Both the position numbers and the translations under genes were made by a program. From assembly GCF_004364645.1 (NCBI RefSeq), contig NZ_SOAW01000002.1:372001-436000 (forward strand): 64,000 nt of DNA, read 5' to 3'. Below the pieces are notes generated by a model. It saw only the letters and a program-made list of their open reading frames with translations. It was not told the origin of the DNA and searched no databases. This DNA comes from Naumannella halotolerans (lineage in GTDB: Bacteria > Actinomycetota > Actinomycetes > Propionibacteriales > Propionibacteriaceae). Shown one piece after another: positions 1 to 64,000 of this stretch (positions are counted from its first letter, which is position 1; every line of letters starts with the position of its first letter).

Positions 1-495
1 CACATCGGCTTCGGGTCGATGCCGCAGACCCTTCCCGAACAGGTGCTCGAGCTCGTCTCCGCCGCGGCCCGGCGGGTCGGGGTGCGGGCCGTGGTGCAAC
101 TGCCCGGCGCCGAGGGATTGGACGACGGCACGGTGTGCGGGATCGGCACCGAACCCCATGCCGCGCTGTTCGACCGGGTCGCGCTCTCGGTCCACCACGG
201 CGGCTCGGGCACCACTGGCGTGGCGGTCGGTGCCGGGATCGCGTCGGTGGTCGTACCGCATCTGGCAGATCAGTTCTGGTGGGGCCATCGGCTGCAGGCG
301 CTCGGTCTGGCTCCACCGCTGCTGCCGCGACCGTTGCTGAGCCCGGACCGGCTGGCCCGCCGGATCGAGGTCGCTCTGCGAGCGGCGGTCCGGCGCCGCT
401 GTGCCGAGATCGGTGAGCGGGTACGGGCCGAGGACGGTACCGGCGCGGCGGTGCGCTTCGTCGAGTGCGCGGTCGCGGACGGTGGGCGCCGATGA
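1..495 (+). CDS. GT1-type glycosyltransferase, C-terminal part (5' end outside window)
   Basis: The frame is open from base 1, and the codons before the first ATG (position 19) read H-I-G-F-G-S, the usual start of the C-terminal domain in UDP-glycosyltransferases, so the gene begins upstream. The 164 visible residues carry the nucleotide-sugar signature HHGGSGTTGVAVGAG followed by VVVPHLADQFWWG, as in the MGT and sterol-glucosyltransferase family. Members transfer a sugar from an NDP donor to a small molecule or lipid; the acceptor cannot be read from this half. The stop overlaps the next gene's start (ATGA), so the two are probably cotranslated. Confidence 0.85.
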   Translation, partial: HIGFGSMPQTLPEQVLELVSAAARRVGVRAVVQLPGAEGLDDGTVCGIGTEPHAALFDRVALSVHHGGSGTTGVAVGAGIASVVVPHLADQFWWGHRLQALGLAPPLLPRPLLSPDRLARRIEVALRAAVRRRCAEIGERVRAEDGTGAAVRFVECAVADGGRR

Positions 496-1952
496 GCAGC
501 CTGGCTGCCGGACGGCTCGGCGCGACGGTCGCCGGTTGCTGGTCCCGGAGGCCCGCCGGTGCGGCTGCCGCGTTGACGGTGTTCGTGGTGCTGTTGTTGC
601 TCGCCGGTAGGTACGGACCGCACGGCGACGAGTTGTACTTCCGGATGCTGCCGCTGGACTGGTGGTACGTCGACCAGCCGCCGCTGACGGTGTGGCTGAG
701 CCGGGCGGCGGCTTCGATCAGCGATGCCTTCTGGGTGCAGCGGGTGCCGGCGGCGCTGGCCGCGGCCGGGGGTGCCTTGCTGACCGCAGCATTTCCGCGG
801 GTGCTCGGCTACGGCTCCCAGGTGCAGTCGGTGGCCGCCTGGGCACACGCGAGCACCGTCTACCCGCTGATCGTCGGTCATGTCTTCCTCACCTCCTCAC
901 TCGACCTGCTGGCCTGGCAGGGAATCGTGTTGCTGGTGGTGATGGCGGCCAGGGGCCGGGTCTGGTCACTGGCCTGGGCAGGGGCGGTCGCCGGCATCGC
1001 CTGCTGGAACAAGTTGTTGATCATCCCCCTGCTGGGTGCGTTGGTGATCTCGTTGTTGATCATGCGACGGGATCTGCTGTTCTCCCGGGCCGGTGCCGTC
1101 GGCGCAGCGGTCGCGACACTGGTGGGTGGCCCGCAGGTCCTGGCCCAAGCCATGCACGGTTGGCCGATGCGGGCGGTCTCGGGTGATCTGGTGGCGGCCA
1201 ATGCCGGGGTCAACCGATGGCTGGTGCTACCGCTGCTGGTGGCCTTCGTCGGTCCACCGCTGTTCGGGGTGTGCCTGCGCGGGCTCCGCTGCTCGACGTA
1301 CCCGTCGCCGATCGGTCTGCTGGCACCGGCGGCGATCGTGCTGGTGGGGTGGAATCTGGTCGCTCCGGCGCAGCCGTACTACGCGGTCGGCCTGTTCCTG
1401 TGTGCACTGGCGATCGGCTGGGGGCCGGTGAGTGAGGGCGCCGGGGTGATCTGGCGCCATGCCCGGTCGGTGATCGCTGCGAATGCGGTGATTGGCGCCG
1501 TGATCGCACTGCCAGTGCTGCCCGTACCCTCGGCGGTCCACGGGGTCGTCGCCGCGGTCAACCCGGTTGCGCGTGATCAGGTCGGCTGGGCCGACTGGGT
1601 CGCGCAGGCTGACCGCGCCCGTGGTGGTACGCCGGCCGCGGTGGTCACCGATGCCTACGCCCTGGCCGGAGCGATTCATTTCTACGGCTCGTCCGCCGGT
1701 GAACCGATCGAGGTCGCCTCCGGCCACAACGCCCTGTGGGATCTGGGTCCGCCGGCGGCCGAACAGGTGCTGCTGGTCGGTCCGCGGGCGGTCGCCCGTT
1801 CCGCGGACTTCACCGAGTGCCGGGCGGCGGGGCGGCTCAGCGACCTGCACCGCGACTCCTTCGGTGTCGCCGGGTCACCGATGCTGTGGTGCAGCGGACC
1901 GATCGGCGGCTGGGCGGCGATCTGGCCGGCCTTTCGTCACCTCGGCGCCTGA
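492..1952 (+). CDS. Polytopic glycosyltransferase, GT39/GT83-like (PMT/ArnT type)
   Basis: A 486-residue integral membrane protein. An extracytoplasmic loop soon after the first membrane segment contains GDELYF and YVDQPPLTVWLSR, the acidic-aromatic signature of polyprenyl-phosphate-sugar-dependent transferases of the PMT_2 superfamily. About ten hydrophobic segments follow and then a roughly 120-residue soluble tail. Such enzymes glycosylate proteins or lipids on the outer membrane face. The ATG at 492 is chosen because it overlaps the upstream stop as ATGA; an in-frame ATG at 465 would lie well inside the previous gene. The 3' end overlaps the convergent DUF998 gene by 78 bp. Substrate unknown. 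Confidence 0.8.
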   Translation: MSSLAAGRLGATVAGCWSRRPAGAAAALTVFVVLLLLAGRYGPHGDELYFRMLPLDWWYVDQPPLTVWLSRAAASISDAFWVQRVPAALAAAGGALLTAAFPRVLGYGSQVQSVAAWAHASTVYPLIVGHVFLTSSLDLLAWQGIVLLVVMAARGRVWSLAWAGAVAGIACWNKLLIIPLLGALVISLLIMRRDLLFSRAGAVGAAVATLVGGPQVLAQAMHGWPMRAVSGDLVAANAGVNRWLVLPLLVAFVGPPLFGVCLRGLRCSTYPSPIGLLAPAAIVLVGWNLVAPAQPYYAVGLFLCALAIGWGPVSEGAGVIWRHARSVIAANAVIGAVIALPVLPVPSAVHGVVAAVNPVARDQVGWADWVAQADRARGGTPAAVVTDAYALAGAIHFYGSSAGEPIEVASGHNALWDLGPPAAEQVLLVGPRAVARSADFTECRAAGRLSDLHRDSFGVAGSPMLWCSGPIGGWAAIWPAFRHLGA

Positions 1953-2591
1953 ACGGACCAGCAACGACCAGGCCTCGAGCACGATCACCAGGAACAACAG
2001 CGACAACGAGGCCAGCTCGGCAGCGCCCCGCAGTCGCCACTGCGGGAACAGGTGGACCACGCTCACCAGCAGCGCCGTGGCGGACAACAGGGCCCGGAGC
2101 CGGGCAGCGGAGAATCGGTGCGACGCGGTCGTGGGAGGGGTGGCTTCACCGCGGATCCCGCTGATCATCATCGACCCGGCAGCGACCGGCAGAGCCAGCA
2201 CCGCACCGGCCATGTGCAGTCCGGGTGCACTGTCGGAGGGGAAGGCCGCGACCATGATCAGCCCGCCACCGGCGGCTGCCACCGCCAGCCGCAGGAACGG
2301 CCCCCAGCCCAGATGGGGGATCAGGGAGGTGATGATCAACAAGGCCCCGGCGGCCAGCAGGCCGGCGTTGAACCAGGCTGCCCGCGGGGAGCAGATCCAG
2401 CGCCCGTCGGTGGTGAAGCAACTGCCCGCGCCCAGGTCGCTGATCATGCTCAGCGGCCAGTGGTAGATCAGTTCGGGCGATGCCAGAGCCCAGGCGGTCG
2501 CGGCGGTGAAGGCGAACAGGGCGGTGAAGAGTCCGACCGCAGCCAGTACGCGGTAGGGACGGACGCTCGAGGTCCTGGCGCGAGCGATCAT
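1875..2591 (-). CDS. DUF998 family membrane protein
   Basis: A 238-residue protein with about six membrane segments. After the first helix comes a loop with YHWPLSMISDLGAGSC, and a later segment reads FPSDSAPGLHMAGA; the pattern of N-terminal helix, SDLG loop and PxD...HxxGA matches DUF998. The family has no established reaction. The start ATG follows a purine-rich GAGGGAGGAG ribosome-binding site about 8 nt upstream. The last 78 bp overlap the end of the convergent glycosyltransferase, so the final 26 codons share sequence with that gene. Confidence 0.75.
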   Translation of the reverse strand: MIARARTSSVRPYRVLAAVGLFTALFAFTAATAWALASPELIYHWPLSMISDLGAGSCFTTDGRWICSPRAAWFNAGLLAAGALLIITSLIPHLGWGPFLRLAVAAAGGGLIMVAAFPSDSAPGLHMAGAVLALPVAAGSMMISGIRGEATPPTTASHRFSAARLRALLSATALLVSVVHLFPQWRLRGAAELASLSLLFLVIVLEAWSLLVRSGAEVTKGRPDRRPAADRSAAPQHR

Positions 2592-2827
2592 GGCGTCTGC
2601 TCCTCCCTGGTCGACTCAGTTCATCGCCACGCGGCCGGCTCGGCGGTCGGTGGGTGGACCGGGCTGTGCGGACCGGGGTGAGCTGGCTGGGGCGACCTCG
2701 GTGTTCTCTCCGGGGTAGGGCAACCACCGGAGCCTGTGCTTGTGGCTGCAGACCCGACCCGCGAGGATGCAGTCATGGTAGTCCGGGGTGATGCGACCGA
2801 AGACCGGCCGGTGCACGGTTCGCCGCG

Positions 2828-3394
2828 ATGTCGGTGGCGGTGAGGCAGGTGCCGCGACTGGCCGTACCCGATCTGATCGGCCCGGGATGTCGATTGCTGT
2901 TCGCCGGGATCAACCCCGGTCTGTGGTCGGCCCGTACCGGTGCCCATTTCGCCCGACCGGGCAATCGCTTCTGGCCGGCGCTGTATGCCGCCGGGATCAC
3001 CGACCGGTTGCTGGACATGTCCGAGGGCGAGTCGGCCGTCGACCGGGACTATCTCATCTCCCGCGGGATCGGGATCACCAATGTGGTCCGGCGGCCGAGT
3101 GCCCGGGCCGATGAGCTGAGCACCGCGGAGTTCCGCGCCGGTGGGGAGCGGCTGCGACGGTTCGTCACCCGGCACCACCCGGCGGTGATCGCCTTCGCCG
3201 GGATCGGGGCCTACCGCACCGCCATGGGGAAACCGAAGGCGAGGACCGGTGAACAACCCGAGTCGTGGGGACGGACCCGGGTCTGGGTGGTACCGAATCC
3301 GAGCGGGCTGAATGCCCACGAAACCGTGCAATCCCTGGCCGCCGCCTACGCGCAGGCCGCCCGGGCAGCCGGGATCCCGGGAGTCATCGATTAG
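2828..3394 (+). CDS. mug: Mismatch-specific (G:U/G:T) DNA glycosylase, Mug family
   Basis: This 188-residue protein shows the Mug/TDG pattern: FAGINPGLWSARTG (active-site loop with the Asn that activates water), then HFARPGNRFWPAL, and a C-terminal VVPNPSGLNAH motif that inserts into the duplex. The family removes uracil and ethenocytosine paired with guanine to begin base-excision repair. Length is near that of E. coli Mug (168) with a short N-terminal extension. A second possible start is the GTG nine codons later. It stands alone; 19 bp after its stop lies a long palindromic repeat. Confidence 0.88.
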   Translation: MSVAVRQVPRLAVPDLIGPGCRLLFAGINPGLWSARTGAHFARPGNRFWPALYAAGITDRLLDMSEGESAVDRDYLISRGIGITNVVRRPSARADELSTAEFRAGGERLRRFVTRHHPAVIAFAGIGAYRTAMGKPKARTGEQPESWGRTRVWVVPNPSGLNAHETVQSLAAAYAQAARAAGIPGVID

Positions 3395-3410
3395 GCGCGC
3401 CCTTGTGTCT

Positions 3411-3463
3411 GTTCCGCAGCAAACGCACCCAAACCTCCGGTTTGGCTGCGTTTCCTGCGGAAC
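3411..3463. repeat. 53-bp palindromic intergenic element, copy 1
   Basis: Two 25-nt arms (3411-3435 and 3439-3463) are reverse complements except at two positions, with a 3-nt loop. The outer tips are GTTCCGCAG and CTGCGGAAC and the inner part is built on CCAAACC/GGTTTGG. A relative with the same outer tips and the same right half lies at 20056-20114. It sits between two convergent genes, so it could act as a bidirectional terminator or be a REP-like dispersed element. Confidence 0.75.
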
Positions 3464-3542
3464 TGTTGTGGGTCGGCGGTGACGCCGGGAGCATCGAACG
3501 GCGGCAGGGGATCGGGCAACGCCGGGCACCTCGAGGCCGGGA

Positions 3543-4613
3543 TCAACCGGTCAGGAACAGCGACGCCGTCGCCAGCGGGACAACCAACGCCGTCAACAGC
3601 AGTCCGCGGAGGGCGAAGTCGCCCCAGCCGATCCGTACCCCGGCAGCGCGGCAGCGGCCCGCCCACAACAAGGTGGCCAGACTGGCCCAAGGGGTGATCA
3701 AGGGGCCGGCGTTCACGCCGACCAGCAGTGAGGCCGACAGCGCCGGGGTCTGCGCCAGCGGCTCCAGGGTGAGGTACGCGGGCAGATTGTTGATCAGGTT
3801 CGACAACCCGGCGCCCAGCCCCGCGAGCAGCAACGATCCCGACAACGAGTCGGGGAGCTCGAACCGGGCGAACCAGGCGTCCAGGACCAGCTGACGGGCG
3901 ATCTCGACCACCACCAGCAGCAGGCCGACCCCGAGCATCATCCGCCACGGCAGTGGGAGCCGCCGGAGCAGACTGCGATCGACGATCGCGGTCAGGACGA
4001 TCGACAGCGCTGCCGCGATCAGGGATGCGAGGCTGATCTCGGCACCGACCACGATTGCGACGGCCAGGGCGATGATGATCATGGCCTGACCGATCAGCAA
4101 TCCGCGGTTCGCCGGCGCGACCGGCCGATCGTCGACGACGCCGCGGACAGCCAGGGTACGGCGGAACATGATCGCCAGGACGCCGACGGTGATCACTGCC
4201 GCGGTGAGGGCCGCCGGCCAGATCCGGGAGAGGAAATCGAGGGTCGAGGAGTTCGTCGACGACAGCGACAACAGATTGGTCAGGTTGGAGACCGGCAGCA
4301 GCAGTGAGCCGGTGTTGGCCAGCCAGACGCAGGTGTAGGCGAACAGCCGGGGATCGACGGACATCCGCTGGGCCAGTGCCAGCACCACCGGTGTCAACAG
4401 CACGGCTGTCGTGTCCAAGGAGAGGAAGATGGTCGCCGCCAGGGCGACGACGACCAGCCCGGCCCAGAGCACGGGCACCGAGCCTCGCGACCAGCGGCCC
4501 AAGCGGTCGGCGATCAGAGCGAAGAGCCCGCAGCGCTCGGCCAGCTCGGCGATGATCGTCATGGCCAGCAGGAACCCGAGCACCGGTAGTGCCCGTTCGG
4601 CCAGTTCGATCAC
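3543..4613 (-). CDS. ArsB/NhaD-superfamily ion permease (SLC13-like)
   Basis: A 356-residue protein of about ten membrane segments. LAATIFLSLDTTAVLLTPV and NTGSLLLPVSNLTNLL are the paired NT-rich re-entrant motifs of the ion transporter superfamily that holds ArsB arsenite pumps and citrate/sulfate permeases; a second SNLINNLPAY motif sits in the C-terminal half. It is shorter than typical ArsB (about 430). The GTG start is supported by a TAGGCT box exactly 6 nt upstream, suggesting a leaderless mRNA. The nearby ArsR locus is separated by an insertion sequence, so an arsenic role is only a possibility. Confidence 0.75.
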   Translation of the reverse strand: MIELAERALPVLGFLLAMTIIAELAERCGLFALIADRLGRWSRGSVPVLWAGLVVVALAATIFLSLDTTAVLLTPVVLALAQRMSVDPRLFAYTCVWLANTGSLLLPVSNLTNLLSLSSTNSSTLDFLSRIWPAALTAAVITVGVLAIMFRRTLAVRGVVDDRPVAPANRGLLIGQAMIIIALAVAIVVGAEISLASLIAAALSIVLTAIVDRSLLRRLPLPWRMMLGVGLLLVVVEIARQLVLDAWFARFELPDSLSGSLLLAGLGAGLSNLINNLPAYLTLEPLAQTPALSASLLVGVNAGPLITPWASLATLLWAGRCRAAGVRIGWGDFALRGLLLTALVVPLATASLFLTG

Positions 4614-4619
4614 TGCCGC

Positions 4620-4625
4620 AGCCTA
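4620..4625 (-). promoter_or_regulatory. -10 box (TAGGCT) of a leaderless promoter for the ArsB-like gene
   Basis: TAGGCT on the minus strand, 6 nt before the GTG start. The same spacing recurs at many genes in this window, so transcription probably begins at the start codon. Confidence 0.5.
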
Positions 4626-4733
4626 CGCTCGGATCAGCCGTCGCCCGTGGGCCGGTCCTGGCAGCTGGGTCACCGCCACACTTCGGGCCCGATCACCAGC
4701 CGGCGCCGGGGGTAATGGAGGGTCTGCTGCACG

Positions 4734-4736
4734 ATC
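4734..4736. repeat. Target-site duplication of the IS3 element, left copy
   Basis: ATC directly abuts the left terminal repeat and is repeated directly beyond the right terminus (6002-6004). A 3-bp duplication is normal for the IS3 family and marks a transpositional insertion. Confidence 0.75.
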
Positions 4737-4752
4737 AGGTGACAGTGGTTAG

Positions 4753-5655
4753 TCACGCAGCCTGAGTGGCTGTCGTGGTCATGATGGTCTCGTACTCAAT
4801 GGGGGTCAACCGGCCCAACCCGTCCTGGCGCCGGCGGCGGTGGTAGGTGCGTTCGATCCAGGTCACGATCGCGATCCGGAGCTCGTCACGGGTGGCCCAG
4901 GTGCGCCGGTTCAGGACATTCTTCTGAAGCAGGGAGAAGAACGACTCCATGGCGGCGTTGTCGCCGCAGGCACCGACCCGGCCCATGGATCCGACCATGT
5001 GGTGCCGGTTGAGCGCACCGACGAATTTCCGGCTTCGAAATTGCGATCCTCTGTCGGTGTGAACCACACAACCGGCAACGTCACCGCGGCGGGCGACGGC
5101 GTTGTTGAGGGCGGTGACGGCGAGGCGGGACTTCATTCGACTGTCGATGGAGTAGCCCACGATCCGGTTGGAGTACACGTCCTTGAACGCGCACAGGTAC
5201 AGCTTGCCCTCACCAGTCCAGTGCTCGGTGATGTCACCGATCCACAACTCGTTCGGGTTCTGTGCGGTGAACTCGTGCCGGGTCCGGCCCTTCTCATCAG
5301 TGATGGCGCACAGGTCGTCGTGGACCGGCGGACCAGGCTTCTTGCCGTTGCGGCCGCGCTTCTTCCCGAACGCTGACCACCAGCCGTTGTCAGCACAGAT
5401 CCGCCACGCGGTGCGTTCAGCCATCACCTGCCCGGCCTGGCGGGCCTCATCAGCCAGGAACCGGTAGCCGAACTCCGGATCATCGGCGTGGGCGTCGAAC
5501 AGCGCGTTGGCCCGATGCGCCTCCACCCACTCGGCATCAGTCACCGGATCGGCGAGCCAGCGGTAGTAGGGCGCCCTGGCGAGCTTCAACACCCCGCACG
5601 CGACCGTGACAGGGATCCCGTCCGCGGCCAGCTCTTTGACGAGCGGGTACATCAT
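4753..5655 (-). CDS. IS3-family transposase OrfB (DDE integrase)
   Basis: A 300-residue transposase of the rve superfamily. The N-terminal third holds an HTH_21-like region (LARAPYYRWLAD...EFGYRFLADE). The catalytic triad is visible: Asp in WIGDITEHW, Asp in VVHTDRGSQF and Glu in DNAAMESFFSLLQ, with the downstream K/R in LLQKNVLNRR. The start ATGATG overlaps the last codons of orfA in the other frame, so in an intact element production would depend on programmed -1 frameshifting. The length is full, so this half looks intact. Confidence 0.92.
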   Translation of the reverse strand: MMYPLVKELAADGIPVTVACGVLKLARAPYYRWLADPVTDAEWVEAHRANALFDAHADDPEFGYRFLADEARQAGQVMAERTAWRICADNGWWSAFGKKRGRNGKKPGPPVHDDLCAITDEKGRTRHEFTAQNPNELWIGDITEHWTGEGKLYLCAFKDVYSNRIVGYSIDSRMKSRLAVTALNNAVARRGDVAGCVVHTDRGSQFRSRKFVGALNRHHMVGSMGRVGACGDNAAMESFFSLLQKNVLNRRTWATRDELRIAIVTWIERTYHRRRRQDGLGRLTPIEYETIMTTTATQAA

Positions 5656-5957
5656 CTTCCCGGCAAGTTCGCCTGCGACAGGTACGCCGCCGCCCTGCGG
5701 AGGACTTCGTTCTCCTGCTCGAGCAGCCGGATCCGCCGCTTCGCCTCCCGCAACTCCGCCGAGGCAACCTGAGTCGCGCCGGGCCGCTCACCGTCCTCGA
5801 TGTCGGCCTTCTTCAATCAGTCGTACAACGTGGTGAAGTGGATCCCGAAGTCCTTCGCGATCTGATCCAGCCCGACACCGGGCTCACGGTTCCTGGCGAC
5901 GCGAACCACATCGTCACGGAACTCCTTCGGATACGGCTTCTTCGACACGGTGGACAT
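5652..5957 (-). pseudogene. IS3-family OrfA with an in-frame stop
   Basis: Read from the ATG at 5957, the product begins MSTVSKKPYPKEFRDD and continues through a Tnp-type helix-turn-helix (GVGLDQIAKDFGIHFTTLYD). A TGA then occurs at 5817-5819, where the family normally has Trp in YDWLKKAD; one G-to-A change from TGG explains it. Beyond the stop the same frame continues for over 50 codons with a leucine-zipper-like RRIRLLEQENEVLRRAA and ends at 5652, overlapping orfB. Without suppression neither full OrfA nor the OrfAB fusion can be made. Confidence 0.85.
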
Positions 5958-5999
5958 CCTCCCAGCCCAAGCCCGAACGCTAGGCAGATCAGTTGTCAC

Positions 6000-6308
6000 C
6001 TATCCGTGCAGCAGACCCAACTCTCGGGCGTTCATCTGCGCGTACTGACCGAACGCCACGATCGGCGCTGAGTGGGTGCGCACAAGACTGGCGGCCAGGT
6101 CGAGCGCGCGCTCCAGGCCCTCGAACTGTTGGACCGAGAGCACGAACAAGTCTGGTGTGCCTACCGGCTCGTCTTCAGGGAACTGGTGCGCGTCCCAGCC
6201 TGCGATGTCGGCTCCATGGTCACGTAGTGCTGCGGCGGCAGTAGCGGCGGCAACAGGCTGAAGCTCAGCCTCAAAGGCGGATACGACAGTGATTCTTGGA
6301 GGGGTCAT
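6000..6308 (-). pseudogene. N-terminal fragment of a cobalamin-binding/radical-SAM-like protein, truncated by the IS
   Basis: The frame gives 102 residues and its TAG stop lies across the junction with the insertion sequence, so the C-terminal part has been lost. The start ITVVSAFEAELQPVAAATAAAALRDHGADI, the central LFVLSVQQFEGLERALDLAA and the end IVAFGQYAQMNARELGLL resemble the Rossmann-like domain of cobalamin-dependent radical SAM proteins, best the CUAEP/CCAEP-tail group; no radical SAM cysteine cluster remains. Joining the sequence across the empty site adds only about a dozen codons before another stop, so the far part was probably also deleted. Family assignment is tentative. Confidence 0.45.
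6002..6004. repeat. Target-site duplication of the IS3 element, right copy
   Basis: ATC immediately outside the right terminal repeat, matching 4734-4736. Confidence 0.75.
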
Positions 6309-6460
6309 ACCGGAACCGTAATTGATACACCAAGCTGCGTGTAGAGGATTTCCGGAACTCTTTCAAAAAAAATCGTTTACGTCAATTATAGGGCAGGCCG
6401 AACTGTGGTCCGGCGATTCACTGAATCCGGGCCATGAAGGGGACGGTATGGGGGCTGGGG

Positions 6461-6895
6461 CTAGTTGATGTGTGAAGTAAGTTCGCCAAAGGAGATGTCG
6501 CCGGAGGCGGCAATGGCGCCCCTGATGAATAGCACAGGAAGTCTCATAGTCTGGTCGATGTTCACGCTCTGCAGAACATCCTGTGCGACTTCAGCGGGTA
6601 GTGTGGACCGCAAGGCATCCTCCCCTGAGATGACAATCAGTCGGTCTGGGGAACCCGAGTCTTCAAGTATCTTTGTTGCGAGCTGGTACACGCGGTCGCT
6701 GCGATCCACCTCTGCCGCGTCACAGCATCCCGTTAGTAGCACGACATCCCTGCCGCTGGCCGAAGGCTCGAAGCGCTCTCTTGCGCTTGCATCGCTTACC
6801 GTTTCGTCATCAGGGATGATCTCCAGGCTGCAACAATCCTTGTTCGATGGACTTGGGCGCCCAAACAGCTTCGAGAAGAATCCTTCGCTAGTCAT
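6461..6895 (-). CDS. Thioredoxin-fold, ArsD-like small cysteine protein
   Basis: A 144-residue protein downstream of the permease. The N-terminus SEGFFSKLFGR leads to a vicinal cysteine pair (KDCCSLEIIPDDE); a second pair, LLTGCCDAAE, sits near residue 58, and the end, LPVLFIRGAIAASGDISFGELTSHI, resembles the last strand and helix of thioredoxin-like ArsD chaperones. ArsD proteins hand arsenite to an efflux pump through paired cysteines; this role is inferred from the pairs and the neighbours. The ATG at 6893-6895 is preferred because a strong AGGAGG lies 5 nt upstream; an in-frame TTG precedes it. Lower GC than the surroundings. Confidence 0.55.
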   Translation of the reverse strand: MTSEGFFSKLFGRPSPSNKDCCSLEIIPDDETVSDASARERFEPSASGRDVVLLTGCCDAAEVDRSDRVYQLATKILEDSGSPDRLIVISGEDALRSTLPAEVAQDVLQSVNIDQTMRLPVLFIRGAIAASGDISFGELTSHIN

Positions 6896-6940
6896 CAATT
6901 CCTCCTGCAGATAGACTGATCTATTTACGGGTCGGGCAGT

Positions 6941-7864
6941 TTAAGTGAAAATAGGGAGTATGAACCCCCCAGCCACGGCGATGGCAAATATCGAAAACAG
7001 GAAGGCTGCCAGAAGGCGTGGTTTGAAGATGCCGCTGAGCATGGTGGCCTCCGGGAGGCTGGCGCCAGTCCCGCTAATAATCATGGCGAAGATTGGGCCG
7101 ATACCGACCCCGGCGCCAACCAAAGATAGTCCAATTGGGATAGCTGCGGTTCCGCGGATGTACAACGGGATCGCAATCAGGGCTGCTACAGGTATTGCCC
7201 AGGCCGCGTTACCCAGACCAGCTAGGACGGAGGAAGGCACTGCGCCATGAATGACTGCGCCGACTGCAACTCCAATGGCGAGCGGAATAGAGAGCTTCTT
7301 CAGCGTTCTCAGGGTCTCGACGATGGCAGGCTTGGCCTCGGATGCCAGGCCCCGCCAAGGGCCCGCATCAACAGCGCCCCCGGTGACTATCACTTTCCTG
7401 ACCTGGTTCGCCAGTCCCAATCGATCCCAGACGAGGGCGATCGCTATGGAACTGATCGTGATGACAACCGTATATGCCAACATGAACTGCCAACTGATCA
7501 TCACCGCAAGCATCGCGAGAATGACTGGGTCGATTAGGGGTGAGCTGATCAGGAAGGCTGCCGCGGCAGTAAACGGTGCGCCGGCCCGGAGCATGCCCAT
7601 CAGCATTGGAACTGTTGAGCAAGAGCAGAACGGCGTGATGATCCCAACCGCCACCCCCTTGAGGGGGGCAGTAATACGATTGCCGGACAACCATCTCTTC
7701 AGGGTTTCGGCGCCGATCCTGCGATCGATGAGCACCACGGCGAACGTGATCACCGTGAACAGCGCTACCAGCTCGAGAAGGAGCAAGCCGAAGAACTGGA
7801 GAGTCTCAACCCACGTACGCAATCCAAAATCCTTCCGTGACTCGGCTCGTAGCCGTGGACGCAT
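6941..7864 (-). CDS. ArsP/YraQ-type permease (DUF318 family)
   Basis: A 307-residue membrane protein with about eight segments. The diagnostic motif GIITPFCSCSTVPMLMGML sits after the second helix, and LISSPLIDPVILAM and LYIRGTAAIPIGLSL follow, as in the permease family that contains ArsP, the efflux protein for trivalent organoarsenicals. It is divergent from an arsR gene and followed by the ArsD-like protein, so an efflux role is likely; the exact metalloid is inference. Start uncertain: the ATG at 7864 abuts the presumed operators, while a TTG at 7822 has GGAAGG about 8 nt upstream and would give a protein 14 residues shorter. Confidence 0.75.
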   Translation of the reverse strand: MRPRLRAESRKDFGLRTWVETLQFFGLLLLELVALFTVITFAVVLIDRRIGAETLKRWLSGNRITAPLKGVAVGIITPFCSCSTVPMLMGMLRAGAPFTAAAAFLISSPLIDPVILAMLAVMISWQFMLAYTVVITISSIAIALVWDRLGLANQVRKVIVTGGAVDAGPWRGLASEAKPAIVETLRTLKKLSIPLAIGVAVGAVIHGAVPSSVLAGLGNAAWAIPVAALIAIPLYIRGTAAIPIGLSLVGAGVGIGPIFAMIISGTGASLPEATMLSGIFKPRLLAAFLFSIFAIAVAGGFILPIFT

Positions 7865-7870
7865 CGATAC

Positions 7871-7907
7871 ATCGAACTATGTAGATGGTATCGACCTATG
7901 TCGATGT
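7871..7907. promoter_or_regulatory. Candidate ArsR operators, two near-identical 18-bp boxes
   Basis: ATCGAACTATGTAGATGG (7871-7888) and ATCGACCTATGTCGATGT (7890-7907) match at 15 of 18 positions, and each is an imperfect palindrome (ATCGA/TCGAT-like arms). They lie 19 bp apart in the gap between the divergent permease and arsR genes, where a SmtB/ArsR dimer would repress both directions. The left box lies only 7 nt before the annotated ATG of the permease. Confidence 0.6.
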
Positions 7908-7923
7908 GTGGCAAGATGTTGGC

Positions 7924-8283
7924 ATGAGCGTTGCGGAACAGGCCGGCGGCAAAGGGCGAGGGGATGTGTGCTGTGCTGGCCTCGTCCGCGAAGTTGCTGA
8001 CCCCCGTTCCGCGGAGGTGTTGGCGAGGGCGTTCAAAGCTCTCGGTGATGCGACTCGAGTGCGCTTGCTGTCCTTGGTCGCGGCTCACGAGGGTGGCGAA
8101 GCGTGCGTGTGTGATCTGACCGAGCCCGTAGGTCTAGCGCAGTCGACGGTGAGTCACCATCTCAAGATCTTGGTCGAGGCGGGTCTGCTTACTCGCACGC
8201 AGCGAGGCAAATGGGGCTACTACGCCGTCAGTCCTGGGGCCCTGGCTCGCATCGGCAGACTTCTCAACGAGAGCGCGTGTTAG
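7924..8283 (+). CDS. arsR: ArsR/SmtB-family metalloregulatory repressor
   Basis: A 119-residue winged-helix repressor. LARAFKALGDATRVRLLSLV opens the domain, EACVCDLTEPVGLAQSTVSHHLKILVEAGLL is the recognition helix-turn-helix and RGKWGYYAVSPGALARI the wing. The CVCDL motif holds the Cys-x-Cys that binds trivalent arsenic in classical ArsR; further cysteines are the N-terminal DVCCAGL pair and the terminal SAC. Ligand binding releases DNA and derepresses the divergent operon. The ATG at 7924 is preferred over an in-frame ATG at 7885 because the latter lies inside the operator boxes and its extra residues do not belong to the family. Confidence 0.85.
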   Translation: MSVAEQAGGKGRGDVCCAGLVREVADPRSAEVLARAFKALGDATRVRLLSLVAAHEGGEACVCDLTEPVGLAQSTVSHHLKILVEAGLLTRTQRGKWGYYAVSPGALARIGRLLNESAC

Positions 8284-8781
8284 TTGTGCTGACCTCGATC
8301 GTTGCCGGTGCGGTCGATGGGGCGGTGGTCGCCGATACTGCACCTCGTCGACAAACTTTTCGGCCGCGGTCGATTTGCCCACCCCAGGTGGGCTTGCTGT
8401 CACGTAGGCGTCTTGCCGCCCACCTCGATCGTGGCGGTATCGGTGTTGTCGAGGTAGGCCGCGATTAGGTCGTCGATGGTTCGGCGTTGTGCAGCGTCAG
8501 GGAAACGTTGGTCCGTGGCATATGAGTCGTGGGTATGAGGATCGCCGTTTGCGCGGTCCTCTCCTGTAGTGACTTCTCGACAGCGTGCCGCGCATGGGTG
8601 GGGGCTGGGCCAGTCGAGTCCCCCTGGCAGGGGAGTCAGGCATCAGGCTTGGACGGCTCGATGAGTTCGGAGAGCAACTGATACTCGTCGCCTGAGAGCA
8701 GGCCTTCGCGAGGGGCTCGGAGAACCTGGTCCCACATTCCAGCGACGTAGGTCGAGTCGGCTGGCTCCACACCTCGATGCC
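8284..8781. other. Gene-poor stretch with coding debris
   Basis: No intact gene is visible apart from a possible 44-codon relic (8636-8770). On the minus strand a GTG at 8403 begins VTASPPGVGKSTAAEKF, a Walker A loop, but the frame soon runs meaninglessly into arsR. Just upstream, another minus frame reading RRTIDDLIAAYLDN ends at 8400 in a GTGA overlap with that GTG and has no start codon. This looks like remains of a P-loop gene pair at the right edge of the accessory patch. Confidence 0.4.
8636..8770 (-). CDS. Small unknown ORF, possibly the C-terminal relic of a lost gene
   Basis: A 44-codon minus-strand frame beginning with GTG encodes an acidic, amphipathic peptide with the segments TYVAGMWDQVLRAP and LSGDEYQLLSELIEPS and ends in PSKPDA. 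Composition and codon use look like a real protein terminus with two helices, but no family can be named, and the frame upstream runs into the neighbouring gene. It starts 11 bp after the stop of the coiled-coil gene. A remnant is more likely than a functional small gene. Confidence 0.3.
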   Translation of the reverse strand: MEPADSTYVAGMWDQVLRAPREGLLSGDEYQLLSELIEPSKPDA

Positions 8782-9744
8782 TCAGGTGAGGTCGTCCACT
8801 CCGGTGAGGTCATCGAGCGTGCGTTCGGCATCGGCCTGGGCCTGCTCGGCGACAGCCAACGATTCGCGGCGCCGATCCCGCTGGGCCGTCAGCGCCGTAT
8901 GGGTGGCCTCGGCCGACTCCAGTGCGGCCTGTGCCTCGGCGAGTCGCTCCTGAGCAGCCTGCAGGTCGGATTCGGCCCGCAGCAGTGCCTGTTCGGTCGC
9001 CGAGACCGCCGCCCGGGCCTCGGCCACCGCGCTCGCAGCCGTCTCGGCCAGTTCCCGGGCCTGGTTCCGGGCGGCCCGGCGTGCCTCCTCGGCCTCCCGT
9101 TCGGCCCGTTCGCGCTCTGCCGCCTCCGCCCGGGCCTGTGCCTCGGCGTCGGGGCCCGGCCTGGCCTCGTCCGCCCGGTTCGCGGGGGGCTGTGCCGGCC
9201 GGCCCTCCTTGGGGGTGCCCGGTTTCGCCATCCGCTGGCGGGCAGCCAGGGAGATCACCTCGGCGCCGGCTCCCAGGTCCAGCGTGCCGAATCCGGAAGC
9301 GGCCACCGCCTGGGTCACCGTGCCGGTACGCAGACGCTGGGCCAGCGCCTGATCGGTGAGTGCGCCGGTGAGGATCTGTCCCACCTCATTGCCGGTGGCC
9401 GCACTCACCGCACCCGGCGAGGAAGCCACCACGGCCCGGGTCAGGGAGTTGATCAAGCGGGTACGTTGGCGGCTCAGGGTGCGAAGATCATCTGCCGAGA
9501 GGGTTCGATGGGCCTGGGCCAGCAGCTCCGCCAATTCGAGTAGTTGATCGACATCCTCGCGATTCGCCCGCGCCCACCGGTTGACCAGCCAAGCAGAGGT
9601 CGTCGGCTTCCGCAGTGACTTGATCGTCTTCGCCAGCTCCCGGTCCCCGCCGCTGCGCGCCTGCTTGGCCAGGTCGTCGCGAAGCCCGGTGAACTCCTCC
9701 AGCGGTGCGGCATAGACCTGATCGATCACCGTCGCGAGGTCCAT
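8782..9744 (-). CDS. Actinobacterial protein with long C-terminal coiled coil, unknown function
   Basis: A 320-residue cytoplasmic protein. The N-terminal domain (1-160) is helical and has the conserved core LAKTIKSLRKPTTSAWLVNRWA seen in many uncharacterised actinobacterial proteins. After a Pro-rich linker (180-200), residues 200-310 are almost pure heptad-rich Ala/Glu/Arg sequence (AERERAEREAEEARRAA and similar), a long coiled coil. No catalytic motif is visible. It is transcribed in the same direction as the FAD-oxidase gene upstream, 69 bp away, but there is no overlap to show an operon. The role may be structural or DNA-associated, but nothing in the sequence decides this. Confidence 0.7.
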   Translation of the reverse strand: MDLATVIDQVYAAPLEEFTGLRDDLAKQARSGGDRELAKTIKSLRKPTTSAWLVNRWARANREDVDQLLELAELLAQAHRTLSADDLRTLSRQRTRLINSLTRAVVASSPGAVSAATGNEVGQILTGALTDQALAQRLRTGTVTQAVAASGFGTLDLGAGAEVISLAARQRMAKPGTPKEGRPAQPPANRADEARPGPDAEAQARAEAAERERAEREAEEARRAARNQARELAETAASAVAEARAAVSATEQALLRAESDLQAAQERLAEAQAALESAEATHTALTAQRDRRRESLAVAEQAQADAERTLDDLTGVDDLT

Positions 9745-9813
9745 CGAACCACCGTCCGTCCATGATCAACTGCAGGCATGATCAGCTGCAGGAGATCGTC
9801 GGTGAAACCGACC

Positions 9814-11517
9814 TCACTGCTCGTCGGACAGCACCGAGATCCCCGGTTGGCCGGTGTGGACGACCTTGCCCGGATTCAGGTTCTGCTTCGGATCGACCCC
9901 GTTGAACAGGGAACTGATCATCTGCACCCCGACGGGGGAGATGTCGGCCTCCATCCACGGTGAGTGCTCGACGCCGACCGCATGGTGGTGGGACAAGGTG
10001 CCGCCACCGGCGATGAACGCCTCCTGCACCGCGCGCTTCAGCACGTCGTAACGCTGCAACACATCGGGGGAGTCGTCGGCGATCGCGAAGGTGAAGTAGA
10101 GACAGGCGCCGGAATGGTAGGAGTGGGAGAGGTGGCACATGATGTAGCCCTCCCGCTCGACCTCGGCCATCGCCTTCTCCGCGGCCGCGATCACACCGTC
10201 GTAGAGCGGCTTCAGCTTCGACCACGGGGCTGCGGTCTCGGAGACATCGGCTGCCGCCCCGCGGTCCAGCAGGAAGTCGCGGATGTAGGGGGTGTCGAAC
10301 TTCTTCTGGTCGTACAACGCACCCGGGCCCTGGCCCACGCCGAACCCGCCGTGGGGAGCGATCAGTGCCTTCACCATCGCCTTCTGCCGGGTGACGTGAC
10401 TCTTCGAGCCCTCGAATCCGATGAAGGACATCGCCAGTTGATCGATGTCCCAGCCGCGCGCCTCGAGGAACTTCATCAGTCCGGCGGTGACGTACTTGGA
10501 CATGCCCTTCGACTGCTTCTGCGTGGCGAACGAGAACGCCGTCTCGCGGTCGTCGGAGACCCGGGAGACCGTCACCTGGGCTTCGGATCGGGCGATGTCG
10601 TGCATCGCCCGAATACCGGCGGCGAAGCTGGGGAAGAAGTAGGCCTGGATCTCGCGTACCTCGGGCACCCGGTGGACCTGCACGGTCACCTCGGTGATGA
10701 TTCCCAGACGGCCCTCGGAACCGAGCACCATCTCCCGCACGCTCGGACCGGTCGAGGTCGACGGCAGCGGGCGCAACTCCAGCGTCCCCTCCGGTGTCGC
10801 CATCCGCAGGCCGCGGGTGATGTCGGCGATGTCGCCGTACTTGTCGGACTGCATCCCCGAGGATCGGGTCGCCACCCAGCCACCGAGGGTCGAATGGGTG
10901 AACGAGTCCGGAAAGTGGCCCAGGGTCCAGCCCCGGCGGTTCAGCTGTTCTTCCAGATCGGGCCCCTGGGCACCGGCCTGGATGGTGGCCAGACCCGCGT
11001 CGTCATCCAGGCTGAGTACCTGGTCCAGACGTCCGAGATCGACCGAGATGATCGTCCGCTGTTCGTTCAGCGGTGCCTCCAGCGAGCCGGCGATGTTCGA
11101 GCCACCACCGAAGGGGATCAGCACCAGGTCGTTGTCCACGGCGAACTTGACCAGCGACTGGACCTCCTCATGGCTGCCGGGATAGACCACGACATCCGGC
11201 ACCCGGCCCAGCTTCCCGGCCCGGATCCGTACCAGATCGCGGACGCTCTTGCCCTTGGCGTGCACCACTCGCTCGAGATCCTCGGTGACCACCTGGTCCT
11301 CACCGACGATCTCGCGGAGCTGGCCGCGAAGGTCCTCGGTGAGTTGGCTGGCCGGGACGGTCAATTCGTCGAACTGCAACGGTTGCCGACCCGGGGTGGT
11401 GATGTCGAGGCCCACCTTCTCCAACACGAACGGGGCGAAGCGGGGCTTGTCCTCGTAGTGGAAGGCGACGCCGTCGACGCCCCAACCCCACCACTTCATG
11501 TGCTTGACGCCGGTCAT
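9814..11517 (-). CDS. FAD-linked oxidase, alkyl-DHAP synthase (AGPS)-like
   Basis: A 567-residue flavoprotein of the VAO/PCMH superfamily. It opens with MKWWGWGVDG, then has an FAD-binding PP-loop (LIPFGGGSNIAGSLEAP, with SVDLGRLDQVL) near residues 150-180, and ends with GGTLSHHHAVGVEHSPW, which matches the LSHHHGVG active-site motif of alkyldihydroxyacetonephosphate synthases; a YHSGACLYFTFA strand precedes it. AGPS exchanges the acyl group of acyl-DHAP for an alkyl chain to start ether lipids. The start ATG overlaps the stop of the upstream acyltransferase (ATGA), supporting a lipid role. The true substrate is not proved; many actinobacterial members are unstudied. Confidence 0.75.
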   Translation of the reverse strand: MTGVKHMKWWGWGVDGVAFHYEDKPRFAPFVLEKVGLDITTPGRQPLQFDELTVPASQLTEDLRGQLREIVGEDQVVTEDLERVVHAKGKSVRDLVRIRAGKLGRVPDVVVYPGSHEEVQSLVKFAVDNDLVLIPFGGGSNIAGSLEAPLNEQRTIISVDLGRLDQVLSLDDDAGLATIQAGAQGPDLEEQLNRRGWTLGHFPDSFTHSTLGGWVATRSSGMQSDKYGDIADITRGLRMATPEGTLELRPLPSTSTGPSVREMVLGSEGRLGIITEVTVQVHRVPEVREIQAYFFPSFAAGIRAMHDIARSEAQVTVSRVSDDRETAFSFATQKQSKGMSKYVTAGLMKFLEARGWDIDQLAMSFIGFEGSKSHVTRQKAMVKALIAPHGGFGVGQGPGALYDQKKFDTPYIRDFLLDRGAAADVSETAAPWSKLKPLYDGVIAAAEKAMAEVEREGYIMCHLSHSYHSGACLYFTFAIADDSPDVLQRYDVLKRAVQEAFIAGGGTLSHHHAVGVEHSPWMEADISPVGVQMISSLFNGVDPKQNLNPGKVVHTGQPGISVLSDEQ

Positions 11518-12305
11518 GCAACCTCTCCTGAGTCTGACTTCTGGTCGGTGCGGTCCGTACCGGCCGAGGGTACGGGTGCTCCGGCGGGATCCTGCAGGGA
11601 AACCTCGCCGCGAGCGTACGCCCCCAGTGTCGGCTTGCCGACCTTGAGTGCCATTGCATCGTGCATGGTCTGCACCGAGGCCCGGATCCGGTTGCTGAAC
11701 TGGCGTGCGTTCTCCCCCGGTCGGGGCCACAGCGGGGCGCCGAAGACGACGTCGATCCGGGGCCGACCGCGCTTCGGCCAGTTGGTGCCCCGGGGCATCG
11801 CCGCACCGGCGCCGACCAGTGCGGTGGGCACGATGGGGACATTGTTCGAGATCGCCAGGCTGGCCGCCCCGGGCAGGAACCGACCCATCTTCCCGGTCTT
11901 CGAGCGCGTGCCCTCGGGGAAGATCAGCAGGGGGACGTCGTCGTTCAGCAACTGCGAGGAGAGGCCGCGGTGCTTCCCCGAGCCCGAACGGTCGATCGGA
12001 TAGGAGTTGAAGAAGAGCGCGGTGGGCAGGGACCTGCTCCGGGAGGAGTAGAAGTAGTCCATCGCGACCCCGGTGGCCAACAGCCGGGACAGTCGCCGGG
12101 GCAGGCTGGTGATCAGCAGCGGCGCATCGAGGTGGCTGCTGTGGTTGGAGACCAGGATGAATGCCCCGTGCAGCAGGTCCAGACGTTTGCGGTCGTGGAT
12201 CTTGACCTTGGTGACCGAGCGGAGAACGGTCCGCAGCAGTATTTGCTGGGTCACGAAACGAGCGGTCGCCAGCGCTGGCGAGGTATACCGCTTGCGTCTC
12301 TTCAC
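11514..12305 (-). CDS. 1-acyl-sn-glycerol-3-phosphate acyltransferase-like protein (PlsC family)
   Basis: A 263-residue acyltransferase with the catalytic NHSSHLD box (HX4D, about residue 55), the acceptor-binding FPEGTRSKTG motif about 80 residues later, and IVPTALVGAG as block IV. The family moves an acyl chain from acyl-CoA or acyl-ACP to lysophosphatidate or related acceptors at the inner membrane face. The GTG start (VKRRKRYTSP) is chosen because the family begins here and the basic N-terminus leads into the first helix; more upstream in-frame sequence has non-coding character. It is translationally coupled to the AGPS-like gene. Confidence 0.85.
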   Translation of the reverse strand: MKRRKRYTSPALATARFVTQQILLRTVLRSVTKVKIHDRKRLDLLHGAFILVSNHSSHLDAPLLITSLPRRLSRLLATGVAMDYFYSSRSRSLPTALFFNSYPIDRSGSGKHRGLSSQLLNDDVPLLIFPEGTRSKTGKMGRFLPGAASLAISNNVPIVPTALVGAGAAMPRGTNWPKRGRPRIDVVFGAPLWPRPGENARQFSNRIRASVQTMHDAMALKVGKPTLGAYARGEVSLQDPAGAPVPSAGTDRTDQKSDSGEVA

Positions 12306-12458
12306 GGACTCACCATAGCGACGTATCGATCGTGGTTCGAAGCGGTGAACACCGACATCGGCGCGACATTTTGTGGGGTTCCCACAGCTGTGGTCGGATC
12401 CCGGCGGCGAGTGCCGGTGACCGATTGGCGACAACTGACAGACCGAGGGCTGTGCAGA

Positions 12459-13241
12459 TCACTCGCGAGCGGAGCTGAGTTTGCGTGACAGCCAGCGGAT
12501 CCCGGCCCGTGGTGCGTGCCGGGCGATCTGGATCGCGGCGGCCCACTGCGGTGTGGGTACGGAGATGATCTTCCCGGCGGCGGCGTCACGGAGGCATTCG
12601 GCGACCAGCCGGTCGGCGTCGACGAAGACCGCCTCGGGCAGTTTGGAGGCATCCACACCTGCCCGGTCGTGGAACTCGGTGTGCACCCAGCCGGGCGCCA
12701 GTGCGGTGACCGTGACCCCCGTACCGCGCAACTGGTTCGCCAATGCCTCGCTGTAGACGGTGGTCCAGGACTTGATCGCGGAGTAGTTGCCGGTGGTGAT
12801 CCAACCGGCGGTGGAGGAGACGTTGATGATGATCCCGCCGCCGTTGGCCCGCAGTTGCCGGGCGGCTGCGGCGCTGAGCACCATGACGCTGCGGATCATC
12901 ACCTCGAAGGCACGATCGTGCAGCGCCTGGTCGGGGGTGACCAGCTCACCCGGCAGCCCGAATCCGGCGTTGTTGATGACCATGTCGACACCGCTCGTGC
13001 CGGTGTCCTCGATCCGGGCAGCCACGGTCTCGACCTGGTCCCGGTCGGCCAGATCGGCAGGCAGGGTCTCAACCCGGACGCCGTAGGCCGAGCTCAGTTC
13101 CTGTTGGGCCCGGGCCAACCGGGAGGAGTCGCGGGCGACCAGGACCAGGTCGACTCCGCGGGCGGCGAGGGCTCGGGCGAAGGCGGCCCCGATGCCGGAG
13201 GTACCACCGGTGATCAGGGCGCGTCGGATGGGCAGGCTCAC
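12459..13241 (-). CDS. Short-chain dehydrogenase/reductase (SDR)
   Basis: A 260-residue classical SDR. TGGTSGIGAAFARALAARG near the N-terminus is the TGxxxGIG cofactor loop; Arg residues after the second strand (VLVARDSSRL) point to NADP(H). NNAG, the catalytic Ser in INVSSTAGW and the YSAIKSW motif (Tyr-x3-Lys) follow. The substrate cannot be told; the C-terminal RIARHAPRA-like tail is seen in lipid-modifying members. The GTG start is supported by a TACGGT box exactly 6 nt upstream. It is divergent from the GlcD-like gene, whose own start is 85 bp away. Confidence 0.85.
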   Translation of the reverse strand: MSLPIRRALITGGTSGIGAAFARALAARGVDLVLVARDSSRLARAQQELSSAYGVRVETLPADLADRDQVETVAARIEDTGTSGVDMVINNAGFGLPGELVTPDQALHDRAFEVMIRSVMVLSAAAARQLRANGGGIIINVSSTAGWITTGNYSAIKSWTTVYSEALANQLRGTGVTVTALAPGWVHTEFHDRAGVDASKLPEAVFVDADRLVAECLRDAAAGKIISVPTPQWAAAIQIARHAPRAGIRWLSRKLSSARE

Positions 13242-13247
13242 CGGTCC

Positions 13248-13253
13248 ACCGTA
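13248..13253 (-). promoter_or_regulatory. -10 box (TACGGT) of a leaderless promoter for the SDR gene
   Basis: TACGGT lies 6 nt before the GTG start on the minus strand. Confidence 0.5.
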
Positions 13254-13313
13254 GCCAGTGATCACCCCGCAGGCGGAAACCGAAGCCGCTTTCGGGTGAC
13301 TTCGCCGGCGGCA

Positions 13314-13319
13314 TACGGT
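13314..13319 (+). promoter_or_regulatory. -10 box (TACGGT) of a leaderless promoter for the GlcD-like gene
   Basis: TACGGT lies 6 nt before the ATG at 13326 and mirrors the box of the divergent SDR gene. Confidence 0.5.
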
Positions 13320-13325
13320 CGAGGG

Positions 13326-14705
13326 ATGGACACGTTGATCGAGGACCTGCTGGCCGTTCTCCCCGCTGAGAAATTGCTCACCGATCTCGACGGGTTGGAC
13401 GGGTATGCCCATGACGACGCCGAGTGGGCGCCGTGGGAGCTGCCGGTCTGTTTCGTCCGTGCGCGCAGCGCCGAGGATGTCCAGGCCGTGGTACGGGTCT
13501 GTCTCCGACATGGGGTGCCGGTGGTCGCCCGCGGAGCCGGTACCGGTCTTTCCGGCGGGGCGAATGCGATGGCCGGTTCGGTGGTCGTCCTGCTGGAGCA
13601 GCTGAATCGGGTGCTGGAGATCAACGAACTCGAGCGGTACGCGGTGGTCCAGCCCGGTGTGATCAACGACGATCTGCGGGCCGCGGTCGCCGAACACGGC
13701 CTGTGGTACCCGCCGGATCCGGCCAGTTCGCCGTGGTCGACCATCGGCGGCAATGTCGCCACCAATGCCGGTGGTGTGTGCTGTGTGAAGTACGGCGTGA
13801 CCCGGGACTACGTCCTGGAGGTGCAACTGGTGACCGGTACCGGTGAACTGGTCCGGTTGGGCCGGCGTACCGCCAAGGGAGTCGCCGGGTACGACCTGGC
13901 CGGGTTGATCGTCGGCTCCGAGGGCACGCTCGGCATCGTCACCGAGGTCACCCTGCGGCTGCGGCCCGAGCGGCCCGCCGAACAGACCGTGGCCGGACAT
14001 TTCGACTCCCTGACCGCCGCCGGGGAAGCCGTGCGCGAAGTGGCCGCTGCCGGGCTCACCCCGTCGGCCCTGGAACTGGTGGACCGTACCTGTCTGCAGG
14101 CGGTCGATGACTGGAAGAACATGGGATTGGCGGCCGAAGCGGCGGTGGTCCTGCTCGGCCGCGTCGACACCCCCGGTCCGGCCGGGGACCGGGAGGCGGC
14201 CGAACTGCTCGACGCCTTCGAACGCGGCGGAGCCACCTGGGCAGCCCGCAGCTCCGACACCGCGGAGGGAGATGCGCTCTTCGCTGCCCGGCGGCTGGCC
14301 TACCCGGCTCTCGAACGCCTGGGCCCGGTGCTCACCGAGGACGTCTGCGTACCGAAGGCCGCGGTGCCGTCGATGCTGTCCCGGATCGAACGGATCGGCC
14401 GGGAACGCGATGTGGTGATCGCCAACATCGCCCACGCCGGCGACGGCAATCTGCATCCGTTGTTGATCGTCCCGGCTGGTGATGACGCTGCCCGGGAACG
14501 GGCACAGCTGGCCTTCGCCGACATCATCGACGCCGCCCTGGCTGCCGGCGGCACGGTCACCGGCGAGCACGGTGTCGGTTTGCTGAAGCGTGACGGCCTG
14601 GTCGCCGAGCTGTCCGATCCGGTGCTCGCGATGCATCGTGCGGTGAAGACTGCGCTGGATCCGCAGGGGATCTTCAACCCGGGCAAGGTGGTCGAGACCG
14701 CATGA
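13326..14705 (+). CDS. FAD-binding (S)-2-hydroxy-acid/D-lactate oxidase, GlcD-like
   Basis: A 459-residue flavoprotein of the FAD_binding_4 plus FAD-oxidase C family. The PP-loop VVARGAGTGLSGGANAM is at about residues 65-80, followed by PDPASSPWSTIGGNVATNAGG and IVGSEGTLGIVTEVTLRL. Near the end are NIAHAGDGNLHPLL and VTGEHGVGLLKRD, the His motifs of the flavin site. Members oxidise glycolate, lactate or other 2-hydroxy acids, passing electrons to quinones or a FeS partner. No glcE or glcF follows, so it probably works as a single-subunit dehydrogenase. Substrate not decided. Confidence 0.87.
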   Translation: MDTLIEDLLAVLPAEKLLTDLDGLDGYAHDDAEWAPWELPVCFVRARSAEDVQAVVRVCLRHGVPVVARGAGTGLSGGANAMAGSVVVLLEQLNRVLEINELERYAVVQPGVINDDLRAAVAEHGLWYPPDPASSPWSTIGGNVATNAGGVCCVKYGVTRDYVLEVQLVTGTGELVRLGRRTAKGVAGYDLAGLIVGSEGTLGIVTEVTLRLRPERPAEQTVAGHFDSLTAAGEAVREVAAAGLTPSALELVDRTCLQAVDDWKNMGLAAEAAVVLLGRVDTPGPAGDREAAELLDAFERGGATWAARSSDTAEGDALFAARRLAYPALERLGPVLTEDVCVPKAAVPSMLSRIERIGRERDVVIANIAHAGDGNLHPLLIVPAGDDAARERAQLAFADIIDAALAAGGTVTGEHGVGLLKRDGLVAELSDPVLAMHRAVKTALDPQGIFNPGKVVETA

Positions 14706-14874
14706 CCCCCGATCGCGGTGGCCGACGGTGCCCGGGCCCTGGATCCGCACCGACCGCGGGGTTTCGGGGGCACAACGGTCCGGTGAACTCGCCGTGCACC
14801 GCACAGGAGTGTTGCTAGCGTCGGAGCCGGACGGTAACCCGCTGCCCACCTCACAGCTGACGCAGGAGATCGAG

Positions 14875-16407
14875 ATGCGCCTCGGCATCGACTTCGGTAC
14901 CACTCGCACCGTCGTGGCCTGGGCCGACCGGGGAAACTACCCGGTGGTCGAGTTCGACGACGCATTCGGTGACGCCGTCGATCACCTCCCGACCGTCGCC
15001 GCCTGGACCGAGCACGGCCCGGTCTTCGGGTTCGCCGCACTTGCCGCAGCGCGTACCGGCGCGCCGCAGGTGCGCTCGTTCAAACGACTGCTGACCGATC
15101 CCGAGCTGGGCTTCGATTCCGAGGTCGCGTTCGGTCACCGACGGATCCGGCTGGTCGAGTTGATCACCGGTTTCGCCGCCGTGCTCAACCGGTCGTTGCG
15201 GGTCTCGTCGAGCCTGTCCCCGATCGAGGAATCCGAACCCCTGCAGGTGATGCTGGGTGTCCCGGCCCAGGCCTCCACGGCACAGCGGATGATCACCCTG
15301 GAAGCCCTCACCCGCGCCGGGTTCACCGTCGAGGGCATGATCAACGAGCCGAGTGCTGCCGCCTTCGAGTACAGCCACCGCTATCCCCGTACGCTCACCT
15401 CGCGGCGCAGCGATGTGATCGTCTTCGACCTCGGCGGGGGCACCTTCGACGCCTCCCTGGTCCGGGTGGAGGGCCGGGACCACCGGATCCTCGCCTCGGT
15501 CGGCGATCCCCGGTTGGGCGGGGACGACTTCGATCAGGTGCTGGCCGGGCTCGCCGCGGAGGCCGGCGGTACGCAGGTCGGCCCCGGTTCGGAAGCGGAG
15601 TTGCTCGACGATGCGCGGGCGGCCAAGGAACAGATCGCACCGCAGACCAAGCGGGTGACCCTGGAGGTGGCCGAGCAGCCGGTCACCGTGGCGGTCGACG
15701 ACTTCTACCGGGCGGCCGGTCCGCTGGTGGAGCGGGCCGTGCAGGTGATGGAACCACTGCTCGGTGGGTCCGGCCCGGTGAGCACCGAGGAGACCGAACT
15801 GGCCGGGATCTACCTGGTCGGTGGGGCATCGGGGCTGCCGCTGGTTCCGCGCACCCTGCGGGAACGGTTCGGCCGCCGGGTGCACCGCTCACCGCATGCC
15901 AGCGGCTCCACCGCGATCGGGTTGGCGATCGCTGCGGACCCGGACTCCGGATATCGGCTGTTCGACAAGCTGACTCGCGGGATCGGCGTCTTCCGCGAGG
16001 CCGAGGGGGGCAAGGCGATCGCCTTCGACCTGGTCGTGGCCGGTTCGACCGAACTGCCCGAACCCGGGGACGAGTTGGTGATCACCCGGCGCTACCGGGC
16101 GGCCCACGACCTCGGCCACTTCCGGTTCGTGGAGGTCGCCGGTGTGGACGGTGCCGGTGAACCGGTCGGCGACCTCTCACCGCTGGCCGAGCTCACCGTG
16201 CCCTTCGATCCGCGGCTGCGTGACGGCCGGGATCTTGCCGAACATCAGCCTTCGCGGACCAGCGGGGGCCCGCAGGTGGAGGAGCGGTACCGGATCGACG
16301 CCAATCGGGTGGTCGAGATCCGGGTCACCGACCTGGACACCGGTTATCACGTGGAGGCCGTGCTGGGTGGCACCGGAGCACCGTCGTCGGTGCCCCGGCC
16401 GGCCTGA
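14875..16407 (+). CDS. Hsp70-family protein (YegD/DnaK-like ATPase)
   Basis: A 510-residue actin-fold ATPase. MRLGIDFGTTRTVVAW is phosphate-1, INEPSAAAFEY the connect region, VIVFDLGGGTFDASLVRV phosphate-2 and YLVGGASGLPLVPRTL the adenosine site. The C-terminal 120 residues are a short beta-rich region unlike the full substrate-binding domain of DnaK (about 640 residues), so this is a reduced homologue. No dnaJ or grpE is adjacent; clients are unknown. The ATG at 14875 is chosen because GGAG lies 7 nt upstream and the motif begins at once; an open frame further upstream has no family similarity. Ends 1 bp from the convergent gene. Confidence 0.82.
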   Translation: MRLGIDFGTTRTVVAWADRGNYPVVEFDDAFGDAVDHLPTVAAWTEHGPVFGFAALAAARTGAPQVRSFKRLLTDPELGFDSEVAFGHRRIRLVELITGFAAVLNRSLRVSSSLSPIEESEPLQVMLGVPAQASTAQRMITLEALTRAGFTVEGMINEPSAAAFEYSHRYPRTLTSRRSDVIVFDLGGGTFDASLVRVEGRDHRILASVGDPRLGGDDFDQVLAGLAAEAGGTQVGPGSEAELLDDARAAKEQIAPQTKRVTLEVAEQPVTVAVDDFYRAAGPLVERAVQVMEPLLGGSGPVSTEETELAGIYLVGGASGLPLVPRTLRERFGRRVHRSPHASGSTAIGLAIAADPDSGYRLFDKLTRGIGVFREAEGGKAIAFDLVVAGSTELPEPGDELVITRRYRAAHDLGHFRFVEVAGVDGAGEPVGDLSPLAELTVPFDPRLRDGRDLAEHQPSRTSGGPQVEERYRIDANRVVEIRVTDLDTGYHVEAVLGGTGAPSSVPRPA

Positions 16408-16998
16408 TCACATCGACGGCTCCCGGCCACGCAGCAGCCACGGCCGGAAGGCGCGGGTGACGAACGGCAGGATCCAGAAGACCATGATCGGCGTCAACAG
16501 CGCAGTGGTCAGCAGCAGCCGGGGGAACAGCGGCAACGTCGCGTACCCGGGTACGAAACCGAGCACGAAGGTGAAGAGCAGGTTCATCGGGAAGAAGCCG
16601 AGCCAGACCACCACCGCCTGCTTCCAGCGCGGAGGCACCGGCTCGGCCTGCATCATCTGCACGTGTTCACCCGGCAGCACCACACCGTCGATCGAGTCGA
16701 ACCATCCCTCGATCCCGGTCCGCCGTTCGATCTTGGACTCCTGGGCGAAGTTGGCCCCGGCCTCCACCCAGATCCGGCGTTCCTCGCTGGCCTCCCAGGC
16801 GTGCAGGGTGTCGGCGTCGGCGAACCGGTAGAGCATGTACCAGGTCTCACTGCCCGGAGCCGCCTGCACCCAGCCCGAACCGAGGAAACCCGGATAGTGG
16901 GTGGCCAGGTCGATGCCCTGGCGTACCCAACTGAGCGCGTAACGCTCCATCACAGGGTCCACGGTCCGCTCGATGGCGACGGTGATCGGTTCGGCCAT
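16408..16998 (-). CDS. Antibiotic-biosynthesis-monooxygenase-like domain plus two membrane helices
   Basis: A 196-residue protein. Residues 1-105 form a ferredoxin-like ABM domain (ITVAIERTVDP, YPGFLGSGWVQAAPGSETWYMLYRFADADTLHAWEAS). After the linker VLPGEHVQMMQAEPVPPRWK come two hydrophobic segments (AVVVWLGFFPMNLLFTFV and LLLTTALLTPIMVFWILPFV) and a basic tail. The combination is common in bacteria, but no reaction is established; the cupped ABM fold usually binds small aromatic or haem-like molecules. Translation probably starts at the ATG at 16998, with CAGACT 6 nt upstream as a weak -10. Confidence 0.75.
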   Translation of the reverse strand: MAEPITVAIERTVDPVMERYALSWVRQGIDLATHYPGFLGSGWVQAAPGSETWYMLYRFADADTLHAWEASEERRIWVEAGANFAQESKIERRTGIEGWFDSIDGVVLPGEHVQMMQAEPVPPRWKQAVVVWLGFFPMNLLFTFVLGFVPGYATLPLFPRLLLTTALLTPIMVFWILPFVTRAFRPWLLRGREPSM

Positions 16999-17153
16999 GA
17001 CGTTAGTCTGCTCGGCCGACCGGGTCGACATGCCGAGACCGGACGTGACCTGTGCCTCCTCGCGGCCGTGGGCGAGGTTGGTCGCGTCAAGACGGCGGCA
17101 GGGGTGTGATAGAACGTGTCGGTCGATGATCAATGAGGATTCGGAGCAGGCGC

Positions 17154-17225
17154 ATGAGCTCGGAACAGACGATGGGCTCGGAACAGACGATGGGCTCGGA
17201 ACAGACGATGGGCTCGGAACAGACA
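17154..17225 (+). repeat. Four 18-bp tandem repeats at the start of the acyl-CoA dehydrogenase gene
   Basis: The unit ATGGGCTCGGAACAGACG occurs four times; the first copy has AGC in place of GGC and the last ends ACA. Each unit is in frame, encodes M-G-S-E-Q-T and starts with an ATG, so there are five possible in-frame starts including the ATG after the array (17226). Copy number can change by replication slippage without breaking the reading frame. Confidence 0.85.
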
Positions 17226-18386
17226 ATGGGCGACGTCATCGGCCCACGCGATCTGTACGACGAAGATCATCGGGACTTCGCCGCCACGGTCCGGGCATTC
17301 GTGGACAGACAGGTCGCGCCCCACGCCGAGCGGTGGGATGGTGCCGGCCGGGTCGATCGCGAGTTGTTCGCCCGCGCCGCGGAGGCCGGGATCCTCGGGA
17401 TGTCGATCCCGCAGGAGTACGGCGGTCTCGGCCTGGATGACTTCCGTTTCAACGCCGCCATGGCCGATGAGCTCGGGCACCACCCGGTGTCCTCCGGGAT
17501 GGGCGGGATCGCCTTGGAGAACGACATCGTGATCCCGTACTTCACCGGGTTGACCACCGAGGAACAGAAGCAGCGCTGGCTGCCCGGGATCGCCGCCGGG
17601 GAGACGATCGTGGCGGTGGCCATGACCGAACCCGGCACCGGCAGCGACCTCTCCGGAATCCGGACCAAGGCGGCCCGCGACGGTGATCACTACATCGTCG
17701 ACGGGGCGAAGACCTTCATCTCCAACGGCCAGAACGCCGATCTGGTCGTCACCGCCGTCCGTACCGGAGAGCATCCCCACCGGGGGATCAGCCTGTTGGT
17801 CGTGGAGGCCGATGCCGAGGGTTTCTCCCGCGGGCGGCAGTTGGCCAAGATCGGCTTGCACGCCCAGGACACCAGTGAGTTGATCTTCGACCGGGTACGG
17901 GTGCCGGCCGCGAACCTCCTCGGAGCCGAGGGCGAGGGTTTCCTCGGTCTGATGCGGAACCTGCCGCAGGAGCGGCTGTCGATCGCGGTGGCAGCGGTGG
18001 CGGCCTCCGAAGGTGTGCTGATGCGCACCCTGGAGTACGTAAAGGAGCGCAAGGCCTTCGGCCAGCCGATCGGCAGTTTCCAGAACACCCGGTTCGAGCT
18101 GGCCGAGATGGTCACCGCCGTGCGGGCGACCCGGGCCCATGTCGACAATTGCGTCCGCAGGCAGGTCGCGCATGACCTGAGTCCGGAGGATGCCGCCGGG
18201 GTGAAGTTCCTCGCCACCGAGCAGCTGAACAACGTGGTCGGTCGCTGTCTGCAACTGCACGGAGGGTACGGCTACATGCGCGAGTACCGGATCGCCCGCG
18301 ACTACGAGGATGCCCGGATCACCACGATCTACGGCGGTACCACCGAGATCATGAAGGAAATCGTCGGCCGCGGCCTCGGCCTGTGA
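17154..18386 (+). CDS. Acyl-CoA dehydrogenase
   Basis: A 410-residue flavoprotein. After the repeated leader (M-G-S-E-Q-T units, residues 1-24) comes the helical N-domain (DEDHRDFAATVRAFVDRQVAPHAERW), the signature VAVAMTEPGTGSDLSGI that binds FAD and acyl-CoA, the LIFDRVRVPAANLLG strand, and a C-terminal domain with RKAFGQPIGSFQNTRFELAEM and LQLHGGYGYMREY. TIYGGTTEIMKEIVGR closes the protein. It removes two hydrogens from an acyl-CoA and passes electrons to ETF. No other beta-oxidation gene is adjacent, so chain length is unknown. The real start may be any ATG of the array; the family itself begins at about DVIGPRDLY. Confidence 0.88.
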   Translation: MSSEQTMGSEQTMGSEQTMGSEQTMGDVIGPRDLYDEDHRDFAATVRAFVDRQVAPHAERWDGAGRVDRELFARAAEAGILGMSIPQEYGGLGLDDFRFNAAMADELGHHPVSSGMGGIALENDIVIPYFTGLTTEEQKQRWLPGIAAGETIVAVAMTEPGTGSDLSGIRTKAARDGDHYIVDGAKTFISNGQNADLVVTAVRTGEHPHRGISLLVVEADAEGFSRGRQLAKIGLHAQDTSELIFDRVRVPAANLLGAEGEGFLGLMRNLPQERLSIAVAAVAASEGVLMRTLEYVKERKAFGQPIGSFQNTRFELAEMVTAVRATRAHVDNCVRRQVAHDLSPEDAAGVKFLATEQLNNVVGRCLQLHGGYGYMREYRIARDYEDARITTIYGGTTEIMKEIVGRGLGL

Positions 18387-18436
18387 CCCGCTGACTGGTG
18401 TTGTCCGGTGAGCTGGGTCGGCTCAGGGGACCCGGC

Positions 18437-19297
18437 TCAGGGGAGAAGGGTGAGGTTGTCGATCAACCGCACCTCACCGACCTCGGCGGCGATCGCGGCC
18501 AGCACCGGGCGGTCGATGCTGCTCACCGGTTCGAGGGTCCGGGGATCGACCAGCGCGAAGTACTCCAGGGACACCCCGGACAGCACCGTGGTGGCCGCGG
18601 CGATGATCGTTTCCGGATCGGTGGTGCCACCGGCCACCAGTTCGGCGGCGATGTCCAGCGACTGTTTGAGCGTCAGTGCCCGCTGCCGCTCGCTGGGACT
18701 GAGCCTGCTGTTGCGACTGGACAGGGCAAGGCCGTCGGGATCACGGATCGTCGGACAGGTTTCGATCCGGATGCCGAAGTCGAGATCGCGGACCAGTTGG
18801 GCGATCACCAGCGCCTGCTGGGCGTCCTTGCGCCCGAAGTAGGCCACATCGGGCCGGCACATGTTGAACAGTTTGCTGACCACGGTGGTCACCCCGTGGA
18901 AATGCCCGGAGCCCCGGTGGGCACCCTCCAGGGTCTCCACCAGCGGGCCGCGCAGGCGTACCTCGGCACCGAAACCGGCGGGATAGACCTCGTCGGTGGC
19001 TGGGGCGAAGACGAGGTCGGCGCCGGCGTCGGCGACCAGTTGCAGATCCGCCTCCTCGGTGCGCGGGTACGCCTGCAGATCGCTCGCCCGGTCGAACTGT
19101 CGGGGGTTGACGAAGATCGAGACCACGACCAGGTCACATTCGGCGCGTGCCCGATCCATCAGCGACCGATGACCCTGGTGCAGCGCGCCCATGGTCGGCA
19201 CCAGGCCGATTCGCTGCCCGGCCCGCCGGGTCGGCGCCAGTGCCTCGCGCAGGGCATCGACCGTGCGGATCACGGTCGGGCGGTTGGTCTGCTCCAC
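18437..19297 (-). CDS. panC: Pantothenate synthetase
   Basis: A 286-residue enzyme that joins pantoate and beta-alanine with ATP in the CoA pathway. Visible are the HIGH-like motif PTMGALHQGHRSLMDRAR, the FVNPRQFDRASDLQAYPR loop, YFGRKDAQQALVI, and the KMSKS-like RDPDGLALSSRNSRLSP. Length matches the family. The GTG start is supported by a TACGGT box 6 nt upstream. panB and panD are not adjacent. Confidence 0.96.
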   Translation of the reverse strand: MEQTNRPTVIRTVDALREALAPTRRAGQRIGLVPTMGALHQGHRSLMDRARAECDLVVVSIFVNPRQFDRASDLQAYPRTEEADLQLVADAGADLVFAPATDEVYPAGFGAEVRLRGPLVETLEGAHRGSGHFHGVTTVVSKLFNMCRPDVAYFGRKDAQQALVIAQLVRDLDFGIRIETCPTIRDPDGLALSSRNSRLSPSERQRALTLKQSLDIAAELVAGGTTDPETIIAAATTVLSGVSLEYFALVDPRTLEPVSSIDRPVLAAIAAEVGEVRLIDNLTLLP

Positions 19298-19303
19298 TGC
19301 GTC

Positions 19304-19309
19304 ACCGTA
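19304..19309 (-). promoter_or_regulatory. -10 box (TACGGT) of a leaderless promoter for panC
   Basis: TACGGT is spaced 6 nt from the GTG start codon. Confidence 0.5.
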
Positions 19310-19367
19310 ACCGCTCGAGCAACCGGGGCCGGAACCGCGTCGGTGTGACCCGAACCCGGCCGACCCG

Positions 19368-20000
19368 TCACCGGGATCGGTTCGGGCCGGCGTACTCCCG
19401 GTGCAGCGCCTGCAACACCGGCAGCAGGCGTGGTGCCGGACCGTAGAGCGGATTCAGCATCAGCGTCCGCTCACCCAACAGCGTCCGATCGGTGTCGCGG
19501 AGCCACCGGGAGAACCGGTTGTCCGGCCCCGCCTGCTGGACGGCTTGCCACGCCTGCGGGGTGAGCCGGAAGAGCACCCGGCGGTAACGCGGGCCCGGCC
19601 AGCGGGGTTGGTAGGTGACCTCGGTGAACTCCTCGTAATCCGGCCAGCCGAGACTCGTCGTGGTCTGCCATTCACCGCGCCGACGTACCTGTTCGGAGAT
19701 CCCGCTGCGGTCCAGCCGGAGTCGGATCGGTCTGTGCAGGAGGCGCGCGGCGCCGGCCAGACAGAACAGCGAGGCGGTGAGGATCAGCAGGGCCATGGCG
19801 CCGGTGGCGACCACTTCGCCGAGGGTCATCGCGCCGGTGGCGCGGCCCTCGGCCATCGCCGAACCCATGGCGAGCACGCAGACGAGCAGGAACAGTCCGA
19901 CGACCAGGAACAGGAGCGGGCGAGCGCGCCCGACGGTGCGAATCACCGGCCTTCCGGCACGAACCTCGGACAGGGCGGTCTCGGCGGTCGGCAATGGCAC
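19368..20000 (-). CDS. Two-helix membrane protein with a C-terminal soluble domain, unknown
   Basis: A protein of about 210 residues. Two membrane segments (LLFLVVGLFLLVCVLAMG and ATGAMALLILTASLFCLAG) form a short hairpin at the N-terminus, and a soluble C-terminal half with many Arg and Trp (RLRLDRSGISEQVRRRGEWQ, SLGWPDYEEF) resembles PH-like domains of small actinobacterial membrane proteins, though this cannot be proved by eye. The start is set at the second of two adjacent GTG codons because TATCGT then lies exactly 6 nt upstream; the first GTG would add one residue. Confidence 0.55.
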   Translation of the reverse strand: MPLPTAETALSEVRAGRPVIRTVGRARPLLFLVVGLFLLVCVLAMGSAMAEGRATGAMTLGEVVATGAMALLILTASLFCLAGAARLLHRPIRLRLDRSGISEQVRRRGEWQTTTSLGWPDYEEFTEVTYQPRWPGPRYRRVLFRLTPQAWQAVQQAGPDNRFSRWLRDTDRTLLGERTLMLNPLYGPAPRLLPVLQALHREYAGPNRSR

Positions 20001-20006
20001 CACACG

Positions 20007-20012
20007 ACGATA
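20007..20012 (-). promoter_or_regulatory. -10 box (TATCGT) of a leaderless promoter for the two-helix membrane protein
   Basis: TATCGT lies 6 nt before the GTG at 20000, which supports that start over the one a codon upstream. Confidence 0.4.
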
Positions 20013-20055
20013 GCCGGAGCGCTCGGGAGGTCGTGAGGGGAGGCCGCTCTACCAG

Positions 20056-20114
20056 TCCGTTCCGCAGGATCCGTACCCAAGAGTCCGGTTTGGCTGCGTT
20101 TGCTGCGGAACGGA
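20056..20114. repeat. 59-bp palindromic intergenic element, copy 2
   Basis: TCCGTTCCGCAG (20056-20067) and CTGCGGAACGGA (20103-20114) are a perfect 12-nt inverted pair. The interior right half (GGTTTGGCTGCGTTTGCTGC) is nearly identical to the right half of the element at 3411-3463, while the left half has diverged. It lies between two minus-strand genes. Confidence 0.7.
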
Positions 20115-20169
20115 TTCGAGGGGTACGCGGGCAAGCTCAGGTACGCAGGGACCTCATGTACACAAGGCC

Positions 20170-20451
20170 TCAGGTACGCAGGGCGCTGACGGCGAAGATC
20201 CAGGCCAGGCTGCCGAGCCCCGACATCATCCCGACGACCATGAATGCCACCGGTACCGGGCCGGGGTCGATGCTGCCGGTGCTGGTCATCGCCAGTCCGA
20301 TGATCGAGATGACGAAGGCGATCGGCGCCAGCGCGCCGATACCGACGAGCCACAGCGCCAGCGGATGGGGCTTCTTCTCCTGCCGTTCGGTTCCTGAATC
20401 GGTGGATGCCGGAACCTGCTGCGCATCGTTCGGATCGATGATGGTGGCCAT
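20170..20451 (-). CDS. Small two-helix membrane protein, unknown
   Basis: A 93-residue protein. An acidic, Gln-rich start (MATIIDPNDAQQVPASTDSG) leads to two membrane helices (LALWLVGIGALAPIAFVISIIG and PVAFMVVGMMSGLGSLAWIFAV) joined by a short loop. GGAGGG about 7 nt before the ATG is a good ribosome-binding site, unlike the many leaderless genes nearby. No family is recognised. Confidence 0.6.
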   Translation of the reverse strand: MATIIDPNDAQQVPASTDSGTERQEKKPHPLALWLVGIGALAPIAFVISIIGLAMTSTGSIDPGPVPVAFMVVGMMSGLGSLAWIFAVSALRT

Positions 20452-20625
20452 GTCGAACCCTCCGTAGGACGATCCATGGTGTGGTCTGCGCCATGGGGTT
20501 CGAGGTGTTGCCCTCTACTTCCACGATAGGACCCGTTGCGGGGATTGCAAAGAGGATCGAGGAACCCGAGCTGTGATCCCGGAGGCACCGGCCGGCAGCG
20601 GGAGATCAATGCCGGGCGGGAGGGC

Positions 20626-20631
20626 TAGGCT
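20626..20631 (+). promoter_or_regulatory. -10 box (TAGGCT) of a leaderless promoter for the MOSC gene
   Basis: TAGGCT is 6 nt from the ATG at 20638. Confidence 0.5.
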
Positions 20632-20637
20632 CGAACC

Positions 20638-21480
20638 ATGCAGGTGACCGGGATCCACGCCTATCCCCTGAAATCGGGACGTGCGCGCCCGTTGCCGGCG
20701 GCGCAGGTCGAGCCCTGGGGCCTGCGGGGTGATCGCCGGTGGACGGTGATCGATGCCGACGGGGAGAAGGTCTCCGCCCGGACCGATCCTCGACTGTTCC
20801 TGATCGATGCCGAGACCTCGGAGTTCGACGACCTCGACGACGCCCTTCGACTGAGCGCCGACGGACACCCCGACCTGCTGCTGGACACCCCGCAGGGCCC
20901 GGTCGTCGAGGTCACCATCCACGGTTCTCCGGCACCGGCGATCCATGCCGGTGCCCGGGCCGATGCTTGGATCGGTGCCGTCCTGGGGCGCGAGGACGTC
21001 TCGCTCGTCTGGTGCCCCGACCCGACCGTTCGGACCCTGGATCCCGAACACAGTGAGCCCGGTGATGCGACCGCCTACGCCGACGGGTTCCCGGTACTGC
21101 TGGCGACCGAGGCGTCCTTGCGGCAACTGAACGCCTGGGTGGCCGAGACCGCCCGCGAACGTGGGCAGCAGCCGACCGAGGTACCGATGGCGCGCTTCCG
21201 GCCGAACATCGTGATCGACGGGGAGGTGCCCTTCGCCGAGGACGACTGGTCGCAGGTGATCATCGGCGAGGGGCCGGACGCGCTGGTCCTGCGCAGCAAC
21301 AGCCCCTGCAAGCGATGTGTGATGACCACCGTCGACCCGCTCAGCCTGGAACGCGGACCGGAGCCGATCCGTACCCTCGCCCGGCATCGACGCGGACTCG
21401 GCGGGACCCTCTTCGCGATCAACCTGGTACCGGCCGCGGCCGGCCGGATCGCGCTCGGCGACCGCGTCACCGTGCGCTGA
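20638..21480 (+). CDS. MOSC-domain protein (YcbX/mARC-like molybdenum cofactor carrier)
   Basis: A 280-residue protein. The N-terminal beta-barrel begins VTGIHAYPLKSGRARPLPAAQVEPWGLRGDRRW (shown in parts: YPLKSGRA and GLRGDRRW are the family hallmarks). The MOSC core contains FPVLLATEASLRQLN, ARFRPNIVIDG and the RSNSPCKRCVMTTVDP segment, whose cysteine is the expected ligand for molybdenum or sulfur. Relatives reduce N-hydroxylated compounds with Moco, passing electrons from a flavodoxin-like or ferredoxin partner; no partner is encoded nearby. Confidence 0.85.
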   Translation: MQVTGIHAYPLKSGRARPLPAAQVEPWGLRGDRRWTVIDADGEKVSARTDPRLFLIDAETSEFDDLDDALRLSADGHPDLLLDTPQGPVVEVTIHGSPAPAIHAGARADAWIGAVLGREDVSLVWCPDPTVRTLDPEHSEPGDATAYADGFPVLLATEASLRQLNAWVAETARERGQQPTEVPMARFRPNIVIDGEVPFAEDDWSQVIIGEGPDALVLRSNSPCKRCVMTTVDPLSLERGPEPIRTLARHRRGLGGTLFAINLVPAAAGRIALGDRVTVR

Positions 21481-21525
21481 GCGGCGGAATCGCCGCACCC
21501 GCGGCAGCCGAATACGATGCACCCC

Positions 21526-22218
21526 ATGAAGAAGTTGCTCCCGCTCGTTGCCGTACCCCTTTTCGCCCTGACCGCCTGCGGCGGTGGAGGTACGGAGACG
21601 ACGGCCGGCGGCCCGGCCACGGCCGACGGGTCCACCTCCGCGGCGGCCGGCGCCTGCGCGTACACACCGAGCGGGCAGCCGAGCACGGTCGAACTGCCCC
21701 CGGCCGATCCGACCGTCTCCGGCGAGGTGCCGGCGACGCTGACCATCGGTGCTGACGGCTCCGATCACGAGCTCGGCCTGGAGCTGGATGCCGCCGCGGC
21801 CCCCTGCACGGTCAACTCCTTCGTCTCCCTGGCCGAACAGGGCTACTACGACGGTACGAGCTGTCACCGGCTCACCACCCAGGGGATCTTCGTCCTGCAG
21901 TGCGGCGACCCCACCGGCACCGGCACCGGCGGGCCGGGGTACACCATCCCCGACGAGTTCCGCGACGACATGACCTACGGCCCGGGCACCCTGGCCATGG
22001 CCAACACCGGTCATGCCGATTCCGGCGGCTCCCAGTTCTTCATCGTCTACGCCGGTGAGGACTCCCAGCTGCCGCCGCAGTACACCGTCTTCGGACAGAT
22101 CACCGAGGGCCTGGAGGAGTTGCAGGGCTTCGCCGAGCAGGGCACCACCGACGGCAGCGGTGACGGCACTCCCGCGGTCGAGGTCACCTTGGAGTCCTTC
22201 ACCTTCCCCGAGGCCTGA
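21526..22218 (+). CDS. Cyclophilin-type peptidyl-prolyl isomerase lipoprotein
   Basis: A 230-residue exported protein. Its signal peptide MKKLLPLVAVPLFALTACGG ends in a lipobox with the acylated Cys at about residue 18, then a Gly/Thr/Ala-rich linker. The cyclophilin domain (about 75-225) shows VNSFVSLAEQGYYDGTSCHRL, the GGPGYTIPDEF loop and SGGSQFFIVY, which line the proline pocket; the usual RxxxGF active-site Arg region is altered to CHRLTTQGIFVLQCG. It would help fold proteins outside the membrane. The ATG at 21526 has TACGAT 7 nt upstream; an in-frame ATG three codons earlier is less fitting. Confidence 0.88.
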   Translation: MKKLLPLVAVPLFALTACGGGGTETTAGGPATADGSTSAAAGACAYTPSGQPSTVELPPADPTVSGEVPATLTIGADGSDHELGLELDAAAAPCTVNSFVSLAEQGYYDGTSCHRLTTQGIFVLQCGDPTGTGTGGPGYTIPDEFRDDMTYGPGTLAMANTGHADSGGSQFFIVYAGEDSQLPPQYTVFGQITEGLEELQGFAEQGTTDGSGDGTPAVEVTLESFTFPEA

Positions 22219-22254
22219 CCGGCCCGGTCGGGTCCGTCCGGGCGATCGGCGGGG

Positions 22255-23277
22255 TCAGTTCTGCCAGTTGTCCATCCGCTGCTCCTCGCTGCCGAGGACC
22301 GGGTGCAACTCCATGGCCGGGCTGTACCGGCTGGCCGGGGTCTGTCGGCCCAGGGCCTCGGCCATCGCCCGCACGTGGTGCGGTCCGCCGCCGCAGCAGA
22401 CGCCGAGGTAGTTGACGCCGATCTCGGCGGCCCGGCGGGCGAAATCGGCCAGCTCGAACCGGCTCAGCGAGACCGACTCGAGTTGGATCGGGAAGGCGCG
22501 ATCACCATTGGGCAGGGTCAGCGATTCGAAGGCCGGCACCGCCTCGGTCGTCCGGTACGGCACCGGCAGCGCCGCGATCGGGGTGTCGGTGGCCGCCCGG
22601 ATCCGTTCCAGCAGCGGCAGCATCGTCACCGGTCCTCGGCTGCAGTTCAGCCCGACCACGGCAGCACCGGCATCGGCCAGCCGTTGCACGGCCTCGACAT
22701 AGCCGTACCCGTCATAGGTCTCCTCGGGCCGCACGCTGGCGAAGTTCACCACCGCCGGCAGGGAGAACTCTTGGCAGACCTGCAGGGCGATCTCGGCCTC
22801 GCCGACGAAGTCGTTGGTCTCGGCGATCACCAGGTCGATTCCCTCCTCGACGGCCCAGGAGAGCTGCTCGCGGTACTGGGCACGGACCAGCTCACCGGTA
22901 CGGACCGGATCGGCCGGGTCGTAGGACCAGGTGTTGCAGATGTTGCCGGCGACCAGCGCGCCGCCTTCGGCGGCGACCTCATTGGCCAGCCGGACCGCTT
23001 GCCGGTTCATCTCCTCCAGCTGGCCGTCGCGGCCGACATCCTTCAACTTCTCCCGGTGGGCGTAGTAGGTCAGCGCGACCATTACCTCCGAACCGGCCCG
23101 GAGGAACTCGCGGTGCAACTGCCGCACCGCCTCCGGGGCGTCCAGGACGACCTCGGGTACGTAGGGGCCGGCCTTGATGTAACCCCGGCGTTCGAGTTCG
23201 AAGACGTAGCCTTCGGCGCCGAGCACGATGCCGGCCTCGAGCCGGTCGAGGAAGCTGGTCGGGGACGGGCGGTTCAT
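22255..23277 (-). CDS. Homocysteine S-methyltransferase-family protein
   Basis: A 340-residue TIM-barrel enzyme with the three zinc-ligand cysteines of the family: one in VVGLNCSRGP and the pair in LGVCCGGGPHHVRAMAEAL. The family passes a methyl group from betaine, S-methylmethionine or a similar donor to homocysteine. GTG/ATG choice: the ATG at 23277 gives MNRPSPTSFLDRLEAG, where the family begins. It lies 29 bp downstream of the sarcosine-oxidase-like gene on the same strand, suggesting both act on methylated amines such as betaine breakdown products; the donor is inferred. Confidence 0.85.
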   Translation of the reverse strand: MNRPSPTSFLDRLEAGIVLGAEGYVFELERRGYIKAGPYVPEVVLDAPEAVRQLHREFLRAGSEVMVALTYYAHREKLKDVGRDGQLEEMNRQAVRLANEVAAEGGALVAGNICNTWSYDPADPVRTGELVRAQYREQLSWAVEEGIDLVIAETNDFVGEAEIALQVCQEFSLPAVVNFASVRPEETYDGYGYVEAVQRLADAGAAVVGLNCSRGPVTMLPLLERIRAATDTPIAALPVPYRTTEAVPAFESLTLPNGDRAFPIQLESVSLSRFELADFARRAAEIGVNYLGVCCGGGPHHVRAMAEALGRQTPASRYSPAMELHPVLGSEEQRMDNWQN

Positions 23278-23306
23278 GGTGGTGCCTTTCGCAGGTACGG
23301 CGACCG

Positions 23307-24509
23307 TTAGCGGAATCGTGCCGGGTCGAAGCGGGTGAGGTCGTCCTCGGCCCGGTCCCCGGCGGCCAGCCGGGCCAGGGTACGTCCGACCCACGGGGAG
23401 AACTTGTAGCCGGTGCCGCGCCAGCCGACGCCGATCCAGACCCCGGGTTGACCGGGTACCGGTCCGAGCACGAAGTCGTCGTCGGCGACCAGGTCGTAGT
23501 CGCACTGGTCGACCACCGTCACCGGGGTGCGTTCGGCACCGGCCAGTCCGGGCATCACCTGCTCGACGAAATCTCCGACGCTGTTGATCGAGGTTTCGGC
23601 GGTGTCCAGATCCGGCGGGTTGTAGTAGCCGATCTTCACCGCGTCGATCACCCCGTCGACGATCGGGTGCAGGTAGATACCGGTGTCCAGGTAGGCGATC
23701 ACCGGCATCCGTTCGGCGGTGTACTGCGCGCGTTCGGCCGGCGCCGGGGTGTAGTAGAAGGCTTCGCTGGGACGGTCCTTGGTGATCGGTACCCGCAGCC
23801 GATTGTCCGGCAGCAGGTCGAGTACGTCATTGCTGCCGTGGCCGGCGGTGATCACCACCGAGCCGGTGTGCCAGACCTGTTCTGCCGCAGCCGAGGTGTC
23901 GGTGCCGACCACCTGCACACCGTCCGGTCCGGGAATGATCTTGGTCGGTACGGTGTGCTCGAGCACCGGCACACCGGCGGCTCGCAGGTCGCTCAGCAGC
24001 GCGGTGGTGACCGAGGCCAGATCGGCCAGTCCGCCGGCGGGATCGAGGAAACCCTCGTCGGCGCGCAGGTAGGGGAACCGCTCGCTCAGCTGCGCGGTGT
24101 CCAGTTCCTCGGCGGCGATGCCCAGCTCGGTCATCACCTGCTGGGTCCGGTGGCCGTAGGTGGCCGGCAGGTCCGGTGTCACCTGTGCGGAGGCGATGTT
24201 CATGCAGCCGCAGCGGACCAGGGCGCGGGTGCCGGTGGCGGCCTCGAAGTCGGCCCACAGGTCGATCGCCCGCTCGGCCAGTCCGACGTAGAGGGGGTCG
24301 AGGTAGTCGCGGCGGTAGGAACGGGTACGGCCGAAGGACGCGGTTGCCGGGTCGCCGACCGTACCGGCCTCCAGCACCACGACCGAGCGTCCCTCCCGGG
24401 CAGCGTTCCAGGCGGTGAACAGACCCATCACGCCACCGCCGATGATCACCAGGTCCACCCGGTCCTGATCGGCCGGGGATGTGGTCGGTTCTGCGGCTGG
24501 GTTCGCCAT
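23307..24509 (-). CDS. FAD-dependent N-methyl amino-acid (sarcosine-type) oxidase
   Basis: A 400-residue DAO-superfamily flavoenzyme. The dinucleotide fold is VIIGGGVMGLFTAWNAAREG with ending acidic VLEAGTVGD, followed by SFGRTRSYRRDY, a motif of the monomeric sarcosine/N-methyltryptophan oxidase group. Cys in VVDQCDYDLVADDDFVLG aligns with the covalent FAD cysteine of monomeric sarcosine oxidases, and GVGWRGTGYKFSPWVGRTLA closes the fold. It would oxidise an N-methyl group, yielding formaldehyde and H2O2. ATG at 24509 has GGAG about 6 nt upstream; an in-frame ATG six codons earlier lacks this. Confidence 0.82.
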   Translation of the reverse strand: MANPAAEPTTSPADQDRVDLVIIGGGVMGLFTAWNAAREGRSVVVLEAGTVGDPATASFGRTRSYRRDYLDPLYVGLAERAIDLWADFEAATGTRALVRCGCMNIASAQVTPDLPATYGHRTQQVMTELGIAAEELDTAQLSERFPYLRADEGFLDPAGGLADLASVTTALLSDLRAAGVPVLEHTVPTKIIPGPDGVQVVGTDTSAAAEQVWHTGSVVITAGHGSNDVLDLLPDNRLRVPITKDRPSEAFYYTPAPAERAQYTAERMPVIAYLDTGIYLHPIVDGVIDAVKIGYYNPPDLDTAETSINSVGDFVEQVMPGLAGAERTPVTVVDQCDYDLVADDDFVLGPVPGQPGVWIGVGWRGTGYKFSPWVGRTLARLAAGDRAEDDLTRFDPARFR

Positions 24510-24677
24510 GGTTCTCCTGCTCGACATCGGGGTGACCGGGTGGCCACCGGGGTCCACTGTAGGACTCGGCGCCGACCCGGTGGGCTCACCGGCAGGAGAT
24601 GGACACCGGGCCGCGGCAGGTGCCGGTCGGCCGTGGTCGGACGGGGTGTCGGCCGGGGTCACAGGTGTCGCGGAAGC

Positions 24678-24711
24678 ACCGAGGGCCCCACGTGAACGCG
24701 GGGCCCTCGGT
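24678..24711. terminator. Strong bidirectional hairpin between katG and the oxidase gene
   Basis: ACCGAGGGCCCC and GGGGCCCTCGGT form a perfect 12-bp stem with a 10-nt loop, 33 bp after the katG stop. There is no clear T-run, as is usual for GC-rich actinobacteria. Confidence 0.75.
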
Positions 24712-24743
24712 GGACTCATCGATGCGGCCGAGGCCGCAGTTGA

Positions 24744-27433
<2,690 letters not shown>

Positions 27434-27440
27434 CAGCCTG

Positions 27441-27463
27441 CCAGTTTTCTGTACTCAGTCAAG
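27441..27463 (-). promoter_or_regulatory. furA: Candidate FurA box and promoter upstream of furA
   Basis: On the minus strand, 8-30 nt upstream of the furA GTG, TCTTGACTGAGTACAGAAAA resembles the AT-rich site CTTGACT-N-TTCCAGAAAA described upstream of mycobacterial furA. TTGACT may double as a -35 hexamer. Autoregulation is expected, from analogy only. Confidence 0.5.
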
Positions 27464-27504
27464 ATTGGCTCGCCTGCATCGTCGATCTCGGCGGCTGCCG
27501 GGCA

Positions 27505-27510
27505 TACACT
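27505..27510 (+). promoter_or_regulatory. -10 box (TACACT) of a leaderless promoter for the alpha/beta hydrolase
   Basis: TACACT lies 6 nt before the ATG at 27517. Confidence 0.5.
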
Positions 27511-27516
27511 TCGGCA

Positions 27517-28344
27517 ATGACCAATGATGTTCAGTCCCAGCCCTCCGCACTCGAGTTCACCGGCCATGCGGGCAAGCTCGCAGGACGTCGCTGGCCGAGT
27601 GTGAACCCGACCTGGATCGCCTTGCTCTGCCACGGCTACGGCGAGCACTCCGGACGCTACGACGCGGTCGCCGAGAGGTTGGCCGCCGACGGTGCGGCGG
27701 TCTATGCCCTGGACCATGCCGGACACGGCCGCAGCGACGGCGAACGCGTCCTGATCACCGATTTCGAGGATGTCGTCGACGATTTCGCGCGACTGGAATG
27801 GACCGCCCGCGCGGAGCATCCCGGGCTGCCGGTGGTGCTGATCGGGCATTCGATGGGCGGCATGATCGCCGCCCGGTACGCCCAGCGGCATCCCGACGAA
27901 CTGGCTGCGGTGGTGCTCAGCGGGCCGGTCCTCGGAAGCTGGGCGGCAGTGGACGCCCTGCTGGGGGTGGCGGAGATCCCCGACGATCCGATCGACCCGC
28001 AGACCCTGTCCAGGGATCCGGCGGTCGGCGAGGCCTATGTGAACGACGAACTGGTCTGGCACGGACCGTTCAAGCGGCCGACGGTACGGGCGCTGGCGAC
28101 CTGCTTGGAAACGATCAACCGCTCCCAGCCGATCAGCGTCCCCGCCCTGCACCTGCACGGCGAGGATGATCAACTCGTACCCGCCGGCCCGTCGGTGGAG
28201 GCCTGGGCGCGCCTGGGCGGGCGCCGCTCGGAGGAGAAGCTCTACCCGGGTGCCCGGCACGAGATCTTCAACGAGACCAACAAGAACGAGGTGCTCGACG
28301 ATCTGCTGAGCTTCGTCCGGCGGGAGGTCGCCCCGCAGGGGTGA
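27517..28344 (+). CDS. Alpha/beta hydrolase, monoacylglycerol-lipase-like
   Basis: A 275-residue serine hydrolase. LLCHGYGEHSGRYDAVAERLA holds the oxyanion HG dipeptide, and YALDHAGHGRSDG precedes the nucleophile elbow VLIGHSMGGMIAARYA (Ser about 113). The acid is in LHGEDDQLVPAG and the base in YPGARHEIFNE. The pattern is that of monoacylglycerol lipases and lysophospholipases of the Hydrolase_4 family. No signal peptide, so it acts in the cytosol. It stands alone, divergent from furA. Confidence 0.85.
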   Translation: MTNDVQSQPSALEFTGHAGKLAGRRWPSVNPTWIALLCHGYGEHSGRYDAVAERLAADGAAVYALDHAGHGRSDGERVLITDFEDVVDDFARLEWTARAEHPGLPVVLIGHSMGGMIAARYAQRHPDELAAVVLSGPVLGSWAAVDALLGVAEIPDDPIDPQTLSRDPAVGEAYVNDELVWHGPFKRPTVRALATCLETINRSQPISVPALHLHGEDDQLVPAGPSVEAWARLGGRRSEEKLYPGARHEIFNETNKNEVLDDLLSFVRREVAPQG

Positions 28345-28374
28345 TCATCCGCGGTACGTGGTGTGGCGGCGGTC

Positions 28375-29622
28375 TCAGCGCAGGAAGGGGATCGCCGGCA
28401 CCCACAGCACCCGGTGCTGGTGGGCGCGTACCCAGCCGAGGATGGAGATCACCAGGTGGGCAAGGGTGACCACCAGCCAGACGGTGATCGGGATCCCCAT
28501 CGGGTAGAAGTCCTGGATCGGCGCGTCCCGGCTGAGCACGGCCAGCAGGACGAAGTGGCCGCCGATCAACAGCACGGTCAACAACAGGTAGGTCAGGCCC
28601 CAGTTGGCGGCATTGCGACCGTTCGCCGCAGCCGTACCGCCGTACCTGCGCTGGCCTCGTCCGGCCAGGACCATCCCCAGCCCGGCCAGGATCGAGGACA
28701 GGAACGGGATGAAAATCAGGGTCACCAGCCCGAGCGCCCAGCTCAGCTCCCCGGTCGGGGTGTTGATCGGCGTGAGTTGGGTCGCTGCCGGTGCACCCGG
28801 TGGGTGGGCCGCAGCGGGCCCGGGCTGGGTCGGGGGGCCCGGATGTCCGACACCGACCGGTGCGCCCGGCGCGCTGCCCGCACCCGGTCGGTAATCCGGC
28901 CCGGGTCGGGGAGTACCGGTCGGGCTGGGCACGGTGGGGCCGGCGGGGGTGCTGGTTCCTGTCGGGTTGGTGGTGGGGGTCGTGTCGGGTGCGTAGGTTC
29001 CGGTCGGATCGGTCCCGGTCGGGCTGGGACCCGTCGGGTCGGTGGCTGGGGTGCTGGTTCCGCCCGGTGGTTCGGAAGGTAGTTGGTAGTACAGCACCGA
29101 GGGCCAGTGACCGCCGCCGGTGTGCGCCGGCCGTTCCTCCTCGCTGACCTCGACGGTCGGGGCGGAGCGGAGCCACCGATCGATCTCGCCGATCTCCCGG
29201 CGTACCACCTCGGCCTCGAGCTGGAGTGCTGCTGCGAGCTCCTCACCCTCGAGGTCGTCCAGGACCAGGGCGGCGATCTCGGCGGTCTCCAGCAGCAGGT
29301 GGGAGGGTTGATCGGCGGCGATCTGCTCCAGTGCCGCGAGGGCGTCAGCGGCGTCTCGACGTACCTCCTCGGTCTGCGGCAGGGCCGCCAGGTAGCGGCG
29401 GAAGTTCGCCACCCCGGTGGCGAAATCGGCGACCAGCGCCGCCGCCGGCTCACCTTCGACGTCGAAGACCCGGGAAGGACACAACCGCGGCGATCCGGTC
29501 ATCAGCACCAGATGGAATGCCGGGATCTCCCAGTTCCACTCCGAGACACTGCGCGCCCGGCCGGGCGCACCGGGGGTCGAGGGTACGGCGCTGACGGCAT
29601 AGAGGTAGCTGCGATTCGCCAT
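28375..29622 (-). CDS. Two-domain protein: N-terminal soluble domain, Pro/Thr-rich linker, DUF4870/DUF4190-like membrane tail
   Basis: A 415-residue protein. Residues 1-170 form a soluble helical domain beginning MANRSYLYAVS and rich in Leu/Glu/Ala (DDLEGEELAAALQLEAEVVRREI). Residues 185-290 are a Thr/Pro/Gly linker of repeated PTG-type units. The last 125 residues hold four membrane helices with GGTAAANGRNAANWGLTYLL between them, the pattern of DUF4870-like proteins. The N-terminal family is seen in other bacteria but without a known role. The ATG at 29622 has TAGTTT exactly 6 nt upstream. Confidence 0.6.
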   Translation of the reverse strand: MANRSYLYAVSAVPSTPGAPGRARSVSEWNWEIPAFHLVLMTGSPRLCPSRVFDVEGEPAAALVADFATGVANFRRYLAALPQTEEVRRDAADALAALEQIAADQPSHLLLETAEIAALVLDDLEGEELAAALQLEAEVVRREIGEIDRWLRSAPTVEVSEEERPAHTGGGHWPSVLYYQLPSEPPGGTSTPATDPTGPSPTGTDPTGTYAPDTTPTTNPTGTSTPAGPTVPSPTGTPRPGPDYRPGAGSAPGAPVGVGHPGPPTQPGPAAAHPPGAPAATQLTPINTPTGELSWALGLVTLIFIPFLSSILAGLGMVLAGRGQRRYGGTAAANGRNAANWGLTYLLLTVLLIGGHFVLLAVLSRDAPIQDFYPMGIPITVWLVVTLAHLVISILGWVRAHQHRVLWVPAIPFLR

Positions 29623-29628
29623 GGCCGA

Positions 29629-29634
29629 AAACTA
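29629..29634 (-). promoter_or_regulatory. -10 box (TAGTTT) of a leaderless promoter for the two-domain protein
   Basis: TAGTTT is 6 nt before the start codon at 29622. Confidence 0.5.
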
Positions 29635-29780
29635 CTGGTTGACCGGCCAAGGGGGAATCATCTTCCCGGCATGATCAGTGCGCACGGCTCAGCAGACCTC
29701 GGCGCATCTCAGCCGGGGAGATCGGCGTGAGGGAGCAGCGCGGAAGATCAGCGCGGGGCGATCGGCCCGGGGAGATGAAC

Positions 29781-29822
29781 GCGGGTTGATCAGTGCGGGT
29801 TGGTCAGTGCGGGTTGATCAGT
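29781..29822. repeat. Three 14-bp tandem repeats at the 3' end of the GNAT gene
   Basis: GCGGGTTGATCAGT occurs at 29781-29794 and 29809-29822, and a one-base variant (GCGGGTTGGTCAGT) at 29795-29808. Looser relatives extend back to about 29700. The last copy contains the stop codon of the GNAT gene. Confidence 0.75.
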
Positions 29823-30543
29823 GCGGGGGAATCCGCTCGATGGCCTGCAGCTCGGTGAAGCGGCCGATCGGTTGCAGACCCAGCCGGCTGCCCAGGGCTG
29901 CCGCCGCGAGACTGCCGGTCGTCCGCCGGAGCTGGGGGATCAGCCCGCCGTCGAGGGCGTCGTTGAGCGCCACGGACGCGGCCTTCGTACCCCATCCGCG
30001 AAGTCGGTGGGTAGGGGCGGTGAGCACACTCAACTCGGCCAGGAAACCGGCCTGCTCGCGGTAGCCGGCTGCGGCGGCGGGCAGATCGGCATCGTCGAGG
30101 GCGACGAAGGTGCTGCTGCTGGCCGCCAGATCCGCCTGGCTGATGTCATCGGGCGGACAGACATGCTCGACATCGTTCACCGCGGCCGGATCGAGGCTGA
30201 TCGGCACCGAGGGGTCCTCGACATAGCGGTCGGTCGCGGTGATCACCTGATCGAACACGACCCGCATCATCCGCCGACCCGACAGCGCCAGCAGGTTGGC
30301 CGGTTCGGTCAGCGGACCGATCTCGTCGCGGACCTGCGGGTCAGCGATCGCGGCGTGGAACCAGGTCGGTGCGAGGACGGCCTGTTGACCGAACAGTTCG
30401 ACCACGGTGATCCGGTCGGGCACCACCTTCTGCAGGTGTTGAGCGGCACCGGGGACGGCCGGGTCGAAGGCCTCATCGGTCAACCCCAGGGTGCGTGCCC
30501 AGGCCAGACGCAGGATCGCGGCGGTATTGGGCTCCACACTCAC
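29818..30543 (-). CDS. GNAT-family N-acetyltransferase-like protein
   Basis: A 241-residue protein. The C-terminal part is the GNAT core: AGFLAELSVLTAPTHRLRGWGTKAASVALNDALDGG (beta4, the pyrophosphate-binding RxxGxG/A loop as HRLRGWGT, alpha3), then GLIPQLRRTTGSLAAAALGSRLGLQPIG. The N-terminal 100 residues vary in the family. Substrate unknown. Its start overlaps the stop of the endonuclease IV gene (30540-30543), so the two are translated together, though a functional link is not obvious. Confidence 0.72.
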   Translation of the reverse strand: MSVEPNTAAILRLAWARTLGLTDEAFDPAVPGAAQHLQKVVPDRITVVELFGQQAVLAPTWFHAAIADPQVRDEIGPLTEPANLLALSGRRMMRVVFDQVITATDRYVEDPSVPISLDPAAVNDVEHVCPPDDISQADLAASSSTFVALDDADLPAAAAGYREQAGFLAELSVLTAPTHRLRGWGTKAASVALNDALDGGLIPQLRRTTGSLAAAALGSRLGLQPIGRFTELQAIERIPPH

Positions 30544-31325
30544 TCGCGGCTACGCAGCCATTCCAGATCGGCGACCTGACCCTCCAGGCCACCCGGGGTC
30601 TCGACCACGATCGGCGCACCGGAGCTGAGCGCTGCCTCGGCCAGCCCTACGGGATCGCAGTGCCCCTTGCCCAGGTTGGTGTGCCGGTCGGCTCCGGAGT
30701 CGAAGGCGTCGCGGGAGTCGTTGGCGTGGATCAGGTCGATCCGACCGGTGATGCCGAGGATCTTGTCCACCAGACCGGTCAGCTCCAGACCACCGGCATG
30801 GGCGTGGCAGGTGTCCAGGCAGAAACCGAGGTTGTCGTTGATCCCGCCGACGTGTTCCCAGAGCATGGCGATCCGATCCAGACGCCTGGCCATCGCGTTC
30901 TCACCACCGGCGGTGTTCTCGATCAGCATCGGCACCGGCATTTCGATCCGTTCGACCGCCTTGCGCCAGTTGTCGAAACCGACCTGCGGGTCGTCGGCCT
31001 CGGTGACATGGCCGCCGTGCACGATCACCCCGGCGGCACCGATCCCGGCTGCTGCCTGCATCGTCTGCTCCAGCAGTTTGCGGCTCGGGATCCGGATCCG
31101 GTTGTTGGTCGAGGCGACGTTGATCCGGTACGGCGCATGGACGTACAGTGCGACCCCCGCAGCCTCGGCTGCGGTCTTCAGCGCCTCGGCGCCACCGGCA
31201 TAGCGCACCTCGGGCTTCTTGTAGGACTGCGGATCCCCGAGGAAGAACTGCGACAACTGGGCATCGCGTGCCTGGGCCTCGGCCACCGGATCGGTCTGGT
31301 CGACGTGGGCTCCCATACTGCTCAT
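30540..31325 (-). CDS. nfo: Endonuclease IV (AP endonuclease)
   Basis: A 261-residue TIM-barrel metalloenzyme that cuts DNA 5' to abasic sites in base-excision repair. Zinc-site motifs appear in order: GAHVDQTDP, FFLGDPQSYKKP, YVHAPYRIN, VIVHGGHV, LIENTAGGEN, GFCLDTCHAHAGG, LIHANDSRDAFDSGADRH and a final VETPGG. Length is slightly below E. coli Nfo (285). The ATG is supported by TAGGTT 6 nt upstream. It is cotranscribed with the GNAT gene. Confidence 0.94.
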   Translation of the reverse strand: MSSMGAHVDQTDPVAEAQARDAQLSQFFLGDPQSYKKPEVRYAGGAEALKTAAEAAGVALYVHAPYRINVASTNNRIRIPSRKLLEQTMQAAAGIGAAGVIVHGGHVTEADDPQVGFDNWRKAVERIEMPVPMLIENTAGGENAMARRLDRIAMLWEHVGGINDNLGFCLDTCHAHAGGLELTGLVDKILGITGRIDLIHANDSRDAFDSGADRHTNLGKGHCDPVGLAEAALSSGAPIVVETPGGLEGQVADLEWLRSRE

Positions 31326-31331
31326 GGGCCC

Positions 31332-31337
31332 AACCTA
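31332..31337 (-). promoter_or_regulatory. nfo: -10 box (TAGGTT) of a leaderless promoter for nfo
   Basis: TAGGTT is 6 nt before the ATG at 31325. Confidence 0.5.
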
Positions 31338-31438
31338 GTTGCCGATCCCGCAGAGCGCCCCTTCGGGCAGTCGGCATCGTGTTGGGGTCAGGATCGCGTT
31401 GCGGTCACCGGCGCAGCCGCGCGCCGTACAAGGCCGTG

Positions 31439-31570
31439 CCGTCGAGGGTTGCACGATGCCGGCCCGTCGAGGTTGCACGACATCGTCCCGTCGAGGCTGC
31501 CGTGCCGTCGAGGGTTGCACGAGCCCGGCCCGTCGAGGTTGCACGGCACCATCCCGTCGAGGACCGCCGG
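31439..31570. repeat. Degenerate 18-27 bp tandem repeats
   Basis: About six copies of CCGTCGAGG(G)TTGCACGA with variable spacers. Copies lose or change bases, so this looks like an old minisatellite. Confidence 0.65.
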
Positions 31571-31610
31571 CCCCGGCGAGGGCTGCACGCACGACACTGG
31601 CGCCGTTCGA

Positions 31611-31724
31611 ACCGAACAAACGTCACACTCGATCGGCCCTCGGTCACCCGCGCTCGGTGTTTGCGCTGGTGAATCGCAGGTCATCTCCGTGGTGCGTGTC
31701 GATCGAGTGTGACGTTTGTTTGGT
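31611..31724. repeat. 25-bp inverted repeat with a 64-bp spacer
   Basis: The arms 31611-31635 and 31700-31724 are reverse complements with one mismatch; the core AAACGTCACACTCGATCG is exact. Spacing rules out a simple terminator and suggests the ends of a small mobile or regulatory element. Confidence 0.75.
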
Positions 31725-31732
31725 TCGCCTCG

Positions 31733-31816
31733 GGGTGGCTCGGTCTGGGAGTTCGACCCTGGGTGGCTGGGTCTGGGAGTTCGACCCTGGGTGGCTGGGT
31801 CTGGGAGTTCGACCCT
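31733..31816. repeat. Three 28-bp tandem repeats
   Basis: Copies at 31733-31760, 31761-31788 and 31789-31816; unit GGGTGGCTGGGTCTGGGAGT plus TCGACCCT. The first copy differs at one base; a partial fourth begins at 31817. No spacers, so not CRISPR. Confidence 0.85.
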
Positions 31817-31925
31817 GGGTGGTTCAACCTCGGGCGGCTCGAGCCGGGAGTGCGGTTCGGGATGGCCCGACTCGGGCGTCGCAGTGCCGTACCTGGTCCT
31901 CTCGGCCCGAACGGCCCCGAACGCC

Positions 31926-31931
31926 TAATCT
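31926..31931 (+). promoter_or_regulatory. ilvA: -10 box (TAATCT) of a leaderless promoter for ilvA
   Basis: TAATCT lies 6 nt before the GTG at 31938. Confidence 0.55.
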
Positions 31932-31937
31932 GGGGCT

Positions 31938-33242
31938 GTGACGACGACCGACCAGAGGCTGGGTTCCGCACTCCCGACGGCTGCCGCGACCGAGGCGGCA
32001 GCCGAGCTGATCGCGCCGGTGATCGGTCCGACACCGCTGCAGCACAGCCGCCGGCTGAGTGAACTCACCGGCTACGACGTCTGGTTGAAGCGGGAGGATC
32101 TGACCACCGTCCGGTCCTACAAGGTCCGCGGCGCCTACACGATGATCGCCGGGCTGTCCGCGACCGAGCGCAGCCGCGGGGTGACCACCGCCAGCGCGGG
32201 CAACCACGCCCAGGGGGTGGCCTTCGCCTGCGCCCAGGCCGGGGTACGGGCGACCATCTTCCTGCCTCGGACCACCCCGCGACAGAAGCGCGACCGGGTG
32301 GCGTCGCTGGGTGGCGACGCGGTCACGGTGGTGATCGCCGGCCAGACCTACGACGAGGCCGCGGCCGCCGCGGCCGGGTTCGCCGAGAGCTCCGGGGCGA
32401 CCATCGTGCCCGCCTTCGACCATCCCTCGATCATCACCGGCCAGGGCACCGTGGCGACCGAGCTGCTGCAGCAGGCAGCGGCCCAGGGGATCGAGCCCGC
32501 CGCCGTGGTCGTACCGGTCGGCGGTGGTGGTCTGCTGGCCGGTATGAGCACCGTCCTGGCTGCGAAGGCGCCGCAGACCGAGGTGCTGGCAGCCGAGCCC
32601 GAAGGGGCGGCGTCGCTGGCGCTGGCGCTGCGCGCCGGTGAACCGCAGCCGCTGGCCGAGGTCGATCCGTTCGTCGACGGCGCCGCGGTACGCACGATCG
32701 GTCGCTGGACCCACGCAGCGGTCGAGGCCGCGGCACAGACGCTCACCCTGCGTACCGTGGCGGTCCCCGAGGGTCTGATCTGTGTGGAGATGCTGGATCT
32801 GTACCAGGCGGAGGGCATCATCGCCGAACCCGCCGGGGCGCTCGCCGCGGCCGGTCTGCGGTGGACCGCGTCGCTGGACGCGGCGCCGGGCTCCAGCGTC
32901 GTCTGCGTCGTCTCCGGGGGCAACAACGATGTCTCCCGCTATGCCGACATCGTCGAGCGGGCGCTGGTGTTCGAGGGATTGAAGCACTACTTCCTGGTCG
33001 AGTTCCCGCAGAAGCCGGGCGCCCTGCGCGGTTTCCTCGACGAGGTGCTCGGTCCCGATGACGACATCACCCACTTCGAGTACACCAAGAGCAACAACCG
33101 GGAGACCGGTCCGGCGCTGGTCGGGATCGAACTGGGACGGGCGGCGGATCTGTCGTCCCTGCAGCAGCGGATGCGCGACTCCCACCTGCGGGTGGAGAAG
33201 GTGGATCCCGACAGTCCGCTGTTCGGGTTCATGCGTCGGTGA
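31938..33242 (+). CDS. ilvA: Threonine ammonia-lyase (threonine dehydratase)
   Basis: A 434-residue PLP enzyme converting threonine to 2-oxobutanoate. WLKREDLTTVRSYKVRGAYTMI carries the Schiff-base lysine (Lys62), ASAGNHAQGVA the substrate loop, VVPVGGGGLLAGMST the phosphate-binding glycine loop, and VVSGGNND the last PLP contact. The C-terminal 90 residues (FLVEFPQKPGALRGFLDEVL) are a single ACT-like domain, suggesting isoleucine feedback. Full length for the single-ACT form. GTG start with a -10 box 6 nt upstream; it stands alone rather than with ilvBNC. Confidence 0.93.
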   Translation: MTTTDQRLGSALPTAAATEAAAELIAPVIGPTPLQHSRRLSELTGYDVWLKREDLTTVRSYKVRGAYTMIAGLSATERSRGVTTASAGNHAQGVAFACAQAGVRATIFLPRTTPRQKRDRVASLGGDAVTVVIAGQTYDEAAAAAAGFAESSGATIVPAFDHPSIITGQGTVATELLQQAAAQGIEPAAVVVPVGGGGLLAGMSTVLAAKAPQTEVLAAEPEGAASLALALRAGEPQPLAEVDPFVDGAAVRTIGRWTHAAVEAAAQTLTLRTVAVPEGLICVEMLDLYQAEGIIAEPAGALAAAGLRWTASLDAAPGSSVVCVVSGGNNDVSRYADIVERALVFEGLKHYFLVEFPQKPGALRGFLDEVLGPDDDITHFEYTKSNNRETGPALVGIELGRAADLSSLQQRMRDSHLRVEKVDPDSPLFGFMRR

Positions 33243-33296
33243 GCTGCTGGGTTACTGTGCCGCTGTGATGAATGTCCTGTCTGCCGAACATGAGAA

Positions 33297-34442
33297 GTGA
33301 ACGTGTCCAACGACAATCCCACCGGTGACCAGCCGGAACCGAAGACCGAACAGCCCACGGCCGAGAAAGCCGCCGCGTCGAAGACGACCGCCGGCAAGGG
33401 GGTGAGGTCGACCCGTACCTCGACGACCCGTACCTCCTCGACCCGTTCCGGCTCGGCCAAGACGACCAAGGCCGATCCGCGCAAGAAGAAAAAGAAGAAG
33501 AAGAAAAAGAAGAAGATCGAGAAGATCGGCCCGTTCACACCGAAGCAGTGGCTGGTCGTGGGCCCCGTCGGGCTGCTCGCGCTGCTGGTGATCGCCGCAC
33601 TCGCCGTGCTCGGGGTACGCGCCCTGCTGAGCAGCGAGTCGGTGGCCGCCTTCGTCCAGCTATACCCCGGTGAGTACCACCTGCCCGAGTCCGCACCGGT
33701 CGGCCTGCCGGCCTGGCTCGGCTGGCAGCATGCCTTCAACGTCTTCCTGATCGTGCTGATCATCCGGTCCGGACTGCAGGTGCGCTACCAGCGCAAACCA
33801 CCGGCGTACTGGAAGTCCCGCTGGGGCGGCGACAAGATCAGCATCAACCTCTGGTTCCACCAGACGCTCGACGTGTTGTGGGTGCTGAACGGTGCGATCT
33901 TCGTCGTGCTGCTGTTCGTCACCGGTCAGTGGATGCGGATCGTACCGACCAGCTGGGAGGTCTTCCCGAACGCTTTGAGCGCACTGTTGCAGTACGTCTC
34001 GTTGGACTGGCCGACGGAGAACGGCTGGGTCAACTACAACTCGTTGCAGCAGTTGGCCTACTTCACCACCGTCTTCGTCGCCGCACCGCTGGCGGTGATC
34101 ACCGGGGTACGGATGAGCGGGTTCTGGCCGAAGCAGAATGCCCGGCTGAACGCGCTCTACAAGGTGGAATGGGCGCGGAAGGTGCACTTCCCGGTGATGC
34201 TCTACTTCGTCGTGTTCATCATCATCCACGTCTTCTTGGTGTTCGCGACCGGGGCACTGCGGAACCTGAACCACATGTACGCCGCCCAGGGCTCCACCGA
34301 TCCCAATGCCTATGCGCAGAACTGGACCGGTTTCTGGTTCTTCTTCGCCTCCCTGGTGGTGATCGTCGCCGCCTGGTTGCTCGCCCGACCGATGCTGCTG
34401 GCCCCGGTGGCCCGGTTGCTGGGTACGGTCAGCTCGCGCTGA
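33297..34442 (+). CDS. Cytochrome b561/b6-like membrane protein with polylysine N-terminus
   Basis: A 381-residue protein. Residues 1-62 are a soluble Thr/Ser/Lys region, then eleven consecutive lysines (DNA 33483-33515), then IEKIGPFTPKQWLVVGPVG at the first helix. About six membrane helices follow with His residues in LGWQHAFNVF, LWFHQTLDV, ARKVHFPVML and FIIIHVFLVF, the haem-ligand positions expected in cytochrome b561/b6-type subunits. No catalytic partner is adjacent, so it may be a membrane anchor for an electron-transfer partner. GTG start, with an alternative GTG two codons later. Confidence 0.75.
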   Translation: MNVSNDNPTGDQPEPKTEQPTAEKAAASKTTAGKGVRSTRTSTTRTSSTRSGSAKTTKADPRKKKKKKKKKKKIEKIGPFTPKQWLVVGPVGLLALLVIAALAVLGVRALLSSESVAAFVQLYPGEYHLPESAPVGLPAWLGWQHAFNVFLIVLIIRSGLQVRYQRKPPAYWKSRWGGDKISINLWFHQTLDVLWVLNGAIFVVLLFVTGQWMRIVPTSWEVFPNALSALLQYVSLDWPTENGWVNYNSLQQLAYFTTVFVAAPLAVITGVRMSGFWPKQNARLNALYKVEWARKVHFPVMLYFVVFIIIHVFLVFATGALRNLNHMYAAQGSTDPNAYAQNWTGFWFFFASLVVIVAAWLLARPMLLAPVARLLGTVSSR

Positions 34443-34490
34443 CCTGCCCGCGGGCGGCGGTCCGAGCGGGCACCGCCCGCATCGGTAGCT

Positions 34491-34544
34491 CTGATCGGGC
34501 GTGGGTGGCTGATCGGGCGTGGGTGGCTGATCGGGGGTCGTCGG
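34491..34544. repeat. 18-bp tandem repeats upstream of the Ohr/OsmC gene
   Basis: CTGATCGGGCGTGGGTGG is exact at 34491-34508 and 34509-34526, with a partial third copy (34527 on). It lies in the 173-bp gap before the Ohr gene, about 70-120 bp from the start codon. Confidence 0.8.
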
Positions 34545-34615
34545 CTCTCGCGCGGGTGGGTAGCGTTGGTGGGAGACCGGGAGCACACGGTTCCCGGGTG
34601 AGGAAAGGTCCGAAC

Positions 34616-35041
34616 ATGCCGTACGAGGCCGTCAAGGAAGTTGCCTACACCACCGCTGCCACCGCCAAGGGCGGGCGTGAGGGCACAGTCAAGAGCGCGG
34701 ACGGAGTGATCGATCTGCCGCTGGGCAAACCGGGCAGCAAGACCAATCCGAAGGCCAACCCGGAGACCCTGTTCGCCGCCGGTTACGCCGCCTGCTTCTC
34801 CGGCGCACTGAACGCCATGGCAGCACAGGAGGGGCTGGACACCAGCGATTCGACCGTCACCGCCGAGGTCACCTTCGGCAAGACCGACACCGGCTTCGGT
34901 CTGGCCGTGGCCCTGACCGCCGACATCCCCGGGGTGGACGCCGACAAGGCCGCCGAGCTGGTGGAGAAGGCGCATCAGTTCTGCCCTTACTCCAAGGCCA
35001 CCCGCGGCAACATCGATGTGACCGCCTCGGTCGCCTCCTGA
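34616..35041 (+). CDS. Organic hydroperoxide resistance protein (Ohr/OsmC family)
   Basis: A 141-residue thiol peroxidase. Two redox cysteines are in the family positions: AAGYAACFSGALNAMA and AHQFCPYSKATRGN. The Ohr pattern of an N-terminal beta sheet (YTTAATAKGGREG) with NPETLFAAGYAACF is clear. It reduces organic hydroperoxides using lipoylated or other thiol partners. The ATG has GAGGAAAGG 6 nt upstream. No ohrR regulator is near; a tandem repeat occupies its upstream region. Confidence 0.87.
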   Translation: MPYEAVKEVAYTTAATAKGGREGTVKSADGVIDLPLGKPGSKTNPKANPETLFAAGYAACFSGALNAMAAQEGLDTSDSTVTAEVTFGKTDTGFGLAVALTADIPGVDADKAAELVEKAHQFCPYSKATRGNIDVTASVAS

Positions 35042-35206
35042 GCCGACTTCCGCACACGCCACCGATGTGGCACCGCTCGGGCGACACGCCCGAGCGGGCG
35101 ATGCCGACCATGATCGGCGCCACGTCGGTGGTGATGCCGCTCGGGTTGCTCCCCGAGCCTGGCCGGTCGCTGCGGGCTTCGGCTTTCGCCCCACCTCGAG
35201 GCCGAC

Positions 35207-35224
35207 GGACTGTTAGTTTCAGTC
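35207..35224 (+). promoter_or_regulatory. Weak dyad upstream of the choline operon
   Basis: GGACTG (35207-35212) and CAGTC (35220-35224) are mirror images around an AT-rich TTAGTTT. Located 68 bp before the carrier start, it could be an operator or promoter part. No betI gene is next to the operon. Confidence 0.25.
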
Positions 35225-35291
35225 TGTCCACGCCGCTGAGAGAACAGCTGCCGGCGCCGAAGTCTCGGAACCGGTGGCTGGATGGGAAGTC

Positions 35292-37436
35292 ATGTCCGCA
35301 CCTGCGACCATTAACCCACCGGCCGGAGGCACCGCGCCCGGGGTGGAGATCAACTGGCCGGTGCTGATCGTCAGCGCGGCGATCATCCTGCTGATCGCGA
35401 TCCTGGCGATCATCGCACCGGAGACCACCCAGACCGTGATCTACGCGATCGTCGACTGGGTGTCGACCAACTTCGGTTGGTACTACGTACTCACCGCCAC
35501 CGTGATCGTCGGATTCGTGCTCTACATGGCGCTCAGCCGATTCGGTCGGGTACGACTGGGGCCGGACCACTCCCGTCCGGTGTTCAATCTCTTCACCTGG
35601 ACGGCGATGCTCTTCGCTGCCGGGATCGGCATCGACCTGATGTTCTTCTCGGTCGCCGAACCGGTCACCCAGTACATCCAGCCGCCGACCGCCTACGACT
35701 CCACCGGCGCCCAGCCCGAAAGCATCGCCGCGGCCCGGCAGGCGGTCGTCTGGACCCTCTTCCACTACGGCATCACCGGCTGGGCGATGTATGCCCTGCT
35801 CGGTGTGGGCTTCGCCTACTTCGCCTACCGCAAGGGCTGGCCGTTGAGCCTGCGCTCGATGCTGCGACCGATCTTCGGCCGCCGGATGGACGGCTGGGTC
35901 GGGCACAGTGTCGACATCGCCGCCGTCCTCGGTGCCGTCTTCGGTATCGCCACCTCGCTGGGCATCGGCGTGGTCCAGTTGAACTACGGCCTGTACCTGA
36001 TGTTCGGCATCCCGGAGGGTACGGCCGCGCAGATCGCGCTGATCGTGCTCTCGGTGGTGATGGCCACCATCTCCAGCGTGTCCGGTGTGGAGAAGGGGAT
36101 CCGGCGACTGTCGGAGCTGAACGTGATCATGGCGATCATCTTGTTGCTCTACGTCCTGTTCATGGACAAGACGCAGTTCCTGATGAACGCGCTGGTGATG
36201 AACATCGGTGACTTCGTCTCCCGCTACCCGGCGATGATGATGGAGACCTTCGCCTTCGAGCAGGCCGAGTTCGCCGGTCTCCCACTGCCGTTCGACACCG
36301 GCTTCATGACCGGCTGGATGGGCGGTTGGACGCTGTTCTTCTGGGCCTGGTGGATCGCCTGGGCGCCGTTCGTCGGACTGTTCCTGGCCCGGATCTCCCG
36401 CGGCCGGACGATCCGGCAGTTCGTGACCGGTGTCCTAGTGGTGCCGTTCATGTTCATCCTGATCTTCATCTCCATCTTCGGCAATGCCTCCCTGGGCCTG
36501 GTCGCCGGTGGTGACGCCGCCTTCGGCGAGGTGGCGATGAACACCCCCGAGCGCGCCTTCTACTCTCTGCTCGAGGCCTACCCCGCGGCGCCGCTGGTGA
36601 TCGGCATCGCGACCCTGGTCGGACTGCTGTTCTACGTCACCTCGGCCGACTCCGGCGCGCTCGTGCTGGCGAACTTCACCTCCGACATCCCCGACGCCAA
36701 GTCCGACGGTGACACCCGGTTGCGGATCTTCTGGTCCGTGGCCACGGGTCTGCTGACTCTCGGCATGCTGATCGTCGGCGGGGTGAGCACCCTGCAGGGG
36801 GCGACCTTGATCATCGGGTTGCCGTTCTCGGTGGTCATGTACCTGGTGATGTTCTCCCTCTACCGGGCTCTGCGGCGCGAGGTGCAGCATGCCGACGGTT
36901 ACCGCCAAGCCCTGTCGGGCACCATCGGTGCGGTCGCCGGTCGCGAGTTCTCCTGGCGGCAGCGTTTGCGGCGGGCGACCGGGTTCCCCAGCCGCAACCA
37001 GGTGTCGAAGTACATGACCGAGACTGCCGTGCCCTCACTCAAGGAGGTGGCCGCGGAGTTCCGGGCCTCCGGTGCCGAGGTCAGCGTCGATGTCTCCGAG
37101 GTCCCCGATGCCGGTGTCATGCAGGCGGAACTGCATGTCGAGATGCCCGAGGCCGAGCCGTTCAACTACCAGATCTGGCCGGTCTCCGGTCCGACGCCGT
37201 CGTTCGCGTTCCGGGTGGCCAGTGAGGCCGACCGGTACTATCGGCTGGAGGTATTCACCGCCAACGGTTCCCGCGGGTACGACGTCTACGGCTACACCGC
37301 CGAGCAGTTGATCGCCGATGTGATCGCCCACTACGAATCGCATCTGGAGTACCTGCGGTTGGCCCAGCGTTCGCCGGTTGACGCCGACGAGCACAAGACG
37401 ATGGACTGGAAGGACGACTTCAGTTCCACCGAGTGA
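35292..37436 (+). CDS. betT: BCCT-family choline/betaine carrier (BetT-like)
   Basis: A 714-residue membrane carrier with 12 segments. GIGIDLMFFSVAEPVTQY, FHYGITGWAMYALLG and GIGVVQLNYGLYLMFGI match the conserved BCCT core, and FFWAWWIAWAPFVGLFLARISRG carries the Trp-rich substrate motif. The long C-terminal tail (about 520-714; VPSLKEVAAEF, PFNYQIWPV, YYRLEVFTANGSRGYDVYGYT) resembles E. coli BetT rather than the short-tailed betaine carriers. Position ahead of the dehydrogenase and oxidase genes points to choline. The ATG at 35292 is preferred over a GTG at 35274 because GGGAAG lies just upstream. Confidence 0.9.
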   Translation: MSAPATINPPAGGTAPGVEINWPVLIVSAAIILLIAILAIIAPETTQTVIYAIVDWVSTNFGWYYVLTATVIVGFVLYMALSRFGRVRLGPDHSRPVFNLFTWTAMLFAAGIGIDLMFFSVAEPVTQYIQPPTAYDSTGAQPESIAAARQAVVWTLFHYGITGWAMYALLGVGFAYFAYRKGWPLSLRSMLRPIFGRRMDGWVGHSVDIAAVLGAVFGIATSLGIGVVQLNYGLYLMFGIPEGTAAQIALIVLSVVMATISSVSGVEKGIRRLSELNVIMAIILLLYVLFMDKTQFLMNALVMNIGDFVSRYPAMMMETFAFEQAEFAGLPLPFDTGFMTGWMGGWTLFFWAWWIAWAPFVGLFLARISRGRTIRQFVTGVLVVPFMFILIFISIFGNASLGLVAGGDAAFGEVAMNTPERAFYSLLEAYPAAPLVIGIATLVGLLFYVTSADSGALVLANFTSDIPDAKSDGDTRLRIFWSVATGLLTLGMLIVGGVSTLQGATLIIGLPFSVVMYLVMFSLYRALRREVQHADGYRQALSGTIGAVAGREFSWRQRLRRATGFPSRNQVSKYMTETAVPSLKEVAAEFRASGAEVSVDVSEVPDAGVMQAELHVEMPEAEPFNYQIWPVSGPTPSFAFRVASEADRYYRLEVFTANGSRGYDVYGYTAEQLIADVIAHYESHLEYLRLAQRSPVDADEHKTMDWKDDFSSTE

Positions 37437-37476
37437 TCATGGCCCGGTGACGGCAGCACCTGACGAGAGGGAGACC

Positions 37477-38967
37477 GTGTCCAGCGACGCACCCAACACC
37501 TTGTTCATCGGCGGGAAGTGGGTGGCGGCCCGTGCGGGTGGCACCCGGGAGATCCGTTGTCCCGCCGATGGCTCCCTGGTCGGCGTGGTCGACGAGGCCA
37601 CCGAGGAGGACACGGTGGCGGCGATCGAGGCCGCCCGGGCGTCGTTCGACGCCGGTGTCTGGTCCTCGGTGCCGGCGGCGGAGCGGGGCGACTTCCTGCT
37701 CCGGGTCGCCGCCGGTATCCGCGACCGCAAGGACGAGTTCGCTCGCGCCGAATCGCTGGACACCGGTAAGCGGATCGTCGAGTCCGAGATCGACATGGAC
37801 GACATCGCCAACTGCTTCGACTACTTCGGCAAACTGGCGGCCAACGAGGCCGGCCGGATGGTCGATGCCGGCAGCGCATCGGTGGTCAGCCGGATCGTCC
37901 ACGAACCCGTCGGTGTCTGCACGCTGATCACCCCCTGGAACTATCCGCTGCTGCAGGCGGCCTGGAAACTCGCGCCCTGTCTCGCTGCCGGCAACAGCTT
38001 CGTGCTCAAGCCTGCCGAGCTGACCCCGCACACCGCCATCCTCACCCTGAAGCTGTTCGACGAACTCGGGCTGCCTGCCGGAGTCGGGAACCTGATCACC
38101 GGTGCCGGGGCCAGCGCCGGCGGTCCGCTGTCGGAACATCCCGATGTGGACCTGGTGTCGTTCACCGGTGGCCTGGTCACCGGTCGGATCATCGGCGCCA
38201 ATGCCGCGGCGACGGTGAAGAAGGTGGCCCTGGAACTGGGTGGCAAGAACCCGAACGTGATCTTCGCCGATGCCGACTACGACGCCGCGTTGGACAACGC
38301 ACTGAACGCTGCCTTCGTCCATTCGGGGCAGGTGTGCTCGGCCGGCGCCCGGCTGATCGTGGAGTCCTCGATCGCCGAGCGCTTCGTCGACGACCTGGTC
38401 GCCCGTACCGAACAGATCCGCCTCGGCGGGCCGTTCGATCCCGACGCCGAGACCGGACCGTTGATCTCGGCCGCCCACCGGGACAAGGTGACGGCCTATG
38501 TCGACGCCGGTGTCGCCGAGGGGGCGCGCCTGCGTTGCGGTGGCACGTGGGGTGAGGGCGAACTCGCCAAGGGCTACTACTACCTGCCGACGGTCCTGGA
38601 CCAAGTGAAGCGTGGCATGTCGGTGGTCACCGACGAGGCCTTCGGACCGGTGGTCACCGTCGAGACCTTCACCACCGAGGAGGAGGCGATCGCCATCGCC
38701 AATGACACCTTCTACGGTCTGGCCGGTGCGGTCTGGAGCGGTGATGCCGGACGTTCGCAGCGAGTTGCGGGCAAGTTGCGGCACGGCACCATCTGGATCA
38801 ACGACTACCACCCGTACCTGCCCCAGGCGGAGTGGGGCGGCTACAAACAGTCCGGGTTCGGCCGTGAGCTGGGTCCGACCGGACTTGCCGAGTACGTCGA
38901 GACCAAGCACATCTACCACAACCTCGAACCGGCGGTGACCGGCTGGTTCAACCCCAACGCATCCTGA
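37477..38967 (+). CDS. betB: Betaine aldehyde dehydrogenase
   Basis: A 496-residue NAD(P)-dependent aldehyde dehydrogenase. TPWNYPLLQAAWKLAPCLAAG is the cofactor-binding strand, VALELGGKNPNVIFADAD holds the general-base Glu and SGQVCSAGARLIVESSI the catalytic Cys; the C-terminal KQSGFGRELGPTGLAEYVETK is typical of the betaine aldehyde group. It turns betaine aldehyde to glycine betaine. The GTG at 37477 is chosen because AGAGGGAG lies 4-5 nt upstream; an in-frame GTG at 37447 would add ten residues. Forty bp after the carrier gene and 52 bp before choline oxidase, so one operon. Confidence 0.9.
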   Translation: MSSDAPNTLFIGGKWVAARAGGTREIRCPADGSLVGVVDEATEEDTVAAIEAARASFDAGVWSSVPAAERGDFLLRVAAGIRDRKDEFARAESLDTGKRIVESEIDMDDIANCFDYFGKLAANEAGRMVDAGSASVVSRIVHEPVGVCTLITPWNYPLLQAAWKLAPCLAAGNSFVLKPAELTPHTAILTLKLFDELGLPAGVGNLITGAGASAGGPLSEHPDVDLVSFTGGLVTGRIIGANAAATVKKVALELGGKNPNVIFADADYDAALDNALNAAFVHSGQVCSAGARLIVESSIAERFVDDLVARTEQIRLGGPFDPDAETGPLISAAHRDKVTAYVDAGVAEGARLRCGGTWGEGELAKGYYYLPTVLDQVKRGMSVVTDEAFGPVVTVETFTTEEEAIAIANDTFYGLAGAVWSGDAGRSQRVAGKLRHGTIWINDYHPYLPQAEWGGYKQSGFGRELGPTGLAEYVETKHIYHNLEPAVTGWFNPNAS

Positions 38968-39019
38968 GCAGGACGCTGGGCGAGACCGGGCAATCCGGTC
39001 GGATCGAAGGAGAATGATC

Positions 39020-40582
39020 ATGGAGACCACCCACACCTTTGATTATGTGATCGTCGGTGGCGGTTCGGCCGGTGCTGCCGTGGCTGCCCGGCTGTCGGAG
39101 GATCCCGAGGTCACGGTCGGGTTGTTGGAGGCCGGGCCCACCGACGTGGATGCGCCGGTGATCCTGCAGTTGAACCGGTGGATGGAACTGCTGGAGTCCG
39201 GCTATGACTGGGACTATCCGATCGAGCCGCAGGAGCACGGCAACTCGTTCATGCGCCATGCCCGGGCCAAGGTGCTGGGTGGTTGCTCCTCACACAACTC
39301 CTGCATCGCCTTCTGGGCGCCGGCCGAGGATCTGGACGAGTGGGATTCGGTTCACGGCGCCACCGGTTGGAGCTCGGAACGGACGCTGCCGCTGTTCACC
39401 AAGTTGGAGACCAACGACACTGCCGGTGATCATCACGGCACCGACGGCCCGGTGCACCTGATGAGCATCCCGCCGATCGATCCCTGCGGGGTTGCGATCC
39501 TGGATGCCTGTGAGCAGGACGGGATCCCGCGGGTGGAGTTCAACTCCGGCTCCACGGTGATCAACGGCGCCAACTTCTTCCAGGTGAACCGGCAGGCCGA
39601 CGGCACCCGCGCTTCCTCCTCGGTCTCGTACCTGCATCCGATCCTGGACCGGCCGAACCTGAGCGTGCTGACCGACACCTGGGCCCGCGAGCTGGAGATC
39701 GACGAAACGGGTCGGTGTACCGGGGTGCTGGTGGTGAACAATGCCTTCGGCAAGACGAAGCGGATCGGCGCCAACTCCGAGGTGATCGTCTCCGCCGGGG
39801 CGATCAACACCCCGCAGTTGTTGATGCTCTCCGGCATCGGTCCGGCAGATCATCTGGCCGAGGTCGGTATCGAGGCCCGGGTCGACTCCCCCGGTGTCGG
39901 GGCGAACCTGGCCGATCATCCCGAGGGCGTGATCGCCTGGGAGGCGAAGCAGCCGATGGTCACCGATTCCTACCAGTGGTGGGAGATCGGCATCTTCACC
40001 ACCACCACCGAGGGTCTGGACCGGCCGGACCTGATGATGCACTACGGCTCCGTACCGTTCGACATGCACACCCTGCGGCAGGGGTACCCGACCTCGGAGA
40101 ACACCTTCTGTCTGACGCCGAACGTCACCCACGCCAAGTCGCGGGGGACGGTACGGTTGCGCAGCCGGGACTACCGGGACAAGCCGAAGGTCGATCCGCG
40201 CTACTTCACCGATCCCGAGGGTCACGACCTGCGGGTGATGATCGCCGGTATCCGCAAGGCTCGGGAGATCGTCGCCCAGCCGGCGATGGCCGACTGGGCG
40301 GGGGAGGAACTGTTCCCCGGCGTCGAGGTGCAGACCGATGAGCAGCTCGAGGACTACATCGTGCACTGCCACAACACCGTCTATCACCCGGTCGGTACCT
40401 GCCGGATGGGCCCGGTCGACGATCCGATGTCGCCGCTGGACCCGCAACTGCGGGTGAAGGGGGTGCAGGGTCTGCGGGTGGTCGACGCCTCGGCGATGCC
40501 GGAGATCACCACGGTCAATCCCAACATCACGGTGATGATGATGGGCGAGAAGTGCGCGGAGATGATCAAGAACGGCGAGTGA
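39020..40582 (+). CDS. codA: Choline oxidase (GMC flavoenzyme)
   Basis: A 520-residue GMC flavoprotein. Starting from YVIVGGGSAGAAVAARLSED, the GMC motif GGCSSHNSCIAFWAP contains His92, the residue that is covalently bound to FAD in Arthrobacter choline oxidase. DHPEGV holds the choline-binding Glu, and NTVYHPVGTCRMG and TTVNPNITVMMMGE the catalytic His and Asn. These make choline oxidase far likelier than the quinone-linked choline dehydrogenase. It oxidises choline through betaine aldehyde to betaine with O2, giving two H2O2. The ATG at 39020 has AAGGAG 7 nt upstream; an ATG at 39014 is too close to that site. Confidence 0.9.
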   Translation: METTHTFDYVIVGGGSAGAAVAARLSEDPEVTVGLLEAGPTDVDAPVILQLNRWMELLESGYDWDYPIEPQEHGNSFMRHARAKVLGGCSSHNSCIAFWAPAEDLDEWDSVHGATGWSSERTLPLFTKLETNDTAGDHHGTDGPVHLMSIPPIDPCGVAILDACEQDGIPRVEFNSGSTVINGANFFQVNRQADGTRASSSVSYLHPILDRPNLSVLTDTWARELEIDETGRCTGVLVVNNAFGKTKRIGANSEVIVSAGAINTPQLLMLSGIGPADHLAEVGIEARVDSPGVGANLADHPEGVIAWEAKQPMVTDSYQWWEIGIFTTTTEGLDRPDLMMHYGSVPFDMHTLRQGYPTSENTFCLTPNVTHAKSRGTVRLRSRDYRDKPKVDPRYFTDPEGHDLRVMIAGIRKAREIVAQPAMADWAGEELFPGVEVQTDEQLEDYIVHCHNTVYHPVGTCRMGPVDDPMSPLDPQLRVKGVQGLRVVDASAMPEITTVNPNITVMMMGEKCAEMIKNGE

Positions 40583-40603
40583 CCGTTCTTGTCAGCCGTT
40601 ATG

Positions 40604-40628
40604 GCCCCCTGATCGCCGATCAGGGGGC
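40604..40628. terminator. Terminator-like hairpin after the choline oxidase gene
   Basis: GCCCCCTGATC and GATCAGGGGGC form a perfect 11-bp stem with a 3-nt loop. It starts 21 bp after the stop codon. No U tract, as in many actinobacterial terminators. Confidence 0.8.
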
Positions 40629-40705
40629 GATTCTCGCGGGAGGAACGCGGGTCGGGGTGCGCGCCCTCGACGAGCACGTTCGCGGGTCGTGGGTGACCTG
40701 GCCGC

Positions 40706-41614
40706 TCAGCCGGTACGAGGGTCAGCCAGCTGGTGCCACAGCTGTCTCCACTGCCGGGGTGTGAGGTCGCGGGGCAGGTCAGTAGGCACGATGTTGGTTT
40801 CTCGCAGCACGTGCCGCGTGCGGCGGCTGCCGGCGCCCGTGGCATTGGCGATGATCTTGGGCAATGAACCTCCGCGGCCGGTGAACACGGCCTTCACGAA
40901 GCGTTCGTAGGCGCGGCGATCGGCGGCCGGTACGAGGGGTCGGCGGCGTCGGGTGATCATCAGGATCCCGCCGTCGACACTCGGTTGCGGGGTGAAGTGT
41001 CGCGCGGGTACCCGGGTGATCAAGGAGAACTCGTACCACGGTGCGCTCTGCGCGGTGAGCATCGTGCCACCACCGACCCCGGCGCGTTTGCGTGCCACCT
41101 CCCATTGCACGAGCAGCACCGCGTACCGCCATCCACCGGTTGCCAGGAGTCGGCGCAGAATCGGTGTGGTCAGGCCGAACGGTACGTTCCCGACGATCCC
41201 GTCCGCGGCCAGTGGGTGGTGCAGGGCATCGGCGTGCTCGACCCGTACCCCAGGGAGCGACCGACGCAGCTGCTGGACCCGGCGGGGGTCGATGTCGATG
41301 GCGGTCACTGGTCTCCCGAGCTGCGACAGCGGTCGGGTGAGTGCACCGTCGCCGGCGCCGAGTTCCAGGATGGAACCGTCGTGGTCGGAGACCAGGGCAG
41401 AGATCTGCCGGATGGTCGGGCGATGGGTGAGGAAGTTCTGGCCCAGTTCGTGTCGGCCACCGTCGGTATCTCCCGGATGCCGTGTGGGGGTGGGTACGGG
41501 CCCGGCGCCGGTGGGGCGCTGATCGACGGGCGCGGCTCGTTGGGAGCGGGTTCCTGAGGATCGGGAGGGACGACGCGATGAGGGTCGTGAGGGACGACGG
41601 GAGGATCGGGACAT
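40706..41614 (-). CDS. erm: Erm-type 23S rRNA adenine N6-methyltransferase
   Basis: A 302-residue SAM-dependent methyltransferase. After an Arg/Ser-rich N-terminal region (1-50) comes HELGQNFLTHRPTI, then ILELGAGDGALTRPLSQLG (SAM motif I), AIDIDPRRV (motif II), VEHADALHHPL and the catalytic VGNVPFGLTTPILRRLL (motif IV, Asn-x-Pro-Phe). APWYEFSLITRVPARHFTPQPSVDGGIL is the erm/KsgA C-terminal core. KsgA uses NLPY and lacks the basic leader, so methylation of A2058 with MLS resistance is the best reading. Position downstream of a long repetitive leader suggests translational or transcriptional control. Confidence 0.85.
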   Translation of the reverse strand: MSRSSRRPSRPSSRRPSRSSGTRSQRAAPVDQRPTGAGPVPTPTRHPGDTDGGRHELGQNFLTHRPTIRQISALVSDHDGSILELGAGDGALTRPLSQLGRPVTAIDIDPRRVQQLRRSLPGVRVEHADALHHPLAADGIVGNVPFGLTTPILRRLLATGGWRYAVLLVQWEVARKRAGVGGGTMLTAQSAPWYEFSLITRVPARHFTPQPSVDGGILMITRRRRPLVPAADRRAYERFVKAVFTGRGGSLPKIIANATGAGSRRTRHVLRETNIVPTDLPRDLTPRQWRQLWHQLADPRTG

Positions 41615-42264
41615 GGTGTGCTCCGGAATCTGAGTTCGTGGAGGACCCCGGTCGCGACAGGTCAACCGATCATCGAGTGGACAGCGCCGGCCGAGGTGCG
41701 AGGACAACTCGGAAAGACGGCGCACGGAGTGGATTCAGGGATCGCGCAGGCAGGGGTCACGCAGAGACAACTGGCCTGGAGCTGAGCTGACCCGAGAGCC
41801 GGAGGACCCGTAGGCAACTGACCCGAAGACTCGAGGACCAGTTCGCGCGAGGACTCGACTGACAACTCGTTCGGGGGACCGAGGACCGACTGGCCCGAAG
41901 ACTCGACGGTCTTAGGGCTCCGAGGACCGACCGGCTCGAGGACCCAACGGGACCAACAGCTCAGAATCGGATGCGCCGTCAGGCGCGGCGATCCCGGGCG
42001 ATCAGGGTGCGCGCCGTCATGGGCGCGGAGATCAGAGTTCCCATGTGAGGCAGGTTAGAAGCTGGGACGGACCCCCGCCAGCGATTATCTCAGCGGGTTC
42101 TGGTCACTTCGGGAGCGACTGTTCACACGAAGTGACCAGTACCCGACGGCCAATCCGCCACCGTGTGCGACCATCCGCTCGTGGCGTGGCACCGGTGGGG
42201 GCCCTCCGGCGCAGCGACATCTGCAGCTCAGTCACGCAGATGCAGCACGCCGTTCGGTTCGATC

Positions 42265-42430
42265 ATCAGTGCTGTGTTGGTTGTTTGGTGCCCGCTCGTT
42301 GGTGCCGCGCTGGTTGTTGTTGCTGCTGTGCTGTTGGCTGGTGCCCCGCTCGTTGGTGCCCCGCTGGTTGTTCGCGCCGCCCCGCTCGTTGGTGCTGCTG
42401 CGCTGCGGTTGCCGCTCCGCTGGCGCCGCC
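42265..42430. repeat. Low-complexity GCTCGTTGGTGCC/GCTGGTTGTT repeats
   Basis: CCGCTCGTTGGTGCC-like units recur four times (about 42291, 42348, 42387 and nearby), alternating with GCTGGTTGTT. They lie directly ahead of the moxR-like gene. Confidence 0.55.
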
Positions 42431-42487
42431 CCCTCGTCAGTGCTGTCCCGATTCGCCAGCAGTGCCCCGCCTCTTGGGCAGGAGGGT

Positions 42488-42493
42488 TAGCGT
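42488..42493 (+). promoter_or_regulatory. -10 box (TAGCGT) of a leaderless promoter for the MoxR-like gene
   Basis: TAGCGT lies 6 nt before the ATG at 42500. Confidence 0.5.
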
Positions 42494-42499
42494 GTTCCC

Positions 42500-43909
42500 A
42501 TGGCCGATTCCCAGACCGGCCCCCGGCCCGCGCCCACCACGGTCGGTGAGTTGCGCGCCTCGGGTCACACCCAGAAATCACTGCGTCAAGAACTTCGTGA
42601 CAATCTGCTCGCCAAACTTGCCTCCGGGGTGAATCCCTGGCCCGGGCTGCACGGTTTGGAGGACACCGTCATCCCGCAGGTCGAGCGGGCGATCATCGCC
42701 GGCCACGACATCGTCCTGCTCGGTGAACGCGGCCAGGGCAAGACCCGGCTGCTGCGCACACTCGTCGGTTTGCTCGACGAGTGGACCCCGGTGATCTCCG
42801 GTTCCGAGTTGGGTGAGCACCCGTACGAGCCGATCACCGCCGGGTCGATCCGGCTGGCCACCGAACAGGGCGACCTGCTCGGCATCGAATGGCGCCATCG
42901 CTCGGAGCGGTACGCCGAGAAACTCGCCACCCCCGACACCTCGGTCGCCGACCTGGTCGGTGACGTGGACCCGATGAAGGTCGCCGAAGGGCGTTCCCTG
43001 GGTGATCCGGAGACGATCCACTTCGGGCTGATCCCGCGCTCGCACCGCGGCATCGTCGCGATCAACGAGTTGCCCGACCTGGCCGAACGGATCCAGGTGG
43101 CGATGCTGAACGTGATGGAGGAACGCGACATCCAGATCCGCGGCTATCTGGTTCGGCTGCCGCTGGACGTGCTGGTGGTCGCCAGCGCCAACCCCGAGGA
43201 CTACACCAACCGGGGCCGGATCATCACCCCGCTGAAGGACCGCTTCGGCGCGGAGATCCGTACCCACTACCCGGTCGAGCTGGAGGCCGAGGTGGCCGTG
43301 ATCAACCAGGAGGCCGAGCTCACCGCCGAGGTGACCGACCCGCTGCTGGAGGTGATCGCCCGGTTCACCCGCGAACTGCGCGAGTCCGCCTCGGTCGATC
43401 AGCGCTCGGGTGTCTCGGCCCGGTTCTCGATCGCCGCCGCCGAGACCGTCGCCGCCTCCGCGCTGCACCGCTCCACGGTGCTCGGCGAGGCCGATCCGGT
43501 GGCGCGGCCGGTCGATCTGGCGACAGTGATCGATGTGCTCGGCGGCAAGGTCGAGTTCGAATCCGGGGAGGAGGGCCGGGAGCGGACCATCCTGGAACAT
43601 CTGCTGCGGACCGCGACGGCGGCGACGGTACGCGAACTCTACCGCGGCCTGGACTTCCGGCTGCTGGTGGAGGCGGTGGAGGACGGCGCCACCATCACCA
43701 CCGGTGAGCGGGTCTCGGCCGCCGACTTCCTGTCCGGGCTGCCGGTGCTGGGCGAATCCGAGCTCTACGACCAGATCGCCGAGCGTGCCGGTGCGAGCAG
43801 CGAGGGAGAACGGGCCTCGGCGATCGAACTGGCGCTGGAGGGTCTGTACCTGGCCCGTCGACTGTCCAAGGACAGCGACGCCACGACCACGCTCTACGGG
43901 CGTTCCTGA
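42500..43909 (+). CDS. MoxR/magnesium-chelatase-like AAA+ ATPase
   Basis: A 469-residue ATPase. HDIVLLGERGQGKTRLLRTL is Walker A (GxxGxGKT), HRGIVAINELPDLAERIQVAMLNVMEERDIQIRG the Walker B/sensor helix (Asn-Glu-Leu pattern) and VLVVASANPEDYTNRGRIITPLKDRFG sensor 1 with the arginine finger. A C-terminal lid follows (RFSIAAAETVAASALHR). This is the ChlI/MoxR clade used as metal-insertion or protein-maturation motors. Its stop overlaps the start of the VWA gene (TGATG), and such ATPase-VWA pairs normally act together as chaperone complexes. The target is unknown. Confidence 0.85.
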   Translation: MADSQTGPRPAPTTVGELRASGHTQKSLRQELRDNLLAKLASGVNPWPGLHGLEDTVIPQVERAIIAGHDIVLLGERGQGKTRLLRTLVGLLDEWTPVISGSELGEHPYEPITAGSIRLATEQGDLLGIEWRHRSERYAEKLATPDTSVADLVGDVDPMKVAEGRSLGDPETIHFGLIPRSHRGIVAINELPDLAERIQVAMLNVMEERDIQIRGYLVRLPLDVLVVASANPEDYTNRGRIITPLKDRFGAEIRTHYPVELEAEVAVINQEAELTAEVTDPLLEVIARFTRELRESASVDQRSGVSARFSIAAAETVAASALHRSTVLGEADPVARPVDLATVIDVLGGKVEFESGEEGRERTILEHLLRTATAATVRELYRGLDFRLLVEAVEDGATITTGERVSAADFLSGLPVLGESELYDQIAERAGASSEGERASAIELALEGLYLARRLSKDSDATTTLYGRS

Positions 43910-45933
43910 TGGCCGGTCGATCCGATCCTCGCCGGTCCAGCTACGGCCGGTACGACGGTGGCCCCGACCCGCTGGCCCCGCCGGTCGACCTCGCCGAGGC
44001 GCTGGATGCCGTCGGTGAGGACGTGATGGCCGGATACTCCCCGGAGCAGGCGTTGCGGGAGTACCTGCGCCGGGGCGGTGATCAGCAACGTGGCCTGGAC
44101 GAGATCGCTGCCGAGGTGGCACGACGGCGTCAGCAGCTGCTGCGGAACAGCCGGCTCGACGGGACCCTGACCGAGATCAAGGAACTGCTGGACGCCGCTG
44201 TCCTCGCCGAACGCAAACAGCTTGCACGCGACCTCGACGATGATGCCCGGTTCGCCGAGCTGCAGATCGAGAACCTGCCGGATTCCCCGGCGGCCGCGGT
44301 GAACGAGTTGGCCGACTACGACTGGCGCAGCCCCGAGGCCAGGGAGTCGTTCGACAAGATCAAGGACCTGCTCGGCCGGGAGGCGCTCGACCAGCATTTC
44401 GCGGGGATGAAACAGGCGCTGGAGAACGCCACCGACGAAGATCGACAAGCGGTCGCCGAGATGGTCGCGGACCTGAACGACCTGCTCGCCGCTCATGCCC
44501 GAGGTGAGGACACCACCGCCCAGTTCGACCAGTTCATGGCCCGGCACGGTCAGTATTTTCCGGAAAACCCGCAGAGCGTCGAGGAGTTGATCGACACCCT
44601 GGCCGCGCGTTCGGCGGCCGCCCAGCGGTTCCGCAAGTCGCTCAGCCCCGAGCAGCGTGCCGAGCTGGATTCCCTTGCCCAGCAGGCATTCGGCTCCCCG
44701 GAGCTGGCCGACCAGTTGGCCCGGTTGAGCCAGAACCTGCAGGGACTCCGGCCGGCCGAGGACTGGAACGGTGCGGAGGAGTTCGAGGGCGACCAGGGAC
44801 TCGGCATGGGTGAGGGGGCACAGGCGCTGCAGGATCTGGCCGAACTCGACCGGTTGTCCGAACAGTTGTCGCAGTCCTACCCGGGTGCACGGATGGACGA
44901 CATCGATCTTGATGCGCTGACCCGTCAGCTCGGTGAGGATGCTGCGGTCGACGCGCGTACCCTGCAGCAGATCGCCGATGAGCTGCGGCAGACCGGGATG
45001 CTGTCCCGCTCCGCCGACGGCGGGTTGAAACTGTCGCCGAAGGCGATGCGGCAACTCGGCCGGGCGTTGCTGCGGGATGTGGCGCAGAAGCTGTCGGGAC
45101 GTTCCGGCCAGCGAGAGACCCGGCAGGCCGGTGCGGCAGGGGAGTTGAGTGGCGCCACCCGGGAATGGCGGTTCGGTGACACCGAACCCTGGGATGTCAC
45201 CCGGACGGTCACCAATGCGGTGCTGCGGACGGTCTCCGAGGGTGGCGATGCCAAGCGCGGGGTACGGCTGCAGCTCGACGACATCGAGGTCTCCGAGACC
45301 GAGGCGCGTACCCAATCGGCTGTCGCACTGCTGGTCGACACCAGTTTCTCGATGGCCATGGACGGCCGGTGGGTGCCGATGAAACGCACCGCGCTCGCCC
45401 TGCACCATCTGGTGTCCACCCGCTTCCGCGGTGATCAACTCGAACTGATCGGCTTCGGCCGGTACGCCCAGAAGCTGTCCATCGAAGAACTCACCGCGAT
45501 GGATGCGAAGTACGACAAAGGGACGAATCTGCACCACGGGCTGTTGCTGGCCGAGCGGTTCTTCCGCAGACACCCGAATGCCCAACCGGTCCTGCTGGTG
45601 GTCACCGACGGCGAACCGACCGCCCATCTCGAACGCGACGGGCAGACCTTCTTCGACTACCCGCCGCATCCGCTGACCATCGCCCGGACGGTCACCGAGC
45701 TCGATGCGGTCACCCGTTTCGGTGCACAGACCACCTTCTTCCGGCTCGGTGAGGATCCGGGGCTGGCCAGATTCATCCAGCAGATGGCCGACCGGGTCGA
45801 CGGCCGGGTGGTCTCACCGGAGCTGGATGATCTTGGTGCGGCGGTCGTCGGTTCCTACCTCGGCGCCCGCGGCGGTGGCAGATCTGCGTCGTTCCGTGAT
45901 CTCTTCGGTGAGCGGGGATTCTGGGCCGGTTAG
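43909..45933 (+). CDS. VWA-domain protein, partner of the MoxR-like ATPase
   Basis: A 674-residue protein. The N-terminal 430 residues are helical and rich in Glu/Arg/Leu (for example DPLAPPVDLAEALDAV, RRRQQLLRNSRLDGTLTEIKELLDAA). The VWA domain is in the last third: QSAVALLVDTSFSMAMDGRW carries the DxSxS metal-ion site, and LVVTDGEPTAHLERDGQTFF the second MIDAS loop. No membrane segment, so it acts in the cytosol beside the ATPase. In mycobacteria the Rv0958/Rv0959 pair has the same layout; client proteins are unknown. Confidence 0.82.
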   Translation: MAGRSDPRRSSYGRYDGGPDPLAPPVDLAEALDAVGEDVMAGYSPEQALREYLRRGGDQQRGLDEIAAEVARRRQQLLRNSRLDGTLTEIKELLDAAVLAERKQLARDLDDDARFAELQIENLPDSPAAAVNELADYDWRSPEARESFDKIKDLLGREALDQHFAGMKQALENATDEDRQAVAEMVADLNDLLAAHARGEDTTAQFDQFMARHGQYFPENPQSVEELIDTLAARSAAAQRFRKSLSPEQRAELDSLAQQAFGSPELADQLARLSQNLQGLRPAEDWNGAEEFEGDQGLGMGEGAQALQDLAELDRLSEQLSQSYPGARMDDIDLDALTRQLGEDAAVDARTLQQIADELRQTGMLSRSADGGLKLSPKAMRQLGRALLRDVAQKLSGRSGQRETRQAGAAGELSGATREWRFGDTEPWDVTRTVTNAVLRTVSEGGDAKRGVRLQLDDIEVSETEARTQSAVALLVDTSFSMAMDGRWVPMKRTALALHHLVSTRFRGDQLELIGFGRYAQKLSIEELTAMDAKYDKGTNLHHGLLLAERFFRRHPNAQPVLLVVTDGEPTAHLERDGQTFFDYPPHPLTIARTVTELDAVTRFGAQTTFFRLGEDPGLARFIQQMADRVDGRVVSPELDDLGAAVVGSYLGARGGGRSASFRDLFGERGFWAG

Positions 45934-46120
45934 GCCTTACGCGGAACGCGGCCCCGTCGGGGTGCAGCTGGTTGCGGTCGATTCTGCCGCAGGGTTGACA
46001 CCGTGCTCGCCGAGCTGGTCTGATCACCTCGCCGCCGGGTCCCGGGCCGGCGTTCGAACTCGCCGTCGACCGGCCCTGCAGCGCAGGATGCGACTGCGGT
46101 GACACCTTGAGGAGCAGGTT

Positions 46121-46507
46121 GTGGGTACCCGTGTGCGCAAGCACTTCGCTGCGCTGATGATCACTCTCGCGCTGACCGGGACCGGTCTGGTAGCCGGTGC
46201 GCCGACCGCCGATGCCGCCCCGACGAAGAAGTGCGTGGCGAAGATGTCGGTCAGCAAGCCCAAGCAGTACTCGAAGACCGATGTGCTGGTGAGCAAGGTC
46301 GGTTCGGGCGCCAAGGTCACCACCGTGGCGAAGTACAGCACGACCCAGACGAAGAAGACCGCGACCGCCGGGTCGAAGGGTACGGCCAGCCTGCGCTACA
46401 ACATCTCCGGCGCCAAGCCGAAGTACAAGGTGGTGGTGTCGGTGACGGCCAAGAAGGGCAAGACCACCTGGAAGTGCTCGACGTCCTTCATCCCGCAGAA
46501 GCGCTGA
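46121..46507 (+). CDS. Secreted basic beta-rich small protein, unknown
   Basis: A 128-residue exported protein. The N-terminus VRKHFAALMITLALTGTGLVAGAPTADAA is a Sec signal with cleavage likely after ADA. The mature part has Cys near each end (KKCVAKMSV and TWKCSTSFIP, a likely disulfide) and is very rich in Lys, Thr, Ser and Val with alternating strands (VLVSKVGSGAKVTTVAKYS). The fold may be Ig-like. Translation starts from GTG with GAGGAG about 6 nt upstream. It might bind the cell wall or an anionic surface; nothing shows a specific role. Confidence 0.75.
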   Translation: MGTRVRKHFAALMITLALTGTGLVAGAPTADAAPTKKCVAKMSVSKPKQYSKTDVLVSKVGSGAKVTTVAKYSTTQTKKTATAGSKGTASLRYNISGAKPKYKVVVSVTAKKGKTTWKCSTSFIPQKR

Positions 46508-46633
46508 CACCCGCCGGCTCGCACAGCCGGCGCACAGCCGATCGGCCGATTCACAAGTGGCCGACAGGTGGCCGGTGGCTTCACAGCCGGCCGACAGTTG
46601 GCCGGTAGCTGGCCTGAACCTTCGCTGGCTGCA

Positions 46634-48421
46634 ATGGCAGCTGTGAACGATCAGAACGCCTCCGCGCCTCGTGACCCCGCGAACCAGGGTTCGAACTCCG
46701 CAGCCGGCTCGGAGTTCCCGCACCACCCCGCCCAGGGCGCGTCCGCTGCCGGTCACGGCTCGGCCTACCCCGGCCCGCAGTGGCAGGCGGCATCGATGCC
46801 GCCCGCGTCCGGCAGCCGATCGGCGGGACACGGGCACTCCGCTGGTGCTGGTGCGGGCGCCGATGATCCGTCCTCGGCAGCCGGAGCCTATGCCGCCAGC
46901 GGCTGGGCCAACGGACCCAGCGGATACGCCAACCCGGGGTACACCAACACCGGGTACCCCAACTCGGGTTACAAAAATCTGGGGTACGCCGCGACCGACG
47001 GTTTCCCCGGCCGACCTGCGGGCGGCTCCGGTCAGCAGCAGCCCCCGATGGGGCAGGGCGCCTCGGCCGGGCAGTCGGGCCCGTACCTCGCATCGGGCTG
47101 GACGGCCGACACCGACCCCCGGGCCACGGCCACCGCGCAACCCGGCCCCACCGGGCGTCCCGATCGATCCCGCCGGGCACGCCGGATCGGGGTCGCCCTG
47201 GTCTGTGCCTTCGTCCTGCTGATCGGCGGTCTGGGGTTGAGCGGAACCGCGCTGAGCTACTTCGGGCTGGGCAACGGCCAGGAACAGGCAGACGCACCGG
47301 CGTCCGGACAGGACTCCGGCACCGGACAGGGCACCGAGGACTCCGGTACGGGCGGCAGCAGCGGCTCGGGCACGGGGGATTCCGGTAGCGGTGTCCCCGG
47401 GCAGGGCATGCCGGGCCAGGGTCAAGGTGGCCAGGGTCAAGGTGGTCAGGGCATGCCCGGCGCCGGCCAGGGGCCGGGTCAGACCTCGCCCGGGCAGGGG
47501 TCGAGCGACAGTTCCGGCGGCACCGAGGCCGATGAGGACCTGACCACCTCGGTGGTGCTGATCGAGACCGAGCTGGAGAGTGGCACCGGGGCCGGTACCG
47601 GCATGGTGCTCAGCTCCGACGGCACGATCCTCACCAACTATCACGTGGTCGACGGGTCCACCGAGGTCCAGGTGACCGTGGCCGACACCGGCCAGACCTA
47701 CGAGGGAACCGTGCTCGGATCCGACGAGTCGGCCGATGTGGCAGTGGTGAAGATCGATGCCACCGGTCTCACCCCGATCACCGTCGACGACGACGGCACC
47801 ACTCTCGGGGAGGAACTGACCGCGGTCGGCAATGCCCTGGGTGGCGGTGAACTGCTGCAGGTCAGCGGCGAGCTGACCGGTACCGACGAGAGCATCCAGG
47901 TCAGCGACGAGGCGACCGGTGGTACCAAACAGCTCACCGGGTTGTTGGAGACCGACGCGGCCGTCGTCTCCGGCTACTCGGGGGGCCCGATGTTCGACGA
48001 CGAGGGGGAGGTGATCGGCATCAGTACCGCCGGCTCGGCCACCAACAGCCAGGTCTCGATGCGTACCGGCAGCGACAGCTACGCCGTACCGATCGATGAG
48101 GCGACCGAGATCGCCGATCAGATCCTCGCCGGTGAGGAGGGCAATGGTGTGACCATCGGCCCGTCGGGCTTCCTCGGCATCGCCGTGGACACCTCCGGGC
48201 AGGTCGCCGAGATCGTCGAGGACTCACCCGCCGAGGACGCCGGCATCGAGGTCGGTTCGGAGATCACCAGCGTCAACGGCACCAGCATCGACTCCGAGAA
48301 CTCGATCGGCGTCGTGCTCGGCGAGACCGAACCCGGTGAACAGGTCAGGGTCAGGTGGACCGATGCCTCCGGGGAGAGCCACTCGGCCGAGATCACCTTG
48401 GCGGAGTCGCCGACCAACTGA
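46634..48421 (+). CDS. HtrA/DegP-like membrane-anchored serine protease with PDZ domain
   Basis: A 595-residue protein. Residues 1-190 are a cytoplasmic Gly/Pro/Ser-rich tail with the repeats GYTNTGYPNSGYKNLGY; one membrane helix (RRIGVALVCAFVLLIGGLGL) is at about 200; a Gly/Gln linker (GQGMPGQGQGGQGQGGQGM) follows. The trypsin-like domain shows His in TNYHVVDGS, Asp in ADVAVVKID and Ser in VSGYSGGPMFD, in the usual order; GYSGGP replaces the common GNSGGP. A C-terminal PDZ domain begins GPSGFLGIAVD. The family degrades or processes misfolded cell-surface proteins. The ATG at 46634 is chosen because upstream frame contains only repeats; a start further upstream cannot be ruled out. Confidence 0.85.
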   Translation: MAAVNDQNASAPRDPANQGSNSAAGSEFPHHPAQGASAAGHGSAYPGPQWQAASMPPASGSRSAGHGHSAGAGAGADDPSSAAGAYAASGWANGPSGYANPGYTNTGYPNSGYKNLGYAATDGFPGRPAGGSGQQQPPMGQGASAGQSGPYLASGWTADTDPRATATAQPGPTGRPDRSRRARRIGVALVCAFVLLIGGLGLSGTALSYFGLGNGQEQADAPASGQDSGTGQGTEDSGTGGSSGSGTGDSGSGVPGQGMPGQGQGGQGQGGQGMPGAGQGPGQTSPGQGSSDSSGGTEADEDLTTSVVLIETELESGTGAGTGMVLSSDGTILTNYHVVDGSTEVQVTVADTGQTYEGTVLGSDESADVAVVKIDATGLTPITVDDDGTTLGEELTAVGNALGGGELLQVSGELTGTDESIQVSDEATGGTKQLTGLLETDAAVVSGYSGGPMFDDEGEVIGISTAGSATNSQVSMRTGSDSYAVPIDEATEIADQILAGEEGNGVTIGPSGFLGIAVDTSGQVAEIVEDSPAEDAGIEVGSEITSVNGTSIDSENSIGVVLGETEPGEQVRVRWTDASGESHSAEITLAESPTN

Positions 48422-48493
48422 GGGCCGCAACCCGCCGGGATCCCCGCTCCGACGACCGTTCGGCGAATTGGCTTCGACGTGGGGGAGTGGGCG

Positions 48494-48499
48494 TAGGCT
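48494..48499 (+). promoter_or_regulatory. -10 box (TAGGCT) of a leaderless promoter for the MFS gene
   Basis: TAGGCT is exactly 6 nt before the ATG at 48506. Confidence 0.5.
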
Positions 48500-48505
48500 G
48501 CTCCC

Positions 48506-49738
48506 ATGACCTCCGTGAACTCACAACGGAGGACGGCAACGACGGCGCTCCTCTCACTCGCCATCGGTAGCTTCGGCATCGGGATGACCGAATTCGTCAT
48601 CATGGGCCTGCTACCCAACATCGCCCAGGACCTGTTGCCCGACCTGTGGGCCACGAACCCCGATCAGGCACTGGCCAATGCCGGGCACCTCGTGTCCTTC
48701 TATGCCCTCGGTGTGGTGGTCGGCGCCCCGACCATCGCCGGTGCCCTGTCGAAGTACCCGCGCCATCGGGTGATGGTCGGACTGGCCGGTGCGCTTCTGC
48801 TGTTCAACGGCCTGACCCTGCTCGCACCGAACTACGAGCTGGTGGCGGTCTCCCGGTTCCTGGCCGGTCTGCCCCATGGTGCCTACTTCGGCATCGGTGC
48901 GCTGGTCGCGGCCCGTGTCCTCGGCCCGGGCAAACGTGCCCAGGGTGTCGCCTTCGTCCTCACCGGCCTGACCGTCGCCAACATCGTCGGGGTACCGCTG
49001 GGTACGTATCTGGGCCAGGTCTTCGGCTGGCGGGCGGCGTACCTGATGGTGGTGGCGATCTTCGCGGTGGCCGCCGTCTGCATCGCCCGTTTCGTACCGG
49101 AGCAGCCGGGTGAGGCGGGCCGCAGCGTGTGGTCGGAGCTCGGAGTGTTCAAGATCGGCCAGGTGTGGGCGACGATCATCACCGGGGCGATCGGCTTCGG
49201 CGGTTTCTTCGCCATCTACTCCTACATCTCCCCGATCGTCACCGATGTCGCGGGCTCGCCGCAATGGGTGGTGCCGGTGGTGCTGGTGCTGATGGGGGTC
49301 GGTATGACCGTCGGCAACCTTCTCGGTGGACGACTGGCCGATGCCCATCTGCGTCTGACCCTGCTTTGCGGCTTCCTGCTGCTGGCCTGGGTGCTGTTGT
49401 CGATGGCGCTGACCGCGGACCGGATCGTGCCCTTGGCCATCCTCGGTTTCGGCGTCGGCGTCGGATCCTCGATCCTCGGCCCGGCCATCCAGACCCGGTT
49501 GATGGATGTCGCCGAGGACAACCAGTCGATCGCGGCGGCGCTGAACCACTCGGCGCTGAACGTCGGCAACAGCCTCGGCGCGTTCCTCGGCGGGTACGCG
49601 ATCGCCTCCGGCGGCGGCCTGGTGTCGCCGGTCTGGGTGGCACTCGGCATGACGATGATCGGATTGGTGCTGGTGTTCGTGCTCTTCCGGGAGCCGCGGC
49701 AGGCCGAACTGCCCGAGCCGTCGCTGGTCAACCACTGA
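48506..49738 (+). CDS. MFS exporter, DHA1/AraJ-like
   Basis: A 410-residue carrier with 12 membrane segments. GSFGIGMTEFVIMGLLPNIA is the first helix of the DHA1 group; GAPTIAGALSKYPRHRVMVG contains the loop motif between helices 2 and 3, and RFLAGLPHGAYFGIGALVAARV the antiporter motif C-like segment of helix 4. The C-terminal half has LGGRLADAHLRLTL and ALNHSALNVGNSLGAFLGG. Relatives export sugars, antibiotics or nucleosides; substrate unknown. The start is supported by a leaderless promoter. Confidence 0.88.
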   Translation: MTSVNSQRRTATTALLSLAIGSFGIGMTEFVIMGLLPNIAQDLLPDLWATNPDQALANAGHLVSFYALGVVVGAPTIAGALSKYPRHRVMVGLAGALLLFNGLTLLAPNYELVAVSRFLAGLPHGAYFGIGALVAARVLGPGKRAQGVAFVLTGLTVANIVGVPLGTYLGQVFGWRAAYLMVVAIFAVAAVCIARFVPEQPGEAGRSVWSELGVFKIGQVWATIITGAIGFGGFFAIYSYISPIVTDVAGSPQWVVPVVLVLMGVGMTVGNLLGGRLADAHLRLTLLCGFLLLAWVLLSMALTADRIVPLAILGFGVGVGSSILGPAIQTRLMDVAEDNQSIAAALNHSALNVGNSLGAFLGGYAIASGGGLVSPVWVALGMTMIGLVLVFVLFREPRQAELPEPSLVNH

Positions 49739-49756
49739 CCTGGGATGTCCGGCAGG

Positions 49757-50182
49757 TCAGAACCGTTCGGGTTCGGCAGCCCGCCGGAATCGTAGCCCGC
49801 TGACGGTCTCGGGGGTGATCTTGACCCACCGGTACTTCAGCGTCGGGATCCACGGCTTCAGTGGCAGTTGCTCGGCGGCGTCGATCTCGGCGGTCTTCTC
49901 AAGCCGCTCGGCGATTCCCTTCGCGACGACGCTCAGGGCCTGATCGTCGTCCCATTCGTCGATCTCCAGGGCAACCCGCGGGTTCGCGGTCAGCTCGACC
50001 AGTTTGGTACCCGGTGCGGTACGGAAGTACAGCGCGCCCTCGTGGGCGACGAAGTTGATCGGGAAGATGTCGATGTCGCCCCCGGCGGCCAGGGCGAGCC
50101 GACCGACCTGGGCGGTGCTCAGCAGCTCCCAGCAGGTCTCTGTGGTCAGAGGCTCGACCGCCTCGTCTTCGGGTGAATACAT
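49757..50182 (-). CDS. Pyridoxamine 5'-phosphate oxidase-like flavin-binding protein
   Basis: A 141-residue split-barrel protein. CWELLSTAQVGRLALAAGGDIDIFPINFVAHEGALYFRT and VALEIDEWDDDQALSVVAKG form the FMN-binding barrel of the PNPOx-like family. It is much shorter than true PdxH, so it is not a vitamin B6 oxidase; related proteins bind F420 or FMN and reduce small molecules. The ATG has GGAGAG 5 nt upstream. No neighbour suggests its substrate. Confidence 0.78.
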   Translation of the reverse strand: MYSPEDEAVEPLTTETCWELLSTAQVGRLALAAGGDIDIFPINFVAHEGALYFRTAPGTKLVELTANPRVALEIDEWDDDQALSVVAKGIAERLEKTAEIDAAEQLPLKPWIPTLKYRWVKITPETVSGLRFRRAAEPERF

Positions 50183-50314
50183 GAGCGCTCTCCGATCGAT
50201 GGACGTGGAACTAGGATACCGCCGCCCACCGCTTCGATGTCTGCCGGTCGAGGGTCTCGACCTGACCTTCGCCCACGGCGAGCGGATCGCGGCGGTACGG
50301 GGGAGACTGGGGTC

Positions 50315-50536
50315 ATGGCGATCGACGACGTGCCCGTCTCCGGTGAGGGAATCAAGCTCGGCCAGTTCCTGAAACTGGCCAACCTGGTCGAGTCCGGCGG
50401 AGAGGCCAAACAGGTGCTCGCCGACGGGTTGGTGCAGGTCAACGGCGAACCCGAGGACCGCCGTGGTCGCCACCTGGTGGCCGGTGACGTGGTGCAGTTC
50501 GGTACCGCATCCGCCCGGGTGGGCGCCGAGGGATGA
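50315..50536 (+). CDS. S4-domain RNA-binding protein
   Basis: A 73-residue basic protein that is nearly all S4 domain: IKLGQFLKLANLVESGGEAKQVLADGLVQVNG is the alpha-L RNA motif and VVQFGTASARVG the final strand. Such small YbcJ-like proteins bind structured RNA, probably the ribosome. The ATG at 50315 is followed at once by the domain; GAGACT lies 6 nt upstream as a weak -10. Confidence 0.82.
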   Translation: MAIDDVPVSGEGIKLGQFLKLANLVESGGEAKQVLADGLVQVNGEPEDRRGRHLVAGDVVQFGTASARVGAEG

Positions 50537-50650
50537 GGACCGGCGCCGCGCGCCCGTACCGCGCCCCGGTCGGCGATTGGGCCGAATCGGCCGGCTGGCC
50601 GTAGACTGTCCGGTGGCCCAGCGGCGTCGGAGTCGCCGGGCCAGGCATTC

Positions 50651-50700
50651 GCCCTCCTGTCACGGGAGATTCCCGTGGCCGCTCGAGACCAGAGGAGGTG
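50651..50700 (+). promoter_or_regulatory. rpsF leader hairpin that can sequester the ribosome-binding site
   Basis: CCCTCCT (50652-50658) can pair with AGGAGG (50693-50698), the ribosome-binding site of rpsF, and CACGGGA/TCCCGTG (50661-50677) makes an inner hairpin. A fold of this kind is common in ribosomal-protein leaders where the product represses its own mRNA, as S6:S18 does. Function not shown. Confidence 0.5.
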
Positions 50701-50710
50701 GAGTTCGCGC

Positions 50711-51019
50711 ATGCGCAAGTACGAAGTCATGGTCATCCTGCAGCCGGAGACCGACGATCGTCAGGTCACTCCCATCTTGGAGAAGTTCCTGTCCGTCATC
50801 ACCAAGGGCGGTGGCACCGTCGACAATGTCGACATCTGGGGCCGTCGCCGTTTCGCCTACGAGATCCAGAAGAAGTCCGAGGGGATCTACGCGGTCATCG
50901 ATCTGACCGCCAAGCCCGAGGACGTCAAGGAACTGGACCGTCAGTTCAGCATCAACGAGCAGGTAATGCGGACCAAGGTGTTGCGGCCGGAGCTGCACGC
51001 CAAGAAGAAGGTCAGCTGA
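50711..51019 (+). CDS. rpsF: 30S ribosomal protein S6
   Basis: A 102-residue protein with the S6 alpha/beta fold: [16 protein letters not shown], then [20 protein letters not shown] and [13 protein letters not shown]. It binds S18 on the small-subunit platform. It opens the rpsF-ssb-rpsR-rplI operon. The ATG at 50711 has the strong AGGAGG about 12 nt upstream; no other start fits. Confidence 0.97.
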
Positions 51020-51141
51020 TCCATCCACAGATCTGTCACCGGAGCGACACCTTGTCGGCTCTCAGTGGCAGGCTGGGATCCGATCAACCCCAACCACCCA
51101 GCCCCTGACCCACGGTCAGCGGCGATGGCGAAAGACGAGAC

Positions 51142-51699
51142 ATGGCAGGCGAAACGATCATCACCGTCGTCGGCAACCTGACGGCCGACCCCGAGTTGCG
51201 ATTCATCCCCTCCGGTGCGGCCGTGGCCAACTTCACCGTTGCCTCGACCCCGCGGAACTTCGACCGGCAGACCCAGGAATGGAAGGACGGCGAGGCGATG
51301 TTCCTCGACTGCTCCGTCTGGCGTCAGGCCGCGGAGAATGTCGCGTCCTCGTTGCAGAAGGGCATGCGGGTGGTCGTCCAGGGGCGCCTGAAGGCACGCA
51401 GCTTCGAGACCCGTGAGGGTGAGAAGCGGACCGTGTTCGAGCTCGACGTCGACGAGATCGGTCCCTCGCTGCGGTACGCCACCGCCGAGGTGACCCGGAC
51501 CAGCGGCGGCGGTGGCGGTGGCCAGCGCGGCGGAGGCAACTACGGAGGTGGCAACTACGGCGGAGGGAACTCCGGTGGTGGCCAGGATCCGTGGGGTGGC
51601 AATTCCGGCGGCGGTGGCAACTCCGGCGGGGGCAACTACCAGCAGGCTGCGGGCAACGACCCGTGGGCTGCCGGGCAGAACGACGAACCCCCGTTCTGA
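51142..51699 (+). CDS. ssb: Single-stranded DNA-binding protein
   Basis: A 185-residue protein. The OB-fold (1-115) shows [51 protein letters not shown] and [17 protein letters not shown] Gly-rich tail (120-175) with Gly-Gly-Asn repeats ends in the acidic tip NDEPPF, the docking peptide for partner repair and replication proteins. It coats single-stranded DNA at forks. It lies between the S6 and S18 genes, the usual actinobacterial order. Confidence 0.97.
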
Positions 51700-51824
51700 T
51701 CGGACAAGCGTTGAGGCCCGAGCCGGTTCACCGGTGACGGCCAGAAGGCCCTGCGGGGTCGTACCCAAGCAAGACACAGGCACATTCCGGCGAGAGCCGG
51801 GCTTCATGAGGAGGAAGCACCACA

Positions 51825-52058
51825 ATGGCCGCACGTAAGCCAGTACAGAAGAAGAAGGTAGCGCCGACCAAGACCGTTCGGATCGGTCAGGTCGACTACA
51901 AGGACACCCAGTTGCTGCGGAAGTTCATCTCCGAGCGGGGCAAGATCCGTGCACGCCGGGTGACCGGTCTGTCCGTGCAGGATCAGAGCAAGGTCGCCAT
52001 GGCGATCAAGAACGCCCGTGAGATGGCCCTGCTGCCCTACGCCACGACCACTCGCTGA
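51825..52058 (+). CDS. rpsR: 30S ribosomal protein S18, cysteine-free form
   Basis: A 77-residue S18. [35 protein letters not shown] and [13 protein letters not shown] are conserved. The zinc ligands of the C+ form (a CxxC near the N-terminus and partners) are missing: [19 protein letters not shown] has no Cys. C- forms need no zinc. Here it sits in the main S6/S18/L9 operon rather than in a Zur-regulated cluster. AGGAGG precedes the start. Confidence 0.95.
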
Positions 52059-52075
52059 GTCAGGGAGGAACAACG

Positions 52076-52525
52076 ATGAAGCTCATCCTGACCGCAGCTG
52101 TCGAGAACCTCGGCATCGCCGGTGACGTCGTCGACGTCAAGCCCGGTTACGGCCGCAACTTCCTGCTGCCGCAGGGGTACGCGATTTCGTGGACCCGTGG
52201 CGCGGAGAAGCAGATCGAGGGCATCAAGCGGGCGCGTGACGCCCGTGAGGTCCGCAATGCCGATCACGCCCAGGAGATCCGTACCCAGATCGAGGCCCTG
52301 CAGGTCTCGATCCCGGTTCGGGCCGACGAGTCGGGCAAGTTGTTCGGTTCGGTGACCCCGGCCTCGATCGCCACCGCGATCAAGAAGTCGGGTGGACCGG
52401 CCGTCGACAAGCGCGCCGTCGAGATCGCCAAGCCGATCAAGAAGACCGGTTCGCACACCGTCGGCGTGAAGTTGCACGACTCGGTGACCGCGCACCTGCC
52501 GCTGGAGGTCGTTGCCGCTCAGTGA
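52076..52525 (+). CDS. rplI: 50S ribosomal protein L9
   Basis: A 149-residue protein. The N-terminal MKLILTAAVENLGIAGDVVDVKPGYGRNFLLPQGYAI matches the L9 RNA-binding domain; a long helix and the C-terminal domain (SGKLFGSVTPASIATAI, HTVGVKLHDSVTAHLPLEV) follow. It lies 17 bp after rpsR and is the last gene of the operon, followed by a strong hairpin. In many actinobacteria dnaB follows; here it does not. Confidence 0.96.
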   Translation: MKLILTAAVENLGIAGDVVDVKPGYGRNFLLPQGYAISWTRGAEKQIEGIKRARDAREVRNADHAQEIRTQIEALQVSIPVRADESGKLFGSVTPASIATAIKKSGGPAVDKRAVEIAKPIKKTGSHTVGVKLHDSVTAHLPLEVVAAQ

Positions 52526-52550
52526 GCGGTGATCCACCGATCGAACAGAT

Positions 52551-52575
52551 GCCCGACCCCGTTCTGGGGTCGGGC
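52551..52575. terminator. Terminator hairpin of the rpsF-rplI operon
   Basis: GCCCGACCCC and GGGGTCGGGC form a perfect 10-bp stem with a 5-nt loop, 26 bp after the rplI stop. Confidence 0.85.
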
Positions 52576-52587
52576 ACTGAAGATCGT

Positions 52588-52620
52588 GAGGTCACGGGAT
52601 CGACGCCCGTCGGAGCCACA
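52588..52620 (+). other. tRNA T-arm/3'-acceptor-like fragment
   Basis: ACGGG-ATCGACG-CCCGT is a 5-bp stem with a 7-nt loop that keeps the T-loop bases T55, C56, G57 and A58, then CGGAGCCA as a possible acceptor 3' strand. No 5' half, D-arm or anticodon arm is present, so this is not a functional tRNA. It may be the remnant of an attachment site. Low certainty. Confidence 0.3.
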
Positions 52621-52942
52621 CGGACCGTCGTGACAACGGTTCCAGAAACCCTCGCCAAGCTTCTACATGTTGGCGGTTTGCTTTGCTCCGCCGCAGAACT
52701 TGCCTACATTTTGGCCACACCTTCGCTCACAGCCTCGTCGTCGAGGCGACCGGTCACCTGGTCAAGATCGTCGTCGAACAGCTGCTCACTGCACGATTCT
52801 CAGTTAGATTCCTTGGGGTGGCGGGTGCCTGTCGGCCGCCGTTTGCCACGCGATTTCTGCGGAAGTCGTCATGGTTGGTCGTGGCCGGTTGAGGGTGGTT
52901 TCAGCGGAGCTGGCGGCACAGAACCGGCATGGGTCCGGGTCG

Positions 52943-53809
52943 TCAGTATGGGGTTGGGTCGGAAAGGAAATCCACGTCGAGTTGCTCCGAACGGCGAGCT
53001 CGGGAGAGCGGAAACTCGTCGTCGGAACTCAGCTCGCCCGATACCGACAAAACCGCACCAGTTACCTCAGGGTCTCCCTTGTATTGTCCCTTGGGGGCAC
53101 ACTTGTCGGCGAGCGATTCCGCAAAGGTACCCCACAGCATGGCCTGCCTGATCGGATCGCGCTCACTGAGGATCGCTTCGCACACCTTGGTGAGGTCGGA
53201 CGGCATCGAGCCGATTCTTGATAGGTCAGCGTCGTCAGGGATTGTCGGCACCGACCCCGCTTTGGCGATGACATGCAACGTGAGTTCTACGGGAGTAGTG
53301 TCCCAATCGACGGCTTCTATCCTCACCTCGGCAACCCTTTGAAGAATCTTCCCAAGGGGACTATCAGGACTGTCGTGTTTCTCCCTGATCAGAGTTTGGA
53401 CCGGCGCGAGCCATGGTTGCACTTTGTCTGGCACTGCAAATCGCCCGAACCAGCGTCCGACCGCGAGCCCGAAGTCACGTGCGTCCCTAGTGTCCGTGAT
53501 GCTGAGGTCGTGGAGCACTCGGACATCTTCGACCTCGGTCTTGGGTAGCGAGCGAATCTGGGCAAGATCGGCAAACAGGATCCGCTCTTCGGTGGTGACA
53601 ACAGGGAAGCGAGGGTTCTCCTTCTTCATCGCCCCGCGGCGGACGGCTTTATTATTGATCTCGACCAGAGGTGCAACCTGAAGGAACTCACGCTTCGGTT
53701 GGACGACGTCACAACTTTGCGACACTATGACGCTGAGGTCGCCAAGCTGAGCATCGACTGTCAGCTCGAGTACGTGACCTTGGCGGAGAAGTCTGAAGTA
53801 CTCGTCCAT
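52943..53809 (-). CDS. Unknown 288-residue protein, third gene of the TIGR04255 cassette
   Basis: A 288-residue soluble protein with no obvious catalytic domain. Near the N-terminus LGDLSVIVSQSCDVVQPKREFLQVAPLVEI contains a Cys-Asp motif (QSCDV) that recurs in proteins encoded beside accessory genes. The middle shows DTRDARDFGLAVGRWFGRF and WLAPVQTLIREKH; the C-terminus VLSVSGELSSDDEFPLSRARRSEQLDVDFL is acidic. Composition and lower GC than the flanks suggest import. It is the last gene of the operon, 8 bp after the HTH gene, and probably works with it. Confidence 0.6.
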   Translation of the reverse strand: MDEYFRLLRQGHVLELTVDAQLGDLSVIVSQSCDVVQPKREFLQVAPLVEINNKAVRRGAMKKENPRFPVVTTEERILFADLAQIRSLPKTEVEDVRVLHDLSITDTRDARDFGLAVGRWFGRFAVPDKVQPWLAPVQTLIREKHDSPDSPLGKILQRVAEVRIEAVDWDTTPVELTLHVIAKAGSVPTIPDDADLSRIGSMPSDLTKVCEAILSERDPIRQAMLWGTFAESLADKCAPKGQYKGDPEVTGAVLSVSGELSSDDEFPLSRARRSEQLDVDFLSDPTPY

Positions 53810-53817
53810 TCCGAGCG

Positions 53818-54327
53818 TCAGGCATCTGCTGCGTAGACGGGCGCAGCGCGGTTGATGTCATTGTTAGCCGACGCGAAGCCGGCACGCTTCCGATCGAGAA
53901 GCGCGAGGATCCGCATCCGTGCCTCCCCTGCGTCGGCCGCTTGAATCGAACGGACTTCACGCACCAAGCTGGCGAGGCGTTCCTCGTTGTGGGCGGAGAT
54001 ATTGCCGCCCGCGGCCCAAAGGTGAACAGTTCTCCGGGACACTCCAAGCAGCTTCGATGTCTGATCCCAGGTGAATGAAGTGGCTGCTCGAAGCTCGGCA
54101 ATCAGACCGCCCGTAGAAGATGCATCAGCCTCAGCGGTACTCACCGTCTTGGTCTCGGTGCTTTGTGCGCCAGTCGCTGAGCTAGACGATGCGTAGAACG
54201 GCCGCACGATAACGGTTTCAGCCTCGCGAACGACTGGTACTGAAGTGCCGAACAAGGCGGCCAGAGTCACGAGGCCGATCGCGGACAGTGAGTACGCCCG
54301 CGGATCGATCCGAGTGTCGACGGTCAT
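53818..54327 (-). CDS. Membrane-anchored helix-turn-helix protein, middle gene of the cassette
   Basis: A 169-residue protein. Residues 13-32 (YSLSAIGLVTLAALFGTSVPV) form a hydrophobic segment; a Ser/Thr-rich stretch follows, then a helix-turn-helix (residues 76-116: LIAELRAATSFTWDQTSKLLGVSRRTVHLWAAGG, given in parts here as TWDQTSKLLGVSRRTVHLW). It could be a membrane-tethered DNA-binding regulator or a signal protein. The start ATG overlaps the upstream stop (54324-54327), so it is translated with the TIGR04255 gene. Confidence 0.6.
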   Translation of the reverse strand: MTVDTRIDPRAYSLSAIGLVTLAALFGTSVPVVREAETVIVRPFYASSSSATGAQSTETKTVSTAEADASSTGGLIAELRAATSFTWDQTSKLLGVSRRTVHLWAAGGNISAHNEERLASLVREVRSIQAADAGEARMRILALLDRKRAGFASANNDINRAAPVYAADA

Positions 54328-55103
54328 GCGTACCTTTCGGAGAACTTATCCGTTGTGACGGTGTTGAACTGAGTACTTGCAATGGATGAGAGATGCGTGG
54401 CTAGCGACGAGATTTCGTTCACGTCGAACTTTCTGCGTCCCTCATCGTAGGCGTCCAGATCGAGGATCCAGCTCTTTTCAGAAACGGGCGGCAGGGTTGG
54501 GTCGATGGACTCGTTTGGACCCACCTGGGCTGAGCGAACGAGCAGGTGCGCTGAGTCGAGGCGATAAACCGACTCGGTGATGCTGTGGACAAGCTCAGAA
54601 CCTGTTGGGGCATCGCCGACACCGCCTAGAACAGACGGAGCAAAGCGCTCGCCGAGCTTGGTAAGGTCTTCCGCGCCGGTAATCCGGTTCGTGTACCTAT
54701 AGCCGATTCGATTGATAACTGGGATCTGCGAGGATTCTGCGAGCGCTGACAGCGCGGTTCGCAGGCGCGATACAAGGTCACCGTGGCCCTTGTAGTTACT
54801 GGTTTCGATTGCCAGGAAAGCCTCACCAACGGAGACAGACCAGTCTTCCATGGCCGACGTGAACCGATGAACAAAGCCGTTCGCCTCCTGCTGAGGTCCA
54901 GCAGGAGTAAATACTATTTGAAGCTCGGCGTCTCGACGCTTCAGGGGATACTGATCGCTGAGTGTGCGTGCCATGGCGGTGACGAGGTCGTCAAACCTGA
55001 AGTTAGTGAGTTCAGGCCAACGGACCTGGACTAGGACCCGGGCGAGCGGCGCGTTGGAAAGAAGTTCCCGGGTTTCGGCGAGTGCAGCTTCTGAGTCGGT
55101 CAC
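54324..55103 (-). CDS. TIGR04255-family protein, first gene of the cassette
   Basis: A 259-residue protein. The start LLSNAPLARVLVQVRWPELTNFRF and later SVGEAFLAIETSNYKGHGDLVSRLRTAL and IPVINRIGYRYTNRITG match the TIGR04255 pattern, a sporadically distributed family without a known function. No membrane segment or nuclease motif is visible. The GTG start has TAGAGT 7 nt upstream. It heads a three-gene operon (ATGA overlap, then 8 bp) that interrupts otherwise conserved core genes. Confidence 0.7.
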   Translation of the reverse strand: MTDSEAALAETRELLSNAPLARVLVQVRWPELTNFRFDDLVTAMARTLSDQYPLKRRDAELQIVFTPAGPQQEANGFVHRFTSAMEDWSVSVGEAFLAIETSNYKGHGDLVSRLRTALSALAESSQIPVINRIGYRYTNRITGAEDLTKLGERFAPSVLGGVGDAPTGSELVHSITESVYRLDSAHLLVRSAQVGPNESIDPTLPPVSEKSWILDLDAYDEGRRKFDVNEISSLATHLSSIASTQFNTVTTDKFSERYA

Positions 55104-55392
55104 GCTTCACACTCTACTTCACATCGTGAGCTACGGTCTACGGGGTGCGCTGCCGAGGAACGCCCGGACCGCAGCGGAGCGGACCGGACGCACCGCAGGC
55201 GGCGCGGCCGTCCGTCAGGCAAGCCTTGAACGAGTAAAGAAGGTTTCGCGACTCCGATCTACCCAGGCGGCGTCCGATGCCGACGCTACTGTGATCTGTC
55301 GTTCCTGGTGTCGTACGGCCGAGCCGACGGTGACCAGCCCCGGAGCCGGTGCGACGATGGAGGTGCGGTCGACCTGCCGGGCCTGGTTCGGT

Positions 55393-56859
55393 TCAGAGCG
55401 CCAGCGCTGCATCGGTGGCGGCCAGCGACTGCTCGACCTGCCGGTGGGTCCAGCGGTCGCGGCCCAGTCCCGGAATCGCCTGCTGAAGTTCTGCCTGCCA
55501 GCGCGGCCAGTGCTCGGGGAAGCACCGACTCAGCAGTTCGATCATCGCCGCCACCGAGGTGGAGGCCCCGGGGGAGGCGCCGAGCAGCCCGGCCAGGCTC
55601 CGGTCGGCGGTGATCACCCTGCGCGTACCCCAGAACTGCAGGCGCCCGCCGCGCAGACCCCTGCCCGCGTCGGGTGCCACGATCTGCGCCCGCTGACCGG
55701 CATGGATCAGCTCCCATTGGCGTCGCTCGGCGCCCGGATACAGCTGCTGCAGTTGGCCGAAGCGGGCGGCATCGGAGGCCAGCAGTTGACGTACCAGGTA
55801 ACCGACCACGGGCAGGTTGCGGGCGACGGCCGAGGCCACCACCGAGGCATTGTCGGGCCGCAGGGTCGCCGGAGCATCGGTCAACCGCCCGTGTTTCAGC
55901 AGCTTCGTGCTGAAGGTCGCATAGGGGCCGAACATCAGCTGCGCCGCACCGTCGACGGTTCGCCGGTCGAGATGCGGGATCGACATCGGCGGTGCGCCGG
56001 GGGCGGCCTGCCCGTAGACCTTCACCGCATGCTCGGCCACCACCTCCGATACAGCACAGCGGTAGAAGGCAGCGCCGACCGGGAGCACCCCGAAGCCGTC
56101 GATCTCCGGTATCCGGGCGGTCTGCAGCAGCGGCAGCGTGGCACCTCCGGCACCGACGAAGACGAATCGGGTACGGAAAGTGACGTCCCGTTCGGGGGTA
56201 CGAGCCGTCACCGACCATCGACGGGGCGCCAGCCGTCGAATTCCGCGCACCCGGTGACCGGTCCTCAGCTCACCACCCCGCGCGGCGAAGGCGGCGGCCA
56301 GCTGACGCGTCAGGGCGCCGTAGTCCAGATCGGTGCCTGCGGTGTGGCGGGTGGCCGCGACAACGGTCCGGTGACGTCCCCGCATGGTCAACGGCGCCCA
56401 CTGGGCGATCTCGTCGGCCGCCGTGGTGAACTCCATCGCCGCGAACAGCGGGTCGCTGCGCATGACCTCCCAGCGGCGCCGCAGGTAGGCGGCATTCCGC
56501 TCACCGAAGACCAGTGCCAGATGCGGTGCTCGATGGATGAAGGCCGCCGGTGACAGGACCCCTTCGGCCGCCAGCCCCGCCCACCACTCGCGACTGAGCA
56601 TGAACTGCGAGGCGACCCCGTGGGCCTTCGACGGGTCCTCGGGATCGGGCATGTAGTTCAGTTCGCAGTACCCGGCATGTCCGGTGCCGGCGTTGTTCCA
56701 CGCTGCGCTGCTCTCGGTCGCCGGCTCGGACCGGGTCTCCAGCAGCACGATTCGCCAGTCCGGTTGCAATCGGGCCAACAACAAGCCGAGGGTGACCGAC
56801 ATGATCCCGCCGCCGACCAGGACCGCATCGGCGTCCTCGGCGGCACCCGCCCGGCTCAT
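55393..56859 (-). CDS. mqo: Malate:quinone oxidoreductase
   Basis: A 488-residue peripheral membrane flavoprotein. AVLVGGGIMSVTLGLLLARLQPDW is the FAD-binding start; SSAAWNNAGTGHAGYCELNYMPD is the family signature; FVFVGAGGATLPLLQTARIPE and YLVRQLLASDAARFGQLQQLYPGA follow. It oxidises malate to oxaloacetate and passes electrons to the quinone pool in the TCA cycle. GGGGAG lies 6 nt before the ATG. Divergent from the two-component operon; the 289 bp before the cassette holds no gene I recognise. Confidence 0.95.
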   Translation of the reverse strand: MSRAGAAEDADAVLVGGGIMSVTLGLLLARLQPDWRIVLLETRSEPATESSAAWNNAGTGHAGYCELNYMPDPEDPSKAHGVASQFMLSREWWAGLAAEGVLSPAAFIHRAPHLALVFGERNAAYLRRRWEVMRSDPLFAAMEFTTAADEIAQWAPLTMRGRHRTVVAATRHTAGTDLDYGALTRQLAAAFAARGGELRTGHRVRGIRRLAPRRWSVTARTPERDVTFRTRFVFVGAGGATLPLLQTARIPEIDGFGVLPVGAAFYRCAVSEVVAEHAVKVYGQAAPGAPPMSIPHLDRRTVDGAAQLMFGPYATFSTKLLKHGRLTDAPATLRPDNASVVASAVARNLPVVGYLVRQLLASDAARFGQLQQLYPGAERRQWELIHAGQRAQIVAPDAGRGLRGGRLQFWGTRRVITADRSLAGLLGASPGASTSVAAMIELLSRCFPEHWPRWQAELQQAIPGLGRDRWTHRQVEQSLAATDAALAL

Positions 56860-56887
56860 CGGCTGCTCCCCTGCACGAGAACACGTT

Positions 56888-56893
56888 TATCAT
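56888..56893 (+). promoter_or_regulatory. -10 box (TATCAT) of a leaderless promoter for the response regulator operon
   Basis: TATCAT is 6 nt before the ATG at 56900, in the divergent gap with mqo. Confidence 0.5.
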
Positions 56894-56899
56894 CTCCGG

Positions 56900-57553
56900 A
56901 TGCACATCCTCATCGTGGAGGACGATCGCTCGGTCAGTGGCGCACTGGCCGAGGTCCTTGCCGCCCACTTCCATCAGCCCGAAGTGGTCTCCCGGGGCGA
57001 GGATGCCCTGCGCCGCCACCGCGACGCAGATCTGATGCTGCTCGACCTGGGGCTCGGTGATCTCGACGGTCTGACCGTGCTGCAGCGTATCCGGCGGGTC
57101 AGTCCGATACCGACCATCGTGATCACCGCCCGCGGCGATGAGCGCTCCACCGTCACCGGGCTTCGCTCCGGCGCCGACGACTACCTGGTGAAGCCGGTGC
57201 GGATCCAGGAACTGCTGGCCCGGATCGACCTGGTCGCCCGCCGGTCCCGGGTCACGTCGAGCCCGCAGCGGGTGCTGGCCCAGGACGTGGAGATCGCATT
57301 GGACAGCCGGGAGGTGCGGGTGGGCTCCGATCCGGTGCACCTGACCCAGACCGAGTTCGACCTGCTCGCCCTGCTCGCGCGGAACACGGGCCGACCGGTA
57401 CGCCGGGAGCTGATCCTCTCCGAGGTCTGGGACGACCAGCTCGGTACCAGTTCACGCAGCCTCGACGCGCACATGGCGCAGCTGCGGGCGAAGCTGAAAC
57501 GTCCCGGTTTGATCAGCACCGTCCGCGGTTTCGGCTACAAACTCGTGGACTGA
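56900..57553 (+). CDS. OmpR-family response regulator (TctD-like)
   Basis: A 217-residue regulator. The receiver (1-115) shows ILIVEDDRSVSG (acidic pocket Asp8/Asp9), phospho-acceptor Asp49 in LMLLDLGLGD, and TIVITARGD and DYLVKPVR (Lys near 101). The C-terminal winged-helix DNA-binding domain (about 125-217) has LTQTEFDLLALLARNTGRPVRRELIL and SSRSLDAHMAQLRAKL. It precedes the histidine kinase by 2 nt. It probably controls the tctCBA genes after it. Confidence 0.93.
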   Translation: MHILIVEDDRSVSGALAEVLAAHFHQPEVVSRGEDALRRHRDADLMLLDLGLGDLDGLTVLQRIRRVSPIPTIVITARGDERSTVTGLRSGADDYLVKPVRIQELLARIDLVARRSRVTSSPQRVLAQDVEIALDSREVRVGSDPVHLTQTEFDLLALLARNTGRPVRRELILSEVWDDQLGTSSRSLDAHMAQLRAKLKRPGLISTVRGFGYKLVD

Positions 57554-57555
57554 CT

Positions 57556-58941
57556 GTGCGCAATCGGATCCTGGTCCCGCTGCTCAGCTGTGCCCTGCTG
57601 GCGCTGATAGCCGCTGCCGTCCCCTCACTGGGCCTGATGGCGCAGCGCCGTACCGAACAGATGATCAGCAACCGGACACAGGTGCTGGAGCGGGTGGCCG
57701 AACTTGCCCGCAGCGTGGAACCGGACCGGGCGACCAGCGGTTCGGCCTTGGAGACCTATGTCGAACGCCACCGACAGATCCATCGAGAGCACCTTCTGAT
57801 CCTCGACTCGACGGGACAGACGGTCCATTCCACCGGTGGTCTCGACAAGGACTCACCCCAGGTCAGCACCCTGTTGCGCACCTACGGTTTCACCCCGCCA
57901 CGGGTCCAGGTGGCCACCATTCAGCCGTGGAGCCCGGACCGGGCCCTGATGGCGGTGCCGATCGAGATGGGCAACGACCTCAGCGGGGGAGTGGTGGTGC
58001 TGCAGGCCGATCTGACCGGCGCGCGCCGCGACATCCGACTGGCCTGGCTGTTCGCGCTGGGCATGGTGCTGCTGCTCGCCGGGGTGTTGGTGATGGTGAC
58101 ATCTGCCTGGTCCCGATGGGTGGTACGGCCGGTGCTCCGACTGGACGAGGCGGCCAACCGTCTCAGTACCGGCCAGCGCCCCGAACCGGTGCAGACGGCC
58201 GGCCCGCCGGAGCTGCGGCGGCTGGCTCGATCCTTCGACTCGATGGCACAGGCACTCACCTCCACCGTCGAACAGCAACAGGCACTGATCGCCGACACCT
58301 CCCATCAGCTGCGCAATCCGATCGCTGCGGTACGTCTGCGGGTCGACCTGTTGCAACAGTCGGCCACGACCCAACAGGAACCTTCGCTGCATCAGGTGCA
58401 GGCCGATCTCGACCGCTTGGAGGACACGGTGGACCGACTGCTCGTGCTGGCCGAACTCGATCATCAGATCAATGCTGAACCCTTGGGAAGTGCGGTCAGC
58501 AAGGAGATCTCGCTGATCGAACCCGAGGTGATCGTGCATCATTGGCAGGCCCGGGCAACAGCTGCCGGAGTGCGGTTGCGGGCCGTGGGCGAGCCGGTGC
58601 AGACCCGCGCCCGAGGCGCCGAGGAGATGATCGACAACCTGCTGGACAATGCCTGCAAGTACGCCGGCGAGGGCGCCACCGTGTGGTTGCGCGCCCGGCG
58701 TGAGGCGGACCAGGTGTTGATCATGGTGGAGGACTCCGGCAGCGGGCTGGCGGAGACCGAGCTGCGCTACGTCGGCCACCGGTTCTGGCGCTCGTCCAGG
58801 CACACCGACCGGGCCGGCACCGGCCTCGGGCTCTCGCTGGTGATCACCCTCGCCCGGGCCAGTGGTGGAACCGCCGAGGTGACGCGTTCGGACCATGGTG
58901 GGTTGGCGATCCGGCTCACCCTGCCGGCGGTGGAACGATGA
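57556..58941 (+). CDS. Sensor histidine kinase (TctE-like)
   Basis: A 461-residue kinase. Helix 1 is at 5-25, an extracellular sensor at about 30-150, helix 2 (LAWLFALGMVLLLAGVLVMVTSAW) at about 158-180, then a HAMP linker. The HisKA box ADTSHQLRNPIAAVRLRVDLL has the phospho-His at about 250; DNLLDNACKYAGEGATVWL, DSGSGLAETE and GTGLGLSLV are N, G1 and G2 boxes. It reads an outside signal, presumably with the TAXI lipoprotein encoded next, and phosphorylates the response regulator. GTG start 2 nt after the regulator. Confidence 0.93.
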   Translation: MRNRILVPLLSCALLALIAAAVPSLGLMAQRRTEQMISNRTQVLERVAELARSVEPDRATSGSALETYVERHRQIHREHLLILDSTGQTVHSTGGLDKDSPQVSTLLRTYGFTPPRVQVATIQPWSPDRALMAVPIEMGNDLSGGVVVLQADLTGARRDIRLAWLFALGMVLLLAGVLVMVTSAWSRWVVRPVLRLDEAANRLSTGQRPEPVQTAGPPELRRLARSFDSMAQALTSTVEQQQALIADTSHQLRNPIAAVRLRVDLLQQSATTQQEPSLHQVQADLDRLEDTVDRLLVLAELDHQINAEPLGSAVSKEISLIEPEVIVHHWQARATAAGVRLRAVGEPVQTRARGAEEMIDNLLDNACKYAGEGATVWLRARREADQVLIMVEDSGSGLAETELRYVGHRFWRSSRHTDRAGTGLGLSLVITLARASGGTAEVTRSDHGGLAIRLTLPAVER

Positions 58942-59873
58942 CCGGGGGCAGCCGGGCAATCGGCAGGCGCGCCCTGCTGGGAGCAGTCGGAGGCCTCCTC
59001 GGTGCCGGTCTGCTCGGTGGTTGCAGCCGGCCCGCCCACCCGGTGGTGATCGCTGCCGGGCCCACCGACACCCCCGATCTGGCCTTCGCCCGCCTGCTGG
59101 CCGCCGCACTCGACCGGGCCGGGCACCCGGCGACGGCGCTGATCACCAGCGGCAACCTGGAGAATGTGCAGGCCGTCGGCGAATCCCAGGCCCACCTCGG
59201 CATCTGCACCGCGGACACGATCGAGCGCCGAGGGCCCCTGGTCGCCCTGGCGCAGCTCCACCAGCGCCATCTGCACCTGGTGACCCGCGGGGACAGCGGG
59301 ATCACCGCCGCCGAGGAGTTGCGGGACCGCCGGATCGCCGTACCCCCGCGCGGTGTGGCCGGTCACGAGGCGGCGGTTCGGGTCCTGGCCGCCGTCGGGG
59401 CCGGATCCGTCGACGACCTGGACGGCAAGTGGATGCCGATGGAGGACGGGGCTGCCGCCCGGGCGGTGGCCGGGCGGCGGGTCGAGGCGATGATCTGGGC
59501 CGGGGCCCTGCCGCCTGCCGATGTAGCCGCAGTGGAGGCGGTCACCGCCCTGCGGGCCCTCGACCTGTCGGCTGCCCTGACGCGGTTGCGGCCGGCCAAC
59601 GGTACGTACCAGGCTGCCCGCCTCCCGGCCGCGATCTACCACCAGTCGACGGAGGTGGCGACGATCGCGATCCCGACGCTGCTGGTCTGCCATGGCAACC
59701 TCCCGCACGGGGTCGCCAGCACGGTGGTCGATCTGCTGCTCGACCGGGCCGAGGAGCTGGTGCCCGCCTCGACCTACGGCCTGCAGTACCTGAGCCCGGC
59801 CAACCTGATCGACACCGCCGGTGTGGAACTGCACTTCGACGCCGTGCGGCGCTATCGGGTCCGGTACGGGTGA
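58938..59873 (+). CDS. TAXI-type solute-binding lipoprotein (TRAP family)
   Basis: A 311-residue exported protein. The signal peptide IGRRALLGAVGGLLGAGLLGGCS ends in a lipobox with Cys near residue 29. The rest has a TAXI (TRAP-associated extracytoplasmic immunogenic) pattern: VIAAGPTDTPDLAFARLLAAAL at the start, LGICTADTIERRGPLVALAQL, ELRDRRIAVPPRGVAGHEAAVRVLAA. The family binds carboxylates or amino acids. No dctQM permease follows; instead it sits between a two-component system (ATGA overlap with the kinase) and tctCBA, so it may present ligand to the sensor. Confidence 0.82.
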   Translation: MTGGSRAIGRRALLGAVGGLLGAGLLGGCSRPAHPVVIAAGPTDTPDLAFARLLAAALDRAGHPATALITSGNLENVQAVGESQAHLGICTADTIERRGPLVALAQLHQRHLHLVTRGDSGITAAEELRDRRIAVPPRGVAGHEAAVRVLAAVGAGSVDDLDGKWMPMEDGAAARAVAGRRVEAMIWAGALPPADVAAVEAVTALRALDLSAALTRLRPANGTYQAARLPAAIYHQSTEVATIAIPTLLVCHGNLPHGVASTVVDLLLDRAEELVPASTYGLQYLSPANLIDTAGVELHFDAVRRYRVRYG

Positions 59874-59932
59874 GTGCTGGCTCGCCGGCAGCGACGTTAA
59901 GGCGATGCAAAGATGCGGCGCTCGGCTGGCTT

Positions 59933-59946
59933 GTGAGATGGCTCAC
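59933..59946 (+). promoter_or_regulatory. Candidate dyad operator upstream of tctC
   Basis: GTGAG (59933-59937) and CTCAC (59942-59946) are inverted around a 4-nt centre, about 87 nt before the tctC start. It could be a site for the response regulator. Confidence 0.3.
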
Positions 59947-60032
59947 GGCCTAGTTTTCCGGTGAGTTCGCTGGACGAGAGGCCGAGACCTCCGAACCCGG
60001 CGAGCCGACATCAACGACGATGAGGGGGAGCC

Positions 60033-61031
60033 TTGCCCATTTCGAGGACGCGCCGTACCGGCGCCGCGGTCGTGGCTGCGATCGCCTGCGTGAGTGTGAC
60101 CGCCTGCAGCGGGGGTGGTGCCGATGACGGCGCCGACTACCCGACGGAGAACATCGAGGTGATCGTTCCGTTCTCGGCCGGCGGACCGACCGACACCGTC
60201 ACCCGTTTGGTGGCCGACCCGATGGGTGCCGAACTCGGGCAACAGATGGTGGTGCAGAACGTCGAGGGTGCCGGCGGGACGATCGGCGCCGGCGAGGCTT
60301 CGCGCGCCCGTCCGGACGGCTACACCCTGCTGCTGCACCACATCGGCATGTCCACTGCGCCGGCGCTGTACGAGAACCTGCCCTATGACCCGCAGGCCGA
60401 TTTCGCCCCGGTCGGGTTGGTGGCAGAGGTGCCGATGACGATCATCTCCCGCAACGATCTGGGGCCGACCACGATGGACGAACTGGCCACCTACATCCAG
60501 CAGAACCAGTCCACCATCACCTACGCCAATGCCGGTGTCGGTTCGGCCTCCCAGCTGTGCGGGCTGTTGCTCGAACGGGCGCTCGGAGTCGACTTCCAGG
60601 AAGTTCCCTATGACGGCGCGGGTCCGGCGATCGCCGACGTCGTCGGCGGTCAGGTCGATTTCATGTGCGACCAGACCACCAACACCTCCGGACAGATCCG
60701 TGGTGGTGAGGTGACCGCCTATGCCGTCACCACTCCGGAGCGGTTGGAGAGCCTGCCCGATCTGCAGACCACGGCCGAGGCGGGGTTGCCCGACCTGGAG
60801 CTGAGCATCTGGCACGGACTGTACGCGCCGGCCGAGACCCCGGAGGCCGTGATCAGCAAACTCGAGGGTGCACTGCAGACGGCGCTGGCCGATGAGGCGG
60901 TGGCCAACAGCTTCAGCGATCTGGGCGCCACGGTGCCGGCTGCGGAGGATCAGACACCGGAGGGGCTGGCCGCCCGGTTGGCCGAGCAGACCGCCTTGTG
61001 GGGCGAGGTCATCAGCGAGCCCGTCGGTTGA
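60033..61031 (+). CDS. tctC: Tripartite tricarboxylate transporter binding lipoprotein (TctC/Bug family)
   Basis: A 332-residue lipoprotein with signal and lipobox (VSVTACSGG). The Bug family shows VIVPFSAGGPTDTVTRLVADPM near the N-terminus, PDGYTLLLHHIGMSTAPALYENLPYDPQADFAPVG, and YDGAGPAIADVVGGQVDFM; these form the anion-binding pocket. It catches a carboxylate outside and delivers it to TctA/TctB. The start is TTG with GGGGGAG about 3-4 nt upstream. A 159-bp gap separates it from the TAXI gene. Confidence 0.9.
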   Translation: MPISRTRRTGAAVVAAIACVSVTACSGGGADDGADYPTENIEVIVPFSAGGPTDTVTRLVADPMGAELGQQMVVQNVEGAGGTIGAGEASRARPDGYTLLLHHIGMSTAPALYENLPYDPQADFAPVGLVAEVPMTIISRNDLGPTTMDELATYIQQNQSTITYANAGVGSASQLCGLLLERALGVDFQEVPYDGAGPAIADVVGGQVDFMCDQTTNTSGQIRGGEVTAYAVTTPERLESLPDLQTTAEAGLPDLELSIWHGLYAPAETPEAVISKLEGALQTALADEAVANSFSDLGATVPAAEDQTPEGLAARLAEQTALWGEVISEPVG

Positions 61032-61137
61032 TCAACCGGCCCGGTCGGTCGTTCGCTGCGGCCGATCGGGCCACCCGTACCGGTGAGGTACCCGTGAGTC
61101 AGCCGCACCCGTGAGTCAGAAGAGTGAGGAGATCGAT

Positions 61138-61614
61138 GTGGCCGAGACGAAGCAACGCCGCTCGTCGGCAGACATCTGCAGCGGGGTGATCTTCGGCACC
61201 ATCGGTGCCGCATTCGTCATCGCCGCACTGCCCTACGGATTCGGGGAGGGAGGGCAGATCGGCGCGGCACTGTTCCCGGTGATGACGGGATCGGTACTGC
61301 TGCTGCTCGGCCTCGCGATCGCGGTCCGCGGGCTGCTGCGGGGTGACGCCGGAGCGGTCGGCAGGCTCCCGTGGGGACTGATGGGATTGGTCTCGGCGGC
61401 CCTGGTGGCATTCGTGCTGCTGATCGACACCTTCGAGGCCGGACTGGTCCCGGCCACCTTCGTGGCAGCGTTCATCGCCGGCCTGACGACGATCGAACGA
61501 CCGCTGACCCTCCGCAAACTGCTGTCCCCACTGCTCACCGCAGCGGGGATCACCGTGCTCTGCGTACTGGTCTTCTACTTCGCGCTGCAGCTCAACCTCG
61601 ATCTCTTCGGCTGA
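61138..61614 (+). CDS. tctB: Tripartite tricarboxylate transporter small subunit (TctB family)
   Basis: A 158-residue membrane protein with four helices (for example GVIFGTIGAAFVIAALPYGF and LVSAALVAFVLLIDTF) joined by short loops, the layout of TctB. It is the small membrane subunit of the tripartite carrier. The GTG at 61138 is preferred because GAGGAG lies 7 nt upstream; an in-frame GTG at 61111 would add nine residues. It ends 15 bp before tctA. Confidence 0.85.
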   Translation: MAETKQRRSSADICSGVIFGTIGAAFVIAALPYGFGEGGQIGAALFPVMTGSVLLLLGLAIAVRGLLRGDAGAVGRLPWGLMGLVSAALVAFVLLIDTFEAGLVPATFVAAFIAGLTTIERPLTLRKLLSPLLTAAGITVLCVLVFYFALQLNLDLFG

Positions 61615-61629
61615 GAGGGGAAACTGATC

Positions 61630-63138
61630 ATGGACCTCTTCAGCAATCTCGCACTCGGTTTCGAGACGGCGTTCCAATGGCAGAACATCTTGTGGTGCCT
61701 GCTCGGGGTGGCGATCGGTACGGCCGTGGGCGTGCTGCCCGGGATCGGCCCGACGGCGGCCATCGCCATGCTGCTGCCACTGACCTTCAGCTTCGGCGAA
61801 CCGGTGTCGGCGTTGATCATGCTGGCCGGTATCTACTACGGCGCCCAGTACGGCGGGTCGACCACCGCGATCCTGTTGAACATGCCGGGGGAGTCGTCCT
61901 CGGCGGTGACGGCGATCGACGGGCACCAGATGGCGAAGATGGGCAGGGCCGGAGTCGCCCTGGCCACCGCGGCCGTGGGCTCCTTCTTCGCCGGTACGGT
62001 CGCCACCTTGGTGCTGGCCGTGGCGGCCCCGCCCCTGGCACGGGTGGCGCTGCAGTTCGGGCCGGCCGACTACTTCTCGTTGATGCTGCTGGGGCTGGTC
62101 ATCTCCATCGCCCTCGCCCGGGGATCGGTGCTGAACGCGCTGGCGATGATCTTCCTCGGGCTGTTGCTCGGTACGGTCGGCCAGGACGCCTTCACCGGGC
62201 AGCCGCGCTTCACCTTCGGCCTGTCCGAACTGTACGGCGGGCTGAACTTCGTCTCCGTCGCGGTCGGCATCTTCGGCATCGCCGAGATCCTGCGGAATCT
62301 GTTGGATCCGGAGACCCGCAACGCCACCGTCAGCAAGGTCAGTTCCCTGCTGCCGACCAAGGAGGACGTCCGCCGCTCGGTGGGACCGATCCTGCGGGCC
62401 ACCGGACTGGGGTCGGTGCTCGGCATCCTGCCCGGTGGTGGGCACATCCTGTCGTCGTTCGCCTCCTACTCGGTGGAGAAGCAGCTGTCACCTCGCAAGG
62501 CGGAGTTCGGCAAGGGTGCGATCGAGGGCGTGGCCGGTCCGGAGGCGGCCAACAATGCCGCCGCCCAGACCTCCTTCATCCCGCTGCTGACCCTGGGCAT
62601 CCCGGCCCATCCGGTGATGGCGCTGATAGTTGGTGCCTTCATCATCCAGGGCATCACCCCGGGGCCGACGCTGATGACCGACGAACCGACACTGTTCTGG
62701 GCGCTGATCGCGTCGATGTGGATCGGCAACCTGCTGCTGGTGGTGCTGAACCTGCCGCTGATCGGGCTGTGGGTGCGGCTGTTGAAGGTGCCCCAGCGGG
62801 TGCTCTTCCCGGCGATCATCGTCTTCGCCGGTATCGGCACCTACTCCTTGGAACTGAACCCGTTCCACGTGCTCGCGGTCGCGGTCTTCGGCGTCCTCGG
62901 CTACATCCTGGTCAAGTGTGGTTCCGAGCCCGCGCCGCTGTTGCTCGGTTTCGTGCTCGGGCCACTGCTGGAGTCCAACATGCGGCGGGCGCTGTTGATC
63001 AGCCACGGGGATCCGTCGGTCTTCTTCACCCGACCGATCTCGGCGGTGATGCTGGTGTTGGCGCTGATCGCCCTGCTGGTGGCGATGTTGCCGATGATCC
63101 GCAAGCGCCGGGACAAGGTGTTCGTCGAGGACGACTGA
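61630..63138 (+). CDS. tctA: Tripartite tricarboxylate transporter large subunit (TctA family)
   Basis: A 502-residue membrane protein with about 11 helices. GVLPGIGPTAAIAMLLPLTF, GAQYGGSTTAILLNMPGE and LGILPGGGHILSSFASYSVEK are the conserved TctA motifs; PLLTLGIPAHPVMALIVGA follows in the second half. It is the transport channel, powered by an ion gradient, for a carboxylate delivered by TctC. The operon tctC-tctB-tctA is complete; which acid is moved cannot be read. Confidence 0.93.
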   Translation: MDLFSNLALGFETAFQWQNILWCLLGVAIGTAVGVLPGIGPTAAIAMLLPLTFSFGEPVSALIMLAGIYYGAQYGGSTTAILLNMPGESSSAVTAIDGHQMAKMGRAGVALATAAVGSFFAGTVATLVLAVAAPPLARVALQFGPADYFSLMLLGLVISIALARGSVLNALAMIFLGLLLGTVGQDAFTGQPRFTFGLSELYGGLNFVSVAVGIFGIAEILRNLLDPETRNATVSKVSSLLPTKEDVRRSVGPILRATGLGSVLGILPGGGHILSSFASYSVEKQLSPRKAEFGKGAIEGVAGPEAANNAAAQTSFIPLLTLGIPAHPVMALIVGAFIIQGITPGPTLMTDEPTLFWALIASMWIGNLLLVVLNLPLIGLWVRLLKVPQRVLFPAIIVFAGIGTYSLELNPFHVLAVAVFGVLGYILVKCGSEPAPLLLGFVLGPLLESNMRRALLISHGDPSVFFTRPISAVMLVLALIALLVAMLPMIRKRRDKVFVEDD

Positions 63139-63204
63139 TCGGCGCCGACGCCGCCTCAGCCAGCCCGGTGCCTGTCCGCACGACGGGTCGACGTACCTCG
63201 GGGT

Positions 63205-63648
63205 TCAGCGCGCCCGGCGCAGCAATCGGTGCAGCGCGAAGCCGTACCCCAGGCCGGCGACCGGACCGAGCAGCGGGTCGAACAGTCGGGGGAGGTGGGA
63301 GATCGAGATCTCCTGTTCCCAGCGCAGCACCGAACCGCCGAGGCCGCTGTCGGAGACGCTGAGCTCGATCCAACCCAGGACCACCCGGCCGGTCTTCACC
63401 AGTAGGCAGTAACCGGCCCGGCCGTCGCCCGGCGGCCGGAATTCGATCACCGTCATCGTGTCCCGCACGGTGAGTGGGCCGATCCGGGTCAGGCCCAGCA
63501 ACTCGCTGTTCTCACCGACCGGGCGGCCGTCGGTGGTCGAGGACTGGGTGAACGGGACGACCTCGGTATGCCCCTGCAGGTCGAGAACCGCGGCGAAGAC
63601 CGTCGCCGGGGGCAGGTCGCTTCGGATCAGACGGCGGAAATGGGCCAT
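63205..63648 (-). CDS. SRPBCC-family protein
   Basis: A 147-residue protein with a helix-grip fold: HFRRLIRSDLPPATVFAAVLDLQGHTEVVPFTQ is the first strand and helix pair, MTVIEFRPPGDGRAGYCLLVKTG and GGSVLRWEQEISI the sheet, and a C-terminal helix DPLLGPVAGLGYGFALHRLL. Such proteins bind hydrophobic ligands; no specific ligand is implied. The ATG at 63648 has TACGGT 6 nt upstream. Confidence 0.78.
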   Translation of the reverse strand: MAHFRRLIRSDLPPATVFAAVLDLQGHTEVVPFTQSSTTDGRPVGENSELLGLTRIGPLTVRDTMTVIEFRPPGDGRAGYCLLVKTGRVVLGWIELSVSDSGLGGSVLRWEQEISISHLPRLFDPLLGPVAGLGYGFALHRLLRRAR

Positions 63649-63654
63649 GGCTGA

Positions 63655-63660
63655 ACCGTA
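63655..63660 (-). promoter_or_regulatory. -10 box (TACGGT) of a leaderless promoter for the SRPBCC gene
   Basis: TACGGT is exactly 6 nt before the ATG at 63648. Confidence 0.5.
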
Positions 63661-63719
63661 ATCGGTGCGGCCTCCATGCGGCAGCGCGTGCGAGGGATGT
63701 GTGGGAGCCGGGAACCGGC

Positions 63720-64000
63720 TCAGGGAAGCTGGCCCAGGTGCGCCAGGGCCTGCTTCAGCAGGTGCACCTGGCCCAGGCTCATCTCCGAGACGATGTCGGG
63801 CATCAGCGCCTCGGTCGGGGTCAGCCAGTCGAGGCTGAGTGCGTCCTGCCGCGGGCTGCACTCACCGCGGACCGGCAGTACGTAGCACAGCGCGATCGCA
63901 TGCTGTCGCGGGTCGTGCAAGCGGCCGGTGCCCGGGGTCGGGAAGTACTCGGCCACGGTGAACGGCTGCAGCGACGGCGGCACCTGCGGCAGCGCCATCG
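63720..64000 (-). CDS. DUF4916/NUDIX-hydrolase-like protein, C-terminal part (5' end outside window)
   Basis: Ninety-two residues are visible from the first Met in the window, and the frame stays open to the edge, so the gene starts beyond base 64000. TGRLHDPRQHAIALCYVLPVRGECSPRQDALSLDWLTPTEAL matches the C-terminal part of DUF4916 proteins, which are relatives of NUDIX hydrolases. The NUDIX box itself would lie outside. It ends 71 bp upstream of the SRPBCC gene on the same strand. Confidence 0.65.
   Translation of the reverse strand, partial: MALPQVPPSLQPFTVAEYFPTPGTGRLHDPRQHAIALCYVLPVRGECSPRQDALSLDWLTPTEALMPDIVSEMSLGQVHLLKQALAHLGQLP

Follow-up and report, generated by a model that had tools for sequence, protein, structure and literature searches.

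The DNA stretch that was analysed, referred to as the window, comprises 64,000 nucleotides of the Naumannella halotolerans genome and includes a cassette of three minus-strand genes, A, B and C, the features of which are compiled in Table 1. Genes A and B share 4 bp (ATGA) and B is separated from C by 8 bp. This arrangement had been reported in a preliminary description of the locus and was reproduced here. The lower GC content mentioned in the same description was likewise found: values of 0.57-0.60 were obtained for the 500-base intervals across the cassette (53000 to 55249) versus 0.61-0.76 for the remaining intervals of the region 46000-62000. The flanking genes, named rplI and mqo in that description, serve as markers only. 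With respect to the terminator that had been placed behind rplI, a hairpin can indeed be read from the sequence at positions 52551-52575, but it is devoid of a T run and no terminator after rplI was called by the terminator scan. A tRNA or attachment site beside rplI was considered and rejected, because ARAGORN detected no tRNA in the window and the segment 52530-52720 occurs only once in the genome. In the empty-site comparison, which covered 9 kb around rplI in each of five relatives, no mqo was detected.

Table 1. Positions of the cassette genes and of predicted features within the window.
Feature	Position	Strand	Remarks
Gene A, TIGR04255 family protein	54324-55103	minus	259 aa, GTG start
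Gene B, HTH protein	53818-54327	minus	169 aa
Gene C, QSCDV protein	52943-53809	minus	288 aa
Tandem direct repeat TGTGAAG-TAGAG-TGTGAAG, proposed operator	55105-55123	minus	stops one base before the GTG of A
TAGAGT within the repeat, possible -10 element	55111..55116	minus	7 nt before the GTG, by eye
Putative helix-turn-helix of B	53998..54102	minus	about residues 76-110, recognition helix ..SRRTVHLW..
Predicted MazF/CcdB-like domain of C	53441..53806	minus	residues 2-123, VIA with 6kyt_J
Gln-Ser-Cys-Asp motif of C	53708..53719	minus	residues 31-34

An alignment of five C proteins was used to scan one genome per species from 84,980 species. The best 80 of 87 confirmed relatives, along with two loci from viral contigs, provided a set of 82 C-bearing loci, and the genes A, B and C are located on the same strand and in this order in 70 of them. 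These trios are contiguous with gaps of less than 400 bp in 68 cases, and more than 2 kb lie between two of the trio genes in L107 and L112. The C gene is partial or in pieces in the trios L080, L132, L134, L137, L138, L153 and L156, of which L134 and L153 are situated at a contig end. The 12 exceptions comprise five loci affected by contig ends (L096, L100, L133, L144 and L152, with C additionally broken or partial in L144 and L152), five loci with a broken or truncated C (L114, L128, L129, L130 and L158), one locus that has lost A and carries intact B and C (L125) and one that has kept A and an intact C along with a mere remnant of B (L136). The possibility, raised in the preliminary description, that the genes mostly occur separately does not apply to C, which is seldom intact without A and B in this set of 82 loci (the best 80 of 87 plus the two viral ones), and it applies in part to A, which occurs next to different partners or by itself as well. 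Across 58 loci, the identities calculated pairwise for A, for B and for C are correlated with r values of 0.84-0.87, these values standing without a housekeeping control. The trio is a real unit.

The 66 rows of the C tree, many of which originate from MAG contigs, span ten phyla, namely Pseudomonadota, Cyanobacteriota, Myxococcota, Acidobacteriota, Actinomycetota, Chloroflexota, Planctomycetota, Rokuibacteriota, Nitrospirota and Thermodesulfobacteriota. This quick tree, which contains many weak branches and places the C protein of the window on a long branch, implies 18 phylum changes, with a possible minimum of nine and a shuffle mean of 31.7. By means of tblastn, C was detected in four and A in nine plasmid records, the majority of the plasmids concerned being conjugative or mobilisable. 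The arrangement A-HTH-C is present in eight plasmid records from seven organisms (Kocuria, Sphingomonas, Sinorhizobium, Chroococcidiopsis, Rhizobium etli with two plasmids, Paenarthrobacter and Robbsia), the Robbsia trio being a more divergent copy. In three of these eight records B is missing from the incomplete PLSDB gene table, the open reading frame nevertheless being present, and Rhizobium sp. CB3060 carries A without C.

In the lineage of N. halotolerans the cassette is accessory. Counting its own genome, A is present in two of the 57 relative genomes and is absent from the genome of the same genus; the second A-bearing relative (G415), a member of a different genus in the same family, contains A, B and C together. 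Among 396 genomes of the phylum, again including its own, C was detected in three by a single-sequence query and TIGR04255 in 31. The position adjoining rplI could suggest that the genes have a housekeeping role as part of the ribosomal-protein operon region, an explanation that we consider extremely improbable in view of the occurrence of A in only one of the 56 other relatives searched and its absence from the same-genus genome, the low GC content, the presence of a repeat element of its own and the occurrence on plasmids.

Searches of four libraries (Pfam, NCBIfam, PADLOC and PHROGs) with the C protein produced no match at E <= 1. An AF2 model calculated from the 66-row alignment (pLDDT 84.8, pTM 0.70) was compared with known structures by Foldseek, and all 50 matches listed represent MazF, CcdB or such toxins, the MazF protein of Mycobacterium tuberculosis being the top match (E 4.7e-4) and CcdB reaching an E value of 1.2e-3 (probability 1.00). 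Additionally, VIA superimposed residues 3-123 on 6kyt_J with a Z score of 11.9 and an rmsd of 2.9 over 104 residues. Viral structures named PemK-like are likewise found at the head of the structural match list. At the level of sequence, C was aligned with a PemK-type profile of 30 rows that had been gathered from relatives by PF02452. The global comparison resulted in a score of 15.2 over 110 columns, as compared with at most 8.6 for 60 column-shuffled decoys and 6.8 for the reversed profile, whereas in the local comparison one of the 60 decoys was equally good, which is not significant. The family PF02452 is not among the nine families matched by any of the 66 C members at E <= 0.1. The identification of C as a MazF protein by sequence was consequently abandoned and the fold relation was retained; the relation of C to MazF and CcdB is well supported as a predicted fold and remote in sequence.

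According to the available part of a mutational study, Arg25 and Thr48 of MazF are needed for RNase activity (PMC7354611). When the columns of C are equated with these positions by hand, an Arg is present at the first in 14 of 65 sequences and the second is occupied by Val or Ile in 64 of 66. A Gln-x-Cys-Asp site is conserved instead, with Cys present in all 66 aligned sequences and Asp and Gln in 65 of 66 each. The invariant or near-invariant residues are Gln31, Cys33, Asp34, Asp81, Lys90, Arg119, Arg123, Pro127, Arg163 and Asp278. More divergent proteins of C-like type have QHPC, LHPC, SHDC, SHAC or TQDC at this site, so that the Cys is what persists. We infer that the chemistry or the target of C differs from that of MazF. 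The missing MazF catalytic residues would also fit a cassette that serves mobile elements in regulation or maintenance and whose C protein has the MazF fold without being toxic, for instance as a nucleic-acid-binding co-regulator. SH3-like barrels are versatile, and this versatility would accommodate such a role; nevertheless, it appears unlikely to us, as the PDB matches listed for C are toxins and the partner B is of the antitoxin type.

The B protein gave HTH matches in Pfam that remained below the cut-offs. A profile of the B family (35 rows) detected MbcA in the PDB with an E value of 1.8e-6 in an alignment spanning the HTH and the tail, and PF20432 (Xre-like-HTH) was found in 23 of the 35 members at E <= 0.1 and is absent in the B protein of the window. 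For profile-profile comparison, eight PF09722-type antitoxins were picked by hand from 17 extracted frames according to a readable HTH, 43 matches being listed. Against these eight hand-picked sequences, the complete B profile scored 75.6 (decoy maximum 17.5) and the tail 34.3 with a probability of 90.6% (decoy maximum 17.0, none of 60 decoys being as good). The tail alone retrieved no MbcA from the PDB at E <= 10 in an hmmsearch, designed armadillo repeats and chance matches being obtained instead, and hmmscan detected PF09722 in none of 27 tails. In view of the profile-profile scores of the full-length protein and of the tail, the B family looks like an Xre/MbcA/ParS antitoxin; the B protein of the window has a shortened tail without the P-x-D-L-L...G motif. 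The gene had previously been described as encoding a membrane-anchored HTH protein, possibly a sensor. A hydrophobic stretch of 19 residues (mean hydropathy 1.87) is present in the B protein of the window, but a value of at least 1.6 is reached by only two of the 35 aligned members, the window included. The hydrophobic N-terminus is thus not conserved, a membrane anchor is not a feature of the B family and the idea of a membrane-anchored sensor is not supported.

The cassette resembles type II modules in being co-operonic and mobile and in combining an antitoxin-like with a toxin-like protein. Its earlier characterization as a compact, horizontally spread and toxin-antitoxin-like cassette is supported by the linkage, the occurrence in ten phyla and on plasmids, the predicted fold of C and the profile relation of the B family.

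The A protein is recognized by the NCBIfam model TIGR04255 with an E value of 4.6e-38 and 131.5 bits (cut-off 30). Its predicted model (pLDDT 90.5, pTM 0.87) gave no clear Foldseek match. VIA returned guanidino kinases with Z scores of up to 8.9 at 5-11% identity, best Z scores of 7-8 being typical without any clear relative. A role as kinase was held to be unproven, since Foldseek provided no clear match, and SecB is absent among the matches listed for A by Foldseek and VIA. The protein thus appears to be without a secure fold. The partners of A were surveyed by eye at the 36 TIGR04255 matches of the phylum scan, among the matches listed. A downstream HTH gene plus a C-like gene was recognized at 14 of these loci (L044, L051, L052, L053, L055, L056, L058, L061, L065, L067-L070 and the window), a single partner, either HTH or C-like, at five (L054, L057, L060, L077 and L078) and a different conserved gene pair at another five (L072-L076); the remaining 12 have other small genes, none or a contig end beside A. 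A is promiscuous in its partners. A HEPN protein as partner of A was an eye judgement that was rejected, Pfam having returned no HEPN. TIGR04255 itself was not found in the open-licence papers searched.

These data bear on the question of which gene provides the antitoxin. A might be the true antitoxin and B a transcriptional repressor only, a division found in three-component systems whose regulator is a protein of its own. This would be in keeping with the first position of A in the operon, the short tail of the B protein in the window, the association of A with other small partner genes and the retention of A and intact C next to a B remnant in L136. We regard this assignment as doubtful, because the tail of the B family matches the toxin-binding tails of antitoxins in the profile-profile comparison with the eight hand-picked sequences and because L125 keeps B and C intact without A.

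Directly upstream of A, the window contains a 19-bp element, TGTGAAGTAGAGTGTGAAG, that consists of a tandem direct repeat, for which 0.00 occurrences are expected by chance in the window. The cassette of G415 has TGTGAAGTAGGATGTGAAG in the same position before A. The exact repeat pattern is present once in the genome of N. halotolerans and once in that of G415 and is absent from the cassette-free genome of the same genus; therefore, the repeat goes with the cassette. The motif TAGAGT inside the repeat was recognized by eye, as was TAGGAT at the corresponding place in L205, and the promoter scan called no promoter at the start of A. By its position, TAGAGT might possibly give rise to a leaderless transcript of A.

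The repeat was surveyed in 84 A-bearing loci, including near-copies such as L145 and L146, of which 81 provided enough upstream sequence. A pair of repeats, defined by at most one mismatch in total and accepted in either orientation, was detected upstream of A in 49 of these 81 loci, with a spacing of 12 in 47 and of 11 in two; no such pair occurred among 1502 segments drawn at random from these loci or among 1620 shuffles. The distances between exact direct repeats of at least eight bases peak at 12 (30 of 91 loci), every other distance being represented by at most four, and neither a distance-12 repeat nor a canonical pair was found at 16 TIGR04255 loci without an HTH partner. The unselected bases between the copies are also kept, as deduced from 52 sites (T 75%, A 80%, A 86% and G 71%). 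With respect to the B protein, the canonical pair is missing in 31 of the 80 loci with a readable B helix, and 18 of these 31 have an RR..H helix. The pair is present in none of the six loci with an RQ-type recognition helix and is missing in 18 of the 59 with the RR..H type, a difference with a post hoc Fisher p value of 0.018, uncorrected for kinship. The repeats could serve a protein other than B. No description of the repeat was found in the accessible parts of the open-licence literature, the search match being concerned with mitoribosomes.

We consider it probable that the cassette constitutes an autoregulated three-component toxin-antitoxin module with C as toxin, B as antitoxin and A as dedicated third component. 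The toxin C would consist of a domain with MazF/CcdB fold, in which the catalytic residues are replaced by the Gln-x-Cys-Asp site, and an additional C-terminal domain, and the tail of B would bind and block it. The HTH of B, probably in complex with C, would bind to the tandem TGTGAAGTA repeats that cover the promoter, thereby repressing the operon. The A protein might stabilize an A-B-C complex or gate the release of C upon a stress signal, for example infection, so that C would be freed either by loss of B or by a signal transmitted through A. Several observations count against this module: C is not a MazF protein by sequence, the tail of B alone retrieved neither MbcA nor PF09722 and is short in the window, the canonical repeat pair is missing in 31 of 80 loci, the C protein is long for a toxin of such a class, and L136 has kept an intact C and A with a mere remnant of B. 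The parts of the module are of known kinds; in the open-licence literature no description was found of their combination, of the role of TIGR04255 or of the repeat, nor was DUF2384 found there together with MazF.

Anti-phage defence proper represents a tentative alternative of appreciable probability, according to which A senses an infection product, C is an abortive effector and B only a regulator, comparable to the tripartite CmdTAC system. The scattered occurrence across phyla and the conjugative or mobilisable nature of most plasmids with A or C are consistent with this purpose. Neighbouring genes were represented by 199 open reading frames, namely those of at most 700 aa among the 218 that a longest-ORF rule had selected. 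In the 141 of these 199 that were scanned with defence models, without a control, matches were obtained for JetA (one member, 7e-213), mad3 (three), AbiLi (three) and GajA (two). No common fourth gene emerged, the biggest cluster containing four of the 199 open reading frames. Against a defence function, the Pfam families of the neighbours are mostly ordinary among the 25 of 110 listed, the neighbour scan is without a control, and none of the three proteins is fitted by a PADLOC model beyond the chance level: with PADLOC 2.0.0, A and C gave no match at E <= 1 and B a weak mad1 match (E 0.031). Moreover, the parts are common to the toxin-antitoxin module and to defence, which differs as a statement of purpose.

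If true, the toxin-antitoxin module with A as third component would assign a function to TIGR04255, described in the sources used here as no more than a sporadic protein family, and would add a widespread toxin-antitoxin type, the toxin of which keeps the MazF/CcdB fold and not its chemistry. The repeat provides an immediate handle, since one short DNA duplex would be sufficient to test a regulator from many phyla, and it is unusual for a DNA site to be kept in such distant bacteria while being tied to a single cassette. A bolder generalization, to which we assign a low probability, would regard TIGR04255 as an exchangeable sensor of general use, by which several toxin-like partners are licensed, the cassette as a new class of three-component immune switch, C as a MazF-fold effector with a new Cys-Asp catalytic site and the 12-bp TGTGAAGTA repeat as the one recognition sequence that controls the entire module and is conserved across phyla.

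A comparison with known systems revealed both similarities and differences. The A protein is a clear member of sporadTIGR04255, a model whose name carries no function. With MazF, PemK and CcdB, C shares the predicted fold of residues 2-123 and a collinear global profile alignment, but it has no PF02452 match, has not kept the equivalents of Arg25 and Thr48, carrying Gln-x-Cys-Asp instead, and contains about 165 extra residues. The MazF partners named in the available part of Makarova 2009 are AbrB, RHH, MazF/ccd, XF1863 and PHD (PMC2701414), and B, the partner of C, falls outside this set. In analogy to MbcTA and the Xre-RES systems (PF09722), B appears to be composed of an HTH followed by a tail of the toxin-binding type, and repeats are located in the promoter region, as in the P. 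putida xre-res locus according to the accessible part of its description (PMC12204516). In contrast to these systems, the partner is C and not a RES NADase, no RES domain being matched in C by Pfam, NCBIfam or the scan of the 66-member C family; the cassette has a third gene, and its repeat consists of direct copies in tandem with a period of 12 bp. Toxin-antitoxin-chaperone systems are likewise composed of three co-operonic genes for an antitoxin, a toxin and a third protein. As far as the accessible parts of the reports describe them, the HigBA-Rv1957 system of M. tuberculosis combines a toxin, an HTH-Xre antitoxin and a dedicated third protein in the order toxin-antitoxin-chaperone (PMC9098466), and CmdTAC is a tripartite toxin-antitoxin-chaperone system (PMC11618068). 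The order A, B, C differs from that in M. tuberculosis, with the third gene in first and the candidate toxin in last position; TIGR04255 was not recognized as SecB-like, and the toxin and antitoxin families are different. By analogy, the cassette resembles toxin-antitoxin-chaperone systems in its logic, not in its parts or its gene order.

The three genes of the cassette comprise the TIGR04255 family gene A, the HTH gene B, which encodes the proposed antitoxin, and gene C, which encodes the QSCDV protein as the proposed toxin. Among the loci retrieved with C, five (L114, L128, L129, L130 and L158) carry a truncated or broken C and lack either A or both A and B. These loci represent decay of the cassette, a pattern to be expected if C alone is not tolerated. 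Additionally, two differing A-B-C cassettes are arranged in tandem on a single contig (L143).

Upstream of A, the copies of a second direct repeat are spaced by 24 bp, corresponding to twice the 12-bp period of the tandem TGTGAAG repeat that is the candidate operator. On the other side of the cassette, the sequence just past the hairpin that follows the ribosomal gene rplI resembled the 3' half of a tRNA when judged by eye; ARAGORN detected no tRNA in this tRNA-like stretch, which is present in a single copy in the genome.

Additional features of the window flanking the cassette
Feature	Window position	Location	Remark
Second direct repeat, imperfect, 18 nt	55157-55198	upstream of A	78% identity between copies
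GC-rich hairpin and tRNA-like stretch	52551-52610	3' of rplI	hairpin lacks a T run

A different conserved gene pair follows TIGR04255 at five loci (L072-L076). One gene encodes a protein of about 180 aa that carries a GG(x)nEWH motif; the product of the other is about 155 aa long and contains a DPAHA/C-like motif in most copies. Neither protein of the L075 pair matched Pfam at E <= 1. This arrangement is a second cassette type built on TIGR04255. At L046 and L066, TIGR04255 is followed by a protein of about 180 aa and a small helical protein of HEPN-like appearance by visual judgement; a Pfam search of the L046 helical protein found no HEPN family.

TIGR04255 genes also occur apart from the A-B-C cassette. 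Those of L047, L049, L050 and L059, from four genomes of a single genus (g5), have no recognised partner, and the gene surroundings are similar in three of them. A weak relative of A (E 7e-3) is located at CAKLQF020000006.1:88660-89406 in a 207-kb Acinetobacter phage record. On a Rhizobium plasmid (L012), TIGR04255 is found without C near a multiubiquitin, ThiF and DUF6527 gene set.
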